Positions 1 through 64,000 of a DNA stretch of 64,000 bases are shown in pieces. The stretch lies in assembly GCA_947444305.1 (NCBI GenBank), contig CANEZP010000001.1:144151-208150 (forward strand), given 5' to 3'. The number at the start of each line of letters is the position of its first letter. Positions within the stretch are counted from its first letter, which is position 1. The stretch comes from Pseudobdellovibrionaceae bacterium. Its GTDB lineage: Bacteria; Bdellovibrionota; Bdellovibrionia; Bdellovibrionales; UBA1609. The position numbers and the translations under genes were made by a program. Under the pieces are notes generated by a model. It did no database searches, was not told the origin of the DNA, and saw only the letters and a program-made list of their open reading frames with translations.

Positions 1-138
1 GCGGCGTTTGTTGCCGTTTTCACCAGGGGGGTAGGGGCGTCTTTCCAAGGCACCGGGTTTGCCCAGGCCGGGAAGTTCTGTTCCCAAACGACGTTGTACT
101 TTAAAGCGCGCGACTTTACCGATTCTGACTCGTGACAT
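1..138 (-). CDS. rpsD: 30S ribosomal protein S4, N-terminal part (runs off window)
   Basis: The reverse strand from an ATG at 138 gives 46 codons open to the window edge. They begin MSRVRIGKVARF and contain the S4 hallmark ALERRPYPPGENG. S4 binds 16S rRNA and starts small-subunit assembly. The N-terminus has no cysteines, so this is the zinc-free form. AAAGG lies 7 bases before the start. The rest of the gene lies outside the window. Identification rests on the ALERR-PPG signature. Confidence 0.85.
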   Translation of the reverse strand, partial: MSRVRIGKVARFKVQRRLGTELPGLGKPGALERRPYPPGENGNKRR

Positions 139-224
139 CTATTAACCTTTACTAGTTATCTATCGCGTGAGCGACTGATGTGCGTTATTTGAAGATCAGG
201 TCATAGCAAGGTGACGCGAGGCGA

Positions 225-3053
225 TCAAGGCGTTTTGTTCTCCAAGGGATTTAAACCCCCAAAACCAAAGCCGAAAAAGGGAGATAACCCGCCCCCGAAG
301 CGGTCATTAAAGCCATAATAAAGCCCAAAAGTCAGGCTCAAAGGCAAATGGTAGAGGCTGGTGGTGTTCAAACGCAGCTCCGCGCCCGAACCCACGTAGT
401 TCTCGGACATACTCGTCCGGACGTAGCGAGCGCGGCCCTGATCGTAGCCCGCGCCGTCGACGGCCATCATATCGGTGAAAAACGCCAACTCCAGGCCGCG
501 TAAAAAGACGGGAAAGGTGCCGAAACCCTTGTCGAAATCGGTCAAGGGAAGGGCGTACTCCAGATTCGCGTTCACAATCTTACGGCCCACGAAGGTGCCC
601 GATGGGTAGCCGCGCAATAAAAAGTTCGAATTGGCCAGATTGATCAGATAATTTCCGCCGACGTTGCGGTCGCCCAGGTCGACGATCGTGTTGGTCGGTT
701 GCTGGGGGGCGAGTGCGCCGCGGGCTTGAAAGAACACGCGTTGTTTGCCGAAAACGGTGGCCTGGGTCGCGACGTGCGCGTAGGTACGTGCGTACTTTAA
801 GTAATCATCTTGCTCAATGTATTCGGTGTGCCGGAGTTCGGCGTGGTAGCCGAAGCGCTCGTTGAGCGGATTTTGTAATCTCGAATATTCAATCGAGGCC
901 GTGGGACCCAGGCGTTTATACTCAATGGCGCCGCGTTTCGTATCTCCGTAGCCGGCGCCGAGGGATAAATTCACGAAGCGGGAATAGAACGGCCATTCGG
1001 GAATTAGGCTCACCGCGGCCGCTTGGCTTTCGACAACGAGACCGCTAGCGCCGAGGTAACTCACGGACCGGTTATACCCAAGACCCATGCCCACCGGAGT
1101 GGAAGAGTTCGCGTACGAAAATCCGTAGCTGGGCTTATCGGTGACCGTATCGAACGAAGCGTTGAGGGTGTACTGATTGCGGCCGAGCGGATCTTGATTC
1201 GCGGTCATGCCCTGAAAGATTAAACCATCTTCGACCTGGTAGATGAACGGAATCCAGTAGCGCGGTAACATGTACGAAAGCGGCGAGAAGCTTTCTTCCT
1301 CAACCTTTACTTTGGTGGTCAGAGGCTTAGGCGCGGTCTCCCACTTCGGCTGTTCGAGCTTCGGCGGATTGTAATTTTCAAATGGAATCGCTTTGATACG
1401 ACGTCCCTCGCCCGTCAGTTCCGACACGATCAGCTCGCGGCGCTGGGGATCGAAGTCCACCGTCTGGATATCGGTCAGCGTGTTACTGCGCGCTTGGACC
1501 GAGCCATTTTTTATTTGATAAACGTTGCGCGCATTCGTGAGCGCGTCGGTCACGAAGAGGCCTTCGCTCGTGAAGCGGGAATTCTGCGCGGAGCTAAGAG
1601 TCTCGTTGAAGGGCGAAACTTTCTTGCTACGCACATTGATCATGTGCAATTTCTCGCGACCGCTTTTTTGCCGTACCGAAAAAACGACGTCGTTATCGTT
1701 GATGAACTCGGGCCACGATAAGCGCTGGTACAAATTGCCGATCAGAAGCGAACGTATTTTAAAATCATTCATATCGAGCAACATAAGACGGTTGCGACCG
1801 CCTTCGTTCTGAATGAAGGCGATCTTGTCACCCTTAGGCGAGGGGCCGGGTTCTTGCGCGCGGGCTTGCGTCGTCAAGCGGCGTTTTTCTTTCGTGTGGA
1901 TGTCGTAGGTCCAAAGGTCACGGTAAGAGCCGTAAGGGTATTTGATGTCGATCTGGTCAAAGACGAAACGGTCGTTCGTCATCCAGTGAACACGCAGGCC
2001 GCCCACCGCTTTGAACAAACGTTCGCTCTCGATTTCGTGGAACGGTTTTTTTTCTTCCGAGCGCGTTTTCATGCGCACTTCGCTACCGGCGCCGGGGCGT
2101 GATAGCCAGTACAACAGCCGGTTCCCGTCGGGGCTGACGGCAAAGATATTCTGCTCACCCTTCTCTTCGGTGATCGTTACGCCGGACTGCTTGCCCGCGG
2201 CCTCAATCGCTTCGATTTGTTTTTTGCCGGTCTCGGTGATCGTATCTAGGGTGTGCCGTAAAAATTGATCGGGAGTTTTGGTGGTTTGTTCAAGTACGGG
2301 TCCGTTCAAGAAGAAAGGTAAGCGGCGCGAATAATTCTGGTTCCAAATGTCGATGACCGGAAAACCTTTTTCACGCTGCGCTTGATCCCACCACCACGCG
2401 CCGTACAAATAGGGACGCCCGCCGTGCGGCCAGGAACTTAAACCGGCTTCGTTGATGCGCGAGACATTCTCGTCTTTGAATTTGTCCATCAGGATTAGCG
2501 CGCGCGCCGAACCCGAAGTCTCGCTCGATTTTAAGCGGCCGTGGTCACTCAAAGAGCTCTCTAAATTCACGGCCAAACCTTCGAGCCACCAGCGAGGCAG
2601 CACGGCGTTGGGGCGAACGACGGTACCGAAGATCCACTTGAGCGGCACGTAGATGCCGTGCGCGGGGTACATATTCAAGATGTGCGTGTACTCGTGCAAC
2701 ATCATCTCGAACGCCCAGTCGCCGTACTCGTCGACCGAATCGAGCGTGGACGGGAGAACCGGGTAAACGGTAATGTGCGGGTAGGGCAAGAAGTTCGCGA
2801 GTCCGTTGCTGCCGTCTGCGTCATCCTTCAATAAGATGATCGTACGCGCGGGGCTTTCCTTAAAAATCGGAAATAACAATTCATGTGCCTGCTCAGCCGC
2901 GAGGATGTAACGCTTGGCTAATTCTTTTTGATCGCCGCCTTTGTCGCTCCGGTAAATCAACTCAAAGTGCGGGCTGGTCAAAACATTGAACGACCAGGCC
3001 GGATTCGTGGCGTGGGCCTGACCCAGCAGCAGCGACAAAAGCAAAACGATCAT
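225..3053 (-). CDS. Secreted metallopeptidase-propeller-beta-barrel outer-membrane protein
   Basis: A 942-residue exported protein in three parts. After a short signal peptide (residues 1-15, ending AHA) comes a gluzincin-type peptidase domain with HEYTH at about 120-124 and the downstream ligand Glu in WWLEGLA near 158. A TolB-like beta-propeller with repeated SPDGNRL / SPKGDKIAF strands spans about 280-560. The C-terminal third resembles an Omp85/surface-antigen barrel, with the LLRGYPSGTF and NANLEYALPL motifs. I expect surface or outer-membrane proteolysis. The ATG at 3053 overlaps the transporter stop (ATGA), so translation is coupled. The longer open frame upstream lies inside the transporter gene and is spurious. 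Confidence 0.8.
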   Translation of the reverse strand: MIVLLLSLLLGQAHATNPAWSFNVLTSPHFELIYRSDKGGDQKELAKRYILAAEQAHELLFPIFKESPARTIILLKDDADGSNGLANFLPYPHITVYPVLPSTLDSVDEYGDWAFEMMLHEYTHILNMYPAHGIYVPLKWIFGTVVRPNAVLPRWWLEGLAVNLESSLSDHGRLKSSETSGSARALILMDKFKDENVSRINEAGLSSWPHGGRPYLYGAWWWDQAQREKGFPVIDIWNQNYSRRLPFFLNGPVLEQTTKTPDQFLRHTLDTITETGKKQIEAIEAAGKQSGVTITEEKGEQNIFAVSPDGNRLLYWLSRPGAGSEVRMKTRSEEKKPFHEIESERLFKAVGGLRVHWMTNDRFVFDQIDIKYPYGSYRDLWTYDIHTKEKRRLTTQARAQEPGPSPKGDKIAFIQNEGGRNRLMLLDMNDFKIRSLLIGNLYQRLSWPEFINDNDVVFSVRQKSGREKLHMINVRSKKVSPFNETLSSAQNSRFTSEGLFVTDALTNARNVYQIKNGSVQARSNTLTDIQTVDFDPQRRELIVSELTGEGRRIKAIPFENYNPPKLEQPKWETAPKPLTTKVKVEEESFSPLSYMLPRYWIPFIYQVEDGLIFQGMTANQDPLGRNQYTLNASFDTVTDKPSYGFSYANSSTPVGMGLGYNRSVSYLGASGLVVESQAAAVSLIPEWPFYSRFVNLSLGAGYGDTKRGAIEYKRLGPTASIEYSRLQNPLNERFGYHAELRHTEYIEQDDYLKYARTYAHVATQATVFGKQRVFFQARGALAPQQPTNTIVDLGDRNVGGNYLINLANSNFLLRGYPSGTFVGRKIVNANLEYALPLTDFDKGFGTFPVFLRGLELAFFTDMMAVDGAGYDQGRARYVRTSMSENYVGSGAELRLNTTSLYHLPLSLTFGLYYGFNDRFGGGLSPFFGFGFGGLNPLENKTP

Positions 3054-4288
3054 GCAACACTCCGCGCGGCGCGCCCGCTCAGCAATAGCAAAATTCCACC
3101 GGCGATGAAGAACAGCGTTAAGATCAAAATGCCCGCGCGGGGATTGCCCGTAACGACGCCGACGTACCCGACTAAAAAAGGCCCCAGGATGCTCGAGAAT
3201 TTTCCGATCATGTTGAAGAAGCCGAAGTACTGCGCCGATTCTTCGGGCGTGACCAATCTTGCGTAGTAGCTGCGGCTGAGCGCCTGAATTCCGCCTTGCA
3301 CTAAACCGATGACGGCGGCGATCACGAAAAACTCGGCGGCGCTGCTCAAGTAATATGCGTAGATGGTGACTGCAAGGTAAGCGACTAAACAAATCCAGAT
3401 GCCTTTGACCGGCGAGTATTTTTCGGCAATGCGGCCGAAGACGATCGCCGCGGGGAAGCCGATGAATTGCACGAGCAAAAGCGCTTTGATTAGGTCACCG
3501 TCGGCGAGGCCGATGGACATGCCGTAATCGACCGCCATTTTAATGATGGTGTTGACCGCATCGTTATAGAGCAGAAAACCAAGCAGGAAAAAGAGAAGCG
3601 GTTTGTGATCTTTTAGTTCGCGGATTTGCCGAAGAAGCTCGACGCCGCTTTGTTTAATATTCGTCAGCAGTCCCGCGCGCGTGCGGGCCGGCCACTCGGG
3701 CACGAAAAAGAATAACGGCAGCGAGAACAGCAGCCACCATACGCCGACCGTCACGAATGAGAACTTAATCGCCGCCACCCCGTCGGTAAAACCAAACCAC
3801 TCCGGCTTCGTGTACATCACGACGTTCACGGTAAAGAGCAATCCGCCGCCGAGGTAACCGAGCCCGTACCCGAGCGCGGAGACGCGGTCCAACTCCTTTT
3901 CACCGGCGACTTGCATGAGCAAGGCATCGTAAAAGGGAAGCGCGCCGTTGAAACCGACGATGCCCAACGCGAAAAGGCCTAGCGCCCAAACCCACTCGCC
4001 CTGGCCGACTAAACCGAGGCCGGTCGAAGCCGCGATGCCGATAAGAGTGAAGAACAGCAAAAAGCGTTTACGGTAAGCGCCTTGATCGGCGACCGCGCCG
4101 AGCGTGGGCGCCAGGATCGCGAGCAGTAAACACGCGACAGAATTCGTAATTCCTAAAGCGTAGGTGCTTTCGGTAACCGAAAAACCGGCGCTCCAGTATT
4201 TTTTAAAGAAGAGCGGGAAAAAGCCGGCGAGGACGGTCGTCGCGAAGGCCGAGTTGGCCCAGTCGTAAAGCGCCCAGGACCAAATCAT
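3050..4288 (-). CDS. MFS transporter, UMF1/Atg22-like family
   Basis: A 412-residue inner-membrane protein with about 12 hydrophobic segments. Its N-terminus MIWSWALYDWANSAF is the signature of UMF1-type major facilitator proteins, which resemble the vacuolar amino-acid exporter Atg22. The substrate cannot be read from sequence. I chose the ATG at 4288 because AAAGGA lies just before it and it overlaps the upstream gene's TGA (ATGA). It is the middle gene of a three-gene operon ending in a secreted peptidase. Uptake of released amino acids or peptides would fit but is inference. Confidence 0.85.
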   Translation of the reverse strand: MIWSWALYDWANSAFATTVLAGFFPLFFKKYWSAGFSVTESTYALGITNSVACLLLAILAPTLGAVADQGAYRKRFLLFFTLIGIAASTGLGLVGQGEWVWALGLFALGIVGFNGALPFYDALLMQVAGEKELDRVSALGYGLGYLGGGLLFTVNVVMYTKPEWFGFTDGVAAIKFSFVTVGVWWLLFSLPLFFFVPEWPARTRAGLLTNIKQSGVELLRQIRELKDHKPLLFFLLGFLLYNDAVNTIIKMAVDYGMSIGLADGDLIKALLLVQFIGFPAAIVFGRIAEKYSPVKGIWICLVAYLAVTIYAYYLSSAAEFFVIAAVIGLVQGGIQALSRSYYARLVTPEESAQYFGFFNMIGKFSSILGPFLVGYVGVVTGNPRAGILILTLFFIAGGILLLLSGRAARSVA

Positions 4289-5415
4289 TTTCCTTTTTGT
4301 TGTGTCCACCAATTGTTCCAATACTCGGTCGTTTTGTTTTTTTCGGCTATGGGCATCGACGGTTTATAAAGAGGACCTTTGGGGTTTTGCGTCTTTAAAA
4401 TCTGCCCGGCGATGCGTTTTAGCTCTTCGTCGCGTGATCGATAAAGCACCTGCACCATGACGCCCGAGGTTTCGACCGAAGGTTTGCGTTTGAGGCGGCT
4501 TAGCGCCACGCGTTTGTTGTCGGTGTTTTCTTCGGGATCTAAAACCATCGCGTGGTAAAGGTCGCGAAGATTGCGCGACCAGCCGCCCTCAAGTTTATCG
4601 AGCGCGTCGGTGCGCTCCTCGGCGCCGGCGTTTTTATTTTGCAGCACGCGAATCTCAGGGCTGAAGCGATCCTCGAGTAGAGATTGGTCGAAGTCGTACC
4701 AAAAGCTCCAATCGTCCGAGGCAACGAGCCAGGTGTAGCCGGGTTTCTTAACGGCCCACATCACCTTCGTCACTTTATAAAACTCGTAAGTTTGCCCGCC
4801 GCTCGTGATAATCATCTTTGGTTTGCCGGCGACGATGTCCGTCTGCACGCGAAGGCGAACGACGAAATCGCGCAGGGAGTTTTCAACCTGCTCGATAAAA
4901 TCCCAATTAAGCAGTTGGCCCTTAGTTTCGCTCTGCCACTGTTCGCCTTCTTTGCGGATATCGAGAACCTTTACGCCCTGACGAAAGATTTTGACGGGTG
5001 AATTTAAGCGGATCGTGTCGCGGGCTTTACCGATCAGAAAATCGCGGTGAACGGGGAAGAAGAACAGTCCATCGCCGCCGACGTTCATGCAGAACTTGCC
5101 GTCACTAACGATTCCCTGACGCACGTAGAGCGACCGCGCTTTGCCGTTTTCGGTGACGACGGCGTCGGGCTTACCTTTAAGCGTTGGGCATTCGTTACCG
5201 AGCGGGCTGTCGAGCACCGGCCATAAATCGGTGAGTGCGGTCAATATCGTGGGTTTACCGTCAACGGTGCCCGCCGTCTTGGATTGAACGGTCACGTCGA
5301 AGGTGTCGTAAGCACTTTTTATGTTTAGTTTGCGCGTTCCTTGGGCAGTGGCCGAGACTACTGAAAAAACTAGACCCGCGATTAACCACGCGGCCGAAAA
5401 ACTTTGTGCACTCAA
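4285..5415 (-). CDS. Secreted protein of unknown function
   Basis: A 376-residue protein with a signal peptide (about 1-24, ending SATAQG). It starts at a TTG preceded by a strong GGAGGG site with 7-base spacing. The body is soluble and mixed alpha/beta. The C-terminal quarter (about 275-340) is helical and repeat-like, reminiscent of HEAT repeats. No catalytic motif is visible. It heads the operon with the UMF1 transporter and the peptidase-barrel protein, and its stop overlaps the transporter start. I do not recognise the family. Confidence 0.7.
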   Translation of the reverse strand: MSAQSFSAAWLIAGLVFSVVSATAQGTRKLNIKSAYDTFDVTVQSKTAGTVDGKPTILTALTDLWPVLDSPLGNECPTLKGKPDAVVTENGKARSLYVRQGIVSDGKFCMNVGGDGLFFFPVHRDFLIGKARDTIRLNSPVKIFRQGVKVLDIRKEGEQWQSETKGQLLNWDFIEQVENSLRDFVVRLRVQTDIVAGKPKMIITSGGQTYEFYKVTKVMWAVKKPGYTWLVASDDWSFWYDFDQSLLEDRFSPEIRVLQNKNAGAEERTDALDKLEGGWSRNLRDLYHAMVLDPEENTDNKRVALSRLKRKPSVETSGVMVQVLYRSRDEELKRIAGQILKTQNPKGPLYKPSMPIAEKNKTTEYWNNWWTQQKGK

Positions 5416-5442
5416 CGCGAATCCCTCCGCCTGGTATTTCGT

Positions 5443-6105
5443 CTACTTCCTTGGTCTGACCTCTATCTTAGGCGGAATTGTGAAAAGGTCTACAATATGG
5501 TTCTCAACTTTGCGTTTTTCTTCCGGGTTCAAAAGCGACTTTTTGTAGGCTTTCTCTTGAAAGTGGTCCATGCGCATCTGGCTCGTTACGCAGCCGAACA
5601 AAAGGCTAGCGAGCGTTGCGGGATCACGGTCTTGGGCGACGACGCCGGTCTTTTGCCCCTGTTTGAAGAACTCAACGAGCATGTTCAAGATCTGCAAAAA
5701 GCTTTCGCGGAAGATATGCTCGGCCGGGGAATGCAAGCGGTCAAACTCGCGCATCAAGATTAACCCGGTATCGCGATCTTCCAAAAACAGCGCAAAGATA
5801 CCGTCCAGGAACATCTGCAAACGGACCCGGAACTCGGTCTCGTTTACGGCGGTGGTCAAAACTCTTTGCGCCATCATCAGGGAATTTTGCGCGATTTCCT
5901 CAATGCAAGCCTTGTAAAGTCCTTCTTTTCCTTCAAAGTAATAACTGATCATGGAGGAGTTGATTTTCGCCTCATCGGCAATGTCCCGGATCGTGGTTCC
6001 GTTCAGGCCCCTACGTGCGAAGAGCACCCGGGCCGCGGCGAGAAGCTGGCCACGGGCGGGGAGAATCTTGGGGCGCTGTTTCAATGCGGAACGCTTCTTT
6101 TTCAT
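5443..6105 (-). CDS. TetR/AcrR-family transcriptional regulator, likely repressor of fadE
   Basis: A 220-residue regulator. The N-terminal helix-turn-helix (about 20-65) reads TTIRDIADEAKINSSMISYYF, the classic TetR recognition element. The C-terminal helical region should bind the inducer. The ATG at 6105 (MKKKRS) is preferred over a TTG 42 bases further upstream, though neither has a strong ribosome site. It is divergent from fadE across an 84-base region that holds a perfect inverted repeat. I infer control by acyl-CoA or fatty acids, as for FadR/PsrA-type TetR proteins. Confidence 0.88.
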   Translation of the reverse strand: MKKKRSALKQRPKILPARGQLLAAARVLFARRGLNGTTIRDIADEAKINSSMISYYFEGKEGLYKACIEEIAQNSLMMAQRVLTTAVNETEFRVRLQMFLDGIFALFLEDRDTGLILMREFDRLHSPAEHIFRESFLQILNMLVEFFKQGQKTGVVAQDRDPATLASLLFGCVTSQMRMDHFQEKAYKKSLLNPEEKRKVENHIVDLFTIPPKIEVRPRK

Positions 6106-6130
6106 GACTGGGTCAGTATTGATCGGTTGG

Positions 6131-6159
6131 TTGACAATTTCAATCAAGCGATTGAAAAT
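6131..6159 (+). promoter_or_regulatory. Predicted sigma70 promoter of fadE
   Basis: A consensus TTGACA -35 box (6131-6136) is followed after 17 bases by GAAAAT (6154-6159), a 4/6 match to the -10 consensus. The start codon of fadE lies 30 bases downstream. The TetR-type inverted repeat occupies the spacer. Confidence 0.55.
6138..6157. promoter_or_regulatory. Inverted-repeat operator for the TetR regulator
   Basis: The sequence reads TTTCAATC, AAGC, GATTGAAA: two perfect 8-base arms with a 4-base centre. It lies between tetR and fadE and inside the -35/-10 spacer, so bound repressor would block polymerase. Family knowledge: TetR proteins commonly autoregulate through such sites. Confidence 0.7.
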
Positions 6160-6189
6160 TTAAAAAGGTACAAAACGGAGGTCCGTAAT

Positions 6190-8757
6190 ATGGATGAACT
6201 ATGGGCGCAATACTCGGGATTTTTCCTGAGTGAGCAGGTGTTATTGCCGGCCATTTTAGGCACGGTCGCGGTCTTTCTAACGATCGCGTATTTTGGTTTG
6301 CCTTTCCTTCTTTGGGTCGTGGCCGGTACGGTCGCGCTCGTTGGATTCGGCGCGCCGCTTTGGCTGACCATCGCGTTTCTCGCGGTGTCGGCGATCTTCC
6401 TGATCCCGCCGGTTCGTACCGCGTTGGTGTCGGGTCCGTTGATGAAAATCATGAAGGCCGCGAAGATGATGCCGGTCATTTCGGCGACCGAGCGCACGGC
6501 CCTCGAAGCCGGCGTCGTTTGGATGGAGAAAGAATTATTCTCCGGTCATCCTAATTTCAAAACGATGTTGAATCAGCCCGTATCGAAATTGACGGCTGAA
6601 GAACAAGCGTTCCTTGATAACGAAACCGAACAGCTTTGCCAAATGGTCGACGAATACGAATACTACCGCACCAAACAGATGGATCCAAAGGTGTGGGAAT
6701 TTATTCGCCGCAAAGGTTTCTTGGGGATGATCATCCCGAAAGAACACGGCGGAAAAGGTTTCTCGGCCTCGATGCACTCGGCCGTTATCCAAAAGATTTC
6801 TTCACGCTCGATCGCGACCACGATTTACGTAATGGTCCCGAACTCACTCGGCCCGGCGGAACTTCTCGTTCACTACGGAACCGACGCGCAAAAGAAAAAG
6901 TACCTTCCGCGCTTGGCCAACGGCGACGAAATTCCCTGTTTCGGTTTGACCGAGCCCATGGCCGGCTCCGACGCCGGTTCGATCACTTCCGACGGTGTGT
7001 TGTTTAAAGGCGAAGACGGCAAGATCTATATCCGCTTGAACTGGAACAAACGTTGGATCACGCTGGCGGCGATCTCCACTTTGATCGGCTTGGCTTTCCG
7101 TTTGCGCGATCCCGAAAACTTGCTCGGCAAGGGCGAAGATCTCGGTATTACTTGCGCGTTGATCCCCTCGAACCTTAAAGGCGTCGTCATCGGCCGCCGC
7201 CACGACCCGCTCGGCGTTCCGTTTCACAATTGTCCTACGCAAGGTCACGACGTCGTTATGTTGGCCGAAGACGCCATCATCGGCGGTCACGGCGGCGCGG
7301 GCAGCGGTTGGAAGATGTTGATGGAATGCTTGGGCGCCGGTCGCGGGATTTCGTTGCCCGCACAAAGCGCGGGCGGTAGCAAACTCGCCGCGCGCGTTGC
7401 CGGTAACCACGCTTACTTGCGCAAGCAGTTCGGTGTTTCGGTCGGTAAATTTGAAGGCGTCGAAGAACCTTTGGCGCGCATCGCCGGTGGCGCTTACTAC
7501 CTCGAAGCCATGCGCCGCTACGTTCTCTCGGCCTTGGATCAACACATTTCGCCCTCGGTCGTTACCGCAATCGCTAAGTACAACGCGACCGAAGTGGGAC
7601 GCGCATTGATCAACGACGGTATGGACATCCTCGGTGGTGCGGCCATTTCGATGGGCCCGCGCAACACTTTGGCGATTACCTACATCGGTACGCCGATCGG
7701 GATTACGGTTGAAGGCGCGAACATCATGACCCGTACGTTCATGATTTTCGGCCAGGGCGCATTGCGCGCTCACCCTTACGCTTTTAAAGAAGTGAACGCG
7801 GTTGAAGCCAACGATAGCAAAGCGTTCGACGAGGCCTTCTGGGGCCACATCGGTCACGTCGTGCGTAACCTTACGCGCTCGATCGTGTTGAGCATCACGC
7901 GCGCGCACCTCGCACTTTCTCCCGTCGGCGGCCCTTCGCGCCGTTACGTGCAAAAGCTCGGTTGGGTGTCGGCAACCTTCGCCTTCATGTCGGATTTGAG
8001 CATGGGTTTGCTCGCCGGTGATTTAAAAGTAAAAGAGAAGCTGACCGGCCGCTACGCCGACGTCTTGTCGTGGATGTTCATCGCTTCGGCGACGATCAAA
8101 CGTTTCGAAGACGAAGGCCGCAAGCCCGAAGATAAAATGTTGCTCGATTTCTCGATGGCCGTGGCCTTCCAGAAAATCCAAGATGCCTTCGACGGTATCT
8201 TCGGCAACATGTACGCTTCTTCGTTGCCCTGGATCGTACGCGAACCGATTTACTGGTTCTTTAAAGGTCCGGTTCGCTGGTGGAGCCGCTTGAATTTCGT
8301 TGGCCTCGCGCCGACGGATCGCCTCACTCATCGCATCGCCAACGGTTTGCTGACCGACGAAGCTCAGCGTGATCGTCTTACCGACGGTATGTACATTCCC
8401 ACTTCGGTGACGGAAGGCCTTGGCCGTTTAGAGCACGCGTACAAAATCGCGCGCCAAGCTGAGAACGTCGAGAAGAAAGTTCGCGCGGCCGTCAAAGCGA
8501 AAACTCTGAAGAAGAAATCACCCACGTTGTTGCAAGACGCTTTGCAAGCCGGCGTGATCACTTCGGCCGAGCATAAGTTGATCGCCGAAGCCGAAGCGCT
8601 GCGCTTGGACGCGATCCAGGTCGACGACTTCAGCGAGCAAGAATACGTTTCGGGTCACCACGCACCGGCCGCGTCGTCCTCGAGCGGCGGTTCGGGCAGC
8701 GGTGGTTCGGGCGGCGGCGCTTCGAAGCCTTCGCCCATGAGCGCCGCGGGTAAGTAG
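6190..8757 (+). CDS. fadE: Acyl-CoA dehydrogenase FadE
   Basis: An 855-residue FadE-type acyl-CoA dehydrogenase (the E. coli protein is 814), which catalyses the first step of fatty-acid beta-oxidation. It has N-terminal membrane segments (about 15-80), then the dehydrogenase core with FGLTEPMAGSDAGSIT near 255 and the GGAAISMGP region, then the long FadE-specific C-terminal domain. The ATG at 6190 has GGAGG 8 bases upstream. The longer open frame runs back through tetR and is not real. The last ~25 residues are a Gly/Ser-rich tail, which is unusual. A terminator follows. fadI at 15.3-16.6 kb supplies the thiolase step. Confidence 0.93.
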   Translation: MDELWAQYSGFFLSEQVLLPAILGTVAVFLTIAYFGLPFLLWVVAGTVALVGFGAPLWLTIAFLAVSAIFLIPPVRTALVSGPLMKIMKAAKMMPVISATERTALEAGVVWMEKELFSGHPNFKTMLNQPVSKLTAEEQAFLDNETEQLCQMVDEYEYYRTKQMDPKVWEFIRRKGFLGMIIPKEHGGKGFSASMHSAVIQKISSRSIATTIYVMVPNSLGPAELLVHYGTDAQKKKYLPRLANGDEIPCFGLTEPMAGSDAGSITSDGVLFKGEDGKIYIRLNWNKRWITLAAISTLIGLAFRLRDPENLLGKGEDLGITCALIPSNLKGVVIGRRHDPLGVPFHNCPTQGHDVVMLAEDAIIGGHGGAGSGWKMLMECLGAGRGISLPAQSAGGSKLAARVAGNHAYLRKQFGVSVGKFEGVEEPLARIAGGAYYLEAMRRYVLSALDQHISPSVVTAIAKYNATEVGRALINDGMDILGGAAISMGPRNTLAITYIGTPIGITVEGANIMTRTFMIFGQGALRAHPYAFKEVNAVEANDSKAFDEAFWGHIGHVVRNLTRSIVLSITRAHLALSPVGGPSRRYVQKLGWVSATFAFMSDLSMGLLAGDLKVKEKLTGRYADVLSWMFIASATIKRFEDEGRKPEDKMLLDFSMAVAFQKIQDAFDGIFGNMYASSLPWIVREPIYWFFKGPVRWWSRLNFVGLAPTDRLTHRIANGLLTDEAQRDRLTDGMYIPTSVTEGLGRLEHAYKIARQAENVEKKVRAAVKAKTLKKKSPTLLQDALQAGVITSAEHKLIAEAEALRLDAIQVDDFSEQEYVSGHHAPAASSSSGGSGSGGSGGGASKPSPMSAAGK

Positions 8758-8795
8758 GCCGCAGGTCGTTCGTAGTTATAATTTTGGTAAGTAGG

Positions 8796-8823
8796 AAAGA
8801 GCGGGGAGACCCGCTCTTTTTTT
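8796..8823 (+). terminator. Rho-independent terminator of fadE
   Basis: A perfect 10-bp stem AAAGAGCGGG / CCCGCTCTTT with a GAGA loop is followed by a T-run. It lies 38 bases after the fadE stop and may also block reading from the convergent gene at 8833. Confidence 0.85.
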
Positions 8824-8832
8824 ATTCAATCG

Positions 8833-9228
8833 TTACCGAAGGCTCGAAGAACAACTCGCCGTGGCCGCATCGTATTCTTGAATCAGGTTCTTCATGCGCG
8901 CATTTTCTTGGGCTAGATCAATATTTGGATAGGCCACCAGTCCATCGCCGTTAGCGTCCGGGTGCTCAGGTTCATAAACGGTCCGCACCGCTTCCGAGTG
9001 TTCAACTTCGCAGCCATCCGGCCGGCAAACGAGCGATTGAGTTTTATAAGGACCGCCCGAAGGCACGCGGGTTGTGTTCACGTTAACGAGGTTCGAAGCG
9101 CTTAAAGATATCTCGGTTTTAATTTGCAAAAGACGGTTGCAGCTTGCGGGCGTGGGCGCGCTCGCACCGGCGACGGCGGATAGACTGAGTATCGCACAAA
9201 GGGAAGCTGTTGGAATAAACCGATTCAT
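8833..9228 (-). CDS. Small secreted protein with FlgC-like (flagellar rod) sequence
   Basis: A 131-residue protein with a signal peptide (1-24, ending AGASA) and AGGAGA before the ATG at 9228. The mature part matches both conserved halves of the flagellar rod protein FlgC: NVNTTRVPSGGPYKTQ near 48-63 (FlgC has NxNTTRTPEGGPYR) and VYEPEHPDANGDGLVAYPN near 92-110, followed by a helical end. True FlgC has no Sec signal peptide and lies in flagellar operons; no flagellar gene is nearby. I infer a periplasmic protein that uses a rod-like fold. Its role is unknown. Confidence 0.72.
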   Translation of the reverse strand: MNRFIPTASLCAILSLSAVAGASAPTPASCNRLLQIKTEISLSASNLVNVNTTRVPSGGPYKTQSLVCRPDGCEVEHSEAVRTVYEPEHPDANGDGLVAYPNIDLAQENARMKNLIQEYDAATASCSSSLR

Positions 9229-9321
9229 TGTTTCTCTCCTGTCGTTAAGATCATCTGATCTTATCTGCACAGAGAGGGCGGGCCTACCGGGCCAACGTCT
9301 TGAAAAAAGGGGCGGGAGGAG

Positions 9322-9684
9322 CTAGCTGCCCTGCACCCGGATCTTTTTACCGCGGCCGCGTTTTTTGCCCTTTTCCCAATACTCTTCGACGAGTTGGAAT
9401 TTTAACTTCGAGTCTTTCATGTTCGAGCCCCCACCACCGCCGAACGCGGGGTTACCGGTGTCGGGACGAATCTGCGGTGCCACGGGCGGCGCGCCGGCAC
9501 CCATGGGCGGCGGCGGGGGAGGCGGGCGAAAACCCTCGTCGCCCATTTCCATCATATCTTCTTCCATATCTTCGAAGTCGGTGGCCGGATCCAAAGGCGG
9601 GGGGCGCGGCGGAACAAAATCCTGCGCGAGTGCCGTACGCACCGAGAGAACCGTAAAAATGAGAAGCAGCAATCGTAACAACAT
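9322..9684 (-). CDS. Proline-rich secreted protein
   Basis: A 120-residue protein with a signal peptide (1-20, ending TALA) and low-complexity sequence: PPRPPPLDP, an acidic Asp/Glu/Met stretch, PPPPPPP and GGGGG. It ends in a basic tail rich in Lys and Arg. The start at 9684 has no strong ribosome site. It is divergent from the signalling gene at 9794. Plus-strand open frames over the same bases are shadows of the GC-rich repeats. Function unknown; possibly a periplasmic spacer or binding protein. Confidence 0.6.
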   Translation of the reverse strand: MLLRLLLLIFTVLSVRTALAQDFVPPRPPPLDPATDFEDMEEDMMEMGDEGFRPPPPPPPMGAGAPPVAPQIRPDTGNPAFGGGGGSNMKDSKLKFQLVEEYWEKGKKRGRGKKIRVQGS

Positions 9685-9793
9685 AGGTTCTATCTTATCG
9701 GACAAGCGCCGTTTTTAGACAAGACCACGTGCTTCAGCCCGCCTAAGGCCCGGTCCAGTTCAGGATTAGCTAACGTATGACGAAAAGCATTCT

Positions 9794-11548
9794 ATGAGCG
9801 CACCCGCAATTAAATTAGATTGGAACACGCAGGAGATTCTCGAAGAGTTCGGGAAGTTCCCGATGTTCGATGCTTTTCCTAAAAATCTTTTGGCGGAACT
9901 CGCGAGCGCGAGTGAAATCATCGTGCTACCAAAGCTCGACGAGATTTTGAGCCAAGGTCAGCAGAACGACCAAATTTTCTTTCTTTGTTCAGGCTCGGTC
10001 GGCGTTTACGTCGACGGCGCACGCGTCAGCAAGCTTTCGAGCAAAGGTGATCTCCTCGGCGAAATGAGCGTCATCACGAACCGTCCCGTGGGCGCGACCA
10101 TCGTGGCCGAGACCGAAGTGACCTTAATCCGCATCGATTCACGCCATTTCTTGAACATGACCGGCCCCGAGCGCGACACGTACCTTGCCGTTTTGTACCG
10201 GGTTTACGCGGCCGTTCTTGCCGACAAGCTGAATACCACGAATCAAAAAGCGAAGCACTTTGAGCAATTGAACGTACGCCTGACCTCGATGCAGTGGGAT
10301 CTCGAAGAAGCGAACCGCACCCTCGAGAAAAAAGTTGAGGAACGCACGCAGAAGCTCGAGCACCAGAAGGCCGAGTTGATGGCCGGTAAAAATAAATTGG
10401 AAGAACTCGTGAATTCGAAAAAGTTCATCTTCCAAAAGTTAACCGAGTTTCATGACCGCAATTTAATTCCGTTAAAATCATTTCTGGATGCTTTCCGCCA
10501 AGTTCATCCGGACGAAAAAGAAGTGAACGATGCCCGCAAGGTAGTTTTCGACGTTCAACAAATGCTCGGTCCGATGACCGATCAGTATTCCAGCGAACAA
10601 GCGATCCAGAGCAAAAAAGTTTTGTTGGCCGAATCCAATAAGAAACAGCAGATCGTCGCGAAGATGGCGCTCGGTGGTACCGGCGTGATCTTGGACATGT
10701 GCTCGACGCTCGAAGAGGGCCGCGAGAAACTGAAAAATAATAAATACGATATGGTCGCCTTCGACAATATCATGTTCGAACTCGGCAATATCGCGCGCGA
10801 AATGAATCCCGAGATTGATCTGGTGATGTTGACTTCGGCCGCCGTGCCTTCGTATTTGCCGGCGCTAAAGCAGCTCAAAGACATTCCGAACATCGTCTCG
10901 CGTAACGAAGAAGACCGCACGTTTACCGTTAAAAATATCATGACCACCGTAACCAAGCTCCTGAGCCGCGATTTATTCGGCTTAGAAAAGTACATTAGCT
11001 GGGGCGTCGACGTTCAGAGCAAATCGATCACCTCGAGCCAGCAACGGGCGGAATTGATTGCCGAAGTCGACCTCTACTTTGAAAAGCTCGGTGTACGCCG
11101 GCCTAATCGCGAACGCATGCGCGCCGTCCTCGAAGAGATGCTGATGAACGCGATTTACGACGCGGCCACCGACAAAGACGGCAAAGCGATCTACAATCAC
11201 ATGTCCCGCACCGAAAACGTCGTTTTGAAACCCGAAGAACAGGGATTGATCCGTTGGGCGACCGACGGGATGATTCTCGCCGTGTCCGTTCAGGATCCCT
11301 TCGGTTCGCTGCGCGGCAGCACCATCCTCAAATATCTCGAGCATAACTACGCCGGAATGGGCGCGGGCGTGGTCGAAGAAGGCAAGGGCGGAGCGGGCCG
11401 CGGACTTCACCAAATCGTTGAAAACTCAGACTTAGTGGTCTTTAACGTGGATCCCAAGAAGAAGACCGAAGTGATCGCGCTCTTCAACGTGGAAACCAAA
11501 GAAGCCGTGAATCAGAATCCGTCTTTCCACTTATTCGTAAAGTCCTAA
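9794..11548 (+). CDS. cNMP-binding / receiver-like / histidine-kinase-type ATPase signalling protein
   Basis: A 584-residue cytoplasmic protein with an unusual domain order. A cyclic-nucleotide-binding fold (about 25-150, with GDLLGEMSVI and RPVGATIVAE) is followed by a coiled coil (155-220), a degenerate receiver-like domain (about 270-395) and a GHKL ATPase (about 415-575). The ATPase has an N-box EEMLMNAIYDA and a G-rich lid GKGGAGRGLHQI. There is no HisKA phosphoacceptor His, so the ATPase resembles the anti-sigma/RsbW type more than a kinase. I infer that ligand or phosphate input is coupled to a partner-switch output. Confidence 0.75.
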   Translation: MSAPAIKLDWNTQEILEEFGKFPMFDAFPKNLLAELASASEIIVLPKLDEILSQGQQNDQIFFLCSGSVGVYVDGARVSKLSSKGDLLGEMSVITNRPVGATIVAETEVTLIRIDSRHFLNMTGPERDTYLAVLYRVYAAVLADKLNTTNQKAKHFEQLNVRLTSMQWDLEEANRTLEKKVEERTQKLEHQKAELMAGKNKLEELVNSKKFIFQKLTEFHDRNLIPLKSFLDAFRQVHPDEKEVNDARKVVFDVQQMLGPMTDQYSSEQAIQSKKVLLAESNKKQQIVAKMALGGTGVILDMCSTLEEGREKLKNNKYDMVAFDNIMFELGNIAREMNPEIDLVMLTSAAVPSYLPALKQLKDIPNIVSRNEEDRTFTVKNIMTTVTKLLSRDLFGLEKYISWGVDVQSKSITSSQQRAELIAEVDLYFEKLGVRRPNRERMRAVLEEMLMNAIYDAATDKDGKAIYNHMSRTENVVLKPEEQGLIRWATDGMILAVSVQDPFGSLRGSTILKYLEHNYAGMGAGVVEEGKGGAGRGLHQIVENSDLVVFNVDPKKKTEVIALFNVETKEAVNQNPSFHLFVKS

Positions 11549-11607
11549 TATCACGGGTCTATTTTTCGTTTGCGTTGGATATCGCATTCTGGTAGCTATT
11601 CCCCCAT

Positions 11608-11862
11608 ATGAAAAAAGATCTTCACCCCGATTTTAGAGCCGTAGTTTTTAAAGACGTTTCGTGTGATTACGAAATCCTGACCATGTCGACCGCCAAGGCG
11701 AAAGAGATGATCAAATGGAAAGACGGCAAAGAATATCCGCTAGTTAAAGTCGATATTTCAAGCCAATCGCACCCGTTTTACACCGGCAAACAGCGCATGA
11801 TCGACACCGAAGGTCGCGCCGAAAAATTCCGCAAAAAATACGGCAAACCCAGCCAGGCTTAA
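11608..11862 (+). CDS. rpmE2: 50S ribosomal protein L31, type B (zinc-free)
   Basis: An 84-residue protein starting [16 protein letters not shown] and containing [12 protein letters not shown], diagnostic of L31. It has the longer form and lacks the CxxC pair of type A, so it is the zinc-independent paralogue, often induced under zinc limitation in other bacteria. The start at 11608 has a weak ribosome site. A terminator follows at 11929. Confidence 0.95.
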
Positions 11863-11928
11863 TCCCCTGCAGAAGCGGGCGGGTCGGCTCCAAACCTTCC
11901 TTCCCAAATTCAGCGACATTCGAAATCA

Positions 11929-11955
11929 GCCACTCCATCGCGGGTGGCTTTTTTT
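11929..11955 (+). terminator. Rho-independent terminator after rpmE2
   Basis: The stem GCCAC (11929-11933) / GTGGC (11944-11948) has a 10-base loop and is followed by seven T's. It is 66 bases after the L31 stop. Confidence 0.7.
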
Positions 11956-12009
11956 GTGCCCTTCACTCGGGGCCCGCTTTGCTCGCGGTTGAGTCTGGAC
12001 GGGTGAACC

Positions 12010-12504
12010 TCAGGATCGATCGAGCCGGTGATGAATTGTCTCTGCGAATTGCCGCACGTACTTTTCTGCCGATACGATGAGTTCGCCCTCCCCACGATTC
12101 TTCCAAAGATAATTTCGAAGAATTTAAAACGCACGTCCCCAATCCGCGATGCGCGTGTAAGGCCGGAATTTCCATTTCAGCCCGGCAATTTTTCGTACCA
12201 ACACCGAAGTGACCGCCCGGATCCACCGGTGATAAAGCTCCCGCCGTCCACGGATGACTAAGTGAATGTGATCCGCATTCACGGCGATGTCGTAAACATG
12301 AATGCCTAATTTTGTCGCGTACTTCGAAATGATTTGCTCCACACCTTTTCGATTTTGCAAAAGAGCAAAAGGATTCGTAGCCTTGAGAACCAAGTGCAAG
12401 GGCTTAGTCGAATCAAACGGCCGAACCGTCTTCCGCTTACCGGCAAGAAGACTCCCGCCAAACTCAATCGTATTCTTCATGCTAAATAATTTGAGTTGTT
12501 TCAT
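12010..12504 (-). pseudogene. Y1 (IS200/RAYT-like) transposase gene, interrupted by an in-frame stop
   Basis: From the ATG at 12504 the frame gives 126 residues (MKQLKLFSMK, then GGSLLAGKRKTVRP) with the HUH motif DHIHLV at 78-83. It ends at TAA (12124-12126) directly after DWGRAF. Reading on in the same frame gives ILRNYLWKNRGEGE, the expected continuation of this family, before a TGA at 12010. One C-to-T change (CAA to TAA) explains the stop. The Tyr beyond the stop is where I expect the catalytic Tyr, so the short product should be inactive. Read-through cannot be excluded. Confidence 0.6.
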
Positions 12505-12806
12505 GTGAAGTATGTAGCACGGCTTTTAAAATTAGGTTTTTAGCGTTTTTGTGAATTGGAATGCAAATTCATTAAGTCTAATGACTGCATTGTTTTGCGC
12601 GCTATTGGCTTCGCCCCAGTCATGAATTGAATTGGACAATAGGGGGTGCGTGATGAAATGGATCAGCGCTCAATCGTAATTGTATACAGCAGAGAAATGG
12701 GTCAAGTATTATCCTGAGATTATTCTTCGATGAGGCTGATCGCGTTGATGCGCGATTCATCCGTCCTTGAGAGGGCCTTCTCGCCGCCGTCCGCGGCGTC
12801 GAGACT

Positions 12807-12835
12807 TATAAAATAAACCGGATTTATTTTTTATA
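12807..12835. repeat. A/T-rich inverted repeat
   Basis: TATAAAATAAA (12807-12817) faces TTTATTTTTTATA (12823-12835) across ccgga, imperfect by two extra T's. It directly precedes the perfect hairpin at 12838. Confidence 0.55.
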
Positions 12836-12837
12836 GA

Positions 12838-12860
12838 CTCTTCGCCTGGAAGGCGAAGAG
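12838..12860. repeat. Perfect 10-bp hairpin
   Basis: CTCTTCGCCT (12838-12847), loop GGA, AGGCGAAGAG (12851-12860). There is no T-run on either side, so it is not a standard terminator. Confidence 0.7.
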
Positions 12861-13045
12861 GAGCCACTCACATGGACGGAAGATTTTGGGTGCTAAGGAG
12901 ATGGGGCGGTCGAAGGCGGGATATTCGTGCTAGCCAGCTCCGAAGGGTACGCTGGCTGACCGCAATCTCGAATAGATAATACTCACGCTTGATCCAGTCG
13001 GAAACGCGTCGTCCGCTCCGCCCGCATCGTGCAGGAACGAAAAAA

Positions 13046-14068
13046 TCACTTCGGTAAGTAAACCACTTCTACTTTGGTGCCGCGTTTAGGCGGTTTGTTG
13101 AAAGAGATCGTCGTGCCGTGGATTTCCCAAGTTAACGAAGAGTCGAACGGGCGGATCACGATTTGAACCGTGTCGGGGTTCGGGGCGAAGCGCAGGTTGA
13201 CCGACTTCGTCAGCTCACGAACACGGTTACCGATGTTGGTCAAAGCCGGGCCGTAATCCGTATCGCAGATGCTGCCGGTGACGCCGCCGGTAAGGGACGC
13301 GAAGCCCGCCGCGTACGTGCCGTACTGACCGCCGCCGGCCGTGTTTTGGTTGTAGCAAGCGGTGTTGCCCGGTTGAATGATGATGCCGTAACCGGTCAGC
13401 GATTTCGAACCGCCGAAAGTTTGCGCGAACGCTTGGATGACGGCCGAGGCCGCGATCGCGTTCAAACCGTTCGAACCTTCATCTTCATCGGACAAGATAA
13501 CTACGGCGACATCGGCGCCCGCACGGAACAAGCCCGCGTTTTCACCTTTTGATTTTTCGATCGCCATCATCGCGGCTTCTAAGGGACGCTCGTCGCTTGA
13601 AGGGCACATGACGTTGACGTTGTCGCAAGTCAGCACTTCTTGGCGCACGACCGTGTTTTTGAAAGCGGTGGCGTAGTCTAATGAATCTTTCGATAATACC
13701 TTGCTGTTCAAGCCGGCGAAGGGCAACAAGCTGCCTTTCAAACCGTAGGGACCGTTCGAGATATCGGTGGTCGTGATTCCGATTTGCCAGTCGACATTGC
13801 CGAGGCCGGTGATGAAGCTGTTCAGGGCGGCGCCCAAACGAGTTTGTTCTTCGTACATCGAGCCCGAGTTGTCGACGACAAAGAGCACGTCCACTTTCGA
13901 GCCGGCGCCGTCGTCGTCAAAACTAAAAGTCTCTTTTTGTGCGCCGTCGGCTAAGCCTAGCGAAGCATTCTCGTCGCCGGGAGTGAATTTCACATCCGAA
14001 CACGCCGTGGCCCAAACCACGCTGCTAATTAAAAGACCACGAAGACACATTCTTAGTTTTGATTCCAT
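13046..14068 (-). CDS. Lipoprotein with von Willebrand factor A domain
   Basis: A 340-residue lipoprotein. The signal peptide ends in WATAC with lipid-modified Cys near residue 23. A VWA domain follows, with the metal-ion (MIDAS) motif DNSGSM near 69-74 and a later conserved Asp in ILSDEDEGS. Three further Cys pairs may form disulfides. VWA domains bind protein partners through a bound Mg2+. The ATG at 14068 is preferred to a GTG at 14080 because AAGGTGG is then correctly spaced. It appears to be a single-gene unit. Confidence 0.85.
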   Translation of the reverse strand: MESKLRMCLRGLLISSVVWATACSDVKFTPGDENASLGLADGAQKETFSFDDDGAGSKVDVLFVVDNSGSMYEEQTRLGAALNSFITGLGNVDWQIGITTTDISNGPYGLKGSLLPFAGLNSKVLSKDSLDYATAFKNTVVRQEVLTCDNVNVMCPSSDERPLEAAMMAIEKSKGENAGLFRAGADVAVVILSDEDEGSNGLNAIAASAVIQAFAQTFGGSKSLTGYGIIIQPGNTACYNQNTAGGGQYGTYAAGFASLTGGVTGSICDTDYGPALTNIGNRVRELTKSVNLRFAPNPDTVQIVIRPFDSSLTWEIHGTTISFNKPPKRGTKVEVVYLPK

Positions 14069-14376
14069 AAAACGCCCCACCTTGATTTATTACGGGGTCT
14101 CTATTGCGAGCGCCGTGCCCCGGACTCGACCGAAGTTGAGTTATGATCGTGCGCATCAAGTGCGCGCAGATATGAGAACTTCCCATGCTGAAACGAATGA
14201 GCAATTTAGAAAATAATGTAGATCTCTCGAGTGGTGATCAGGTCGCTGACGAAAAAACAAAATTCGTAAACGATTGAATCCACTCGCGACGCCAAAAAGG
14301 TGCGCATAATCCACGTTTGAAACGTGAAAACAGGATTAGGTTGAAAAACTTTGTAGAACTAATTCGGGTTTTTAGA
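14069..14376. other. Intergenic region upstream of the VWA lipoprotein
   Basis: 308 bases with no supported gene. It holds a perfect palindrome CACGTTT-G-AAACGTG at 14312-14326, 51 bases past the end of the proline iminopeptidase gene and about 245 bases before the VWA start. There is no T-run next to it, so an operator is as likely as a transcription end. Confidence 0.4.
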
Positions 14377-15327
14377 TCACAGCTTCTTGAAGCGTTCCAT
14401 CATTCCGACGAGCACGTTAAGAATTCCGGGCTCGCGCGCGGAGTGGCCTGCATCGGGTACGATATGCAAAATACTTTCGGGCCAGGCTTTGTGCAGCTCC
14501 CAAGCGTTTTCGACCGGGCAGACCACATCGTAGCGGCCGTGCACGATTTCGCAGGGAATATTTTTGAGGCGACCGATGTCCTCTAATATTTGATTGTCGT
14601 GTTTCATCCAAATGTTGTTGGTGAAGTAGTGGCATTCGATACGCGCGAACGCCTCGGCGAATTCGTCTTCGCCCGAATCCTCGATCATCTTGGGGTCGGG
14701 GATCAGGCGGGAAGTCGCGCCCTCCCAGGTGCTCCACGCGCGCGCGGCTTGCAAGCGAACTTCGCGGTCCGCGCTCGTTAAACGTTTGTAGTAAGCCGAG
14801 ACGAGATCGCTGCGTTCGGCTTCGGGGATCACATTAAGATAAGGCTCCCAAGCGTCGGGAAAGATGTGGCTGGCGCCGTCTTGGTAGAACCAGCGTATCT
14901 CTTTTTTGCGGCAAAGAAATATTCCACGCAAAGCTAAGGCTTTAACCCGCGTGGGGTGAGTTTCGGCGTAGAGAAGGGCTAGCGTGCTGCCCCAGCTCCC
15001 GCCGAAGCAGATCCATTGGTCGATCTTGAGATGTTCGCGCAACACTTCCATGTCGGCGATTAAATCCCAGGTCGTGTTGTTCTTAAGTTCGGCGTAAGGC
15101 GTACTTTGCCCGCAGCCCCGCTGGTCGAACAAGATTACGCGGTAATGTTTCGGATCAAAGTAGCGGCGATGCGAGGGTTCGGTGCCGCCGCCGGGGCCAC
15201 CGTGAATGAACACGACCGGCACACCGTCGGGGTTGCCGGCCTGCTCGAAATAAATCTGGTGCCCGCCCGGTACGCTCAAACGCCCGGTGGCGAAAGGTTC
15301 GATTTCGGGAAAAGCACCATAAACCAT
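14377..15327 (-). CDS. pip: Proline iminopeptidase (S33 alpha/beta hydrolase)
   Basis: A 316-residue cytoplasmic peptidase that removes N-terminal proline from peptides. It shows HGGPGGG (oxyanion hole) near 42-48, the nucleophile elbow GGSWGS near 109-114, the catalytic Asp in HGRYDVVCP and the His in DAGHSAREPG. Length is typical for the family. It starts one base after the thiolase stop, so the two are cotranscribed. The functional link to fatty-acid oxidation is unclear. Confidence 0.93.
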   Translation of the reverse strand: MVYGAFPEIEPFATGRLSVPGGHQIYFEQAGNPDGVPVVFIHGGPGGGTEPSHRRYFDPKHYRVILFDQRGCGQSTPYAELKNNTTWDLIADMEVLREHLKIDQWICFGGSWGSTLALLYAETHPTRVKALALRGIFLCRKKEIRWFYQDGASHIFPDAWEPYLNVIPEAERSDLVSAYYKRLTSADREVRLQAARAWSTWEGATSRLIPDPKMIEDSGEDEFAEAFARIECHYFTNNIWMKHDNQILEDIGRLKNIPCEIVHGRYDVVCPVENAWELHKAWPESILHIVPDAGHSAREPGILNVLVGMMERFKKL

Positions 15328-15328
15328 A

Positions 15329-16603
15329 TTAGTTCTTCTCCAAAATCGCGGTGACGCCCATTCCGCCGCCGGTACAGATTGAGATCAAGCCGCGGCCTTT
15401 ACCGCGCTCGTCCAAAATCTTCGCCAGGGTTGAAACGATACGCGCGCCGGTCGCGGCGAAGGGATGGCCAAGGGCGACCGAGCCGCCTTTCAGGTTCATC
15501 TTCGAGCGATCGATCTTACCCAATGCGCCGGGTAAGCCTAAACGGTTTTTGCAAAACTCTTCGCTCTCCCAGGCTTTGAGCGTGCAGAGCACCTGGCCCG
15601 CGAAAGCTTCGTGGATTTCGTAAACGTCGAAATCTTGCAACTTCAAGCCGGCCTTGTTCAGCATACGCGGAACGGCGTAGGCGGGCGCCATGAGCAAACC
15701 TTCGGCCTTAACGAAGTCGACGGCGGCGGTCTCTTGAAAAGTCATGTACGCGAGGACGGGCAGGTTGTTCTTTTTCGCCCAGGCCTCGGAAGCGAGAAGG
15801 ATTGAAGCCGCGCCGTCGGTCAAAGCCGAAGCGTTGGCGGCGGTGATCGTACCGTTTTCGATTTTCTTGTAGGCGGGTTTAAGCTTCGCCATTTTTTCCA
15901 TCGAAGTGTCGGCGCGAACGTTATTGTCGGCCTCTAATCCTTTGAACGGAACAACTTGGTCTTTGTAAAAGCCTTCTTTCCAAGCTTTGGCGGCGTTCTG
16001 CTGGCTAGCAAAAGCTAACTCGTCTTGCTCTTGGCGGGTGACGCCCCACTCTTTGATCATCAATTCGCAGGATTCACCCATGCTCAAGCCGGTGCGGGGT
16101 TCGACGACACCGGGAGTTTGCGGTTTCAGATCGGCGATGCGCAGTTTCGCAAATTGGCCCATGCGGCCCATAAATGTTTTTTCGCGGGAAGCGGCGAGCA
16201 TGACGTGCGCGAATTGGCGGCTAAACACGACGGGTAGATCACTGTTGGTGTCGACGCCCCCGGCAATTCCGCATTCAATTTGACCGAGGCGGATTTTGTT
16301 AGCGACCGCGAAGGCGGCCTGAAGCGACGTTCCGCAAGCCTGCGAAAGATCGTAAGCGGGCGTGTAGGCCGAAAGTCCAGATCCAAGCGCACACTCGCGA
16401 GCGAAATTCCAATCGCTGGAATGTTTGATGACCGAGCCGAGCACGACTTCGCCGATCGCCTGGCCGGTAAGGTTACAGCTTTCTACCAGCGCGCGGACGC
16501 TCGCGGTCATCAGTTCCTGGGGCGGAACGCCCATGTAATTCGAAAATGAACGGGCGAAGGGGATACGGCGACCGGCGACGATCGCGACTCTTTGTTGTTC
16601 CAT
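15329..16603 (-). CDS. fadI: Acetyl-CoA acyltransferase (thiolase), FadI-like
   Basis: A 424-residue thiolase for the last step of beta-oxidation. The catalytic Cys is in QACGTSLQA near 92, with His in EIHEAFAGQ, the GHPFAATGAR motif and the second Cys in SICTGGGMG. The insertion NRLGLPGALGKIDRSK before the last motif is typical of FadI rather than the shorter acetyl-CoA acetyltransferases. The ATG at 16603 has GGAGG 5 bases upstream; 38 extra upstream codons are spurious. It pairs with the distant fadE. I see no FadJ-like gene in the window. Confidence 0.88.
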   Translation of the reverse strand: MEQQRVAIVAGRRIPFARSFSNYMGVPPQELMTASVRALVESCNLTGQAIGEVVLGSVIKHSSDWNFARECALGSGLSAYTPAYDLSQACGTSLQAAFAVANKIRLGQIECGIAGGVDTNSDLPVVFSRQFAHVMLAASREKTFMGRMGQFAKLRIADLKPQTPGVVEPRTGLSMGESCELMIKEWGVTRQEQDELAFASQQNAAKAWKEGFYKDQVVPFKGLEADNNVRADTSMEKMAKLKPAYKKIENGTITAANASALTDGAASILLASEAWAKKNNLPVLAYMTFQETAAVDFVKAEGLLMAPAYAVPRMLNKAGLKLQDFDVYEIHEAFAGQVLCTLKAWESEEFCKNRLGLPGALGKIDRSKMNLKGGSVALGHPFAATGARIVSTLAKILDERGKGRGLISICTGGGMGVTAILEKN

Positions 16604-16709
16604 GAAGACCTCCAGGGTGTTGAGGTAAATATTGTGGCGCAATCGGTCGGCCCCCGCAACAAATGTCTCGGACTTGCTATTTTTGGAAGCGCTCTTAAGC
16701 TTAAAGTCT

Positions 16710-18266
16710 ATGACCAACGCCGACGATTTCTTAAAGCAAAAGCACCTGTTCCAGTTGGGCGATCTGCCGACCGAAACGCCGCACCCTAAAACCGTTCAGC
16801 TCTCTGAGTTGGCGAATAAGGATCTTGAGCGCGGCCTCGCGGTTATGCGGGATATTGACTTGGAAGCGTTAAGGAAAATTCTCGCCGCGAAAGACAATCT
16901 CAAAGCCGTATTCGAAAGCGTGGCCGCCACATTAGAAAGCGGCGACCGCATCTTCATGGTCGGGTGCGGGGCGACGGGTCGCTTGTCTCTATCGCTCGAA
17001 TACCTCTGGCGGCGTAAACATCCGGGCTCGGAAAAAGTTTTCTCGTTGATGGCGGGCGGCGACGTGGCGCTAGTGCACTCGCTTGAAGGCTTCGAAGACT
17101 TTCCCGAATACGGCGCCCGGCACTTAAAGCAGCTCGGCTTTACGGGTAGCGATTTGTTGATCGCAACCACCGAGGGCGGCGAAACGCCTTACGTGATCGG
17201 TGCGACCGAAGAGGCGGCCGCGACGTCCTCGCGCGCGCCACTTTTTCTGTACTGCAATCCGCCCGAAATTCTGAATGCTAAAGTGGAACGTTCGCGCCGG
17301 GTACTGACGAATCCAAAAATCAAAAACTTTTACCTCGAGACCGGGTCGATGGCGTTGACCGGCAGCACGCGCATGCAGGCGTCGACGGTTTTGATGCTGG
17401 TGGTTGGGCTTGCGCTCGAATACGGCCGTGATGCCGAGCGCGCGTTCGCCGATTTGAGCTCATGGATTAAATTCCTCGAGGGCAGCGCCTGCGGGGGACT
17501 GCAAGATTTGATCGTCAAAGAAGCAGAAACTTACGTCGAGGGTCATTTCACCTGCTACACCGTCGGTCAATACGCGATGACCGTCTTTACCGATACGACC
17601 GAACGTGCGCCCACGTTTAACCTCGCGCCGTTCGATAATCCGAAACACCTTACGCCGAAAAATTCACTAACTTACATCGCGATTCCCGAGACGGGTAACG
17701 GCCGCGACGCTTGGGAATATTTGTTGGCGCGCAAGCCGCGGCCGCTTGACTGGCCCGAAGTGCACGCGAAGGCTTCGGCCGATTACCTTTATACTTTTGA
17801 TTTCAGCGCGAACGCGCTCGGTTTCCGCCGCGGGCTTACCCCCGGAAAAACGCATTTCGAGTTTGCAATCACTTCGGAGCAAAATGATTTGATGATGCGC
17901 TTTCGTGGAATTGAACGGCGCTTTCCGTTGTTCGGAAAAAGCGAGTTGTTCGACCATCTCACGTTGAAGATGCTATTGAACATGCATTCGACGTTAACCT
18001 TCGGCCGATTGAATCGTTTCGAGGGAAATCTAATGACGTGGGTTTATCCGTCAAACGGGAAGTTGGTGGACCGCGCGGCCCGCTATACGCAAATCCTGCT
18101 GAAAAATATGGGCAAAGAATTCACTTACGATGAGATCGTGCGGGCGCAGTTCGCGTGTAAGAAGGATTTAGACCCGAGCCAGTCGATCGTTCATCGCACG
18201 ATCGAAAAGCTCAGCGGCCAAAGCTTTGACCGCGCGAAAACTCACCTGGCGAATTCGACGGCCTGA
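16710..18266 (+). CDS. Double SIS-domain protein, MurQ / glucokinase-regulator (GCKR)-like
   Basis: A 518-residue protein. Its first half follows N-acetylmuramic-acid-6-phosphate etherase (MurQ): GCGATGRLSLSLE, MAGGDVALVHSLEG and TEGGETPYVIGAT. MurQ is about 300 residues; this one continues into a second SIS-like half with TDTTERAPTFNLAPF, which I associate with eukaryotic GCKR and its bacterial relatives. It probably binds or cleaves a sugar phosphate. The ATG at 16710 begins the alignable region. The last 25 bases overlap the RNase Y gene tail to tail. A sugar kinase of the ROK family lies 6 kb away. Confidence 0.8.
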   Translation: MTNADDFLKQKHLFQLGDLPTETPHPKTVQLSELANKDLERGLAVMRDIDLEALRKILAAKDNLKAVFESVAATLESGDRIFMVGCGATGRLSLSLEYLWRRKHPGSEKVFSLMAGGDVALVHSLEGFEDFPEYGARHLKQLGFTGSDLLIATTEGGETPYVIGATEEAAATSSRAPLFLYCNPPEILNAKVERSRRVLTNPKIKNFYLETGSMALTGSTRMQASTVLMLVVGLALEYGRDAERAFADLSSWIKFLEGSACGGLQDLIVKEAETYVEGHFTCYTVGQYAMTVFTDTTERAPTFNLAPFDNPKHLTPKNSLTYIAIPETGNGRDAWEYLLARKPRPLDWPEVHAKASADYLYTFDFSANALGFRRGLTPGKTHFEFAITSEQNDLMMRFRGIERRFPLFGKSELFDHLTLKMLLNMHSTLTFGRLNRFEGNLMTWVYPSNGKLVDRAARYTQILLKNMGKEFTYDEIVRAQFACKKDLDPSQSIVHRTIEKLSGQSFDRAKTHLANSTA

Positions 18267-19810
18267 ACTTCGCGGACCACGGTCACCTTGATTAAGCCCG
18301 GGTAGTTCAACTCATCTTCAATTTTTTGCGCGATGTCTTTTGAAAGGTTCATCGCTTTCACATCGTCGACGCGATTGCCGTCGACGATGACGCGCACTTC
18401 GCGACCCGCGCTCAAAATGTACGTCGCGGTTACGCCGGGGAAGCCGCTGCCGATTTTTTCTAAATCGGCCATTTTTTGCGTGTACGAATCCGCGGTCGAG
18501 CGGCGTGCGCCGGGACGGGCGCCCGACAGGGCATCGGCCGCGATGGTCAGAAAGGCCAAGTCGGTCGAAGGTTGTTCGTCATAGTGATGCGCCCTTACGG
18601 CGTGCACCACTTCGGGTTTCTCGCCGTGGGTTTCGATGAATTCGGCACCGATGACGGCATGCCCGCCCTCTTTCGAGTGATCCATCGCTTTACCGATGTC
18701 ATGCAGCAAGCCCGCGCGCCGGCCGTCTTGCACGGGCAGGTTGAGCTCGGCGCTCATCAAGCCACACAGCCAGCCGACTTCCGCCACGTGAAAATGCTGG
18801 TTTTGCGCGAACGAATAACGGTAACGGAGGGCGCCCAGCATATTGCGCACGTCTTCCTTCATATCGGGAATACGTAATTCGCTGGCGACACGGTTGCCGT
18901 CGGTAAGAATTTTTTTGAACAAATCTTTTTTGCAGCGTTCGTAGATGCGATCGATCGAGTTTTCATTGAGGTTGCGTTCTTTTGCCGATGCCTCGAGCAC
19001 CAGACGGCCAAGCTCGCGGCGAACGGGATCGAAACCCATGACCGTGGCGCTTTGGTAGGTGTCGTTGTACACAACGTCTACGCCACAAAGCTTTTCGATT
19101 TTATCGACGAATTTATTTTCGGCGCCGAAGACGCGGGCTTTATGATCGGCCGAATCGAAATTGACGTTACCGATCCCGCGCTCGGAACAATAGGGGCGGG
19201 CGAAGCGGTTGAGCGCCAAGTTGATAACCTTTTTGGCGTCGCGCTCGGCGTTGACCTGGGCTTCTTGCTCGATGTCCTGCGCAAAGCGGGTGACGACTTT
19301 GCGCGCGTCTTCTTCCATCCGTGCGTGAATCGATTCACGCAGTTGATCGAGCGGCACGGCACTTTTCTTTTTCGCTTCTTCGAACAATTGCGTGCGCAGC
19401 AAAACTAAGCGGTCGCGTAGGGCCTGGACACGCCCTTCGTATAAGCTCAATTTTTGTTGTTTGGCGGCCATCGCCTGAGATTTCCGGTTCAGCAGCTGAT
19501 CGCGAGATTGCGCCGTTTCGCGGAACTTTTGTTCACGCTCGTCTAAGGTCTCGGCGTGCTCGTCATTGCGCTGAACGATCTTGCGCGTTTCTTTTTCGAA
19601 ACGGGTGAAAGCTTCTTCACTAAGCTCTTCGACTTGCAGCTTAAGTTCTTCCATTTGGGCTTCGGCGTCTTTGTTGGCGCTGTCGATCAAATCGGCGGCT
19701 TCTTCCTCGGCCCAACGGTACTGTTGTTTGTTCGACCAAGCCAACGCCAGCAGCGTGCACACGCCACCCACCAAAAGTCCTGCCACGAGCATAATTAGGG
19801 GAAAAGTCAT
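18242..19810 (-). CDS. rny: Ribonuclease Y
   Basis: A 522-residue membrane-anchored endoribonuclease that starts mRNA decay. It has an N-terminal membrane helix (about 3-25), a long coiled coil (40-170), a KH-like region (about 205-260), and an HD phosphodiesterase domain with LLHDIGKAMDHS and GGHAVIGAEF near 365-390. In the KH region the usual G-R-E-G RNA-binding loop reads G-A-E-N, so the GxxG motif is lost. The ATG at 19810 is chosen over a TTG three codons earlier; neither has a clear ribosome site. It overlaps the convergent SIS gene by 25 bases. Confidence 0.88.
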   Translation of the reverse strand: MTFPLIMLVAGLLVGGVCTLLALAWSNKQQYRWAEEEAADLIDSANKDAEAQMEELKLQVEELSEEAFTRFEKETRKIVQRNDEHAETLDEREQKFRETAQSRDQLLNRKSQAMAAKQQKLSLYEGRVQALRDRLVLLRTQLFEEAKKKSAVPLDQLRESIHARMEEDARKVVTRFAQDIEQEAQVNAERDAKKVINLALNRFARPYCSERGIGNVNFDSADHKARVFGAENKFVDKIEKLCGVDVVYNDTYQSATVMGFDPVRRELGRLVLEASAKERNLNENSIDRIYERCKKDLFKKILTDGNRVASELRIPDMKEDVRNMLGALRYRYSFAQNQHFHVAEVGWLCGLMSAELNLPVQDGRRAGLLHDIGKAMDHSKEGGHAVIGAEFIETHGEKPEVVHAVRAHHYDEQPSTDLAFLTIAADALSGARPGARRSTADSYTQKMADLEKIGSGFPGVTATYILSAGREVRVIVDGNRVDDVKAMNLSKDIAQKIEDELNYPGLIKVTVVREVQAVEFAR

Positions 19811-19918
19811 AGGCACCAAACTAGCACTAACCCCGGGCTTTCTAAACGTGCGCCTAGGCGCATCATGGACTCAAACGGGGCGCCCCATATGCCGATAAAC
19901 CATCAAGCGAGGTTTGGA

Positions 19919-21103
19919 ATGGATACAGGCAGAAAATTAAAGCGCGGCGAGATGCTCTTCAAAGAGGGCGATACGCCCGCATCGGTCTACATCGTTCAGA
20001 GCGGTAAAATCGGTCTGATGGTTGAACGTAACGGTAAATTCACCGAAGTCGCCTCGCTAGGTCCGAATCAGATCTTCGGTGAACAGGCATTATTCTCATC
20101 GGGCAAACATGCGTTCGCGGCGCAAGCGCTTCAAGAAGCGAAGGTCATGGAAGTGCCCGTTGAGATTATGAAGCAGCAATTCGAAAAGGCACCCCCCGGG
20201 ATAAAACTTTTGGTGAAAAGCCTGGTCGACGAAACGAAAGTTTCACGGCAGGCGACGAAGACCTTGAAGCTCGAAACCGAGAAGAGCCCATGCCCTCAGG
20301 GTTTAATTCACAAATTATTTACCGAAGTTCACCTGATCGCGCGCCACATCGGCAAGCGCGGGAAGCCCGCCGTCGCTCTCAAGCCGGGTGAATCGGCGCC
20401 GCCGTACGAGCCGGGCCCCAACGAATTTACCGTTTCTTGGAACGCGATGAAAATGTACGCGACACGGTTCTTCGGCGAGTCACCGCAACGTTTGCGCAAC
20501 ACCATGGACCTCATGGCTAAACTGAAGTTTGCGGAATTGAAAATCGGCAAAAGCGACGAAGGCGAAGAGACCTTGAACGACGTTCATTTCTTCGACGTCC
20601 AACTCTGTGAAGATTTCGCCGAGTTTTACCAATATCACTTGTTCAAAGGCAGCCGCGCGGAAGCTATCTACGTAGATCCGCTGGCGTTGAAGGTCGCGAA
20701 AGCTTTGGTCGAAATCTCGGCCGGCGCGCCCGTCACGCATAAGGGCGCTACGCAGGTCGATTACCAAGTCGCGCTGACGCATTGTAAAACTAAACATCGC
20801 TTCGAATTGAAGAACACGCACCTCGACGCGCTCGAGCGTAAAGGTTTGTTCGTCGTTCGTAAAAGCTTTGACGATGGCCGGGTCGAGCTGCAATTCGACC
20901 GCAACGAATTCGTGAAGATGGCTCATTTTTGGAGCATCATTTTCGAAATCGATAAGTGGAACGATAAAGGCTTCGTCGACCTGAATGAAAAAGAAGAGGT
21001 CGCCGCCGGCATCGACGGCGAATGCGTCGCTTGTCAGGGCAAGATCGACAACAGCCACAAGTTCTGCCCGCACTGCGGCCACAAGCTGGCGCTCGCGGCC
21101 TAA
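19919..21103 (+). CDS. Cyclic-nucleotide-binding protein with C-terminal zinc ribbon
   Basis: A 394-residue protein. A cNMP-binding fold (about 5-115, with LKRGEMLFKEGD and FGEQALFSS) is followed by a mixed region with winged-helix-like segments and, at the very end, a four-cysteine zinc ribbon CVACQGKI / CPHCGHKL. There is no canonical CRP-type DNA-binding helix next to the cNMP domain. The ATG at 19919 has GAGG 6 bases upstream; earlier ATGs lack one. It is divergent from rny and its stop overlaps the convergent PilZ-like gene. Likely a regulator; target unknown. Confidence 0.72.
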   Translation: MDTGRKLKRGEMLFKEGDTPASVYIVQSGKIGLMVERNGKFTEVASLGPNQIFGEQALFSSGKHAFAAQALQEAKVMEVPVEIMKQQFEKAPPGIKLLVKSLVDETKVSRQATKTLKLETEKSPCPQGLIHKLFTEVHLIARHIGKRGKPAVALKPGESAPPYEPGPNEFTVSWNAMKMYATRFFGESPQRLRNTMDLMAKLKFAELKIGKSDEGEETLNDVHFFDVQLCEDFAEFYQYHLFKGSRAEAIYVDPLALKVAKALVEISAGAPVTHKGATQVDYQVALTHCKTKHRFELKNTHLDALERKGLFVVRKSFDDGRVELQFDRNEFVKMAHFWSIIFEIDKWNDKGFVDLNEKEEVAAGIDGECVACQGKIDNSHKFCPHCGHKLALAA

Positions 21104-23133
21104 TTAGACGGAGTTTTGCTCGTTGCGTAGTTTTCGCGTATCCAGGTACGCGCGAATTTTAGGAAAGAATCGTTGATCCCGAAATACGTCGCGTGGATCT
21201 GGAAATCCGCTTTATCGTTGGGATGTTCACCGCACGCGTACACCCGCGCCGCCAGGCAACTGTTCGGTGCATTGTCGTAAATCGACTTTCGCAAATAGAT
21301 CATCGTGCCGGGCACGATGGGTTGCTTACTCCGTAAAGTGGCGCCGAATTCACTAATCGCCTCAAGATGAATACTTTTAGAAACGTGCACCGACAACTGG
21401 GGTTGGCTCCAGCCTACGTTATCGAACTTGTAGAGGGTGTATGAATTCGGCAGGAATTCACTCAGCAGGAACATCATCTGCCGGCCATCCAGCGGTTTAA
21501 TGAATAAGCCTAAAATATCCTTGTTGTTCAACCAATGCATGTTGGGCTTATTTTCGTGCTCGGTCGTAATAAAAAACTTCAGCTGATCGATATTTTCGCA
21601 CAGCCCAACCTGTACCGCACGCATCCGTAAACCTTCAACCCACGAGACCGGATCGTCGGGCACGAAGTTAGAATCTATGATTAAGAAATGCATTTTGGAA
21701 TTATGCTTTTCGTTGCTGAGCCGAATCGCCACGTCATTGAGGGTGGCCGGCGACATTTCGATGGTCACGACTTGTTCATTTACCCCGCGGTAGATCTTAA
21801 AATTCACGGCGCGTCGGTCGCCTTTAATATCTTTTACCGTTAGCAGTTTCTGTAAGACGCGGCCTTTGCTCGCCAACAGCGCGGCTTCCTGCATGATTAG
21901 GGTCGATTCTTTTTCTTGAATTAAACTGAGCCAGCCGTCGGGCGAAGCGAAGATTGCGTCGGCCGGGTGTCCAAGGAAGGTATCGCCGTGCGCGGGGCCG
22001 GGGTCAACGCTCAAGCATTTCAAATCGGTGGCCGACACCGACAGCGAAATCGGATGTTTATAAAAGTCGGCGTCTTCGGCGGGGCGAATGGGCGTGGTGT
22101 TGCCCGAGCTACCTTGCGACTCAAGGTACTTATGCAAGAAAAACTGGTACGAGCTTTCGGTTTTGACTTCGAGCTGGTCCATCTCTTTTTCGAGTTGTAG
22201 CCGCAAGTTACTGCCCGCGGTTTCATCGGGATCGACGATGGCTACGCCGAACTCATTGGCCGAATCGGGCTCGTTCCAAAGCGCATCAGGATTGTAACGA
22301 AATTCCTCGCGGTTATCTTTCAACAAACTTTGGTAACGGGGCGCCTTGCTGAGCACGCGCCGGATCGTCGAGAGCGAGTTTTTGCTCAAACCGAAATAAG
22401 AGAAATAAACCAAGTGCTGCCCCGGGAGCTCGGGATGCGGTTCGGTCCGGAACACCTTACCGCGAAATTCTAATCGGCCTTTTTCACCGGGCAAAGTGAT
22501 GTAGAAGTGGCCGGGCAAACCTTTGCGCAGCGGCAGTGGATTACGGATGGCCAAACCGACGTCACTTAGACGATCGACCTTCGAGATCTTAGAAATCTCG
22601 ATCTCGTGCTTTACTTCCTGATTGAACAAAAACTGTGGCGTCACTTTTTTAGGTAGCGCTAAAAAAATCTGCATCTTCTGTAAGAAGATAAGCCGGTCGA
22701 TCGGCAGGTAAATAAGATCGTCCAGCAGCGGGTGCAAAATATCTAACTTATTGATGCCGTCGTCTTCGTACTTAAGCATCAGCATGCGGGGCGGGCTCGC
22801 TTGCGGCCAACACTTGTACTCTTTCATGCTGTAACGCAACTTATCGAGCCATGGGCCGGATTTTTCACCGATCGTGTCGAGCGCAAAAATCACGGAATGA
22901 ATTTCACTAAAAAGTTTGAGCTCAGCCCCGTCGGTTGATTCATCGGCGGGCGCGGGTTCCGCCTCGGCGTCCGGCGCGACTTCCGCGGTTCGCTTACGGA
23001 AGTAAAGATTTTGAAATTCCTGATTGCTCTTAAAGGTGGCGAAGCGCAGGTCGTCCATGCCGAGCTCTCCGAGAAATTGCTCAATCTGCCGGCGGAGCCG
23101 GTCATCCTGAACAATGGCGACGACATTTGGCAT
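21100..23133 (-). CDS. Receiver-like / double PilZ-like protein
   Basis: A 677-residue cytoplasmic protein. The N-terminus (MPNVVAIVQDDRLRRQIEQFL) resembles a receiver domain without the full acidic pocket. A PilZ-like barrel follows (about 185-260, LSDVGLAIRNPLPL), then a second receiver-like region (about 480-570) and a second PilZ-like barrel (about 585-665, ISEFGATLRSKQPI). Both PilZ modules lack the RxxxR and D/NxSxxG residues that bind cyclic di-GMP. GAGGGGA precedes the ATG. It may be a structural adaptor for surface motility or signalling, but this is inference. Confidence 0.65.
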   Translation of the reverse strand: MPNVVAIVQDDRLRRQIEQFLGELGMDDLRFATFKSNQEFQNLYFRKRTAEVAPDAEAEPAPADESTDGAELKLFSEIHSVIFALDTIGEKSGPWLDKLRYSMKEYKCWPQASPPRMLMLKYEDDGINKLDILHPLLDDLIYLPIDRLIFLQKMQIFLALPKKVTPQFLFNQEVKHEIEISKISKVDRLSDVGLAIRNPLPLRKGLPGHFYITLPGEKGRLEFRGKVFRTEPHPELPGQHLVYFSYFGLSKNSLSTIRRVLSKAPRYQSLLKDNREEFRYNPDALWNEPDSANEFGVAIVDPDETAGSNLRLQLEKEMDQLEVKTESSYQFFLHKYLESQGSSGNTTPIRPAEDADFYKHPISLSVSATDLKCLSVDPGPAHGDTFLGHPADAIFASPDGWLSLIQEKESTLIMQEAALLASKGRVLQKLLTVKDIKGDRRAVNFKIYRGVNEQVVTIEMSPATLNDVAIRLSNEKHNSKMHFLIIDSNFVPDDPVSWVEGLRMRAVQVGLCENIDQLKFFITTEHENKPNMHWLNNKDILGLFIKPLDGRQMMFLLSEFLPNSYTLYKFDNVGWSQPQLSVHVSKSIHLEAISEFGATLRSKQPIVPGTMIYLRKSIYDNAPNSCLAARVYACGEHPNDKADFQIHATYFGINDSFLKFARTWIRENYATSKTPSN

Positions 23134-23181
23134 TCTAAATTTCCCCTCAGCTCTTATTAAACGCCATCGGGGGCCTGCGTA

Positions 23182-23790
23182 TCAAGGGGAGAGCCGTCGG
23201 AAGGTCCAGCCCGCCTGGTCTTTTTCGAATTCGAACGTGTCGTGCAAACGATTCGGCCGACCGATCCAAAATTCAATCGTGCGCGGGCGTATGAGGTAAC
23301 CGCCCCAATGTTCGGGGCACGGGATGTCGCGGCCTGTGAATTTCTGCTCCGCCGCGTGCCATTGGTCTTCTAACTCTTGGCGTGAATCCACCGGCGCACT
23401 TTGGTTCGAAATGTATTGGCTTAACTGACTCTCGCGCGGGCGGGAACGCCAGTAATTTTCGGAATCTTGGCGCGAAGTTTTCTCGGCCTTTCCGGAAATC
23501 TTGATCTGGCGAAAGAGGGGATCGAAGTAAAAAAGCAGCGCCGTTTGTGCATGCGCCGCGAGATCCAAACCTTTACGGCTGCGGTAGTTTGAGTAAAAAA
23601 CGAAGCCTTCCTCCGACCATTTTTTGCACAACACGACGCGCGAATGCACTTCGCCGTCGGAGGCCACGGTCGCGACGTTGACGGCCGTCGGTTCGCGAAT
23701 GCCGGGCGTCGCTTTGGCGGAGGCCATCCATTCTTCGAAAATCGTAAGCGGCTTTGAATCCGGTCCGATCTCTTGAAGCGTGTCTTGCAC
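23182..23790 (-). CDS. pdxH: Pyridoxamine 5'-phosphate oxidase
   Basis: A 202-residue FMN enzyme that makes pyridoxal 5'-phosphate (vitamin B6 salvage). Family signatures present: SRVVLCKKW, FYSNYRSRKGLDL, RQIKISGKAEK, and the C-terminal WGGYLIRPRTIEFWIG with PNRLHD. Length fits the family. It starts at GTG with AAGGA about 7 bases before. It is divergent from the small gene at 23843, with 52 bases between them. Confidence 0.96.
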   Translation of the reverse strand: MQDTLQEIGPDSKPLTIFEEWMASAKATPGIREPTAVNVATVASDGEVHSRVVLCKKWSEEGFVFYSNYRSRKGLDLAAHAQTALLFYFDPLFRQIKISGKAEKTSRQDSENYWRSRPRESQLSQYISNQSAPVDSRQELEDQWHAAEQKFTGRDIPCPEHWGGYLIRPRTIEFWIGRPNRLHDTFEFEKDQAGWTFRRLSP

Positions 23791-23842
23791 TTGTCATCCT
23801 TACGTAGAGCTGATTTACTGGGGGCATACTAGGAGGCTGAGC

Positions 23843-24118
23843 GTGAACGATCAAGAGGCAGTACGGCAATTTATCGATCAAGTACGTTGGCTTTACGAGC
23901 CTGAATTCGGCGATTTCAAACGCAAACTTGGACTTTACATTCAACGCCTTGAAGAAGCGCACCCGTCCCTAAAAAGCGGCCGCGCGAAAGAAGTCATCGG
24001 CGAAATCCGCACGAGTGTCGTTTACAATCCCAACGGCGATATGGAAGTCACGCGCAGGCACGTGATCAAAATGGCGCAAGAGCTTCTGACAGGCGCGCCC
24101 AATGGGCAAGTCCACTAA
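23843..24118 (+). CDS. Conserved-looking small protein of unknown function
   Basis: A 91-residue, mostly helical soluble protein with no signal peptide. It starts at GTG (23843), chosen because a perfect AGGAGG lies 6 bases upstream; the upstream open frame has no ribosome site. Its last 17 bases overlap the sugar-kinase gene, so the two are translated together. No motif recognised. Confidence 0.75.
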   Translation: MNDQEAVRQFIDQVRWLYEPEFGDFKRKLGLYIQRLEEAHPSLKSGRAKEVIGEIRTSVVYNPNGDMEVTRRHVIKMAQELLTGAPNGQVH

Positions 24119-25046
24119 GCCTTTACCCGAGGTCATTTTATGCTACGACCTCGGCGGCACGAAATTGCGCGCGGCCTATATCTCGGCCGCGGGTAAAATA
24201 TTAGCCCACGTGACCGAAAAGGTAGATCTCAAGGCCGGCTTTCCCGGCTTAATTAAATTGTTTGTTGAACTCTCGAAGCGTTTGCCTAAAGCGCGCGTGA
24301 AATCTATTTCGGTCGCGTCGGCCGGCCCGCTTCATCCCGGCAAGGGCGTATTGCTCGATCCCACTAACTTCTTCACGCTCGAAAAATCATGGGGCGTGAT
24401 CCCGTTGGTGGCCCACTTAAAAAAAGCTTTTAAGAAACCCGTGCGTTTAGAAAACGACGCCGCGGCCGCCGTACTCGGTGAAATGTGGAAGGGCGGCCAC
24501 GGAAGAAAACAAAATATCGTCGCGATGACCCTCGGCACCGGCGTCGGTATCGGTGTGATCACGAACGGGCAATTGGTACGCGCGGGCCGCGGCCTGCACA
24601 CCGAAGCCAGTCACATCCCCATCAATTCAGAAGATCGAAATTATCCTTGCGGTTGCGGCGCCTACGGGTGCATCGAAGCTTACTTAGCCGGTACGCATTT
24701 CAGTAAGCGCATGGGCGCGCGCGTAGGCAAAGAGTTGACCGGCCCCGAAGCGGTCGAGTTGGCCGAGGACGGCGACCTGCAGGTGCGTACAAGTTTTCGT
24801 GAGTACGGAAAATATCTCGCGCAAGCGATCCGATCGTTAACGGTCACGTTCGCGCCGGAGGTGGTGGTGTTGTCGGGCGGCTTCTCGCACGCCTCATCGC
24901 TCTTCTTGCCCGAAACGAAAAAAGCGCTCCCGCATTTACTGGAACGCTACCGCGACGGAATCGATTTGTTACCGGAAGTGAAAGTCTCGAAACTACAAAA
25001 CGACGCCGGTATCCTCGGCGCCGCGTATTTGGCGTTGAACGATTAG
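24102..25046 (+). CDS. ROK-family sugar kinase (glucokinase-like)
   Basis: A 314-residue kinase. The N-terminal phosphate loop CYDLGGTKLRAA (about 14-25), catalytic Asp in LENDAAAAVLGE, LGTGVGIGV, and the ROK zinc site CGCGAYGCIE near 185-194 are all present. The zinc-site His comes in EASH instead of the usual ExGH. ROK kinases phosphorylate glucose, N-acetylglucosamine or N-acetylmannosamine; which one cannot be read here. It is coupled to the small gene before it, and ends one base from the convergent ATPase operon. Confidence 0.9.
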   Translation: MGKSTKPLPEVILCYDLGGTKLRAAYISAAGKILAHVTEKVDLKAGFPGLIKLFVELSKRLPKARVKSISVASAGPLHPGKGVLLDPTNFFTLEKSWGVIPLVAHLKKAFKKPVRLENDAAAAVLGEMWKGGHGRKQNIVAMTLGTGVGIGVITNGQLVRAGRGLHTEASHIPINSEDRNYPCGCGAYGCIEAYLAGTHFSKRMGARVGKELTGPEAVELAEDGDLQVRTSFREYGKYLAQAIRSLTVTFAPEVVVLSGGFSHASSLFLPETKKALPHLLERYRDGIDLLPEVKVSKLQNDAGILGAAYLALND

Positions 25047-25047
25047 T

Positions 25048-27531
25048 CTATTTAAAGAAAACGAAGCGCTGGCCGTCCCAGCTTAATTCCAAAACTTCGC
25101 CGCCTCTGACTACGCCGGCATCGATTAGCTCGTTGAGCTGCTGCAGAATCTGCGTGTTGATGACCCGGTCGATACCGTCGACTTCGTTTGCTTCGGCGGC
25201 CAACCGGTAAGCAACACCGCGGCGACTGATTTTAATTTGTACCGGGTTTGGTAACGCAAGCTGTGTCTTGAGAGCGTCATTGAGTTCGGATACACGACGC
25301 TCGATAATGCGAGCCAAGTTAAACCAAGTCGGCTTACGTAATTGAACAAGGCTATCGCTGCGTTGGAGAATGGACATGAAATGCATAGCCATCGTACCTT
25401 TGTCGCCTGCGGCTTTAAACATTTCGGTGACGGCTCTTGTTAAAGAAGCCGCTTGGTCACCCGTAGCGTTCGAATAAACCTGCGTCGGCAAATTACGGAT
25501 CGTGCCGTAATGGAATAGCAATACAGAGTCAGAAAAATCAACGAGGTTACTGTCGGCGAAATTTCCTAGTTCGACTCGGCCGGTTTCAGCCGCCTCGACC
25601 AATCGTTTCAGAGTCGTGGGATCCGCGTTTTCCACGTTTAAAAAAGCGATCGCGCGGTGCGGACGTTGATCCACCAGTTTTTTAATCTGTTCGAAGTCCG
25701 TACCACGTTGATTGAAATCGACGATCAAAGTTTTTAAGTGAGCTTCGCGAACTTCTTTACCGTTTTTGGCGCCGTAAACTAAATGATCGATCGCGCGAAC
25801 GGTTTCTTGAATCTGATTTGTGTCATCAACGACCGTCAAAACGGCGCGTGCTTTACCGATCTTTAAACCTTTAAATCCCATACTCAAGGCGCGCCCGATT
25901 TGGCTTAGAGCCCTGGCCTGTCCGGGCACGGTGCGGGGGAGGTCTTCGCGCAACATGCGCATATCGTCTTGTAGAGTGCGCATGAGGACGGTGCGATCAA
26001 CGCCCGTACGATCGGCAATGGCGATCACCGCTTGTTCGCGGCTTACGACCGGTAAGTTCTCGCGATGCGCGTCGAACAGGATTTTACGCTCGGCCAACAT
26101 CTTAACTAAGGCTTGTCTTTTGATCTCAATCTGTTCGACGAGATCTTGGTTACTCTTTATCTTCGCGAGGTCATCAGACTTGGTGTCCATGACTGCATCA
26201 AGGTGTTGTTTTTGAAGAGCTTTAAGTTCGGCTTCGGCAATGCGAGCTTTGTTGTCGATTGCCATCAGCTCTTTGCGGCCGCTGGACCAAGCTTTTTCAG
26301 CGTTGTCCATATCAACCATCAACGCTTGAATTTGATCTTGAACCTTCGCGGCTTCGGCGTGACCCGCGGGCGTGTTGCGGCCTAAGTTCATCTGCAAATC
26401 GCTCTTGAGGCTAGTGATTTTAGATTTTATCACTTGAACTTCAGCCGAGTTGGCGAAGTCCACGAGGTACGCGGCACCGGCGCGATTCATCATGTCCAGC
26501 GCCGGATCCGGAAGAACCAGGCCCCGCACGTATTTTTGTGCCTTGTGCACGAAGAGTTCTAATATCTCGAGTGGGAACTTAACACCATAATAAGCTTCCA
26601 TTCTTTTAGCGTTGTCTTGCACCATCGCGATAGCCTCGGCCGTCGTCGGCGAAACTAAGTCTACGGGCTCACCGAAGCGACGTTCGATGGCGCCGTCATT
26701 TTTCAAATATTTATATTCTTTGCGGGTGGTTGAGCCGATGACCCGAACACGAGCACCTTCGGTACCGTCCGTTAGAAATGGTTTGAACATTTCGGCCACG
26801 CCGGACGAACCGCTGGAATCCCGGCCCGCGCTCATCAATTGATGGATTTCGTCAAAATAAACTATAACCGTTTGATCGACCATTTGGCCGGTCACTTCAT
26901 CTTTGACTTTAGTAGTGGCTAAAATTTCGAGGTACTGCAATAGGGCCTTAACTTTATCTTCCATTTCGCCGCGGTAGGTGGTGCCGGCGACGAGCGAGCT
27001 GACGTCGATCTCCATAAAAATAGGTTTGCCCATCTTGTCGATTTGGCGCCAATTTTTATGCAGGTAGCGGGCGAGCTGCCGAACCATCGAAGTTTTACCG
27101 GAGCCGGGCTCACCCGTGATGACGAGGTTAGGCTTTGATCCATCGTTCATTTGCACGATAGAGCGGTGAATAAGTTCGTCGCGGCCGATGTAGTTCGGTT
27201 TTTTAGCTAAGAAGTCTTCGCTGTAAATCTTTGCGTTTACGTCCTTCAAGATGGAAGCGTCGGCTTTATACTCTTTGCGGATATCTCCGCCCGCCGTTGA
27301 TTTTTGGCGTGCGCTGGCTTTTGCGGGATCGGTTTCGATGCCCGCGTCTTCGGCGAGCTTTTTTTGTGCCTTCGTTGAGCGAAGGGTACGGTTATACCAA
27401 GCGGAGAATTTCTCCGAAAGCGAGAGCGTCGCGCTACCCGCAGTTGCGTTGGCGAAAGAAGGAACCATCGCCAATTGCGTAATCAGTAAAGCAGGCAAAA
27501 CTGCGGTGACCGTATTCTTCAAGTTTTTCAT
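25048..27531 (-). CDS. Exported ClpB-like AAA+ ATPase with degenerate second ATPase domain
   Basis: An 827-residue protein, last of a five-gene operon. Residues 1-29 form a signal peptide with a lysine start, a hydrophobic core and an ANA cleavage site. The first ATPase domain follows Clp/Hsp100 D1: Walker A GEPGSGKT (140-147), the pore-region motif AGTTYRGEMEDKVKALL (182-198), Walker B VIVYFDEIH (222-230), IGSTTRKEY and arginine fingers in AIERRF (281-286). A coiled coil (about 360-490) takes the place of the ClpB middle domain. The second domain aligns in outline (about 540-740) but reads DDTNQIQETV where Walker A should be. Location outside the cytoplasm is inferred. Confidence 0.78.
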   Translation of the reverse strand: MKNLKNTVTAVLPALLITQLAMVPSFANATAGSATLSLSEKFSAWYNRTLRSTKAQKKLAEDAGIETDPAKASARQKSTAGGDIRKEYKADASILKDVNAKIYSEDFLAKKPNYIGRDELIHRSIVQMNDGSKPNLVITGEPGSGKTSMVRQLARYLHKNWRQIDKMGKPIFMEIDVSSLVAGTTYRGEMEDKVKALLQYLEILATTKVKDEVTGQMVDQTVIVYFDEIHQLMSAGRDSSGSSGVAEMFKPFLTDGTEGARVRVIGSTTRKEYKYLKNDGAIERRFGEPVDLVSPTTAEAIAMVQDNAKRMEAYYGVKFPLEILELFVHKAQKYVRGLVLPDPALDMMNRAGAAYLVDFANSAEVQVIKSKITSLKSDLQMNLGRNTPAGHAEAAKVQDQIQALMVDMDNAEKAWSSGRKELMAIDNKARIAEAELKALQKQHLDAVMDTKSDDLAKIKSNQDLVEQIEIKRQALVKMLAERKILFDAHRENLPVVSREQAVIAIADRTGVDRTVLMRTLQDDMRMLREDLPRTVPGQARALSQIGRALSMGFKGLKIGKARAVLTVVDDTNQIQETVRAIDHLVYGAKNGKEVREAHLKTLIVDFNQRGTDFEQIKKLVDQRPHRAIAFLNVENADPTTLKRLVEAAETGRVELGNFADSNLVDFSDSVLLFHYGTIRNLPTQVYSNATGDQAASLTRAVTEMFKAAGDKGTMAMHFMSILQRSDSLVQLRKPTWFNLARIIERRVSELNDALKTQLALPNPVQIKISRRGVAYRLAAEANEVDGIDRVINTQILQQLNELIDAGVVRGGEVLELSWDGQRFVFFK

Positions 27532-27532
27532 A

Positions 27533-29014
27533 TTACCTACTACGTTTCAATTTCCATGCCACGACGAGGGGCTTCGTGGCCCGGAAAACCTCCGGTAAAC
27601 CCGTCCCAACAACCATAAAAACGCTATTGAGGGTTTGGGCAAACTCGGCGGAACTGAGGGTGTCTAAGTCCTGCATCATCTCCCGATAAGGGGCACCGGA
27701 GAAGGTTTCCGAAAAACGGCTCCAGTACTCGCGGTCGCCTACGAACCACTGAACCGTATTAACCGGTAATCCCGTAGCGAACAAGCAAATGGGCATCCCT
27801 AGCTTTTGGATGAACTTGGTCGCGAAGGGAATCCGTCGCAAGCCGAACGTGCACACGAAGCCGAGGCCGAGGTACAAACCGACTTCACCGATCGTGGCTT
27901 GCAAATCGAGTCCGTCGAATTCCGTCTTCAGCGCGTTCAAAGCGGCGAGCCGTTCGGGGCTTGCGGTCTGGCGCTTGCGGAATTGTTCAACCATCAACGG
28001 ATGCATCTTAAAAACCATCAAGAGCTGGTGGCGATTTTGATTCATCCAGCCTTTGTCTAAATCGGCCAGCGGCTTCTTATGGTCTAAATCACTTTCGTAA
28101 CGGTCGATGAAGCGTTGCTGCGAGGACAACGGTTGTCGCGCATTGGCCATCAGACTGCGCGTGAGGGATTCGCAAACCACCGTGGCGGCTCGTCTGGAGT
28201 CGGCGGTCTTATGGTACTTCACCGTGCGCACCATGCAGTTGTTGGTGAGAAGCTGGTATAGGCCTTCGCGGATCTGGGCGCGGTCTTCGGGGCCGTTATC
28301 GAGCTTTAGCGGCTTCGTTAAGAAGGCCACCAACGGCATCGTGCTAATCTCATTATGGTACGCTTTTAACCAAACGGCCCGTGCCTTATTGCGCGAGAGA
28401 GCGACGAAGCGTACGCGTTTTTTATCGTCGTATTCTTCGTAGGAAGTGATCTGCGCTTCGGTTAACTGGCTATTGCGCGCGAGCATCTGTGAGAGATACG
28501 AGTTCTGCTCGTAACGTTCTTGCGCGTTCAACGTGGCTTGGTCCCAAAGAAGATTGGCGTCTTTGATTTCGGCCTCGTTCAACGGCGCCATCTTGGGTAA
28601 GCCGTCGAAGTGGTGAACCGGGTTGACGTTCATGCGCGTGATCTGGCTGGGATTAAGTTCGACCGACAACGGCTCATCACGCATTTTAGGCTCGCTCAAA
28701 GCGAGGTTCACGCGCATTCGGTTGAACGCGCCGGGGAGATCGGCCAAAAGTTTGCCGCGGATTTCGCTGCACGTAGTAAATTCGGTGTACATGGCTCCGG
28801 CTTGGCCGTCTTGGATCTGCGGCACTTCTTGGAAGCAATTGATCAAGCCGTGCAAATAAGTCTGCGCGTTTCGCAAATGCACGAACACTTCGAGATTAAG
28901 CTCGGTGATGATCTGGCGTTCGACGTCGTTTGAGCGAGCCGGCGCGGCGGCGTTGGCCAAAGAGTTGGTCAGCAATAAGGCGGCGAGCAGCACGCGTTGG
29001 AATTTAGCGCGCAT
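27533..29014 (-). CDS. Secreted/membrane protein of unknown function, ATPase-operon gene 4
   Basis: A 493-residue protein with a signal peptide (1-23, ending SLANA). The central part is helical and soluble. Two hydrophobic segments near 378-393 and 403-421 suggest a C-terminal membrane hairpin, and the protein ends in a basic tail. It overlaps the preceding gene by 11 bases and ends one base before the ATPase start, so it is translationally coupled to both. I recognise no family or catalytic motif. Confidence 0.75.
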   Translation of the reverse strand: MRAKFQRVLLAALLLTNSLANAAAPARSNDVERQIITELNLEVFVHLRNAQTYLHGLINCFQEVPQIQDGQAGAMYTEFTTCSEIRGKLLADLPGAFNRMRVNLALSEPKMRDEPLSVELNPSQITRMNVNPVHHFDGLPKMAPLNEAEIKDANLLWDQATLNAQERYEQNSYLSQMLARNSQLTEAQITSYEEYDDKKRVRFVALSRNKARAVWLKAYHNEISTMPLVAFLTKPLKLDNGPEDRAQIREGLYQLLTNNCMVRTVKYHKTADSRRAATVVCESLTRSLMANARQPLSSQQRFIDRYESDLDHKKPLADLDKGWMNQNRHQLLMVFKMHPLMVEQFRKRQTASPERLAALNALKTEFDGLDLQATIGEVGLYLGLGFVCTFGLRRIPFATKFIQKLGMPICLFATGLPVNTVQWFVGDREYWSRFSETFSGAPYREMMQDLDTLSSAEFAQTLNSVFMVVGTGLPEVFRATKPLVVAWKLKRSR

Positions 29015-30419
29015 AGTAGGCCCCTTGCGGGCGCGGGAACAACTCGTTCAACTTCGTGCCCAAAGCCTCGCGCGGGAAACTGGTGTACGCAAGTTCTGCG
29101 GCCTGGGCTTGGTTATACAAGTGTTGGACTCGGCGGTTGAGGACATCGCGTTTCAAATCGCTGTTCACTTGAATAGTCGACAAGTAGCCCGCGAGTTTGA
29201 ACGCGCGCTTGGCGAATTCACGGTAAGTGTTTTGCTGAGCGGTCAAATACACGTCGAGTTCGGCGGTCACTCGGTGCTGGTTGAATTGGCGAAAGTGACG
29301 CTGATTCATCGCGAGCGTGTAAAATTCCTTAACCGACTTTTTATCTTCGGGATCGGCCGTCAAAAGGGCCGAGCGTGCTTTTTCTTCTTCGCGCAATTGC
29401 TGATCGAGCTCACCCAAATAAAGAATGTGCAAACCGTTGAGCGAAACGGACAGCTCTTGCGGCGTGTTCGGCTTACCTTCAACCACGGATTGGAAATTCT
29501 CGATCAATTTTTTCCAGCGGTATTGCGTGTACGTCCACGAAGCCGACTCGCCGACGATCCACCCGACGATAAAGCTTACGGGCGTCAGACGGGTCGAGGC
29601 CATGAGTTTGCTACCGATGTAAGCCAAGCGACCCGCGATGGTCGTGCCGCGGGCGATGGCCGCGCCGCTGGGGCCGGCCGCGAGCAAAGCCATGAGGCCC
29701 GCGTTGCTACCGAACATTTGGCGAAACTTTAAAAATTCAGCGTGTTCCATTTGCGCGGCGAAATCTTCACCGGGCTGGTCTTGCTCACCGAACGTTAACA
29801 AGAAGTAGGGCGGCGGCGGGACCTTGGGACGTGAGGCTTCGGCGTGCGCATTGGCACGGGCCGTTCCGGCGGCAACGGCGCTCACCGCGAACACGGACCA
29901 CGGCAATCGCGAGCGTAAGAATTTATGCAAGACGGGGACGTTGCGAAATTCCGGCGTGGCGGTAAAGGCCACGGCGTAGATTAACCAACCCATGACGATG
30001 CCGTTCTGATTTCCTTCGGCGGAAGAAGACAACCAGTAATCGACTTCTGTTTGGTAGCGAGCGAGCCATGTGCGGTTCAGCTGCGAACTTAAGATCCGGA
30101 TCGTCCCGCGGTGGGCCTCGTCCGAGGTTTGGTAAGTTTGGTTCAACGAACGTAAAAGATTTTTGTAGCCGGGCGAAGCCAGCAGCTCGTCGCTGAAATC
30201 GACAAACGCTTGGTCAACGACGTTGCGGGCGTTGCGCTGTTGGCGCGTCTTCACTTCGGCCTCTTCGCCGCCGCAGAGTTGATCTTGCGAATAGTAGAGG
30301 CAGTAGTTCTTTACGTTCGTGTGCAAATCCTCAAGGCCCGACAATGCCGGTTGCGCCGCGGCCGAAAAGGCCGACGCGCAGAGCACGATCAAGTTGAGGA
30401 GGAGCAACGAAGTTTTCAT
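29004..30419 (-). CDS. Secreted/membrane protein of unknown function, ATPase-operon gene 3
   Basis: A 471-residue protein with a signal peptide (1-22, ending AAAQ). Hydrophobic segments lie near 139-154, 172-185, 240-256 and 280-291, some Gly/Ala-rich, with helical stretches between and after them. Two Cys (40, 49) near the N-terminus may form a disulfide. Its ATG shares one base with the preceding stop (TAATG). No known domain recognised; it shares with its neighbours the pattern of signal peptide plus internal hydrophobic pairs. Confidence 0.75.
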   Translation of the reverse strand: MKTSLLLLNLIVLCASAFSAAAQPALSGLEDLHTNVKNYCLYYSQDQLCGGEEAEVKTRQQRNARNVVDQAFVDFSDELLASPGYKNLLRSLNQTYQTSDEAHRGTIRILSSQLNRTWLARYQTEVDYWLSSSAEGNQNGIVMGWLIYAVAFTATPEFRNVPVLHKFLRSRLPWSVFAVSAVAAGTARANAHAEASRPKVPPPPYFLLTFGEQDQPGEDFAAQMEHAEFLKFRQMFGSNAGLMALLAAGPSGAAIARGTTIAGRLAYIGSKLMASTRLTPVSFIVGWIVGESASWTYTQYRWKKLIENFQSVVEGKPNTPQELSVSLNGLHILYLGELDQQLREEEKARSALLTADPEDKKSVKEFYTLAMNQRHFRQFNQHRVTAELDVYLTAQQNTYREFAKRAFKLAGYLSTIQVNSDLKRDVLNRRVQHLYNQAQAAELAYTSFPREALGTKLNELFPRPQGAYYAR

Positions 30420-32065
30420 TACTGGGGAACTCCCGTGAGCAAGCCGTACACGCCGAACATAAATTCATTGGGCACGGCGTAAGCGTCGGTACCGGAGATC
30501 ATCTTTTGTTTTGCGGCGTCATCCAGCATGAAGCCCATGTGAAACATGAACATGAGATTGGCCGGACTATGTTCGCCGCTCGACAAGTAATCTAAAACCA
30601 TCTGATTGAACAAAGTCGGGGGCAAAGAGCTGATCATGTTGCGCCCTTCGGCGTTCAGGTCACGCAAAGTCTCTTGCGGCAACTTCGCGAGTAATTCAAA
30701 CCATTCGGTGATGAATTCCTTACGGCCTTGCAGACGGGCACGCATACCTAAGTAGCCTTGGATCTGCTTCAACATATTGTCGGGCGTACCGAGGCTGTTC
30801 GGCAGATCCTTCTCTACCTTCGCGAAGAAAGCCTTCATCGATGGCGAGGATTCGCTTAACGCTTTCGCGAATTCATCTTTGTGTTTCGCTAAGAAAGCTT
30901 TCAGGCGATTGTTCACGGGGTTGGCGGTGAACGGGGCGTAGAGATTCAGGAAGTCGATGCCCGCCGTGCGAACCGAGGCTTGCACGTCTTTGATCGTTAC
31001 TTCAACGGCGTTCGTTTTCGAAAAACCGGGCGCGCATTGGACGCGGCTGTCGCGGTAAGTAACGTTGTTGCCTTCGATCTTCATGTCGGCCGGGGGATCG
31101 ATTTCGGCGTAGTAAAGCTGGCTAACGTCGAGCAAGAAATTGAGATCGTTCAACATGTAGTTCACGCGGCGCACGTCTTTCGCGAACTGCGGATCTTTCG
31201 AATCCGTATACGTGCGGCCTTGCAGTTCTTGCTTTAACATACGGGCACGGCAATCGAGCTCGAGCCAGTGCATGCGGTGGTGGGTGCGTTCAACTTCCGT
31301 CACCGAGGCGACGTCTTTGGTTGAAAGCAAACCGTACTGGCGGGCGTAGTAAAGGGGAGTGCCCACGAGCAAACCGCCGGCGGCGGTCACGGCCGTGAAT
31401 TCAAACGTACCGCGCGTCCACTCTTTGAAGCGCATCGAGCGGGTGAGTTTTTCGTAAATCCGTGATTCCTTCATGCCGCCCGACAAGGCTGAAGCGCTGG
31501 TGGACACGGCGGGAATCGGCGTCGGGGCCGGGCGACCACGGCGCAAAACCCACAACATAACGGTCGCGGCCCAAGTGCCGTAGTAAGCGCCTTCGGCGAG
31601 ATTGACCCAGTAGCTTTCGCGGGATTGGTGCGCGGCCACGCGCTGCTCTTTTGACAAGTAAGCGGCGTCTACCTGTTGGAAGAACAACCAAAGGGCACGG
31701 CGGCTCGCGCGATCCGAAAAGTAAAGCTCGTAAGCCTCGCGCAAAGTTTTCTCTAACATGTTGGGCGTGGGCAAAGTCGGTTGGATCATGCAACGCGCGA
31801 CTTTGGCCGCCAGGTACGCCGAATTCTCGTCGCGATCGATTTGCACGAGCGCCTTCGCGGGCGAACCGCCGTCGGTGACTTGGGTCAAATCTTCGATGAA
31901 CAATTCGGTCGGGGGATTTTGCGCGTTGAAAGCCGCGACGTATTCCTTCAAACCACAGTTCTCGCCGCCGCCCCAGTTTAATAACGGAGCCGACTTCACC
32001 GGTGACTGACCCATCGCGGGAAGCGCAAATGTTAAAGCTAAAAATAGAGAAATTGATTTTTTCAT
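30419..32065 (-). CDS. Secreted/membrane protein of unknown function, ATPase-operon gene 2
   Basis: A 548-residue protein with a signal peptide (1-19, ending AMG). Hydrophobic stretches lie near 162-175 and 222-245; the rest is helical. Several Cys (37, 92 and others) could pair outside the cytoplasm. It overlaps the preceding gene by 4 bases (ATGA) and the next by 1. No catalytic motif seen and no family recognised. Confidence 0.75.
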   Translation of the reverse strand: MKKSISLFLALTFALPAMGQSPVKSAPLLNWGGGENCGLKEYVAAFNAQNPPTELFIEDLTQVTDGGSPAKALVQIDRDENSAYLAAKVARCMIQPTLPTPNMLEKTLREAYELYFSDRASRRALWLFFQQVDAAYLSKEQRVAAHQSRESYWVNLAEGAYYGTWAATVMLWVLRRGRPAPTPIPAVSTSASALSGGMKESRIYEKLTRSMRFKEWTRGTFEFTAVTAAGGLLVGTPLYYARQYGLLSTKDVASVTEVERTHHRMHWLELDCRARMLKQELQGRTYTDSKDPQFAKDVRRVNYMLNDLNFLLDVSQLYYAEIDPPADMKIEGNNVTYRDSRVQCAPGFSKTNAVEVTIKDVQASVRTAGIDFLNLYAPFTANPVNNRLKAFLAKHKDEFAKALSESSPSMKAFFAKVEKDLPNSLGTPDNMLKQIQGYLGMRARLQGRKEFITEWFELLAKLPQETLRDLNAEGRNMISSLPPTLFNQMVLDYLSSGEHSPANLMFMFHMGFMLDDAAKQKMISGTDAYAVPNEFMFGVYGLLTGVPQ

Positions 32066-35000
32066 AAACCTAAAACCACTTTCTCGAACTCGGCTACTAG
32101 CTCGTTAATGTACTGAGTGTTTTTAGGGCCGCCGTAGATTTGCGAGTAGATGCCGTTGACGTAGTCGGAACCCGCAGAATAAGCGCCCATCTCTTCGTAG
32201 AGATCGTGCACCAGTTTGCGATAAGCCACGCGCGCGCGCGTTTTGATCAACGGGTTGGTCGATTGCTCGGCCGTCTTTAAAGCCTTTTGCAAGTTTTCGA
32301 GGTTCAACAATTCCATCGGCGCGGTCGAGGGATTTAAACCCAAAGCTTGCAGCTCGGCGACGTTGTAATTGGCCAGACGACGCAGACGGCGCTCTTTCAC
32401 CTTCTTCAAAGTGTTGAGCTGACGAGCTAAAAATTCAGGATCCTTAGCGTGCAAACGACGCCAGTAAAGATCCGTACGGGCCAGCGGGTTGGTCCACAAA
32501 CCTTCGAACATGCGGCCGAAGGCGGGCGCCAAAGCCGGCAGCAGCGGAAGTGCCGTAAGCGCCACTCCCCAGAATCGGCGGAATTTCGCATCTTCGATCA
32601 GAGCGCCGTTCTCGAGAGAGTTGGACCATTGGTTCGCGGCGTTTAATAAAATACCGCCGCCGTTTTCGGTTTCGCTGTAGGCGTAGCGGTTATCGCGTGC
32701 TTCCAATTCCATTAAAGCGGGGATGCCGACGTAATGCTGAACGGCCGCGTCGGCGCCGAAAATCGCGGTCAAGAAAGTGAAGTAACCGCGGCCGATGTAT
32801 TTATTGGCCGACATATATTCGGTCATCTTTTGCTGTACCCAGTACGAGGGACCCTGCGCTTTGAACGGCGTGGCCATCGGTACGATTAAGCGGCGCGCGA
32901 CGACTATGCCGATCACGGTTAGAATCGATTCGGTGCCTTTACCGTAAATCGTATTCCACTGCGTACGCTGCGCTTCGAGGCTGATCTTCATACGGTCTTT
33001 AACGTCGCTGTGGTACTTCCAGAGCGCGAAGGTAAGGTCATAGCGGCTATCTCGCTCTTTTTTCAAATCCGCGAGGTCGGCAATTTTTTGCTCAAACAAT
33101 AACTGTTCTATCCCGCGCGATTGGCTCAAAAGTCCTGATTGCGTTTGGCTCGGGCTGAGCAAATTGCTTTGACCTTGAAAAGCGACGTCGAGCAAGTTCG
33201 TACGCGCGATGACCGGCGCCAAACCTTTTAGGTCGGCGGCGTTCAACAATTCGTTCATGTTCGAAATGATGTTGGTCTTCGTCGTGCTAATCGCCGAGTC
33301 GAGCTGAGCATTCCCGCCGGTGCTGTTCAGCAGTTGAGCGAGCGTCTTCTCATCTTGGACGACCAATTCCAGCAAGCGGTATTGATCTAAAGTCTCTAAC
33401 CGCAAAAGCTTGCGGTAATAAGCGAGCATGGTGTTGCGGTTATCGACGCTCCAGTAAGTATCGAGCGCTTTGACGACTTCGCTCATGTCGTCCACGGCGC
33501 CTTGCGTGTTTCGAAGGTGGCCGTAGGTGCTGAGGCGGACGAAGCGTTGGCAATCGATGGCGTTTTGATCGAGCGTGGTGGGCGCAACGGGTGCGTTGCC
33601 GCTGAAAAAGCTTTTCAGGTTGTTTTCCCAGAAGATGCCGACCTTATCGGTCACGGTAAGGGCTTTGACCTCGCAAGACTCTGGATTCTTCATCGACTTA
33701 CGGATGTAGGCTTCGACTTCGCTTTGCGCGCGAACGGAATCACGGTAAGCGCCGGCTTTTTCAACGTATTTAAACCATTGCTGAACGCGCGACGAGCTCT
33801 TGTCGATCTCGCCCTCGAGCATCTTGAAAATGAATTGTGACTTGTAAGGCAGCTTCTCGTCGGCAATTTGCTCGCCGGTGGTCGCTTCGATCTTGTTCGC
33901 CGCTTCACGGATCGCTTTCGCGTAACCGTCGGCTTGTAAGTTCGCAATCTTTTCGTCGGAAGCCGCGGCTTGCACCTTAGTGATCGTTTGGTTGAGCCAC
34001 TGGTTGTATTGACCGATGGAAGTGAGTGAATTTAAGTGGCGCGTGGCCGCGGCTTCGGCCATGGTCTCGACGGCTTTGGTATGCACTTCGGTCAGGCCCG
34101 TCATAACAACCGGCACAACATCGATCATGCTCGCGACCAAAGCTTGGGCAAGACTGATATTAAGCGCTTCGGTGGCCTGCTGAGCGAGCTGCGAGGAAGT
34201 CAGCCGTTTGATATTGGAGTTCATCGCATCTCTTAAGTAGATAACTTGCGCTAGGCGAAGGCGACGTTCGATTTCGGCGTCGTTTAATTTCAGCGGCGAA
34301 CGCAACTGTTTCGCTAACCCTTTGATGTCGGTCAGCAGCTGAGCGTCGAAGATCGTTAAGAATTTTTCGTCACCGCGCAGGAAAGATACGTTCAATTGCT
34401 TAGTCGCTTCCGTAAGCTTCGCGACCTGCGCGAGCGACAGAACGTTAGTGGCATCGTCGTTCAAGCGTTCGGTGATGTATTCAGGGGTAACCAATACTCT
34501 AACAAGATTTTCCGATACGATGACCTTCTCGTCACCCATACGGATCAAGTTTTCCGAGGCGGCACGAATGACCGGCGGCAACGCCGAGATAACTTCGGGC
34601 ATTTGGTTGAGCAATTCGGCACGAACGACGCCGTTCTTTGTGCGTGATAAACGCGTATCGATTTGCCGGCGAACGACGGAAACCAAATCTTCTTTCATGC
34701 AGAACGGTTTTTGCGACATAGCCGCTAAGGCGGTAAGGTCATCCTTCGAGCGTTCTCTCGAAACCGAAACCGCGTTCGCGTAATTCACCGCGAACGAGTA
34801 GCCGAGCAAACAGCGCGCGGCAATTTCGTAATTCTTGTCGTTTAAGCGGCGAAGCATAACTTTAAGGCCGGCCGAGATCATCATTTCGTCGGTGACCGAA
34901 AGAACCACGTTTTCTTTGGTCGTACGAACCGGAATGAGTTCACTGGGCAATTCGGTCAACAACATAGCGCGGTTGTAGATCTCCGCGGGAACGGTCAATT

Positions 35001-35328
35001 CAAGGCTGGTCCGCAAAGCTTTCAGGTTCCAGTCGTTCTGAGCTTGTTGCATGAAAGCGGCCTTGATGCCGGAGCGAACGATGAACGAATACGATTTGAT
35101 TAAATTCGCGGCTTTGATGACTTCGGCCGAAGTGATTTCTTTTTGGATCTGGGCGCGAAGGGCGGCCTGTTGCTCCAGCGCCTTATCCAAATCACGGCCT
35201 TCGCTGATCTGTTCGTTCAGCGTGGCGATACTTTGGTTCAACGTCTGCTCGGAACCGGAACTGGAACCGGCGCCGGCCGCGTGGGCCGGGGAGAGCAATT
35301 GAAGGACGATGGCAAAGGCCAGAAACAT
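32062..35328 (-). CDS. Large secreted/membrane protein of unknown function, ATPase-operon gene 1
   Basis: A 1088-residue, overwhelmingly helical protein heading the five-gene operon. The ATG at 35328 has GAGG 5 bases upstream and opens directly into a signal peptide (MFLAFAIVLQLLSPAHA); the longer frame lacks one. After a Gly/Ser linker comes a long coiled-coil-prone region. Hydrophobic segments in the last third (TVIGIVVARRLIVPMA, then FWGVALTALPLLPALAPAFG) suggest membrane attachment. A scaffold role is a guess; no family recognised. Confidence 0.78.
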   Translation of the reverse strand: MFLAFAIVLQLLSPAHAAGAGSSSGSEQTLNQSIATLNEQISEGRDLDKALEQQAALRAQIQKEITSAEVIKAANLIKSYSFIVRSGIKAAFMQQAQNDWNLKALRTSLELTVPAEIYNRAMLLTELPSELIPVRTTKENVVLSVTDEMMISAGLKVMLRRLNDKNYEIAARCLLGYSFAVNYANAVSVSRERSKDDLTALAAMSQKPFCMKEDLVSVVRRQIDTRLSRTKNGVVRAELLNQMPEVISALPPVIRAASENLIRMGDEKVIVSENLVRVLVTPEYITERLNDDATNVLSLAQVAKLTEATKQLNVSFLRGDEKFLTIFDAQLLTDIKGLAKQLRSPLKLNDAEIERRLRLAQVIYLRDAMNSNIKRLTSSQLAQQATEALNISLAQALVASMIDVVPVVMTGLTEVHTKAVETMAEAAATRHLNSLTSIGQYNQWLNQTITKVQAAASDEKIANLQADGYAKAIREAANKIEATTGEQIADEKLPYKSQFIFKMLEGEIDKSSSRVQQWFKYVEKAGAYRDSVRAQSEVEAYIRKSMKNPESCEVKALTVTDKVGIFWENNLKSFFSGNAPVAPTTLDQNAIDCQRFVRLSTYGHLRNTQGAVDDMSEVVKALDTYWSVDNRNTMLAYYRKLLRLETLDQYRLLELVVQDEKTLAQLLNSTGGNAQLDSAISTTKTNIISNMNELLNAADLKGLAPVIARTNLLDVAFQGQSNLLSPSQTQSGLLSQSRGIEQLLFEQKIADLADLKKERDSRYDLTFALWKYHSDVKDRMKISLEAQRTQWNTIYGKGTESILTVIGIVVARRLIVPMATPFKAQGPSYWVQQKMTEYMSANKYIGRGYFTFLTAIFGADAAVQHYVGIPALMELEARDNRYAYSETENGGGILLNAANQWSNSLENGALIEDAKFRRFWGVALTALPLLPALAPAFGRMFEGLWTNPLARTDLYWRRLHAKDPEFLARQLNTLKKVKERRLRRLANYNVAELQALGLNPSTAPMELLNLENLQKALKTAEQSTNPLIKTRARVAYRKLVHDLYEEMGAYSAGSDYVNGIYSQIYGGPKNTQYINELVAEFEKVVLGL

Positions 35329-35418
35329 AGACACCTCATGGACTAGTTGAGCAATAACTGCGCCCACTCTACCCGAGTGTGTGTTTAAAAAATCTAGGTA
35401 ATTTTATATACTTAAGCA

Positions 35419-35433
35419 GTCTCGATACGAGAC
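35419..35433. promoter_or_regulatory. Perfect palindrome upstream of the five-gene operon
   Basis: GTCTCG-ATA-CGAGAC lies about 90 bases upstream of the operon start codon and next to a TATAAA-like stretch on the minus strand. Position and symmetry fit an operator for a dimeric regulator. Confidence 0.45.
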
Positions 35434-35479
35434 ATAGTGATTACTGATGCGAAATGACGTTTAAGGCTAGTCAGGTGAT

Positions 35480-35513
35480 AAAAAGAAACCGCGGTTTGCA
35501 CCGCGGTTTCTTT
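35480..35513 (-). terminator. Rho-independent terminator of the EF-hand protein gene
   Basis: A perfect 13-bp stem, AAAGAAACCGCGG (35482-35494) / CCGCGGTTTCTTT (35501-35513), with a 6-base loop. On the minus strand it ends in a T-rich tail. It is 57 bases past the stop of the gene at 35570, and separates it from the ATPase operon. Confidence 0.85.
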
Positions 35514-35569
35514 AAGCCCTAGAAAGATTTGAACTTATTTGAAAATTCGATCGGAAAGGATACTCAGAA

Positions 35570-36229
35570 CTACTTAGCAGAAGCAGTTGCGAAACGAGCG
35601 GCGAAAGCCGGGTTCAAACCGCAACGGGTAGCCAAGTTCGTCAAAGCGGGAACGGCATCCTTCGTGGTTTTCTTCAAAGCGGTCGAGTACGAGCGGATCA
35701 AATCAGCCGCGTAGCCGGTCAGGGTGCTATCAGCCAAATCCGAAGCTGCGGTCTCGTCGGCAGAAACAACGCCGTCGCCGTTCAAATCCGAATTTTTAGC
35801 GATATAAGCTAAGCCATTGATCGACGTTTGTTGGCGCATGTTTGCGGCAACAACGCTGTCAATCGTAGCGGAAAGGTTGGAGTAAGCGTCGGCGCTCAAG
35901 TGAGCGTCCAAGCAACCTTTATCTACAACCGTCGTGCGGAAAGCGTTGACCAAAGTTTCGGCAGAACGACCTTGGAGGCCTTGTACTTTTGAGATGTAAT
36001 CTTGAAACGAAGCAACGGCATCAGCAGCCGGAGCGTTTTGTGCGTGGATTGCGGCAACGACCGTGCGGATGTTGCTAGCGGCAACGGCGGCACCGGTGCC
36101 GACTTTCATAGCGGCTGCTCCACCTTTTGCGGCAGCGCCGATTTCGGGAACAACGCGGATAGCTTTACTTTTCATTTCGGCGTGTGCAGAGACACCAACC
36201 AAGAGGGCAAGAACGATAATTGATTTCAT
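35570..36229 (-). CDS. Small secreted protein with one EF-hand loop
   Basis: A 219-residue Ala-rich helical protein with a signal peptide (1-17, ending SAHA). A single canonical calcium-binding loop DLNGDGVVSADE lies at 148-159. Two Cys (106 and near 204) could form a disulfide. The ATG at 36229 has AAAGGAAG 6 bases upstream. It has its own terminator, so it is an independent unit just upstream of the ATPase operon on the same strand. Family not recognised. Confidence 0.8.
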   Translation of the reverse strand: MKSIIVLALLVGVSAHAEMKSKAIRVVPEIGAAAKGGAAAMKVGTGAAVAASNIRTVVAAIHAQNAPAADAVASFQDYISKVQGLQGRSAETLVNAFRTTVVDKGCLDAHLSADAYSNLSATIDSVVAANMRQQTSINGLAYIAKNSDLNGDGVVSADETAASDLADSTLTGYAADLIRSYSTALKKTTKDAVPALTNLATRCGLNPAFAARFATASAK

Positions 36230-36463
36230 GTAACTTCCTTTCAAATCTTTTTTGGGACTAAGTTCGTATTGATTATCCACTTGCAACCCTCAAGCCGGAA
36301 TGTCGAGATGTTTTTGTATTCGCTCTTCAAACCCCAGAAGAGTACCCAACCCCGCGTTACAAATCACAAATGTATAAAATCATGGATAACTCTAAGTCCG
36401 CTGGATAGTCCGCATTTTTCGGCCCCTTTGACAATTTTCGTTACCACCCAGAAATTAATACAT

Positions 36464-36805
36464 TTACCCCGGTGGCCAACTGAAACTGCGGCCTCCTAGC
36501 AGATGGACGTGGAGGTGGGGCACGCTCATTCCGGCATGCTCTCCTATATTAATGACAAGCCGGTAGCCGGATTGAGCAATTCCTTGCTTACGGGCTACTT
36601 GCGCCGCGGTCAGCAGCAGATGCCCCAGGATCTCTTTGTCCTCGGGTTTGGCCGCGCCGATGGATTCGATCTCTTTTTTGGGGACGACCAATAAATGGGT
36701 CGGCGCTTGGGCATTTATGTCACGCAGAACCGCGCAGTGTTCGTCTTGGAACACGATCTCGCCCTTAATTTCGCCGGAAATGATTTTTGTGAACAGGGTG
36801 GCCAT
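36464..36805 (-). CDS. HIT-family nucleotide hydrolase (HinT-like)
   Basis: A 113-residue protein with the histidine triad HLHVHLLGG near 97-105 and the N-terminal FTKIISGEIKGEIVFQDE. HinT proteins hydrolyse AMP-lysine and related phosphoramidates. Length and both motifs are typical. GGAGGA precedes the ATG. It is downstream of the ETF-quinone oxidoreductase on the same strand, 41 bases away. Confidence 0.95.
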   Translation of the reverse strand: MATLFTKIISGEIKGEIVFQDEHCAVLRDINAQAPTHLLVVPKKEIESIGAAKPEDKEILGHLLLTAAQVARKQGIAQSGYRLVINIGEHAGMSVPHLHVHLLGGRSFSWPPG

Positions 36806-36846
36806 AATTCCTCCGGGGCTGACGCGCCCGCGGAGGGCGCGGTATA

Positions 36847-38490
36847 TTACATTTGTTTATAATCGGGACCGCTGCCGCCTTCGCGCGGTTGCCAGCGGGG
36901 CCCGAGCACGTCGGTCGCTTTGCAGTCGACGCAGTTCGGGGCGTTAACGACGAGCTTGTCGCCCTGGCGTTCGTAAACGCCGGCCGGGCAAAGGGCCGCG
37001 TAGAAATCGGCCATTTCGGGAGTGATATCTTTACCCACGGTGAGGTGGCTCGGGATGTCGTCTCTAGTTTTGTTGCCGGACATGTACACCGCGTCGACCT
37101 TGCTCAAACCAACTTTGTCGGTGGGGAAGTCGGGCGTGACGAATTGTTTAGGCTCGTCGGCGTCTTCTTCCGCGTGATCGGCATCGCCGGGGAAAGCACC
37201 GCCGGTTACCGTCATTAGCGCGGCCTTCACGCCGCCGACGTAGAAGCCGTCCTTGAATGCGTGGCGCATGTTGCGAACACCTTTGAGATCCGACCAAATC
37301 TCGCTGTCTTTGAGCGCTTGGTCGTAGGTAGCGAGTGCGTTCTTACCCGTGTCGCCGCTTTTGATCGCGTTAAAGATCGAGCGGGCGGCAAAAATTCCGG
37401 AAAGCATGGCGTAGTGAATACCTTTGAGCGCGGGTACGTTCACGAGGCCGACGCAATCGCCGGTCATGACGAGGCCGTCGCCGGTGAAGGAGCTCGGCAA
37501 TGCGTGGAAGCCACCTTCGGGAATGGTCTTCGCGCCCCATTCGATGCATTGTCCCCCGTCCAAATACTGTTTGAAGAACGGATGCTGCTTCATGTGTTGC
37601 AACAACAGGTGAACGTCGAGGCGGGGATTTTTATAATCGAGACCCGCGACGAGACCGATCGAAATTTGATCGTCGGCCATGGGGTACATCCAGCTTCCGC
37701 CGAACGTATCTTTGGGCAACGGCCAGCCGAGCGTGTGCGTGATAAAGTCGGGGGCTTTCTTAACCTTCCAAATTTCTTTCACGCCGAGGGCGTAGACTTG
37801 CGGATATTTGCTCTGGATGTTTTGCCACTGCATGTAACTTTGCGCGAGCGGGCTGCGCGTGCCGTCGCTGAGTACGGTCACTTGCGCGCTGATGTCAGTG
37901 GCGGGCATGCCGTTGGGATCGGGCGTGCCGTCTTTCTTTAGTCCCGCGGGGGTCGTGCGAACTCCGACCACGCGCGTGCCTTCAACGAGCAGCGAGTCGA
38001 CCGGAAAGCCCGCCATGATGTTTACGCCGGCGGCTTCGGCTTTTTGCCCGAGCCAGCGCACCATCTCGCACGCCGAGGCGACGTAGTAACTGTGATTTTT
38101 CATGGTGGGCGGAGTGGGGATTCGAATCGCGCTTTCCTTGGTCATCAGATAGACTTTTTCGGCGGAGACCGCGCGGCGGAACGGAAAATCAGATTCTTTC
38201 AGATCGGGGAAGAGAGTACGGAAGCCGACGGGATTAACCACCGCGCCCGAAAGTGTGTGACCACCCAAGCTGCCGGCTTTTTCAAGTACGCCGATTTCTA
38301 GCTGCATGTTGTTTTCTTTGGCGAGCTTAGCCAACTCGATCGCGCCGCTTAAGCCCGCGGGGCCACCGCCGACGAACACGACGTCGAAAGGGACTACGTC
38401 ATCACCCTCCGGCTTGTGCGGGATGATGAATTTCTCTTGCGGTAATTCGGGTTGGAATTTTGCGGGAACGAAGCTGCCGTTCGAAGCCAT
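36847..38490 (-). CDS. Electron-transfer flavoprotein:quinone oxidoreductase
   Basis: A 547-residue flavoprotein that passes electrons from ETF (fed by acyl-CoA dehydrogenases) to quinone. The FAD-binding VVFVGGGPAGLSGAIELAKL lies near residue 33, with TGDCVGLVNVPALKGIHYAM later. The C-terminal 4Fe-4S region has CPAGVYE and NCVDCKATDV. The family motif is C-x2-C-x2-C; here the third Cys is Thr, leaving three of four ligands. The ATG at 38490 has AGGAG upstream; 40 extra upstream codons are spurious. Confidence 0.93.
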   Translation of the reverse strand: MASNGSFVPAKFQPELPQEKFIIPHKPEGDDVVPFDVVFVGGGPAGLSGAIELAKLAKENNMQLEIGVLEKAGSLGGHTLSGAVVNPVGFRTLFPDLKESDFPFRRAVSAEKVYLMTKESAIRIPTPPTMKNHSYYVASACEMVRWLGQKAEAAGVNIMAGFPVDSLLVEGTRVVGVRTTPAGLKKDGTPDPNGMPATDISAQVTVLSDGTRSPLAQSYMQWQNIQSKYPQVYALGVKEIWKVKKAPDFITHTLGWPLPKDTFGGSWMYPMADDQISIGLVAGLDYKNPRLDVHLLLQHMKQHPFFKQYLDGGQCIEWGAKTIPEGGFHALPSSFTGDGLVMTGDCVGLVNVPALKGIHYAMLSGIFAARSIFNAIKSGDTGKNALATYDQALKDSEIWSDLKGVRNMRHAFKDGFYVGGVKAALMTVTGGAFPGDADHAEEDADEPKQFVTPDFPTDKVGLSKVDAVYMSGNKTRDDIPSHLTVGKDITPEMADFYAALCPAGVYERQGDKLVVNAPNCVDCKATDVLGPRWQPREGGSGPDYKQM

Positions 38491-38592
38491 AGCGTTTGTG
38501 CTCCTATAATGTTTCGGGATTAAAATTAGGAGGTACTCAAGCATTTTGCAAGCGTATTGACCGGGCGCGGGGCTTGGGTCAAGCTGAAGACC

Positions 38593-38994
38593 ATGGCACT
38601 TTATCAGCACGACGGTCTTTTACTGCCTTACCAAATCCACTTCGCGCCGTTCGCGCACGATTTGCTCCTGCTGCAAGGCTCGCGTTTCAATTCAGACTAT
38701 TGGATTCCCGTGCTGAACGACTGGAAAGAGGAAGTTCCCGCCGGGGGCCGTGTGATCACTTGCGATTGGCAGCCCGAGACGGTGGGTGAGGGCGCGCTGG
38801 CCGAGTTCTTTCACCGGTTTTTTCAGACGCTCGGACTGCACGATCTTTTTGTGGTGGCTTGCGACGACGCGGTGGCGGTAGTGCACAAGATTGAGGCCGA
38901 TTTTCCCGGTATGGTGAACAAAACTTTGTTATTCCCGCGCAATCCTCCGCGCGGCGACGAATTGAAAGCGGCCGTTAACGAATTCGTTAAGTGA
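38593..38994 (+). CDS. Hypothetical protein, possible short alpha/beta-fold domain
   Basis: A 133-residue cytoplasmic protein (MALYQHDGLLLPYQIHF). The order of strands and the LLLLQGSRFNSDYW segment recall the first part of an alpha/beta hydrolase, but no nucleophile elbow is present. The ATG at 38593 is the first likely start; its ribosome site is weak. It is divergent from the ETF-quinone oxidoreductase gene and ends 12 bases from the convergent acyltransferase gene. Confidence 0.6.
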   Translation: MALYQHDGLLLPYQIHFAPFAHDLLLLQGSRFNSDYWIPVLNDWKEEVPAGGRVITCDWQPETVGEGALAEFFHRFFQTLGLHDLFVVACDDAVAVVHKIEADFPGMVNKTLLFPRNPPRGDELKAAVNEFVK

Positions 38995-39006
38995 TTCGTA
39001 CGGCCT

Positions 39007-40875
39007 TTAGACGTTTTTCTCTTCCAATAAATTCTGCACGATGGCCCGAACCGGTTTTGCTTGCAGTTGGTCCGGGGGGATCGGCGGGCCGGCTCGCAGT
39101 TCGACTTTAGATAGCCAGCCGCGCGGGAATTTCAGGAACGCGCGACCGCCGCCGAAGCTAAAGTAGCTGCCCCACAGCCCCCGCAACGCGAGCGGGATGA
39201 CCGGTACGGCGTCACGCCGCAGGATTTTTTCGAAACCTGTTTTGAACGGACTGAGATTGCCGTCGCGGGTGATTTGCCCTTCCGGGAAGATGCAGATGAT
39301 TTCGCCGCGGTTGAGCGCTTCCGAAATTTTATCGTAAGATGCTTTTAAAATCCCCACGTCCTCCTTCGGGCCGGCGATCGGGATCACCTTCGCTTGCATC
39401 ATTAGATATTTCAGCAAAGGCACTTCGAAGAACTTATAAAAGATTACGAACCGTACGGGGCGAGGGCAAAGTCCGAACACGATCAGCCAATCTACGAAAC
39501 TAACGTGGTTGCAAACCAAGATCGCCGGGCCCGTGGCCGGAATGTTGTGCAGATTTTCGCCCTTTAAGCGATAGACGGCGCGGGCAATCATCCACGCGAT
39601 AAAGCGCAGCGTGAATTCGGGCACGATCGAATAAATCCAAACGGCGATGAGCAAATTCGAAATCGCTAAGGTCAGAAAAATCTGCGGGTAGGTCATGTGT
39701 AACGCGTGAAAAACAATGACGCCGGCACTCGCGACGACCATGAAGACGGCGTTCATGATGTTGTTGCCCGCGAGGACGCGCGAACGAGTGGCTTCGGCGC
39801 TGCGCTTTTGCAGCATCGTGTACAGGGGCAAAATAAAAAATCCACCGAACACCGACATCATCGCGAAGTCGAAGAACAATCTTGCGCCGCTCGCGGTGCG
39901 CATAAATTCGGAGAGTGTAAGCAAAGCCTCGCCCCGAGCCATCGCGGCCGGTTGCGCGAAGTAAAGATCGACGAGAAAAATCGTCATACCGATCGAACCG
40001 AGCGGAACGAGACCGATTTCGATCCGTTTAAACGAAAGCTTGCCGCAGAGGACCGAGCCGACGCCGATGCCGATCGTAAACATCGCTAAGAAACATGTGA
40101 CCACGTGCTCGCCGCCGCCCAGAAAATCTTTGACGTAAACGGGCAAGATCGAAAGCACCGCCGCGGCGAAAAACCAAAACCATGAAATGCCCAGCACCGA
40201 GTAGAAGATAGATTTGCGTTGCTTAAGAATTTTGTAGGTCGAAATCATCGTCGGCCAAGGATTGTACTTAAGCTCGAGGTCCGGCGCGGCGGTCTGCACC
40301 TTTAGCACTTTGTGTCCGGTAAGCAGACCGGCCAAAGCCAGGCCGATGAGCGTGATCGTGAGCCAGAGTTCGCCGTCGGGCAGCGAGACGAGTAAACCTC
40401 CGGCGATCGTACCGATCAAAATGGCGAGGAAAGTGCCGAGTTCGATGTAGGCGTTGGCCTGCGTAAGCTCTTCGTCGCGTACAAGATCGGGCAGCATGCT
40501 GTATTTTACGGGGCCGAACAGCGCGGCCTGCATGCCCGCCAATAAGAGAACCGCGAAGAGCAGATAATAATTATGGTAGGTAAACCCGAACGCCGCGAGC
40601 GTCATGATCGCGAGCTCCCAAAATTTAATTTTTCGCACGAGCCAGGATTTTTCGAACTTATCGGCGAATTGTCCCGCGACGGGAGAGAAAAATATAAACG
40701 GCAAGATGAACAGCCCGCCGGCCAAGGCGACGAGCGATCCCGATTCGAGGCCCATTAGGCCGATGCCCTTGAACGTGATAAGGACAATCAACGCATTTTT
40801 CAAAACGTTGTCGTTCAGGGCGCCGAAGAACTGCGTCCAGAATAGGGGCCAAAATCTTTTGTCGGAGACGATCAT
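39007..40875 (-). CDS. LplT-like transporter fused to 1-acylglycerol-3-phosphate acyltransferase
   Basis: A 622-residue inner-membrane fusion. Residues 1-400 are a 12-helix MFS module of the lysophospholipid transporter (LplT) type, starting WTQFFGALNDNVLKNAL. Residues 430-620 are a PlsC acyltransferase with NHVSFVD and FPEGQITRDG. In E. coli LplT works with Aas, a PlsC domain joined to an acyl-ACP ligase; here the ligase is missing. Likely role: flipping and re-acylating lysophospholipid in the inner membrane. Confidence 0.88.
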   Translation of the reverse strand: MIVSDKRFWPLFWTQFFGALNDNVLKNALIVLITFKGIGLMGLESGSLVALAGGLFILPFIFFSPVAGQFADKFEKSWLVRKIKFWELAIMTLAAFGFTYHNYYLLFAVLLLAGMQAALFGPVKYSMLPDLVRDEELTQANAYIELGTFLAILIGTIAGGLLVSLPDGELWLTITLIGLALAGLLTGHKVLKVQTAAPDLELKYNPWPTMISTYKILKQRKSIFYSVLGISWFWFFAAAVLSILPVYVKDFLGGGEHVVTCFLAMFTIGIGVGSVLCGKLSFKRIEIGLVPLGSIGMTIFLVDLYFAQPAAMARGEALLTLSEFMRTASGARLFFDFAMMSVFGGFFILPLYTMLQKRSAEATRSRVLAGNNIMNAVFMVVASAGVIVFHALHMTYPQIFLTLAISNLLIAVWIYSIVPEFTLRFIAWMIARAVYRLKGENLHNIPATGPAILVCNHVSFVDWLIVFGLCPRPVRFVIFYKFFEVPLLKYLMMQAKVIPIAGPKEDVGILKASYDKISEALNRGEIICIFPEGQITRDGNLSPFKTGFEKILRRDAVPVIPLALRGLWGSYFSFGGGRAFLKFPRGWLSKVELRAGPPIPPDQLQAKPVRAIVQNLLEEKNV

Positions 40876-40986
40876 CTTAAGGGACAGCGGCTACTCCTCG
40901 GGCTTGCGCTTAACCAGAGGCGAAAATAGCGCGTAAATCCTTGAGCGTCTTTGTTTCTTTTCGTGAGATAAAGCCTTCGGCCTCGA

Positions 40987-41940
40987 TCACCCACCACGGA
41001 CCGGGAGTTTGGTGCCGCGGGCGCGTTCGATGGCGTCCCAGAAGAGGCCGTTTTTTAGGCCCACGTTGGGGACGATGATCTCGTTAATCTCGAAGATACG
41101 CATCATCTCGAGCGTCACCACCGCGGCGGGTAGGATGACGTCGGCGCGGTCGATGCGAAGTTGGAAGCGGCTCATACGGTCGTGCAAATTCAGCGCAAAT
41201 AATCTTTGTGAAAGGATCTCGAGATGATCGCGGTGGAAACGGTTTCGCGAACGGCTGAGACCGAGACGTGCGCAGAGTTTGCCCAGCGCACGCAGGTTGC
41301 CGCCGGTGCCCACCATCATTTGGATAGGCGTTTGTTGGCGGCCGAGTAAGGACATGCGTAAACGATAAAGCGGGGTGCGGACCCACTGCGCGATGTCTTC
41401 GTACTGATGTTTGCGGCTGACCTTTGACAATAACCTAACGGTTCCGAGCGGCAGACTTTCTTTGGTGATGAGTTTGCCTTGGCGGCTCATCACAACTTCG
41501 AGACTGCCGCCACCCATGTCGATGAGCAGAGAACTTTTGTGACGAATGTCGACGGCGTGCGAGACGGCTTTGTGCAATAAACTCGCTTCGAGTTTGCCGT
41601 TGATGAGTTTAACGTCGATGCCCGTGCGTTTTTTAAGTTGTTCGATCACGCGGCGTGAGTTGGTCGAGTCGCGCAGGGCGCTGGTGCCGACGGCGCGGAT
41701 TCGGGTCACGTTAAGACCTTCGCAAATTATACGGAAATGATTGAGCGCACGTTCAAGATCGAGCAGCGTGCGGGGTCGGATGTAGCCGGCCGAAAATGCG
41801 TCTTTGCCCAGGCGCACGCTGGCGCGCTGATCTTCTAGAACCGTGACTCTACCGTTTTTGGATTGCTGGCCTACGAAGAGGCGGATCGCGTTTGAACCGA
41901 TGTCGATCGAGGCTAAACGAAGCGCCGCTTTTGTATCCAT
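40987..41940 (-). CDS. Ppx/GppA-family phosphatase
   Basis: A 317-residue ASKHA-fold enzyme: LASIDIGSNAIRLFV at the N-terminus, AVGTSALRDSTNS, LLIDMGGGSLEV and GTGGNLRALG are all family motifs. It degrades polyphosphate or pppGpp; the two cannot be separated by eye. Only the catalytic core is present, without the HD-like C-terminal domain of long forms. It follows ppk directly. A TTG at 41976 that overlaps the ppk stop is an alternative start by coupling. Confidence 0.88.
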   Translation of the reverse strand: MDTKAALRLASIDIGSNAIRLFVGQQSKNGRVTVLEDQRASVRLGKDAFSAGYIRPRTLLDLERALNHFRIICEGLNVTRIRAVGTSALRDSTNSRRVIEQLKKRTGIDVKLINGKLEASLLHKAVSHAVDIRHKSSLLIDMGGGSLEVVMSRQGKLITKESLPLGTVRLLSKVSRKHQYEDIAQWVRTPLYRLRMSLLGRQQTPIQMMVGTGGNLRALGKLCARLGLSRSRNRFHRDHLEILSQRLFALNLHDRMSRFQLRIDRADVILPAAVVTLEMMRIFEINEIIVPNVGLKNGLFWDAIERARGTKLPVRGG

Positions 41941-41972
41941 CTTTTTATTGTGGCGGCGCTTTTTCGTACCAG

Positions 41973-44078
41973 TCAATTCTTTAGTTCTTCCAGCTTAAAT
42001 GAAAGAGATTTGAGACGGGTTTTTTCGGCTAACAATTCTTGCGCGGGAATTTCTTCGGCTGGAGTTTCGGGCTTACGGAGAGTGTACGAGCCCTCGCTGT
42101 CCATATCCCACGCTTGGCGTTTGTCTTTGAGCAAAGTTTGGAGCGCTTCCCAAATTTTTTCTTTCGCTAATTTATCTTCGATCGGTGCGGCGACCTCGAC
42201 CCGGCCGTGCAGATTGCGGGTCATCCAATCGGCCGAGCCGATGTAGAACTTGCCTTCGAGATCGGTCGCGCCGCCGTTACGGAAGTAAAAGATGCGTGAA
42301 TGCTCTAGAAACTGACCGACGACCGATACCACGCGAATGTTTTCGCTTAAGCCGGGGACGCCCGGGCGCAAACAAGAAAAACCGCGGACGATCAGATCAA
42401 TCTTCACTCCGGCTTGGCTAGCTTCGTAGAGCGCTTCGATGACGGCTTTCTCTTCGAGGCTGTTGCATTTGGCGACGATGCCGCTGGGTTTTCCGGCCTT
42501 CGCGTTCTCTGCTTCAAGCCGGATCATCTCGAGAAATTTTGTTTTCATCGTGATGGGCGCGACCAGCAATTGTGAATAATCGGTCTTGAGCGAACGACCG
42601 GTGAGGTAATGGAATATTTCAACGACTTCGCTCGTGATCTCGGAGCGTGAGGTGAAGATGCCGAAGTCCGTGTAGAGCTTCGCCGTCTGCGAGTGGTAGT
42701 TGCCGGTGCCGATGTGCACGAACGAGCGGAATTCTTCGCGGTCTTTGCGTACGACGAGCGCGAGCTTCGCGTGCGTTTTCAAGCCGACGATGCCGTACAC
42801 GACGTGAACGCCCGCTTTTTCCATCGCCTGGGCCCAAAAGATATTGCGCTCTTCATCGAAACGCGCTTTGAGCTCGATCAGGCAGACGACCTGCTTGCCT
42901 TTTTCGGCGGCGCGGATCAGCGCGTGAACGATGGGGCTTTCCTCATTGGTCCGGTAAAGCGTCATCTTAATCGCGACGACGGCCGGATCGTCGGCGGCGG
43001 TGACGATGAAGCGTTCAACGCTGGTCGAAAAGCTTTCGTACGGTAAGTGCACGAGGATGTCGTTGGTGCGAATGATGCTGAAGAGATTTGCGGTTTCGTC
43101 GGCTAATTGGGGAAGCGTGATGGGGTTCCACGGGCGGTATTTAAGCTGCGGCAAGTTTAAGTTTACGATGGCCGAGAGATCTTTATGTTCGAGCGCGACG
43201 GGGTATTCGTAAATGTCGTCTGCGCTTAAATCTAACTCGGTCGTTAGAAAATCGAGCAGGAACGGGTCGGGGTTGGGGCCGTGTTCGAGCCTAACGACCT
43301 CGGCAAATTTGCGCTGCTTCACTTCCTCTTCGATCAATTCAAGCAGATCTTCGACGCCTTCGGTATCGCTCTCGATGTCGGCGTTACGCGTGATCCGGAA
43401 CGCCATGACGTTTTTAATTTGCATGCGGGGAAAGAGCTGATCGAGGTGCGCGCGTACGATATCGAGCACGCTGATGAAACGCTCCAAGCCCGGCTCGGTA
43501 TTCGGTATGCGTACCCACGACGGAAAAACGTTCGGCACCTTGATGCGGGCGAAGAGCATTTCTTCCTCGCCGGGATTTTGCAATGAAACGGCGAGCGAAC
43601 TTGAGAGACTCGAGATGAGCGGGAACGGGTGGCCCGGATCGACCGCCATCGGTGTAAGTACGCTAAAAATACGGTCACGGAAAAAAGTTTTGGCCCACTC
43701 GCGCTCGCTATCGGTCAGGTCTTTCCATTCGACTAAGAAAATATTGTTCTTGTTTAATTGCGGGAGCAGCTCGTTTTGCAAAAGCACGCGAATATCTTCG
43801 TTAAGCGCGAGGACGCTGGGACGAAGCATTTTAAGTTGATCCTCGGGCGTGAGGCCGTCGGGCGAAAGCGTGCTGACCCGCGCCCAGAACTGGCGTTGCA
43901 GGCCGCCGACTCGCTTCATAAAAAATTCGTCGAGGTTGGAATGAAAAATATTGAGAAAGCGCAGACGCTCGAGCAAGGGATTGCGTTCGTCTTTGGCCTG
44001 GAACAAAACGCGGTCGTTAAATTTTAGCCAGCCGATTTCACGGTTCAGAAAAAGCTTCGGGGGATTGGTCGAATTCAT
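41973..44078 (-). CDS. ppk: Polyphosphate kinase 1
   Basis: A 701-residue PPK1 that polymerises ATP gamma-phosphate into polyphosphate. The N-terminal domain starts FLNREIGWLKFNDRVL, followed by LDEFFMKRVGGL. The two catalytic phospholipase-D-like parts include VYGIVGLKTHAKLALVVR, which carries the phosphorylated His, and HSRIFYFRNGG near 590. Length is typical. It lies between a patatin and a Ppx/GppA phosphatase on the same strand. Confidence 0.97.
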   Translation of the reverse strand: MNSTNPPKLFLNREIGWLKFNDRVLFQAKDERNPLLERLRFLNIFHSNLDEFFMKRVGGLQRQFWARVSTLSPDGLTPEDQLKMLRPSVLALNEDIRVLLQNELLPQLNKNNIFLVEWKDLTDSEREWAKTFFRDRIFSVLTPMAVDPGHPFPLISSLSSSLAVSLQNPGEEEMLFARIKVPNVFPSWVRIPNTEPGLERFISVLDIVRAHLDQLFPRMQIKNVMAFRITRNADIESDTEGVEDLLELIEEEVKQRKFAEVVRLEHGPNPDPFLLDFLTTELDLSADDIYEYPVALEHKDLSAIVNLNLPQLKYRPWNPITLPQLADETANLFSIIRTNDILVHLPYESFSTSVERFIVTAADDPAVVAIKMTLYRTNEESPIVHALIRAAEKGKQVVCLIELKARFDEERNIFWAQAMEKAGVHVVYGIVGLKTHAKLALVVRKDREEFRSFVHIGTGNYHSQTAKLYTDFGIFTSRSEITSEVVEIFHYLTGRSLKTDYSQLLVAPITMKTKFLEMIRLEAENAKAGKPSGIVAKCNSLEEKAVIEALYEASQAGVKIDLIVRGFSCLRPGVPGLSENIRVVSVVGQFLEHSRIFYFRNGGATDLEGKFYIGSADWMTRNLHGRVEVAAPIEDKLAKEKIWEALQTLLKDKRQAWDMDSEGSYTLRKPETPAEEIPAQELLAEKTRLKSLSFKLEELKN

Positions 44079-44093
44079 CCCCGCACATTACCT

Positions 44094-45227
44094 TTACAGG
44101 GAGAGGAGTTGTATTAGATTTTCTTTTTGTTTGAGGAGGTCTTTGTAGCCCAGATCCACCAGGGCGTTAAGGTAGATCGGATCGAAGGTCAGATAAGACA
44201 AAATCTCGGCCGATTCGTGCGCCGAGCCTAGCCCCGAAATCATAAAGCGCAGCAACGGCGGCAAGCCTTCGACCCGTGCCTCGGCAAGTTCGGAAGGCGC
44301 TTGCGAGGGCTGAATGTGGGCGATTTCGAGCTTTCTAAGCGTGGCGTCGTTCGTCGTCATTTTCAGCGAGTCGTTGATGATGCGAACCCGTTCGATGTCG
44401 CTTTCAACCGCGTCCATGAAGATGGCGTTAATGACCACCGAAAGAACTCGGCCCAGCGTAGGTTTAACGATATTCGAGTCTTCAAGCCCGGCGTTGCTGG
44501 GTTTGCGCACGCCGATGACCAGAATTTTGGAAGCGCCGATTTTGCGGGCGGGACTAAGCGGGGCCGTGTTGCGTAGGCAGCCGTCGCCGTAGTGGCGCTT
44601 GCCGATTCGCCACGGTGGGAAAAAGAGCGGGATCGCGGCCGACGCCATCACGTGATCGATGTCGATGTCCTCACGGATACCGACGCGCTGGACCCGCTTC
44701 CACTCTTTCAGTTTTTCGGTACCCATAAAGAAGGTTACGCCGATGGAAGTCGAATAATCGGTTGCGGTGATGCAAAGAGAATTGAGATCGCCGTTCTTAA
44801 TGTGAACGGGGATTTGGTCGAAGCGGATCGTTTTGGCTAAGATATCGCGCAACGGATCGACGTTGAGCATGCCCATCTTCGTCGGGCGCAGCTTGCTGCT
44901 AAAGCCGCCGAGGGTGACCGCTCGCACCATACGCCAGGCCGTTCGGCCCACGGTGACGGTGTCGGTCTTGAAGACGTCGGCCGTCGTAAGGTTACGCCAC
45001 ATCGAGCACATCGTCTCCGTGGCACGGTCGAGGTTATTGGCTTCGGCCGCGAGGTAAGACGCGTTGATCGCCCCGGCGCTGACGCCGACGATATTACGGA
45101 ATAAATTGAAATTATTTACTTCTTTGCAGACTTCGTAAAGCGCGCGTAATGCACCGGCCTGGTAGGCGCCGCGGGCGCCGCCGCCGCTGAGGACGAGGGA
45201 ATAATCATTGTTGGGAGATTGGGACAT
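44094..45227 (-). CDS. Patatin-like phospholipase
   Basis: A 376-residue protein with the oxyanion motif SGGGARGAYQ near 14-23, nucleophile elbow GVSAGA (Ser near 51) and the catalytic Asp in YGDGCLRN. It should hydrolyse acyl esters of phospholipids. No signal peptide is seen, so it is cytoplasmic or exported by another route. The ATG at 45227 has AAAGGG one base upstream. It is 15 bases upstream of ppk and probably cotranscribed. Confidence 0.92.
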   Translation of the reverse strand: MSQSPNNDYSLVLSGGGARGAYQAGALRALYEVCKEVNNFNLFRNIVGVSAGAINASYLAAEANNLDRATETMCSMWRNLTTADVFKTDTVTVGRTAWRMVRAVTLGGFSSKLRPTKMGMLNVDPLRDILAKTIRFDQIPVHIKNGDLNSLCITATDYSTSIGVTFFMGTEKLKEWKRVQRVGIREDIDIDHVMASAAIPLFFPPWRIGKRHYGDGCLRNTAPLSPARKIGASKILVIGVRKPSNAGLEDSNIVKPTLGRVLSVVINAIFMDAVESDIERVRIINDSLKMTTNDATLRKLEIAHIQPSQAPSELAEARVEGLPPLLRFMISGLGSAHESAEILSYLTFDPIYLNALVDLGYKDLLKQKENLIQLLSL

Positions 45228-45260
45228 GCCCTTTATTGTGTGGCTTCGATTGATAACGGT

Positions 45261-45299
45261 CAACGCCGGCCGGGTCCGGTAGACCGGAGGCCGACGTTG
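45261..45299 (-). terminator. Long nested hairpin after the small lipoprotein gene
   Basis: CAACGCCGGCC (45261-45271) pairs with GGCCGACGTTG (45289-45299), with one mismatch or G-U pair, and a second small stem sits inside. It is 21 bases past the lipoprotein stop and has no T-run. It may be a transcription end or a processing signal. Confidence 0.4.
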
Positions 45300-45319
45300 G
45301 TCGCGTACATAAATACTAT

Positions 45320-45685
45320 TTACTTACACTCAAATCCGGATCCCTTAAGGCGGTCGCGGATCTTGTTCAGGGTCGTTTCGCAGTAAGCGTTGCCGTTGGC
45401 GGCGGAGGCAACGATGCCTTCTTGCCCATTCTTAGTGTACGCGAGCTCGCAGCCTTTGCCCTTAGCGCGAAGCTCGAGGGTGCGCGTATCGCCCTTCGTG
45501 GTGCATTCGGTTTTAGCGGTGGCCATCGGCTCGACAACTTTGTCGGCGGCCGGGGTTTTCATGGAAGACGGTGCGCCCTTATCGACGGCCGGAAGTACTT
45601 TTACTTCGGGACCCCCGGGCGATTTCGTATTTGAAGAGCAGGCAGCGGCAAGACCGAAGACCAGAACCATTAAAGAAAAACGCAT
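45320..45685 (-). CDS. Small lipoprotein of unknown function
   Basis: A 121-residue lipoprotein: the signal peptide ends LAAAC with lipidated Cys at 16. A Pro/Ala-rich linker is followed by a compact domain (about 58-121) with four Cys in C-TTKGDTRTLE, KGKGCELAYTK, ANGNAYCETT and GFEC, likely two disulfides. I do not recognise the family. Confidence 0.8.
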   Translation of the reverse strand: MRFSLMVLVFGLAAACSSNTKSPGGPEVKVLPAVDKGAPSSMKTPAADKVVEPMATAKTECTTKGDTRTLELRAKGKGCELAYTKNGQEGIVASAANGNAYCETTLNKIRDRLKGSGFECK

Positions 45686-45770
45686 GAGTATCCCCCTAAG
45701 ACAGTTTTTTTACGCGAAGTCAGTCTAAAGTCCCGTGATTCCAGAGTCAAAAATTTCCGAAATGATATTT

Positions 45771-47324
45771 ATGTCGACGGCCGCTCTGAAATTCAAAATC
45801 TTCGATGCTAAAGGGACACATGTTGTTCCCATGGCAAAATCGACCGCGACGGTGGGGAGCGCTAGTCATTGTGACGTGGTGCTCAATCACGCAACCGTAC
45901 AACCTGAACACGCGCGTGCGTGGTGCGAGGGTGGGCGGATTTGGGTGCAGGATCTCGGTACACCCGCGGGGACGACCCTCAACGGAATACGGCTGCCGCC
46001 GCTTAAGCCCATGCTGGTTCGTGAACTGGATATCGTGAAGCTCGGCGATTGCCCGGCGACCATGGGGATCGAACCCAACGTCGTACGCGCGCCGGCCGTA
46101 AAACCGCAATCTTCGTTGCCCGAGTTTACGGCGACCGATATGCGGCCCTTAGTTTCGCCCGACGCTTCGCCCGAAAAGAAGAACGAAGATCTCGAACGTA
46201 TGCATCGCGAGTTGGCTGACCTGAAGTTGCAAGTGCAAATGGCAACGCTCGAAAAGGACAGTGGTGAGGATTTACGAGTCGAGCTAAAAAAAGCGAAGGA
46301 CGACGTTGTCCGTTTGCGTGCCGAACGTGAAAAGCTCAAAGAATCCTTCACGCATTTTGACGGCGACAAAAAGAACTTTAAACTGCAATTAGAAAACGAA
46401 GTCGCCGAGCTGAAATTAAAAGGTTTACGGGATTTAAAAGAACAGCGCGAGGAAGACACGCGCAAATTCGAAAAGTGGAAAAGCGAAACTGCGGTGCAGC
46501 TTGCTTCCAATATACGTATGGTCGCCGAGCAACGATTAAAAGTTTGGAATCAGCGTCCGTTCACGAAAGAAATGATGCAAGAGCTGGATGCCGAGCAGTC
46601 GACTTTGATTCGTCGGGTGATTCTTGGCGTGACGCATACGTCGACTAACGTACCGGTACCGCCCGCGGTGAGTAGCGTAAAGATTCCGGTTGTGCCGGGT
46701 ACGCCCCAAGTTGAACGCAGAAAGAAACCGCGCCCGAGCAGTAAGGGTGGGGATGGACCGTGGCAAAAGATTGCCGTTGGTGGATTCGTGCTCGCGTTAT
46801 TCATGGCCGTCGCTTTCTTCGCATCCACTTACATGAAATCGGGTGGTACGCGCTCGATGGCTAGCCAAATGGAAACGGCACCCCCGCAAGCGCCCGCGGC
46901 CATGGCCGCGAAGGTCCCGCAGGCCGGCAATGACAAACGCACCGTTACGGCGGCCGAGCCGGCGAAGAGCGCGGGTTTCAAAAAATCGTACACCGACAAC
47001 GTGCTTTCGACGATCAACTACGTGGATGCCGAGTTGAACATGGATTTCCGCACCTTGTGGATCAAAGAGCTGAACCGCGCCGCTTTGAAAGAATGGAAGC
47101 TCGACGCGAAAGCCGTGAACGAGATCGCGACAAAAGAATTTGTCCTTATCCAAGATCTGAGCCGCCTCAAGGGTACGCCCGCCCAAATGCGCCAGCGCGA
47201 AACACAATTCATGACCGAGCTTCAAACGCAGCTCGGGAAAAAGGCCACCGCCGATAAATTTATGCGCTTAAAACGTGCATTCTACTCCCGCAATCAGGTT
47301 TACCTCACGCGCGAAGTCCGCTAA
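45771..47324 (+). CDS. FHA-domain protein with coiled coil and membrane anchor
   Basis: A 517-residue protein. An FHA fold (about 5-95, with TVGSASHCDVVLN, PEHARAW and GTTLNGIRL) recognises phosphothreonine peptides. A charged coiled coil spans about 135-260, and a single membrane helix (about 345-362, VGGFVLALFMAVAFFAS) is followed by a periplasmic helical domain. It may carry a cytoplasmic phosphorylation signal to the envelope. The ATG at 45771 is preferred to a GTG at 45735. It ends 11 bases before the glycosyltransferase operon. Confidence 0.82.
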   Translation: MSTAALKFKIFDAKGTHVVPMAKSTATVGSASHCDVVLNHATVQPEHARAWCEGGRIWVQDLGTPAGTTLNGIRLPPLKPMLVRELDIVKLGDCPATMGIEPNVVRAPAVKPQSSLPEFTATDMRPLVSPDASPEKKNEDLERMHRELADLKLQVQMATLEKDSGEDLRVELKKAKDDVVRLRAEREKLKESFTHFDGDKKNFKLQLENEVAELKLKGLRDLKEQREEDTRKFEKWKSETAVQLASNIRMVAEQRLKVWNQRPFTKEMMQELDAEQSTLIRRVILGVTHTSTNVPVPPAVSSVKIPVVPGTPQVERRKKPRPSSKGGDGPWQKIAVGGFVLALFMAVAFFASTYMKSGGTRSMASQMETAPPQAPAAMAAKVPQAGNDKRTVTAAEPAKSAGFKKSYTDNVLSTINYVDAELNMDFRTLWIKELNRAALKEWKLDAKAVNEIATKEFVLIQDLSRLKGTPAQMRQRETQFMTELQTQLGKKATADKFMRLKRAFYSRNQVYLTREVR

Positions 47325-47335
47325 GCTCCTCCGGA

Positions 47336-48376
47336 ATGAAAATCTTGATCATCCGCTTCTCCAGTTTTGGGGACGTATTGCAAACTCTTAGCGTCGCAGG
47401 AAAGCTGGGCGACGCCTTCCCCGGGGCCGAGATCCACTGGGTTACGCGCGCCGAGTTTGAGCCGTTGCTCAGAGGTCACCCGCAAATCAAAAAAGTGTGG
47501 AACCTTCCGAAGGGCGCGGGCTTTAGCGAGCTAAGAAAGCTCGGCCGCTCTCTCCGGGCTGAGCGCTTTACGCACATCTACGATGCCCACAACAATTTAC
47601 GCTCGCATTTACTTGGTTGGATGATGAACGGCTTATTCGGATGGCGGGTGTGGACGGGCCGGCACAAATTTCTGCGCCGCTCAATTTACCGTTGGCGCCG
47701 TTTTCTGCTATTCCGCTTTCATAAAAATTTATTTCCGAAACCATTTTCGGGTCAGTTCGCGTTGCTTGAACCGCTACGCGAATGGGGTTTGAGCACCGAG
47801 GCTCCACCCACTCCGCAACTCTTTATCGATTTGTCGGCGCGGGAGAAAGTGTTGGCGCAGCTTCCGATCGGTGAATTTGTGGCGCTCGCACCGAGCGCGG
47901 CGTTTGAACTTAAACGCTGGCCCATTGATCATTTCAAAACCTTGATCGCGCAGTTCCCCGAAACGAAATTCGTGCTGCTCGGCGGCCCGGAAGATCAATT
48001 CTTACAAGAGCTAGCCGACTTCGCGCCGGACAGGGTTTACAACCGCGCCGGGAAGTTCTCTTTGATGGAAAGTGCATTCGCCGTGGCTCGCTCATCGGCC
48101 CTCGTCGCGAACGATACCGGCCTGATGCACGTCGCCGAGCAGATCGGCAAACCTTGCCTCGCGTTGATGGGCCCTGCTCCGTTCGGTTTTCCTAGCCGCG
48201 CGAAGACGCAAGTGTTCGAGATCGATTTATATTGCCGCCCCTGCAGTAAGCATGGACAAGGTCCTTGCGTGAACCCCGTGTACCACAAGTGTATGCGTGA
48301 TATTTCTCCCGCTTCGGTTGCGAGCGGGTTAAGGAGAATTCTAGGTGCCAAAATGGATGCGCCGCTATCTCGCTGA
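47336..48376 (+). CDS. Glycosyltransferase family 9 (heptosyltransferase-like)
   Basis: A 346-residue GT9 enzyme: N-terminal MKILIIRFSSFGDVLQTLSV binds the acceptor, and the nucleotide-sugar half has ALAPSAAFELKRWP, VLLGGPEDQ and VANDTGLMHVAEQIGKP. GT9 proteins add heptoses to lipopolysaccharide core. Its end overlaps the next gene by 32 bases, which makes a coupled GT9-GT22-PAP2 operon. Confidence 0.92.
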   Translation: MKILIIRFSSFGDVLQTLSVAGKLGDAFPGAEIHWVTRAEFEPLLRGHPQIKKVWNLPKGAGFSELRKLGRSLRAERFTHIYDAHNNLRSHLLGWMMNGLFGWRVWTGRHKFLRRSIYRWRRFLLFRFHKNLFPKPFSGQFALLEPLREWGLSTEAPPTPQLFIDLSAREKVLAQLPIGEFVALAPSAAFELKRWPIDHFKTLIAQFPETKFVLLGGPEDQFLQELADFAPDRVYNRAGKFSLMESAFAVARSSALVANDTGLMHVAEQIGKPCLALMGPAPFGFPSRAKTQVFEIDLYCRPCSKHGQGPCVNPVYHKCMRDISPASVASGLRRILGAKMDAPLSR

Positions 48377-49844
48377 CTCTACATTAAAAACGCACCTCGT
48401 CCGGGCGTTGCTTCTCGGGTCGGTCCTTCGACTACTCAGTTCGTGGTTTGTCTACGGGCCGCAGGCGCTCGACGATTACAAGCATGGCGTTTGGCCGGCG
48501 TACCAATTTTTTGCGCAGCTTCCGCTCGAGATTCCTGAATACCGTAGCCATTTGCTCGTTTGGTTTTTGAGTATTTTTATCGAAATGGCTTCTTGGGTCG
48601 GCGCGACTTCGGCGCTAGCGCAAGTGCGGGCGATGTACTTCGGGCTCGGCGCGACCAGTTTGCTTTGCATTTACGCCACTTACATCTACGTGCGCGGTTT
48701 CCGCTCGCGGTTGTTCGGTCCTTTGGCGTTGTACCTTGTCGCGGCTTTTCCGTTGATGCCGTTCGTGGGTACCCGCGCATTCGGTGAAGCCGTGGCCATG
48801 CCGTTCGTCATGCTGGGCTTGGCGATCGTCGATTCGGTCCGGCGCGAACGGCGGCAAGCTTGGCCGCGATTCTGGTTCCTAGGTTTTTTATTCTTAGGTT
48901 TGGCGACCTTGTTCCGATTTCACGCGGGGCTGATTTTCGTGAGCTACGCTTTGATCTTGCTTACGCAACGGCATTGGCGGGGAGTGTTCGGCGCTTTCCT
49001 CGCCGGCCTTGTCACGCTGGGCGGGCAGGCGTTGATCGATATCGGTAGCGGCAAGGCGCCTTTATCTACATTATTTATTTACCTTAGCGAGAACGAAGGC
49101 GGCGGCGCTAAATACGGCGTAAGCCCTTGGTACAATCCGTTGCTGTTCATCTTAGCGCTTTCGCTTGCCCCGTTTTCTTTAGTCCTTTGCAAGTCTTTGA
49201 AGGGGCTCTGGCGCAAGCATTGGCCGGTCCTGACTCCGTTTCTCGTCTTCCTTCTTGCGCATTGCTTGGTCGCGCACAAAGAAGAACGATTTCTTTATCC
49301 GATCTTAGGGCTCGAATTATGGGCGCTGGCGTACCTCTGGTCGGCGAACGCTTACAACCGCTGGGCCCGTAAGGTGTACGCACCGGCGTTCTTTATCATC
49401 GTGGCGCTGGCCTTGCCGATGGTCACCCTGGTTAATACGCAGGAAGGGGAGATCGAACCGCCCGCGTACGCGCAAAGCCGGTTCGGCGAAGTGATCTATT
49501 TGGATCACGCTTCGTTGTTCGGCAAATCGAGATTCCAGTTTTATTTTCTTCGCGGCGGGGCCAAGATCATGAGCGTCGAGCGAACGGATCTGAACGCCCA
49601 CAGCGTGGACGCGGCCCTCGGTGACGGCGCGACTTACAACGCCGCCGTTCTCCTTACCTCCGAGCCCGAAGCGCGTCCGCAACTGGAATCGTTAGAAGGC
49701 ATCGCGACGATTGAAGCGACCTGCGGTCAGGTGCGAACCGCGGGCTCGTTGGTCGACCGGCTCCTGTACTCCCTGAATCCGAAACATAATCAGCGGCGGC
49801 GGCCGACGTGGTATCTCATTTGTGAGCGGAGCAAAAATGTTTGA
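48345..49844 (+). CDS. Integral-membrane mannosyltransferase, GT22 (Alg9/PIG-B-like)
   Basis: A 499-residue protein with about ten membrane helices and the loop motif HKEERFLYP near 305-313, which is diagnostic of GT22 dolichol-phosphate-mannose enzymes. The early acidic pair in QALDDYKHG near 40 fits the GT-C catalytic site. It likely uses a polyprenyl-phosphate sugar at the periplasmic face. The GTG start at 48345 has AAGGAG 8 bases upstream and lies inside the GT9 gene. Confidence 0.85.
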   Translation: MPKWMRRYLADSTLKTHLVRALLLGSVLRLLSSWFVYGPQALDDYKHGVWPAYQFFAQLPLEIPEYRSHLLVWFLSIFIEMASWVGATSALAQVRAMYFGLGATSLLCIYATYIYVRGFRSRLFGPLALYLVAAFPLMPFVGTRAFGEAVAMPFVMLGLAIVDSVRRERRQAWPRFWFLGFLFLGLATLFRFHAGLIFVSYALILLTQRHWRGVFGAFLAGLVTLGGQALIDIGSGKAPLSTLFIYLSENEGGGAKYGVSPWYNPLLFILALSLAPFSLVLCKSLKGLWRKHWPVLTPFLVFLLAHCLVAHKEERFLYPILGLELWALAYLWSANAYNRWARKVYAPAFFIIVALALPMVTLVNTQEGEIEPPAYAQSRFGEVIYLDHASLFGKSRFQFYFLRGGAKIMSVERTDLNAHSVDAALGDGATYNAAVLLTSEPEARPQLESLEGIATIEATCGQVRTAGSLVDRLLYSLNPKHNQRRRPTWYLICERSKNV

Positions 49845-50466
49845 GTGGTTAAACGAGTTAGATCTTTATCTGCTTAACGCCATGAACGTGACCTACACGC
49901 ATCCCTATTTAGATCAATTCTGGTTGGGCATCACGAACATGCATAAGATCTTCTGGGTAAAGGTCATCCTGTTTCCGCTGATCCTCGCCGCCGGAATCTA
50001 TATATATAAGAAAGAAGTGATCAAGATCATCGTGGCGGTTGCCCTCGGGGTCGGCTTGGCGGATACGCTCGCGTACCGGGTCATTAAACCGGCGGTGGGG
50101 CGCGTGCGGCCTTTACAAAACTTGGAGCTGACCTGGCTTCGCAAAGTGGGACACGCGAGCGGGCAGAGCTTTCCGTCGAATCACGCCGGGAATATCTTCG
50201 CGGCGGCGAGTGTTTTGAGTTGGTTTATCCCGCCGGCCGCGATTTGGTTTTACAGTTTTGCGGCACTTGTTGCGCTTTCGCGTGTCGGTTTAGGCGTGCA
50301 TTACCCTTCGGATATTTTAGGCGGAATGATTTTGGGTTTAATCGTCGGATTCTTCTGCAGAATTTTTATCTTCAACCGCATCAATTGGTTTCGCCTGCAG
50401 CGTCATGTTCGATCCGGGGACGAGATTTCTTCGGCCGATAGAGTAAGAAGTCGACGCTTAAATTAG
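49837..50466 (+). CDS. PAP2-family membrane phosphatase
   Basis: A 209-residue membrane protein with the three acid-phosphatase motifs: KPAVGRVRP, PSNHAGN (usually PSGH) and SRVGLGVHYPSD. It probably removes phosphate from a lipid carrier or lipid A. The ATG at 49837 has GGAG upstream and overlaps the mannosyltransferase end by 8 bases. In this operon it could recycle the polyprenyl carrier used by the GT22 enzyme (inference). Confidence 0.9.
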   Translation: MFEWLNELDLYLLNAMNVTYTHPYLDQFWLGITNMHKIFWVKVILFPLILAAGIYIYKKEVIKIIVAVALGVGLADTLAYRVIKPAVGRVRPLQNLELTWLRKVGHASGQSFPSNHAGNIFAAASVLSWFIPPAAIWFYSFAALVALSRVGLGVHYPSDILGGMILGLIVGFFCRIFIFNRINWFRLQRHVRSGDEISSADRVRSRRLN

Positions 50467-50576
50467 GTTCGACGAAATTCAAAACAAACAAACATTGTAG
50501 TGGCCGCCGCTGGTCGAAGGTCCAGGCGCGGGCCTTGCACTGAACCTCCCTTGTATTCAACAACGGAGGCAACAAG

Positions 50577-51266
50577 ATGAGTAAGCAAATGAGTTTCGTT
50601 ACGGGTAGTGTGCTCGCAGTAATCGCAGCATCGACGATCGGCTGTGGTCAAGGCATGAAGAGCACCGGACTGCCGAGCGAAAAGGTTGCGGCCTCCTCTT
50701 CAAACACCGAAGAAATCGCCGCCGTCATTCAAAAAGCCGAAAAGGCAAACCTCGAAGCCAAAGCCGCCATCGACGAAGCCAACGCGACGTTGCTGACGAT
50801 TCAAGACGAGAACGGCAATATCAAGATCGACTTGTTCCAGAAGGCGAATGCGCCCGCTCAAACGAAAGGTTTGATCACGCCCTTGATCGAAAAGTTCCGC
50901 GGACCCTTCGACATCTTGATCGCAAAGGGCGTTTTAGTTCGCTCGAAGTTCAACGACGCACGCCAAATGTTGCTGTCGGCTCTTTCACGTCTCGATGATA
51001 AAGATCCCGCGCAAGCGGCTTTGATCAGCGAAGTGATGAAGCAATTGGCTTCCATCGAAAAAATGGAAATTACGTTCCGCACTAGCATGTTCAAACTTTG
51101 TGGCCAGTTAGATACGGCGGTCGACGGTCTTGAGAAGATCATCTCGGGCGTCACAAGCTTCATCCCGGGATGGGGATGGGTCGTTAACTTAGGCCTCGAT
51201 TTCTTGGTCATGAGCGACGTGCGTGACTTCGCCATGGAAGTAAAATTCAAACTGATGGGCATCTAG
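50577..51266 (+). CDS. Helical lipoprotein of unknown function
   Basis: A 229-residue lipoprotein with lipobox STIGC (Cys 23). The mature part is almost entirely helical, with coiled-coil-like repeats (about 45-75 and 120-170) and a hydrophobic segment near the end (GWGWVVNLGLDFLVM). CGGAGG lies 7 bases before the ATG. A strong terminator follows, so it is a single-gene unit. Family not recognised. Confidence 0.85.
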   Translation: MSKQMSFVTGSVLAVIAASTIGCGQGMKSTGLPSEKVAASSSNTEEIAAVIQKAEKANLEAKAAIDEANATLLTIQDENGNIKIDLFQKANAPAQTKGLITPLIEKFRGPFDILIAKGVLVRSKFNDARQMLLSALSRLDDKDPAQAALISEVMKQLASIEKMEITFRTSMFKLCGQLDTAVDGLEKIISGVTSFIPGWGWVVNLGLDFLVMSDVRDFAMEVKFKLMGI

Positions 51267-51299
51267 TCCAGCCTGCGAACGAATCAAAGATTTCGCGAT

Positions 51300-51323
51300 C
51301 CCGCCCCGGAAGGGCGGGTTTTT
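51300..51323 (+). terminator. Rho-independent terminator after the helical lipoprotein
   Basis: A perfect CCCGCCC / GGGCGGG stem with a CGGAA loop is followed by five T's, 34 bases after the stop. Confidence 0.85.
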
Positions 51324-51427
51324 GCGTTCAAGGATCTTAACCGGACTTTAGCTCCGTTGAGGCCGTCTCAAACTAAGCCGAAAATTAAACAGACCCGAGA
51401 GAGACTCATTCACGGAAGGAAAGAGTT

Positions 51428-52381
51428 TTGAATACGCGCAAGCACTCCACAGCTAAGATCGCCGGCATCGCCGCCGCGATTTATTTTGCTCTGGTCACCC
51501 TGATCGCTTGCAACAATCCTAAAGGTGAATTTTTCTACGGCACGCTTGGGCTTGGCGACAAGAAGATCTTGGTCGCGACGGCAAACCCCGGTGCTTTTAC
51601 GGTCGTCATGTACGATCTGCTCGGACACCTCGTCGACGTCGTGGCCGATTATACCTTCACGGGCGACGTCCCGCGTGGGATCGCGCCGTACGATAGTTTC
51701 AACTTCATGATCATGCTCGACGGCGTTGATCGTTTACAGAAAGTTTCGCTCAAAGGATTGCCGACGACCGACTACTCCGATCCGGGCCTTAGTGGTGCGC
51801 TCTTTCAACTTGCGTACGACGGTATCAATCAACGTTATTACGGTATCGAAGGTAACTTTATCGAAGGTTTCTCGAAGGCGGGTTTGCGTTTAGGAAACCC
51901 GATCATTAACACGACCGTCGGCGCCTGCGTGCTCAACACTCCGCGCGGAATGTTCGCGACCAACGACGCACGCCTTTTGGTCGTCGGTACGGGTAATGAC
52001 CGCTTAAACGTTTACAACGTTTCGACCACGACTCCGACTTGCGTTTCTACCAACACTTCGATGGGCGCGAACGATCCGATGGCGATCATTCAACACTCCG
52101 ACGGAAAACTTTATTACGTCGATCAGGTTTTAGACCGTGTCAGCTCGCTGCCTTCGAACGGCGTGGGTACGCCGGCGGTGGTCTACGCGACCGACGTGAC
52201 GGTGATCAATAACCCGACGGCGCTTATGGAAATGCCGGACGGAACTTTGCTCGTGGCTTCGGATACGACCAATTCGATCGAGCGCATCACCACCGCGGGC
52301 TTACGGGTCGGCTCGACATCGTTTATACGTGATGCTTTCTCCGGCCTGGTTTCGCAAATGATTTTGATCGGCGGCGAGTAA
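51428..52381 (+). CDS. Lipoprotein with beta-propeller-like repeats
   Basis: A 317-residue lipoprotein (lipobox LIAC, Cys 28). The body is beta-rich with repeated blade-like phrases such as HSDGKLYYVDQVLDRV and MPDGTLLVASDTTNSIERI, as in NHL or SMP-30-like propellers. It starts at TTG, with AAGGA 7 bases upstream. It is followed without a gap by a barrel gene, so the two may act together at the outer membrane. Confidence 0.78.
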   Translation: MNTRKHSTAKIAGIAAAIYFALVTLIACNNPKGEFFYGTLGLGDKKILVATANPGAFTVVMYDLLGHLVDVVADYTFTGDVPRGIAPYDSFNFMIMLDGVDRLQKVSLKGLPTTDYSDPGLSGALFQLAYDGINQRYYGIEGNFIEGFSKAGLRLGNPIINTTVGACVLNTPRGMFATNDARLLVVGTGNDRLNVYNVSTTTPTCVSTNTSMGANDPMAIIQHSDGKLYYVDQVLDRVSSLPSNGVGTPAVVYATDVTVINNPTALMEMPDGTLLVASDTTNSIERITTAGLRVGSTSFIRDAFSGLVSQMILIGGE

Positions 52382-52990
52382 GTGAAAAGTCTCGCGCTAA
52401 TTCTTATCTCCATATTTTGCGTCACCGCTTTCGCTAACGAGAACGGCGGCGTCGCCTTTTCGGTCGGTGCGGGCATGGGCAAGGCCGCGATCGAAAATCC
52501 CGATCAAACTAAAGCGCATTATAAAGTTTTGGCTTTGCAGGGACGTGGCCACCTTCCCTTGTTCGATACCAGAAACTTCGACGCCGATTTCTTCGGTTCG
52601 GTAAAGTACCTTGATCTCGAAAACACCTCGAACACAAAATTCCAATCCGAAGTCGCCAATCTTATCGGGCCGGGCGCCGGGCTTGAACTCCGCGCGTTTA
52701 AGTTTGTACTCGGCGGCGAGTACAACATGATGCTCGCGCGCCACTACGCCGTGGGGAATACCTCGCGCGACATGAAATACGAGATGAATCTCGTGAACGT
52801 TTACGGCGGTTTGAATTTTAAATTTAACCAACTCTCCGTCTCGCTATCGTACAGTCAGTCGACCGGCACGGTGCCTAAAGCCTCTTCGGGACTGGCGAAA
52901 AGTTCGCCTTACAACGATCAAATCTACTGGCTACAATTGACTTACTCTACCGGCGCGTCGTTTTCGCGGTTTTTACAGTTTCTCTTCTGA
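52382..52990 (+). CDS. Outer-membrane beta-barrel protein
   Basis: A 202-residue protein with a signal peptide (1-18, ending AFAN), alternating amphipathic strands and a C-terminal Phe (RFLQFLF), the usual barrel-assembly signal. It begins at a GTG placed right after the stop of the propeller lipoprotein, which signals coupled translation. The substrate or role cannot be inferred. Confidence 0.8.
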   Translation: MKSLALILISIFCVTAFANENGGVAFSVGAGMGKAAIENPDQTKAHYKVLALQGRGHLPLFDTRNFDADFFGSVKYLDLENTSNTKFQSEVANLIGPGAGLELRAFKFVLGGEYNMMLARHYAVGNTSRDMKYEMNLVNVYGGLNFKFNQLSVSLSYSQSTGTVPKASSGLAKSSPYNDQIYWLQLTYSTGASFSRFLQFLF

Positions 52991-53065
52991 TTGGTATAAG
53001 CCCGTATTTGCCTTGCTGGACTTGATTTCCCGGCTTTCTATCTTCACAATTAGTTAAGAGGCACA

Positions 53066-53073
53066 AGGAGGAG
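53066..53073 (+). promoter_or_regulatory. Strong ribosome-binding site of the HNH gene
   Basis: AGGAGGAG lies about 83 bases upstream of the first in-frame ATG of the HNH gene, far too distant to serve it. It implies that translation begins near 53078-53092, where no ATG, GTG or TTG is in frame. Confidence 0.55.
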
Positions 53074-53155
53074 AGTCTTCAATAGGAATCTATCAGGCGC
53101 TTTAATCCTCAACTCAGGGTACGAGCCGATCAAGGTCGTCAACTGGCGCAAAGCC

Positions 53156-53602
53156 ATGATCCTTTGGTTTCAGGATAAAGTTGAAGTACTCGAGTTTCAT
53201 ACCGCGAGCGTTCGCTCACCCAGCCGCTCGTTCAAACTTCCCGCGGTCATTCGTTTAAAGACTTACCACCGCCCTTACCTTTCGTTGATCGTGCGCTTAA
53301 GCCGGCCCAATATTTTCTTGCGCGACAAACATATTTGCCAATACTGCTACACCAAATTTTCCGAGAAGAAGCTGACCGTCGATCACGTGGTGCCCTTATC
53401 GAAAGGCGGCCGTCACGAGTGGACGAACGTCGTCACGGCTTGTTCATCGTGCAACAACCGTAAAGGGGACAAGACGCCGGAGAAAGCAAATCTGCGTTTA
53501 TTAAACCGCCCCGAAAAACCCCGGTGGCTGCCGAATCGCGACCTCGAATTGGAAGACAACGTCTTACCGACTTCGTGGCGTCCTTACTTAGCGGCGCGCT
53601 GA
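53156..53602 (+). CDS. HNH endonuclease (5-prime end unresolved)
   Basis: At least 148 residues. The HNH fold has CQYC, LTVDHVVPLSKGGRHEW, and CSSCNNRKGDKTP, with four zinc Cys. It belongs to the small single-domain HNH group whose N-terminus reads NxxYEPIxVxxWxxA. That conserved part (NSGYEPIKVVNWRKA) lies in frame upstream of the ATG at 53156, back to at least 53105, so the true protein is about 20-25 residues longer. No canonical start codon is found there. Either a rare start codon or a base error is involved. Confidence 0.85.
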   Translation: MILWFQDKVEVLEFHTASVRSPSRSFKLPAVIRLKTYHRPYLSLIVRLSRPNIFLRDKHICQYCYTKFSEKKLTVDHVVPLSKGGRHEWTNVVTACSSCNNRKGDKTPEKANLRLLNRPEKPRWLPNRDLELEDNVLPTSWRPYLAAR

Positions 53603-53606
53603 TTTT

Positions 53607-54053
53607 CTACCAACGTTTAAGTTCAGTGGTTTCGGGTGGGCATGGCTGACCCAGCGGCACGACGTGCGTGGGCTCGCGACCTTCGATCGTGACGATGAAT
53701 GGATGGCATAACTTAACCGCGGCCGCTTGCGGATCCGCGAGCTGGAACGGGGGTTTATCCGTTTCCGTTAAGTCGCACGAAGGATTCTTTGGGCTCAGGT
53801 CCAATTTTCCGTGATGATGAGGCTCTTTTTGGTAGGACGATGGGGGCAACACCGTCTCTAGCGTTTCGGTGGAGGCCGGCAAGCTGATGGTTTTATTTTC
53901 GACCGTATCCGCGTTATAAACCAAAATTGTAAAGGTTTGCGGTGAGGACGTCGCGTTCCGGAAATGAATCTTGTTGGCCACCTGCTGCACGCATGTCTTC
54001 TTATTGCAGGCGCTTAAAACTAAAAGAGGGATGATCAAAAGGCGAAGTGGCAT
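53607..54053 (-). CDS. Small lipoprotein of unknown function
   Basis: A 148-residue lipoprotein (lipobox VLSAC, Cys 16) with a beta-rich mature domain, six Cys and a short His-rich stretch (PHHHGK). The ATG at 54053 places the signal peptide at the N-terminus; upstream codons are spurious. It converges with the HNH gene, four bases apart. Family not recognised. Confidence 0.72.
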   Translation of the reverse strand: MPLRLLIIPLLVLSACNKKTCVQQVANKIHFRNATSSPQTFTILVYNADTVENKTISLPASTETLETVLPPSSYQKEPHHHGKLDLSPKNPSCDLTETDKPPFQLADPQAAAVKLCHPFIVTIEGREPTHVVPLGQPCPPETTELKRW

Positions 54054-54132
54054 ATCCCATCTTATATACAGAGACGTTTTGTATACACAAACCATTTAAC
54101 GCAGCTTTTCTTTTCTGGAATTTAAACGGCGC

Positions 54133-54155
54133 GACAGGAGCACCGGTGCTCTGTC
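54133..54155. repeat. Near-perfect hairpin in a lipoprotein upstream region
   Basis: GACAGGAGCACC pairs with GGTGCTCTGTC, with one bulged base. It lies about 80 bases upstream of the lipoprotein start at 54053. No T-run is present. Operator or RNA structure. Confidence 0.45.
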
Positions 54156-54230
54156 TGACCGGAATAACGGCTAAAACTTCACCTACGCTTACTCTGTCCA
54201 AAATCCGACATAGTAAACGTAGTGGTTGAT

Positions 54231-54255
54231 CGGGCGCACAATTCAACCGCGCCCG
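54231..54255 (-). terminator. Hairpin after the subtilisin-like protease gene
   Basis: CGGGCGC / GCGCCCG with an 11-base loop lies 18 bases past the protease stop. There is no T-run, so termination is uncertain. Confidence 0.3.
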
Positions 54256-54272
54256 GCTCGTTTCAACGCCGG

Positions 54273-57200
54273 TTAGTCGATGATCTGCGACTGCGTGTCC
54301 ATGACCGAGTTGAAGCCGTTGAGCGGGTAGTAAATCACGAGCTTACCGGTGCCCGAACCTTTGCTAAGCGTCAGCGCGCCGCCGGTTTTTGGGACCGCCG
54401 AGAATTCGCTCATGCCGTAGTAGGGCAGGGCCTGCGCCGAAGATTCAATCTTCGTGTATTCGCTTAAGCCCTCGCCGAGGTAATCGTCGGCTTCGATCGC
54501 GTCGCCACCCTGGGTGATCGAAGCGAGCTTCACGTTTAATTTTCCGTCGGCGGTTTTAGCCAGGCGTTCGAGCGGCATTTCGATCACCGCGAGCGAAGAG
54601 TGTTCGAACGGTGCCATCGAGGCCGCGGCGAGCATCGCCGGCAAGTACGACAATTTGCTTTCGGTACCGGCCGCTAAGTCCGCTTCGTATTGCAAGCGGA
54701 TCGCCCGCGCCTTCGCGGCGTCGAGCAGTGCGGTCGCGAACGGCGCGACTTGAAAACCTTCGATGCCCGCGGCCGACACGCCGGCCAATTCTTGATCGGG
54801 TACGCCGTCTTCATTTGCGTCGATCAGCACGCTGACTTCGCACATGTGCCAGGTCGTGAGCGGGGTGTGCATCTTGAACGCGAACTGAACGACGTCTTTG
54901 ACGCCCGCGCGGGTGGTTTTCGGAATGATGCGGTAGCCGGCCGATTGCAAGTCGCAGTTGCGGCTCTTCCAAGTTTCGGAAGGTTGGGCCACCCGTTTGC
55001 GCGCGTCTTCTCCGAGTAAGTTGAACGCGAGCGCCATTCCGTCGGCGGGGCTGGCGTTGGTCAAAGTAATTGAACCGGAGGCCGCGTTCGTCAAGTCGGT
55101 GCGGATGTTTGATACTAACGTGCGGATCGCCAGCGCCGGGACTTGCGCCACTTCAACCGCGCCGTTTTTGATGTAAACGCGCCCGTTTAGTTCGGATACG
55201 AAGTTCTTTTCATCCGAGATGGAAATGTTCGCGCTCACTTCAACTTCGGCAGAGGCGCCGGCCGCGAGCTCGACTTGCGTTTTCGATAACGACAGCGTGA
55301 GTCCCGGGGTCGACACGGTCGAAAGATCGAGCGTGACCGCGCCGGTAGAAATATTTCGTACGGTCAATTTTTTTACAACGGTCGAAGCATTTTCTAGGTA
55401 AATGCTGCCGAGGCTAAGCGATGCGGGTTGCACCACCACCGGCGTGGCCAAGGCCTTATCGATTTGCACTCGGCCCGCGCCTTGAAGTGAGATCGACACT
55501 TCGCCGCCCGCGTTGGTTAGAACCTTCGAAGTTTCCATCGCCAGCGCTTTAAGCTCGGCAGCCGATAGCGTCGGACGTGCTTGTTTGAGTAAAGCCATCA
55601 CGCCGCTCACGTGCGGAGCCGCCATCGAGGTTCCGTCCATCTGCACGGTGCCGGAGCCTTGACCCATCGCCGCCGAAATCACGCGCTGACCGGGCGCCGC
55701 GAGTTCGGGCTTCAAAAGATTATCTTCGGAACGCGGGCCTTTGCTCGAGAAATCGGTGATCGAGTCGATCAACTCCGGCTCTTCGATGAGCTGGCCGGTT
55801 TTGAATTGGACACGCACGGGGCCGAGCGCCATTTCGGAAACGAGCTTTAGACCGAGCGCCTGGCTCACCATGATGGCGGGCATATCGACTTTGGTTTCAC
55901 CGCCCATCGGGATCGGTTTGCCTGCTTCGTTATTGTAAACGACCGCGCCGATCGCGCCGGCGTTGAAAGCGCGAACTAATTTTGCTTCGAAGGGAACTTT
56001 GCCGCGCACGATGAGCGCAACTTTGCCCGCAACTTTTGCTTTTACTTCCTCGCTAAGGTCGACGTCGGCCAAACCGATGTCGACGAGTTCGCCTTCGGTG
56101 GGCGCGATCTCGGCGATCGGCTTCGAGACCGGGCCTTCTAAAGCTTTGGCCATCCAATTCGGATTGTTCGGGCTCACGAAACGAACGGCGTTGAATTGCC
56201 AGTTGTGTAAGGAGCCGTCGACGCTCGCGGCGATCGAAATCGCGTCGTCGCTCGTACCGGGTGCACCCACGATGTAGTCGATGGGTCCCGAGTTACCGGC
56301 GGACGCAACGACGACGGTGCCGGCGCGTGATAAATTGCGGACCGCTTCGCCGTACAAGATCTGCGGTTGGCCGAAGCCGCCGCCCAAAGATAGATTCACG
56401 ACGTCGAGTTGATCGTCTGGATTTAAATCACCGTTCGGATCGGCGGCGTATTCGAAGCCCGCGATCACGACCGCGTCCATTGTGGAGCCGTCTTTGCCGA
56501 AGACCTTGACCGCGTAAACTTGCGCATCGGGCGCAACGCCGTCGTAAGAGTTGACGCCGTCACCTTTGCCCGCGACCGTTCCCGCGACGTGGGTGCCGTG
56601 GCCCGCTTCGTCGAGCGGGTTGCCGTCCGGATGCGGTAAGCGCATCGCCGCGAAGGCCGAGTTCGCGTTGAATTCCGTCCCGACGAGATCGATGCCGCCC
56701 GCAACTTTCGCGTTCGGAAAAAGCGCCGACGGTTCGGCCGGCTTGATCGCTTCGTAATCGGCTTTTAGTCCGCTTCCGCCTAGCATCGAGTGCGTGTAGT
56801 CGATTCCGGTATCGAGAATGCCGACGCGCATACCTTGACCGCGAAAGCCTTGGGCGTAAGCGGCCTCCGTGCCGATATAGTTTGCCGAATTCACTTCATT
56901 CTTTTTAGCTTGCCCGGATGCCACGCGCTGCTCATTCAGGATTTCGGCACGCGCCATTTGGCGGACGGGCGAAATACTTTTCACGCCCGCTATCCCGCGG
57001 ATGGCTTCGACGGCTCCGGCGGGCGCGTAAACGGCCAACCCGTTGAGCACGAGCTTGTACCGGTAAACGATTTGCGCGTCGGGTGAAACGGTCTTCAGCT
57101 TCTGTTCGAAAGCGGCTTGCTCATTATTGACGGCACTCTTCATCTCGTCGGAAATCTGCCAGCCCGTCGCGGACTTTTCCGCAACGCTTAACAGCGCCGG

Positions 57201-57359
57201 CGCATCTAAGGTCACTACGAAGACATCGGGCACCGCGCCGATCGGCCGGTTGCTAAAAATATCCGCATCGCTTTTCAATGTACTTTCAGGCTTCTGTTGA
57301 GTGCACGCGAGAATGGAAACGCTCACGCCGACGACGACCGCTAAGAGTGTTCTCTTCAA
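54273..57359 (-). CDS. Subtilisin-like serine protease lipoprotein (S8) with inserted PA domain
   Basis: A 1028-residue lipoprotein (lipobox ILAC, Cys 19). An inhibitor-like prodomain (about 45-140) precedes the S8 catalytic domain with Asp in GILDTGIDYTH, His in GHGTHVAGT and Ser in DGTSMAAPHVSG. A protease-associated domain (VRGKVPFEAKLVRAFNAGA) is inserted between His and Ser. The C-terminal 400 residues are beta-rich, fibronectin-like (TVRNISTGAVTLDLS), as in large lactocepin-type proteases. It starts at TTG behind AAGGGGGA. It probably digests external protein at the cell surface. Confidence 0.92.
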   Translation of the reverse strand: MKRTLLAVVVGVSVSILACTQQKPESTLKSDADIFSNRPIGAVPDVFVVTLDAPALLSVAEKSATGWQISDEMKSAVNNEQAAFEQKLKTVSPDAQIVYRYKLVLNGLAVYAPAGAVEAIRGIAGVKSISPVRQMARAEILNEQRVASGQAKKNEVNSANYIGTEAAYAQGFRGQGMRVGILDTGIDYTHSMLGGSGLKADYEAIKPAEPSALFPNAKVAGGIDLVGTEFNANSAFAAMRLPHPDGNPLDEAGHGTHVAGTVAGKGDGVNSYDGVAPDAQVYAVKVFGKDGSTMDAVVIAGFEYAADPNGDLNPDDQLDVVNLSLGGGFGQPQILYGEAVRNLSRAGTVVVASAGNSGPIDYIVGAPGTSDDAISIAASVDGSLHNWQFNAVRFVSPNNPNWMAKALEGPVSKPIAEIAPTEGELVDIGLADVDLSEEVKAKVAGKVALIVRGKVPFEAKLVRAFNAGAIGAVVYNNEAGKPIPMGGETKVDMPAIMVSQALGLKLVSEMALGPVRVQFKTGQLIEEPELIDSITDFSSKGPRSEDNLLKPELAAPGQRVISAAMGQGSGTVQMDGTSMAAPHVSGVMALLKQARPTLSAAELKALAMETSKVLTNAGGEVSISLQGAGRVQIDKALATPVVVQPASLSLGSIYLENASTVVKKLTVRNISTGAVTLDLSTVSTPGLTLSLSKTQVELAAGASAEVEVSANISISDEKNFVSELNGRVYIKNGAVEVAQVPALAIRTLVSNIRTDLTNAASGSITLTNASPADGMALAFNLLGEDARKRVAQPSETWKSRNCDLQSAGYRIIPKTTRAGVKDVVQFAFKMHTPLTTWHMCEVSVLIDANEDGVPDQELAGVSAAGIEGFQVAPFATALLDAAKARAIRLQYEADLAAGTESKLSYLPAMLAAASMAPFEHSSLAVIEMPLERLAKTADGKLNVKLASITQGGDAIEADDYLGEGLSEYTKIESSAQALPYYGMSEFSAVPKTGGALTLSKGSGTGKLVIYYPLNGFNSVMDTQSQIID

Positions 57360-57532
57360 ATTTTCCCCCTTGTAACCCCGCGTACAAAGTAGATTTACGA
57401 AGAAGATATGTAAAATAGTTTGAATGTTTGTGCCTTGTGAGTAGGAATTACAGGACCGTGTGCGTTAACTAATTAAAATGACTACAGGGGCGCTTATTCG
57501 CCGGATAAGATTTTTTATATCGGAGGTCCCTA

Positions 57533-58339
57533 ATGAATCGTTCCAGACTCTTGTTTTCGTTGTGTACGCTTTTAGCCATGAGCCTTACCGGACTATCGGC
57601 TTCGGCCGCGGGTCCGAGCTTCCAAAATTTGAGCGACGAAGATTTTAAAAAAGTGGTGCAGGATCTGTCGGCGAATTTCACGCATACTTCGGTAAGCGGA
57701 GCGAGCGCGCTCGGGGACATTTGGGGATTTGAACTCGGTTTGGTCGGCGGCACGACCAAAACGCCCGAGCTAAATAAGTTCGCCAAGGAAGTTGAACCCT
57801 CCGCCGATCTGGATCAAGTCCCGCACGGGGAAATCATCGGGATGCTTTCGATTCCCTTCGCGCTGACGGGTGAAGTCGGCTTTATCCCGAAGGTGGGCAG
57901 CGATGAATTCAAATTCAATTCCATTCACGGGGCATTGAAGTGGACGCCGAGCGAACTGTTTTTTGATTGGCCGGTCTCGCTCGCGGCGAAAGTTCAATAC
58001 AGCAAAGTGAACGCGACGTTTAAAGACACCATCAACACCATTCCGACGACCTTCGATTACGACCAATCAATTTTAGGTGGCTCGGTCATCGTCAGCAAAA
58101 ACTTCGCGATCGTCGAACCGTACGCCGGCTTCGGCTATTTGCAGGCCGACGGTAAGATGAACGTCACCGGTTCACCCACGGTTTTTAGCGGCGCGAGAAC
58201 TTCGGCGTCGAGTAAGCCTTCGAGTTCAATGTTTATGGTCGGGACCGAGGTCAAATTATTGGTGGTGAAGTTGGGCGTTGAGTACATGAACGCTTTCGAC
58301 ACCAGCCGGTTTACCGGTAAAGTGTCTTTCTATTTCTAA
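57533..58339 (+). CDS. Outer-membrane beta-barrel protein
   Basis: A 268-residue protein with a signal peptide (1-25, ending ASAA), regular amphipathic strands and a C-terminal FYF barrel signal. GGAGG lies 6 bases before the ATG. Its stop shares one base with the start of the QEGLA-motif protease gene (TAATG), so the two are coupled. Role unknown. Confidence 0.82.
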   Translation: MNRSRLLFSLCTLLAMSLTGLSASAAGPSFQNLSDEDFKKVVQDLSANFTHTSVSGASALGDIWGFELGLVGGTTKTPELNKFAKEVEPSADLDQVPHGEIIGMLSIPFALTGEVGFIPKVGSDEFKFNSIHGALKWTPSELFFDWPVSLAAKVQYSKVNATFKDTINTIPTTFDYDQSILGGSVIVSKNFAIVEPYAGFGYLQADGKMNVTGSPTVFSGARTSASSKPSSSMFMVGTEVKLLVVKLGVEYMNAFDTSRFTGKVSFYF

Positions 58340-59631
58340 TGTCGTTCGTTACGTATAAAGAAAAAATCCGCGCGCTCAGCAAAAAGATCGTCGCGGTTCA
58401 AAAGCCGATCCGGATTCTTAACAGTATCCGGGTGCCCGAGGCGTGGGAAGCCGAGCTCATCAAGAGCAAATTTACCGAAATTCCCAAAGATCCAAAATCT
58501 TACTACGAATCGATCCCGCTCGGCTTCGAACCCGTAGAAAAGTTGCTTGAGCTCAAGTTACTTAAAACCGAAATCGCCCGCACCGTAGGCGCCGGCGACG
58601 AACTCGGCGTGCACATGCAACAGATCTGCGATCAGTATATTCTGGTCGTTGAGATGTTGAAGAACCGCGGCCGCCCGCAGTTCTACCAAGCGTCTCGCGA
58701 ATTGTACGGGAGCCCGAAAGATTGCTTCGTTCACGACTCGAATACGATCGCCGACATGGCGCACATGCTTTACGAAATCTTGTCGGGCATTGGGCCTTCC
58801 ATCCCCGATATTCATTACCCCGAGATCCTAACGGCCGGGGAAGCGGTTGATATTTTAAACTCGGGTTTTTCAAAATACTTCGCGGGCGAGAATGTGCTCG
58901 CCAAGTTATCCGACGGGATCGTGGCCGACGCCGCGGCGGGCGGGGATAAAGTAAAAATTCGCCAAGGCGCCATGTTCTCGCAGCGTGAAGTCGAACTTTA
59001 CGAAGTGCATGAAGGTTGGGTACACGTCGGGACGACCCTCAACGGGCGCTCGCAAGCGGTGTGCGAGTTCCTATCCATCGGCCCACCTAGGTGCGCTTCA
59101 ACCCAAGAAGGCCTCGCGGTCATCATGGAGATCTTCACGTTCCGCTCTTACTTGAGTCGCGCGAAGCAGATCAATGACCGCATCATCAGCATCGAGAAGG
59201 CGGAAGACGGCGCCGATCTACTGGAAGTCATTGAGTATCTACGGACCGAAGGCTACAGCGAAAAAGAATGCATCACCAACGCTTACCGCGTTTTCCGCGG
59301 GGGGACGCTTACGGGCGGCGCGCCGTTCACAAAGGACATTTCGTACTGCAAGGGTTTCGTCGAAAATTACAATTTCTTGCGCTCGGCCGTTCGCTCATCG
59401 ATGCCTCAGCTCATCCCTTTTCTATTCGTGGGTAAGTTGCACGTGGAGGACATTCCACTGCTCTACGCTAAGCATAAAGAAGGTCTTATCGAGGCGCCGC
59501 GGTTTTTGCCGCCGCACTTCCGTGATCTGAACGGTCTGGCGGTTTGGATGAGCTTTTCGAGTTTCTTTAACCGGGTCGATCTGCAATCCGTGCAAGAACA
59601 TTACAAGAAGATCTTTGACCGTCATCTATGA
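58339..59631 (+). CDS. DUF1704 / QEGLA-motif putative zinc metallocarboxypeptidase
   Basis: A 430-residue cytoplasmic protein of the DUF1704 family (named for its QEGLA motif). The motifs EVHEGWVHVGTTLNG near 220-234 and STQEGLAVIMEI near 253-264 supply the zinc ligands and catalytic Glu of a fold shared with the eukaryotic tubulin-tail carboxypeptidase MATCAP. The bacterial substrate is unknown. It has no signal peptide, and is directly coupled to an outer-membrane barrel gene. Confidence 0.85.
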   Translation: MSFVTYKEKIRALSKKIVAVQKPIRILNSIRVPEAWEAELIKSKFTEIPKDPKSYYESIPLGFEPVEKLLELKLLKTEIARTVGAGDELGVHMQQICDQYILVVEMLKNRGRPQFYQASRELYGSPKDCFVHDSNTIADMAHMLYEILSGIGPSIPDIHYPEILTAGEAVDILNSGFSKYFAGENVLAKLSDGIVADAAAGGDKVKIRQGAMFSQREVELYEVHEGWVHVGTTLNGRSQAVCEFLSIGPPRCASTQEGLAVIMEIFTFRSYLSRAKQINDRIISIEKAEDGADLLEVIEYLRTEGYSEKECITNAYRVFRGGTLTGGAPFTKDISYCKGFVENYNFLRSAVRSSMPQLIPFLFVGKLHVEDIPLLYAKHKEGLIEAPRFLPPHFRDLNGLAVWMSFSSFFNRVDLQSVQEHYKKIFDRHL

Positions 59632-59652
59632 GGCGGGCTAAGTTCCATCCCC

Positions 59653-60105
59653 ATGAGACAGATGAAAAGCGCCATGAAGTTGTTGATCGGAGTTTTAATC
59701 GCCGCCGTCGCCATTTGGTTTGTGGTGGCCAACTACGGTTGGGTTTTCTCCAAACGAGTTCGCGGTGAAATCGTTAACGTCGAACGCGTGACCGAGCAAA
59801 CGGCGATCCTCGGCAGCCGGCCCACCGATGCGCAGATGCACACCTACTCAATCCTGATCGCGGGCGAAGACGGCCGCATGTACACTTCAAGCTCGGTCGA
59901 TAGCCAGTGGCAGGTCGCCAAAAAAGGATTCTGCGTCGAAGCGCTGCTGTACCGCTATCCGCCGTGGCGTTTGTCCCTCGCGGGCAATTTCTATAACGCG
60001 CGCTTGGTGGAACTTAGTCAGTGCAAAACTAAATCCGGGATGACGGTTCCGGAGGATGCCCCGGCGGTACTGCCGGCCGTTCCCGAAGAGCCGCCCGCAA
60101 AATAA
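59653..60105 (+). CDS. Small membrane-anchored protein of unknown function
   Basis: A 150-residue protein with one N-terminal membrane helix (about 9-27), a periplasmic domain of about 100 residues with two Cys, and a Pro/Ala-rich tail. It begins 22 bases after the QEGLA gene. No clear ribosome site; an ATG three codons later is an alternative start. Its last 77 bases overlap the convergent DUF2878 gene. Confidence 0.7.
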   Translation: MRQMKSAMKLLIGVLIAAVAIWFVVANYGWVFSKRVRGEIVNVERVTEQTAILGSRPTDAQMHTYSILIAGEDGRMYTSSSVDSQWQVAKKGFCVEALLYRYPPWRLSLAGNFYNARLVELSQCKTKSGMTVPEDAPAVLPAVPEEPPAK

Positions 60106-60616
60106 AATCCCTCAGTAAGAACAGCAAAGGCATAAGCGCGGCCCAGACCGCGCCGTGAATGGCGAGACTCCGCCAAGCCGGTTCCGCATATTTTAGGATG
60201 TCTACGGCCTGCGCGAATAAGTACGAGAGCGGTCCGCTCAAGACGCCCATCAAACAAACGAGCGCCAAACTTCTGCGCATAACCAGCATACTTTCGAAGG
60301 TTAGGCCGAGCAAAATCCACATGCAGACCAGCCAAACCGGGGTCAACGCGGCCGCCGGCCTCACTTCAAAAATTCCGAAGTAAATAAGAACCGTATCAAC
60401 GGCAAAACCGAGCAGGCCGAGGGAAAGCAAGAATAGGCCTTCGCCAAGCCTCATCGTCTTCGGCGTGAAGTAGAGGTGCAAGCCCAGCCAGAGCGGCATA
60501 AACACCGGACCGACCCAGTCGATTTGATAGCGCGGCCCCAGGGCGCAGGCCCACCAACCAAGGTTGAAACTGAGAAAGCTTAGCGCCGAGCGACCGGCGT
60601 ATTTCATCTGACGCAT
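60029..60616 (-). CDS. DUF2878-family integral membrane protein
   Basis: A 195-residue protein with about six membrane helices. It matches the DUF2878 pattern: NLGWWACALG at the N-terminus, GLLGFAVDTVLIYFGIF, LTPVWLVCMWILLGLTFE and GVLSGPLSYLFAQ. The function of the family is unknown. It overlaps the convergent gene by 77 bases; both frames look real, although the last 20 codons of each could be dispensable. Confidence 0.82.
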   Translation of the reverse strand: MRQMKYAGRSALSFLSFNLGWWACALGPRYQIDWVGPVFMPLWLGLHLYFTPKTMRLGEGLFLLSLGLLGFAVDTVLIYFGIFEVRPAAALTPVWLVCMWILLGLTFESMLVMRRSLALVCLMGVLSGPLSYLFAQAVDILKYAEPAWRSLAIHGAVWAALMPLLFLLRDFILRAALRERPAVPPGHPPEPSSRI

Positions 60617-60731
60617 GTTTAGAAAGTCTGGAAGGGAACTTCGGTCGTGTCAAACCTAGACCGTCCCGGTTTGGGACACGCTTCAAGACCGGTCGCGCTT
60701 TGACCGATAAGTCAGGGTAGGGGGATGACGA

Positions 60732-61019
60732 ATGCGGAACATGAATAAAGGCTTAGTCTTATTAGCGCTTTCTATGTTCTTGGGCGCTTGTAGCAAGGGC
60801 GGGCAACTGACGCTTGAGCCGAACGCACGCATCGTAAAATCCAAGGGCGCGCCGTTTGCGACCGTAAACCAAGGCGGTAAAGCCTTGATCGTTCAGCAAG
60901 GCCAAACGCCCACCACCGGCGTGCACGGCTGGGTCACCGTCCAGACGATCTCATCGAAGACGATGACCAGCACAAGTGGGCACGGCATGGTCTTGAACAA
61001 GTCGGCCGCGAACCGCTAG
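60732..61019 (+). CDS. Small lipoprotein
   Basis: A 95-residue lipoprotein (lipobox FLGAC, Cys 20 from the first ATG). The mature part is short and beta-prone, without known motifs. AGGGGG lies about 8 bases before the ATG at 60732; an ATG at 60741 is possible. Its stop forms a CTAG overlap with the convergent M28 peptidase gene. Confidence 0.8.
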   Translation: MRNMNKGLVLLALSMFLGACSKGGQLTLEPNARIVKSKGAPFATVNQGGKALIVQQGQTPTTGVHGWVTVQTISSKTMTSTSGHGMVLNKSAANR

Positions 61020-63916
61020 TGCGTTTGTGCTTTCAGCACGGGCGTAATCTCAAATTGCTTTTCGTTACCGGCGCGTAAAAGTCTGATCTTAATCTTTTCG
61101 TTCGCCTTGAGCGCCTGTAAACAATAAACGTAGTCATTCAAATTTTGGATCTTCATGCCACCGAGTTCGACGATCGTGTCGCCGGCCACGAGGCCCGCTT
61201 TCTCGGCGGGTGAGTCTTTGCTCGTACCCGAGATAAGAACGCCCGTCTTGCCCTCCTGCGAGTAATCCGGGATGGTTCCCAGGTAAAGTCTTAAACCGCG
61301 TCCTTGCTGCTGCCGTTGCGAGCCGTCGACCTTTACGTACTTCACGAGCGGCGTGGCCGACGAAGCGAGAAGGCCGGTCATGGTCGCGGCCCAATCGGCC
61401 GTCTTGACTAAGCCCTCGTAATTGATGAGCGCGGCGGTGTCTTCACCGGTGTGGTATTGCGGATGCGATCCGGTGAAAAGCATGATCGACGGAATGCCTT
61501 TCATGTAAAAGGAAAGGGCGTCGGACGGCAGGTAAGGATCTTCCTGGGTAGTCAGCGGCATCGGGTCTTTAAAGTTAGTTTGCTCGACCAAGCCCTTCCA
61601 CTCTTTTGCGGAACCAAGTCCTTGCACGATCAAAGCCTCGCGCATGCGGCCGATCATATCCATGTTGATCGAAGCGGTAATCTTGTTTTTCGCTACCGAA
61701 TTTTTCGCGAAGTAATTGGAGCCCAGCACGCCGATCTCTTCGCCGGTCCATAGGCCGAAGTAAACGTTTTGTTTTAACTTAAGTTCGCCGGATTTGACTT
61801 TTGCGGCGAGGGTACGCGCTACCTGCATGACGCCGGCGACGCCCGAAGCGTTGTCGTCCGCGCCGTGGTGGATTGCGCCCTTAATTTTGGATAAAGAGGT
61901 GCCGCCCTCGCCTAAACCGAGGTGATCCAAGTGCGCGCCTACGATGACCGAAGACTTCGCGCCCGGCGCTTCGAGTTTCGCGACGATGTTGTTCGATTGT
62001 CCTTTAACGAGTTTTAGATCGACCCGGGCCTCGGCGGTCAGCGTTTGCGAATGCGCGCTGAAATCGGCGGCGACAACTTCGCCCTTGATCAACTTCTGCG
62101 TCCATTCGGCACGGCTGGTGCCCGCGGCGGCGAATAATTTGTCGGCAAGGGCTGGCGACAAACGAAGAACCGCGAGTCCCGCGTCGTCGTTGCGTCCTTC
62201 GAAATTCAACTTCATCTCGGCGGCGGGGGCGGCCGAATCATCGACGAGGATCAAACCGCGCGCGCCGTTGAGGCGGGCGACCGTGGCTTTGTGTTGTAAG
62301 CGCGAGTAGACATGCAGATGAAAACGTTTTTCGTTGCTGACGTTTTCGGGTAAGCCCGCGAAAGCCAAAACCCATTTGTCTTTTACGTCGAGCCCCGCGT
62401 ACGAATTGTATTCGGCCTGGCCGTTCGCGGCCGGTGCGGTGATGCCGTATCCCGCAAATACCACCGGCGCGGATTCGAAGCTGCCATTCTTTGAATACGA
62501 AAGTGGAATCCAATCTACGCCGACGGTCGCACCTATGGAAGTGGAGCCTAAACTTAATTTATTTTTATCACCGAGTTCGATGCCGGAGGTGAACTCGTAT
62601 TTTTGGAAGTAGGAGCCGTCCGCGCCCGGCTTTAGGCCGAGGGCTTTAAAAGTCTCCGCGAGTTGTTTTGAATACTCGGGTTCGGTTGCACCGCCCGTGG
62701 GCCTGCCGCCGAATTTATCGGACGCGAGATACTCGACCCATCTGCGGGCTTCAATGGTGGGCGTAGCGTCCGTCATTTTCGCCGGGCCGGCGGGCGACGG
62801 GGCTAATTTTAGGTTCTGCCTTGCGAGTTCGTCATTCCAGTCGGCGCGGTAGAGTTGCGCCTCGCCCGCTTCGTTTGAGTGAGTCCAAATCAACCCTTTG
62901 CCGTCGGGTGTGAAGACCGGCAGGCCGTCGAAATTCGGCAAGCTCGAAGCGCGAACGGCTTCGCCCGTTCCGTTGACGTCGACCATGAAGAGTTCAAAGT
63001 TAGCGTAGCCTTCTTTATTGGTGGCGAAGATTAAGTAGTCGCCGCTGGGATGATAGAACGGAGCCCACGACATCGCCTTCAAGCGCGTGATTTGCCGTTG
63101 ATCGCTGCCGTCGATGTTCATCGTGTACACTTCGGCCGAGTGGCCGTCTTCCGTGAAACGGCGGAACGTAAGGCGCTGACCATCGGGCGAAAAGAACGGA
63201 CCGCCGTCGTAACCTTTGACGTCGGTGAGTTGCTTCACGCCGCTACCGTCGGCGCGCATAATATAAATATCCATCATGTAGGCGGGGTCACGGTCGAATT
63301 TTTGTTGATCGTCGGCGCTAAGTTTCTGCTTGTAGGCCGCGCGGTTGGACGCGAACGCGATCCATTTTCCGTCCGGTGAATACGACCCTTCGGCGTCGTA
63401 ACCCTTGGTCTTGGTCAGATTTTTAAGATTCTTACCCCGTGCCGAGGCTTCGTAAATTTCGTACGCGTCGTCAAAGCTCCAGTTGTATTTCTTCTTGGGA
63501 GCTTTGCGTTCTTCCCATTCGGCGGCCGTTTTTTGTTTCAATTCGGCATCTTCGTGCGTGCTGGCGAATAACACCTTCTGGCCCGAGGGATGTATCCAAG
63601 CGCAAGTTGTTTTACCTTGGCCCGGTGACACGCGATGCGTTTTGCCGCTCGTTAAGTCCATTAGGTAGATTTGGTAGAAAGGGTTGTCGGCCTCGCGCTC
63701 ACTTTGGAAAATAAGTTGGCGGCCGTCTTTGCTGAGGTATCCTTCGCCCGCCCGGCGGCCTTCGAAGGTGAGCTGCCGCATATTGGTGATGTAAGGCAAT
63801 GCCGCCGAACTCGGCGTTGTGGCTTGATTCGTTGGGGCAGGCTTTTTGCCTCCCGAAGCGCAAGAAGCAAGCATAAGCGAAAGAACAAAAATAAAAACAC
63901 GCACCCGAACCCCCAT
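61016..63916 (-). CDS. Lipoprotein peptidase: TolB propeller + M28 aminopeptidase + PDZ
   Basis: A 966-residue lipoprotein (lipobox LASC, Cys 19). A TolB-like propeller with many SPDGKWIAF-type blades spans about 45-375. An M28 zinc peptidase follows (about 390-845), with ligands in GAHLDHLG, GADDNASG, WTGEEIGVLGS, NMDMIGR and YHTGED and an inserted PA-like domain. A PDZ domain ends the protein (about 870-955, KAGLVAGDTIVELGGMKI). It probably trims peptides at the envelope. GAGG lies 9 bases before the ATG. Confidence 0.93.
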   Translation of the reverse strand: MGVRVRVFIFVLSLMLASCASGGKKPAPTNQATTPSSAALPYITNMRQLTFEGRRAGEGYLSKDGRQLIFQSEREADNPFYQIYLMDLTSGKTHRVSPGQGKTTCAWIHPSGQKVLFASTHEDAELKQKTAAEWEERKAPKKKYNWSFDDAYEIYEASARGKNLKNLTKTKGYDAEGSYSPDGKWIAFASNRAAYKQKLSADDQQKFDRDPAYMMDIYIMRADGSGVKQLTDVKGYDGGPFFSPDGQRLTFRRFTEDGHSAEVYTMNIDGSDQRQITRLKAMSWAPFYHPSGDYLIFATNKEGYANFELFMVDVNGTGEAVRASSLPNFDGLPVFTPDGKGLIWTHSNEAGEAQLYRADWNDELARQNLKLAPSPAGPAKMTDATPTIEARRWVEYLASDKFGGRPTGGATEPEYSKQLAETFKALGLKPGADGSYFQKYEFTSGIELGDKNKLSLGSTSIGATVGVDWIPLSYSKNGSFESAPVVFAGYGITAPAANGQAEYNSYAGLDVKDKWVLAFAGLPENVSNEKRFHLHVYSRLQHKATVARLNGARGLILVDDSAAPAAEMKLNFEGRNDDAGLAVLRLSPALADKLFAAAGTSRAEWTQKLIKGEVVAADFSAHSQTLTAEARVDLKLVKGQSNNIVAKLEAPGAKSSVIVGAHLDHLGLGEGGTSLSKIKGAIHHGADDNASGVAGVMQVARTLAAKVKSGELKLKQNVYFGLWTGEEIGVLGSNYFAKNSVAKNKITASINMDMIGRMREALIVQGLGSAKEWKGLVEQTNFKDPMPLTTQEDPYLPSDALSFYMKGIPSIMLFTGSHPQYHTGEDTAALINYEGLVKTADWAATMTGLLASSATPLVKYVKVDGSQRQQQGRGLRLYLGTIPDYSQEGKTGVLISGTSKDSPAEKAGLVAGDTIVELGGMKIQNLNDYVYCLQALKANEKIKIRLLRAGNEKQFEITPVLKAQTH

Positions 63917-63978
63917 TGTAACTAACCTCAGTTTGTAGCTAGAATTGAACGGTCAGACAAGAGATGACTAGGAGAGTG

Positions 63979-64000
63979 ATGAAACCAATCCCAACCGCGT
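63979..64000 (+). CDS. Possible gene start, cut by the window edge
   Basis: AGGAGAGTG precedes an ATG (63979) reading MKPIPTA to the edge. It is divergent from the M28 peptidase gene, as expected for a promoter region. Too short to identify. Confidence 0.35.

Follow-up and report, generated by a model that had tools for sequence, protein, structure and literature searches.

An operon of uncultured Bdellovibrionales encodes a divergent Hsp100 ATPase with an export signal and four predicted exported proteins of no recognized family

In the genome of an uncultured Bdellovibrionales bacterium we describe an operon of five genes, A to E, whose last product is by its sequence a divergent exported Hsp100 ATPase, and whose other four products match no recognized family. 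On this evidence the system, with E as its motor subunit, is new; to our knowledge, a system with four protein families lacking known relatives lies outside the kinds known, and no bacterial AAA+ unfoldase driven by ATP is known to us to work beyond the cytoplasm. On balance we favor an extracytoplasmic, membrane-associated protein-threading machine as the product of the operon, with a ring of E as the motor and A–D as the dock or channel, because this best accommodates the Hsp100 homology and first-module motifs of E, the N-terminal signals, the even cysteine counts of the partners and the conserved co-occurrence of A and D. If these proteins sit where their sequences say, the choice is between a supply of ATP to the periplasm, or prey, of Bdellovibrionales and a trans-envelope motor of a new kind.

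Operon organization and surroundings

The window analyzed here is a 64,000-nucleotide stretch of a 4.2 Mb assembly, the nearest named relatives of which are uncultured Bdellovibrionales genomes (ACE_BDE2 and bin.161, of the same genus). Five minus-strand open reading frames run from 35328 to 25048, encoding proteins of 1088, 548, 471, 493 and 827 aa: A (32062..35328), B (30419..32065), C (29004..30419), D (27533..29014) and E (25048..27531). Read directly from the sequence, their junctions are ATGA, TAATG, ATGCGCGCTAA (an 11-base overlap) and a 1-base gap; place, strand and junctions all agree with the five-gene operon of the initial annotation. A Shine-Dalgarno-like stretch, GAGGTG, lies 5' of the start ATG of gene A at 35328. 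Between the operon and an upstream exported gene lies a hairpin with a short U tract (35482..35513, minus strand; fold −23.9 kcal/mol, z −6.3), which was spotted by eye and did not appear in a consensus terminator scan, and which is probably an intrinsic terminator parting the two. A small, alanine-rich, predicted exported protein, 'u' (35570..36229, minus strand), belongs to a separate transcription unit; most relatives have a comparable small alanine-rich exported protein at or beside the cluster, poorly conserved in sequence, so that the likeness is one of position. At the other end, a ROK kinase gene converges on the operon, its stop falling 1 base short of the end of E. Further along the window, a 677 aa protein with a response-regulator-like start (21100-23133) serves as a locus marker across the family, and only 15 relatives of it were found in GTDB contigs.

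The predicted motor protein is an Hsp100 ATPase with one module intact in its motifs

Profiles, structures and trees all confirm that the last gene encodes an AAA+ protein of the Hsp100 type, as initially annotated, with the refinement that it comprises two modules, of which the first alone retains an active site. Among NCBIfam profiles E matches ClpA (6e-47) and ClpB (9e-44) at 150–160 bits, where equivalog cut-offs are near 1000; it falls below the ClpB equivalog (150 bits, cut-off 1232) and below that of TssH (score 134, cut-off 885). The structures of Hsp104 and ClpB align with residues 114–814. In module trees the first module (D1) of E groups with D1 of ClpA/ClpB, and the second module (D2) of its relatives with D2 of ClpA/ClpB, in trees whose branches are long and which do not show the E family to be a single clade. 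Searches of E against PADLOC and PHROG returned generic AAA or Clp-type matches only, and defence and phage readings of the operon were set aside on this basis.

All the motifs of a working ATPase lie in D1 of the window protein: Walker A (GEPGSGKT, aa 140–147; 27091..27114, minus strand), Walker B (IVYFDEIHQ, containing DEIH, aa 223–231; 26839..26865, minus strand), sensor 1, an ERRF arginine finger and a TYRGE pore loop (GTTYRGE with Tyr186, aligned with GAKYRGE of ClpB; 26965..26985, minus strand). None of Walker A, Walker B, sensor 1 and the pore loop survives in D2, so active sites are not present in both modules. In most relatives the arrangement is reversed, with an eroded D1 and a D2 that carries Walker A and B, a GY pore loop, an asparagine sensor 1 and the arginine-finger position. 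Exceptions are one relative (L099) whose D1 has Walker A and B and no pore-loop tyrosine, and two (L185 and the partial L102) whose D2 lacks that tyrosine. The motifs thus form a strong, though not universal, one-working-module pattern among E relatives. That the working module has switched and yet a motor is retained speaks for selection to maintain ATP-driven pulling, and against decay, in this family.

E resembles ClpB/Hsp104, and ClpA, in its two tandem Hsp100 modules, pore-loop tyrosine and arginine finger. By sequence, a hydrophilic, helix-prone stretch of ~120 residues lies between its modules, which may or may not correspond to the coiled-coil middle domain of ClpB/Hsp104. E differs in having one module that is catalytically dead by its motifs, in scoring far below the ClpA/ClpB cut-offs, in starting with an export signal where Clp proteins have their N-domain (Clp_N gave no match in E among the families listed), and in sharing its operon with four new exported proteins.

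Export signals and the location of the ring

All five products begin with a convincing predicted export signal, in agreement with the signal peptides initially annotated, although the signal of A has no lysine or arginine when read from ATG 35328. In E the signal was recognized by N-terminal hydrophobicity (MKNLKNTVTAVLPALLITQLAMVPSFAN/A region; 27448..27531, minus strand). Signals were scored with our own hydrophobicity heuristic, which is loose and positive for 38% of open reading frames in the loci studied; the contrast with Clp controls therefore carries the weight for export. At the chosen cut, a hydrophobic N-terminus was found in 10 of 11 E-family members, the eleventh having a weaker one, versus none of 52 ClpA/ClpB controls from the same phylum.

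Hsp100-type motors burn ATP, normally only inside the cell. A normal periplasm contains little ATP, and on the prevailing view work there runs without it; this counts against an extracytoplasmic motor. The difficulty would be solved by a machine that spans the inner membrane and resembles a secretion-system ATPase, where an uncleaved N-terminal anchor holds E with its ring in the cytoplasm, where the hydrophobic segments of A could contact it, and A–D build a periplasmic stalk or channel. We consider this arrangement unlikely, since in most members, including that of the window, the single hydrophobic segment of E has net positive residues before it and a small-residue site after it, a pattern that predicts an N-in/C-out orientation, and no second transmembrane segment was found in E: no later stretch is hydrophobic enough to return the ring to the cytoplasm.

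Partner proteins A–D

The initial annotation assigned the first four proteins to no recognized family, which our searches sustain: against Pfam, NCBIfam, PADLOC and PHROG no family rose above chance for A–D, and these proteins contain neither AAA matches nor type VI secretion families. Homology to known secretion or gliding apparatus was looked for in A–D, and none was found. The A profile matched no solved structure in the PDB. That of D matched only opioid-receptor helices, a match judged compositional (membrane helices) rather than homologous. AlphaFold models were poor (pLDDT 40 for A, 46 for D), too low for a fold search, which also tells against the threading reading.

The internal hydrophobic pairs ascribed to these four proteins are only partly present. 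By a 19-residue Kyte-Doolittle mean, the mostly helical A has three internal peaks, and D-family relatives also bear such segments; in the window's own B, C and D no internal stretch exceeds 1.5.

Cysteine counts in the mature proteins are even throughout: four in A (173/210/552/593), four in B (37/92/272/344), two in C (40/49) and six in D, paired as 60/82, 260/281 and 388/410 at spacings of 22, 21 and 22 residues. E has no cysteine. In the D family eight relatives all keep C60/C82, and every relative covering C388/C410 keeps that pair; in the A family C173/C210 is invariant in five. Even counts together with pairs conserved in both families fit an oxidising compartment, with disulfides in A–D.

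Conservation and distribution

Single-protein searches, with A and C in about 340–369 genomes and with A in GTDB contigs, returned almost no matches. The orphan-gene reading that these searches suggested was dropped once synteny was applied: with pdxH, the response-regulator-like gene, HIT and ETF-QO as anchors, clusters coding for large exported proteins came to light in the same position throughout the family. A core of A-B/X-D-E, where X is the second gene after A, was thereby found again in one uncultured Bdellovibrionales family. Near-zero E-values of iterated profiles include training sequences and were left out as evidence.

The A-family profile aligns full length with proteins of six genomes (G006, G338, G029, G009, G035, G368) and detects untrained members in G368, G035 and G289 (3e-38 to 7e-31); when built without the window sequence, it aligns the window A over 1010 columns (98.8%, 1e-16). 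D-family matches occur in 8 genomes, including the untrained G035 (1.5e-65) and G334 (7e-63), and the profile-profile match of this family (D7) to the window D is weak (76%, E 2e-5). The window B has an N-terminal profile match to a B-like protein of one relative (L061) at 39% probability (E 3e-4), and the X family matches the same protein at 46%; from position and this weak similarity, B is probably a member of the X family. For C, the genome searches and profile comparisons yielded no homologue.

The genes keep their order in genus g22, rather than lying scattered in all relatives. The order A-X-D-E recurs in a distant genus, and in G035 these four lie on one strand with a 4-base A/X overlap and a 1-base X/D gap. 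In two further genomes (G289 and G368) A-X and D-E are on separate, unlinked contigs. Elsewhere, D-E pairs were seen away from the pdxH locus and divergently transcribed (L184:6777-10870 and L185), making D and E a two-gene module. Among 47 genomes, A and D occur together in 7, with 8 having each (p 1e-6 ignoring kinship, 0.0015 by genus). The recurrence of homologues and gene order in other genera indicates that the operon is no chance assembly; the system is real and fast-evolving. Counting against a threading machine are a genome with A and B in which no D or E was found (G009), and the low scores, given above, by which the window B and D join their families. Beyond the one uncultured family, the A profile had no credible match in 369 genomes of the phylum; weak A matches in a second family (f18) proved to be a different conserved gene among unrelated neighbors.

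This distribution bears on whether E might be a periplasmic disaggregase for quality control, or an assembly factor, serving the cell's own envelope with A–D as adaptors or clients. ClpB-class motors do disaggregate proteins, and exported AAA+ proteins that carry a metalloprotease domain occur in the phylum as well (below), as in a two-part quality-control system. Ordinary quality control would be expected to be widespread and slow-evolving, however, whereas this gene set is patchy and about 15–20% identical between genera, and we regard such a role as improbable.

A proposed protein-threading machine and its analogues

The operon, export signals, Hsp100 homology and conserved gene set lend partial support to the membrane-associated machine outside the cytoplasm that the initial annotation put forward. 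Within the threading machine that we favor, all five products would be made together and exported via the general secretion route, and E would take up its fold, an Hsp100-type ring, outside the cytoplasm. This ring would grip unfolded chains by its pore-loop tyrosine and pull them by hydrolysing ATP in a single active module, D1 in the window and D2 in most relatives, with the remaining module as a structural element. The helical and probably disulfide-stabilised A–D would serve as the dock or channel by which the ring is kept at a membrane. Ring assembly, complex formation, threading activity and the disulfides are here inferred from sequence features and analogy.

Known systems share parts of this design. 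ClpV/TssH of type VI secretion is likewise an Hsp100 motor in a secretion context, but ClpV is cytoplasmic, E scores below the TssH cut-off and A–D lack type VI families. Torsins have one module and use AAA-like activators, whereas E has two modules and A–D have no AAA match. They are AAA+ ATPases of a topologically external compartment, the ER lumen, where they work with partner proteins (PMC4358337). PTEX of Plasmodium (HSP101, EXP2, PTEX150) is the nearest working analogue; in it, the ClpB-class HSP101 unfolds proteins and threads them across the vacuole membrane, outside the producing cell (PMC7355975). Both systems would pair an exported ClpB-class motor, judged exported in E by its sequence signals, with non-ATPase partners. 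They differ in that ours is bacterial, that A matches no solved structure, and that the A and D profiles gave no homology beyond the Hsp100 core; the likeness is likely convergent.

The analogy could be taken further, with a PTEX-like translocon in the prey periplasm, powered by ATP leaking from dying prey, that pushes predator proteins into the prey cytoplasm. The host order is Bdellovibrionales, HSP101 provides a precedent for a ClpB-class motor in the vacuole around Plasmodium (PMC7355975), and rapid divergence fits a changing partner. Nevertheless, credible A-family matches are confined to one uncultured family, predation by that family is unproven, and A has no relative of solved structure; we give this version a low probability.

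ATP supply and a second family of exported AAA+ proteins

A TLC-type translocase could import or export ATP; a search of the window's genome for ATP/ADP translocases of this family gave none, which also counts against an extracytoplasmic motor, and one partial match occurs in a relative (G009). In the literature searched, with partial coverage, we found no periplasmic AAA+ machine in this group.

The E profile also matches proteins of 1150–1600 aa, and most of those checked have two or three Hsp100-like modules. In the two that were scanned, an FtsH-type M41 protease domain lies at the C-terminus, and HExGH is present in most. A hydrophobic N-terminus was found in 23 of the 29 checked, and the others look cut or mis-started. 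These giant proteins are apparently exported ATP-dependent proteases. Profile matches place them in many families across the phylum (L196:7154-11452 and L229–L258), with one gene in the window's own genome (L181:6725-10660, about 96725-100660 of contig C4 of G000). Since this apparently exported AAA+ protease family is phylum-wide, extracytoplasmic ATP use becomes a lineage-wide question, not a quirk of a single operon; as an independent AAA+ family with export signals, it also speaks for the reading that we favor. We tentatively raise the possibility, somewhat short of an even chance, that the lineage runs dedicated ATP-driven AAA+ machines outside the cytoplasm, comprising the Hsp100 complex and the exported proteases, which would imply an unrecognised ATP supply in the periplasm or prey.

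The neighborhoods of the giant protease genes hold further large proteins. In the window's own genome, the protease gene adjoins one for an exported 1065 aa protein with matches to a circularly permuted ATP-grasp domain (L181:3401-6595), and downstream of it and of two shorter exported proteins lies an 859 aa protein with one Walker A and an export-like N-terminus (L181:13438-16014). At a second locus the neighbor is an exported 1056 aa protein with an FGE-sulfatase domain (L196:11459-14626).

Follow-up and report, generated by a model that had tools for sequence, protein, structure and literature searches.

A signal-bearing ClpB-like AAA+ protein with one intact and one degenerate ring, and its signal-bearing relatives and partner proteins in Bdellovibrionales

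The window, by which we mean the whole stretch of 64,000 nucleotides analysed here, contains a tight run of five minus-strand genes, adjacent ones overlapping or spaced by a few bases, encoding proteins of 1101, 548, 471 and 493 aa and, as the last of the run, a ClpB-type AAA+ protein of 827 aa built of a signal peptide, a first AAA+ domain (D1), a middle domain and a second AAA+ domain (D2) (Table 1). Signal-peptide-like starts are present in all five proteins. Pfam assigns no family to the four upstream proteins and NCBIfam none that is convincing, and iterated profiles of the 1101-, 548-, 471- and 238-aa proteins recovered no significant family; neither ClpP nor T6SS genes were found in the operon examined. 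Small signal-peptide genes resembling the 238-aa one are also seen at other loci, the likeness being one of size only. The operon is flanked, at 21100-25046 of the window, by genes for a 677-aa protein of unknown family, pdxH, a conserved 112-aa protein and a ROK kinase, a set that is retained wholly or partly in relatives and thereby enabled a synteny search. A role in a defence system was rejected, PADLOC having given short P-loop matches only.

Table 1. Positions in the window of the genes of the operon and of the features of the 827-aa protein.
Feature	Position	Strand	Basis
Predicted exported ClpB-like AAA+ protein, 827 aa: signal peptide, D1 (site intact), middle domain, D2 (apparently dead)	25048..27531	-	ORF list, Pfam, NCBIfam, motif table, hhalign
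Predicted Sec-type signal peptide, residues 1-29, predicted cut SFANA/TAG	27445..27531	-	heuristic with controls, start codon context
D1 Walker A GEPGSGKT, residues 140-147	27091..27114	-	motif table
D1 pore loop AGTTYRGEME, residues 182-191, pore Tyr present	26959..26988	-	motif table
D1 Walker B VYFDEIH, residues 224-230	26842..26862	-	motif table
D1 sensor 1 VIGSTTRKEY, residues 264-273, and arginine fingers AIERRFG, residues 281-287	26671..26742	-	motif table
ClpB-type coiled-coil middle domain, about residues 388-500	26032..26370	-	TIGR03346 alignment passes through; long helices in low-confidence model
Degenerate D2, roughly residues 530-827, with VDDTNQIQ in the place of Walker A and AFLNVENADP in that of Walker B	25051..25944	-	hhalign, gapless alignment, motif table
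Partner protein of 493 aa with signal peptide, long soluble region and hydrophobic hairpin at the C-terminus	27533..29014	-	E = 6e-15 to profile from five proteins encoded beside AAA genes
Operon protein, 471 aa, signal peptide, without known domain	29004..30419	-	ORF list, Pfam
Operon protein, 548 aa, signal peptide, without known domain; weakly matches 1005-aa protein of G009, same locus	30419..32065	-	ORF list, Pfam, profile comparison
Operon protein, 1101 aa, GTG start, signal peptide and about 3 later TM segments; weakly matches 1323-aa protein of G009, same locus	32062..35367	-	
Small Ala-rich signal-peptide protein, 238-aa frame, head of cluster	35570..36286	-	

The N-terminus of the 827-aa protein reads MKNLKNT-VTAVLPALLITQLAMVPS-FANA up to the predicted cut, which is followed by T, and residue 29 is the last of the signal. 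The signal region as a whole (residues 1-29, MKNLKNTVTAVLPALLITQLAMVPSFANA, cut before T) is of the textbook Sec type, and the heuristic recognizes in it the features of the Sec-exported class, namely n, h and c regions and an AxA-type cut site. Signal-peptide scores throughout this work come from this simple heuristic, used with controls and a cut-off of 4.6, and not from SignalP. The protein scores 6.2; the cut-off is exceeded in 0.4% of 900 internal windows and in none of 19 cytosolic ClpA and ClpB proteins. Tat export was rejected, as the signal is without a twin-arginine motif. Export out of the cytoplasm is well supported as a prediction.

D1, at about residues 112-372, keeps all of its catalytic and pore motifs and is at most 39% identical to ClpA and ClpB. 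Pfam matches to AAA (PF00004, E = 9.8e-14) and AAA_lid_9 (PF17871, E = 2.8e-10) indicate a Clp-type D1 with its lid, and NCBIfam matches are to ClpA (E = 6e-47, 160 bits), ClpB (E = 9e-44, 150 bits) and ClpV (134 bits), the ClpB score lying far below the curated cut-off of 1232 of the equivalog model TIGR03346. The best stretch of the latter match covers residues 94-555, including the middle domain between D1 and D2, and begins at model position 156; neither Clp_N repeats nor a ClpB N-domain are among the Pfam matches shown. AlphaFold2 without an alignment gave a model of the protein too low in confidence to use (pLDDT 40.6, pTM 0.25).

The second domain was recognized by comparing residues 516-827 with an alignment of ClpB D2 in hhalign, which returned a probability of 90% (E = 1.5e-6) as against 0.1-12% for six control proteins from the window. 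A manual gapless alignment (RAVLTVVDDTNQIQETVRA / GSFLFLGPTGVGKTETVKA), which sets ETVRA on ETVKA, brings VDDTNQIQ (568-575) to the P-loop position; hhalign puts the stretch before Walker B elsewhere, with gaps, and the P-loop is missing under both placements. AFLNVENADP stands where ClpB has LLDEIEKAHP, neither sensor 1 nor the GAR of sensor 2 is retained, and the sole remaining motif is the finger arginine (ILQRSD). On the evidence of its sequence, this domain is a true ClpB D2 and a dead one, and the protein does not have the two active rings of ClpB, its D2 being without Walker A and Walker B. The original prediction of a ClpB-like ATPase with a signal peptide, with intact Walker A, Walker B, pore region and arginine finger in domain 1 and a domain 2 that keeps its outline and reads DDTNQIQETV at the Walker A position, is thus borne out by the signal score, the NCBIfam ClpB match, the motif table and hhalign. 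The present analysis adds that the ClpB N-domain is absent, that the middle domain is present and that signal peptides begin all five operon proteins.

The order of D1, middle domain and D2 is common to this protein and to ClpB and Hsp104, and the D1 pore loop and arginine fingers are likewise conserved. It differs from them in having a signal peptide in the place of the N-domain, a dead D2 and an operon of proteins predicted to be exported. ClpA and ClpV have a similar D1 and are cytoplasmic, unlike what is predicted for the 827-aa protein.

Relatives were difficult to recover by direct means. An orthologue search with the 827-aa protein gave no full-length match in 39 relatives, a plain protein search in relatives returned cytosolic ClpA and ClpB only, the C-terminal part found ordinary ClpB matches only in 368 genomes of the phylum, and a contig-level search was empty. 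Syntenic loci were located via a conserved 104-aa marker gene adjoining the operon. In G003, of the same genus, and G121, of the same family, this locus encodes signal-bearing ClpB-like proteins of 909 and 1075 aa, respectively, with a degenerate D1 and a largely intact D2, the reverse of the ring state in the window's protein. In G009 the syntenic operon is present and the AAA gene is absent.

A ClpB profile was also run over the order Bdellovibrionales, after which about 40 regions were fetched. Beyond the ordinary ClpA and ClpB, this revealed 45 additional ClpB-like ORFs, 43 of which have a complete start. The heuristic assigns a signal peptide to 37 of these 43, compared with 0/19 and 0.4% in the control sets described above, and among those that do not score, several look hydrophobic at the start on visual inspection or are located at a contig end. 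The 37 signal-bearing ORFs are spread over 25 genomes, of which 20 belong to the window's family; most relatives are apparently draft or metagenome assemblies. Among 24 close neighbours on the same strand, 17 likewise have signal peptides, compared with 134 among 403 ORFs of the background. A tree of the D1 domains of the signal-bearing class requires two changes, has long branches and does not reject a single clade (p-AU 0.26). The protein had been taken for a single oddity, a view that did not hold up given the 45 extra ORFs, the operon, the membrane partner and two further giants in the same genome. The paradox pointed out at the same time, that of an AAA+ unfoldase leaving the cytoplasm, is a genuine one, and the signal in 37 of 43 ORFs makes it more pressing. 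The solutions put forward for it, namely that the protein may have an unusual topology, may be exported into prey or host or may keep its N-terminus as an uncleaved anchor, are not told apart by the sequence, and the original interpretation is in this sense supported in part.

It could be argued that the hydrophobic N-terminus is an anchor that leaves the AAA domains in the cytoplasm (N-out), or that the true start lies downstream, for which a second in-frame ATG at codon 22 is available. We regard this as very unlikely, since the first ATG lies 2 bases past the stop codon of the preceding, upstream gene, relatives that have diverged widely carry the signal too, and AxA-type sites are near universal, the -1 residue being Ala in 36 of the 37 signal-bearing ORFs. 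In 29 of the 37, the N-terminal charge is higher ahead of the hydrophobic segment than past the cut (on average +2.0 in the n-region versus -0.4 over the 15 residues past the cut), a bias that favours an N-in/C-out orientation. Together, charge bias and AxA sites would favour an ordinary cleavable Sec signal. With the signal in 37 of the 43 extra ORFs, neither a misassigned start codon nor an N-out orientation is likely to account for the class as a whole, and a start of translation downstream of the signal, a finding that would have spoken against the original prediction, is unlikely in the window's gene as well.

The 493-aa protein encoded directly upstream showed in a first comparison a weak and non-significant likeness to proteins of other loci, the best matches being mostly neighbours of AAA genes. 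A profile was then made of five AAA-adjacent proteins with the window's protein left out, and it matched the latter with E = 6e-15. The same profile matches proteins of L066, L064, L065 and L068 (the last with only E = 7e-4), each adjoining a signal-bearing AAA gene, and a two-gene module of such an AAA protein and its partner is thereby found at ten loci, the window included. Cys60, Cys388 and Cys410 of the partner are invariant in an alignment of seven rows. Relatives of the partner also occur at L098, L099 and L101, where the gene for a small signal-peptide protein (202, 211 and 273 aa) is adjacent or close by and no AAA gene is nearby; the first two loci are from another family of the phylum and the third is from the window's own family. 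Because partner relatives without a nearby AAA gene exist in other families of the phylum, the distribution, drawn from few loci of which some are on short contigs, suggests that the partner may be the older core and the motor a later addition. The operon of G009 is without an AAA gene and the partner relatives in other families have none nearby; therefore, the motor is not always needed.

In the ten partner-linked AAA proteins, we judged which ring is usable from Walker A and Walker B in the motif table. The usable ring is D1 in two of them, namely the window's protein and that of L076 from another genus, and D2 in eight, with atypical D2 sites in L045 (DD for DE) and L064 (AKT for GKT), such that in the relatives it is usually the other ring that died, a further point not foreseen in the original prediction. 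Every one of the ten has at least one ring that appears from the motif table to be capable of using ATP. This switch in the active ring offers a naturally occurring test of the role of each Hsp100 ring.

These data bear on whether the protein hydrolyses ATP at all. The bacterial periplasm is taught as being free of ATP, and an exported pseudo-chaperone, that is, an ATP-independent scaffold or holdase in which the nucleotide site is structural only, would avoid the lack of a known ATP source outside the cytoplasm and would fit with one ring being dead here and with the degenerate sites seen in many paralogues. We nevertheless consider such a role unlikely. D1 retains every catalytic element, including the Walker B Glu and the arginine fingers, despite its identity of no more than 39% to ClpA and ClpB, which would be improbable without selection for hydrolysis. 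Moreover, the retention of a usable-looking ring in ten out of ten partner-linked proteins is what would be expected if hydrolysis were needed at the destination, and as far as sequences can tell it is the strongest argument against a merely structural role.

We contend, with moderate confidence, that the 827-aa protein is a Sec-exported, ClpB-derived Hsp100 motor that threads proteins outside the cytoplasm, most likely at the outer face of the inner membrane. It would be exported unfolded by SecYEG, with cleavage of the signal, and the mature protein would refold in the periplasm and assemble into a hexamer. Ring 1 alone would hydrolyse ATP and pull the polypeptide through, for which the pore tyrosine of D1 argues, and the dead ring 2 may provide a scaffold or a plate for docking. 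The partner of 493 aa, with its hairpin in the membrane and a large periplasmic part, may tether or plug the ring. We know of no established presence of ATP in the bacterial periplasm, and we infer that ATP would have to come from outside the cytoplasm, e.g., as nucleotides of prey, host or lysed cells crossing the outer membrane. The task of the motor would likely be the threading or remodelling of proteins in the envelope or at the contact with another cell.

In terms of function, the closest precedent is HSP101 of the Plasmodium PTEX complex, a ClpB-type motor that works outside the parasite cell with a tether and pore or membrane partners (PMC7355975). The likeness is one of design and not of kinship; PDB matches of the 827-aa protein include HSP101 (6e10, E = 2e-22), which differs from it in having two active rings and an N-domain and in being eukaryotic. 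By analogy, the motor could be part of an effector translocon at the contact with prey or host, threading effectors via a pore formed by the operon's membrane proteins. In favour of this are the same overall design, with a tether that has no homologues and a membrane component (PMC7355975), and the inclusion in the order of Bdellovibrio, which belongs to a family other than the window's. No relative of an EXP2-like pore or a PTEX150-like tether was detected at the operon, however, Pfam being silent on the four partner proteins and revealing no pore-forming homologue among them, and cultured B. bacteriovorus is without the extra gene, so that we hold a translocon of this kind to be distinctly unlikely. 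More generally, because most genomes of the genus Bdellovibrio show matches to ClpA and ClpB alone (E <= 1e-6), the signal-bearing motor is, judging from gene content, outside the classical predator's kit, and there is little to tie it directly to predation. The group does include intracellular predators, which makes the parallel with the malaria PTEX motor a testable one.

Torsins, which are Clp-related AAA+ proteins of the ER lumen with a single AAA domain and are activated by LAP1 or LULL1, resemble the 827-aa protein in having a signal sequence and in the need for a membrane partner, and differ from it in their single AAA domain.

The fold and the motifs of the 827-aa protein are standard for Hsp100; new are the location, the partner and the alternation of the dead ring. 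In the literature searched, with subscription papers and preprints outside the search, we found no bacterial precedent for an exported Hsp100 motor, no paper using the phrase 'periplasmic AAA+' and nothing relevant on Bdellovibrio; AAA, ClpB and ATPases go unmentioned in the main text of a comparative-genomics study of this phylum's predators. The novelty of an exported Hsp100 class is thus likely. The presence of signal-bearing ClpB-type motors in at least 25 genomes, with a usable-looking ATP site in every partner-linked case, would imply either a source of ATP outside the cytoplasm or a new, ATP-free use of AAA+ rings, either of which would be new. It can be speculated, as a tentative and rather doubtful generalization, that Bdellovibrionales harbor a widespread, undescribed class of ATP-hydrolysing extracytoplasmic Hsp100 machines with dedicated membrane partners, the ATP coming not from their own cytoplasm and probably from prey or host.

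The extra ORFs also comprise giants of 1324-1594 aa with three AAA domains, including one from the genome to which the window belongs. In that genome, the locus L073 (G000:C4:84000-103900) encodes two further ClpB-like giants, predicted to be exported, of 1275 and 1324 aa (5520-9347 and 12689-16663), which have two or three AAA domains and signal-peptide proteins on their flanks. A subclass of about 1250-1450 aa is recurrent (L073:5520-9347, L083, L085-L089); its D2 Walker A reads GLSSTGKTE or near variants thereof, and its D2 is preceded by a second D2-small domain that retains the arginine-finger and GAR motifs. The giants with three AAA domains are accompanied by a partner family of their own, of 926-1102 aa (L091:10323-13631, L090:11459-14629 and L067:4175-6955), with a signal peptide in all three members and, in that of L091, a C-terminal FGE-sulfatase domain.
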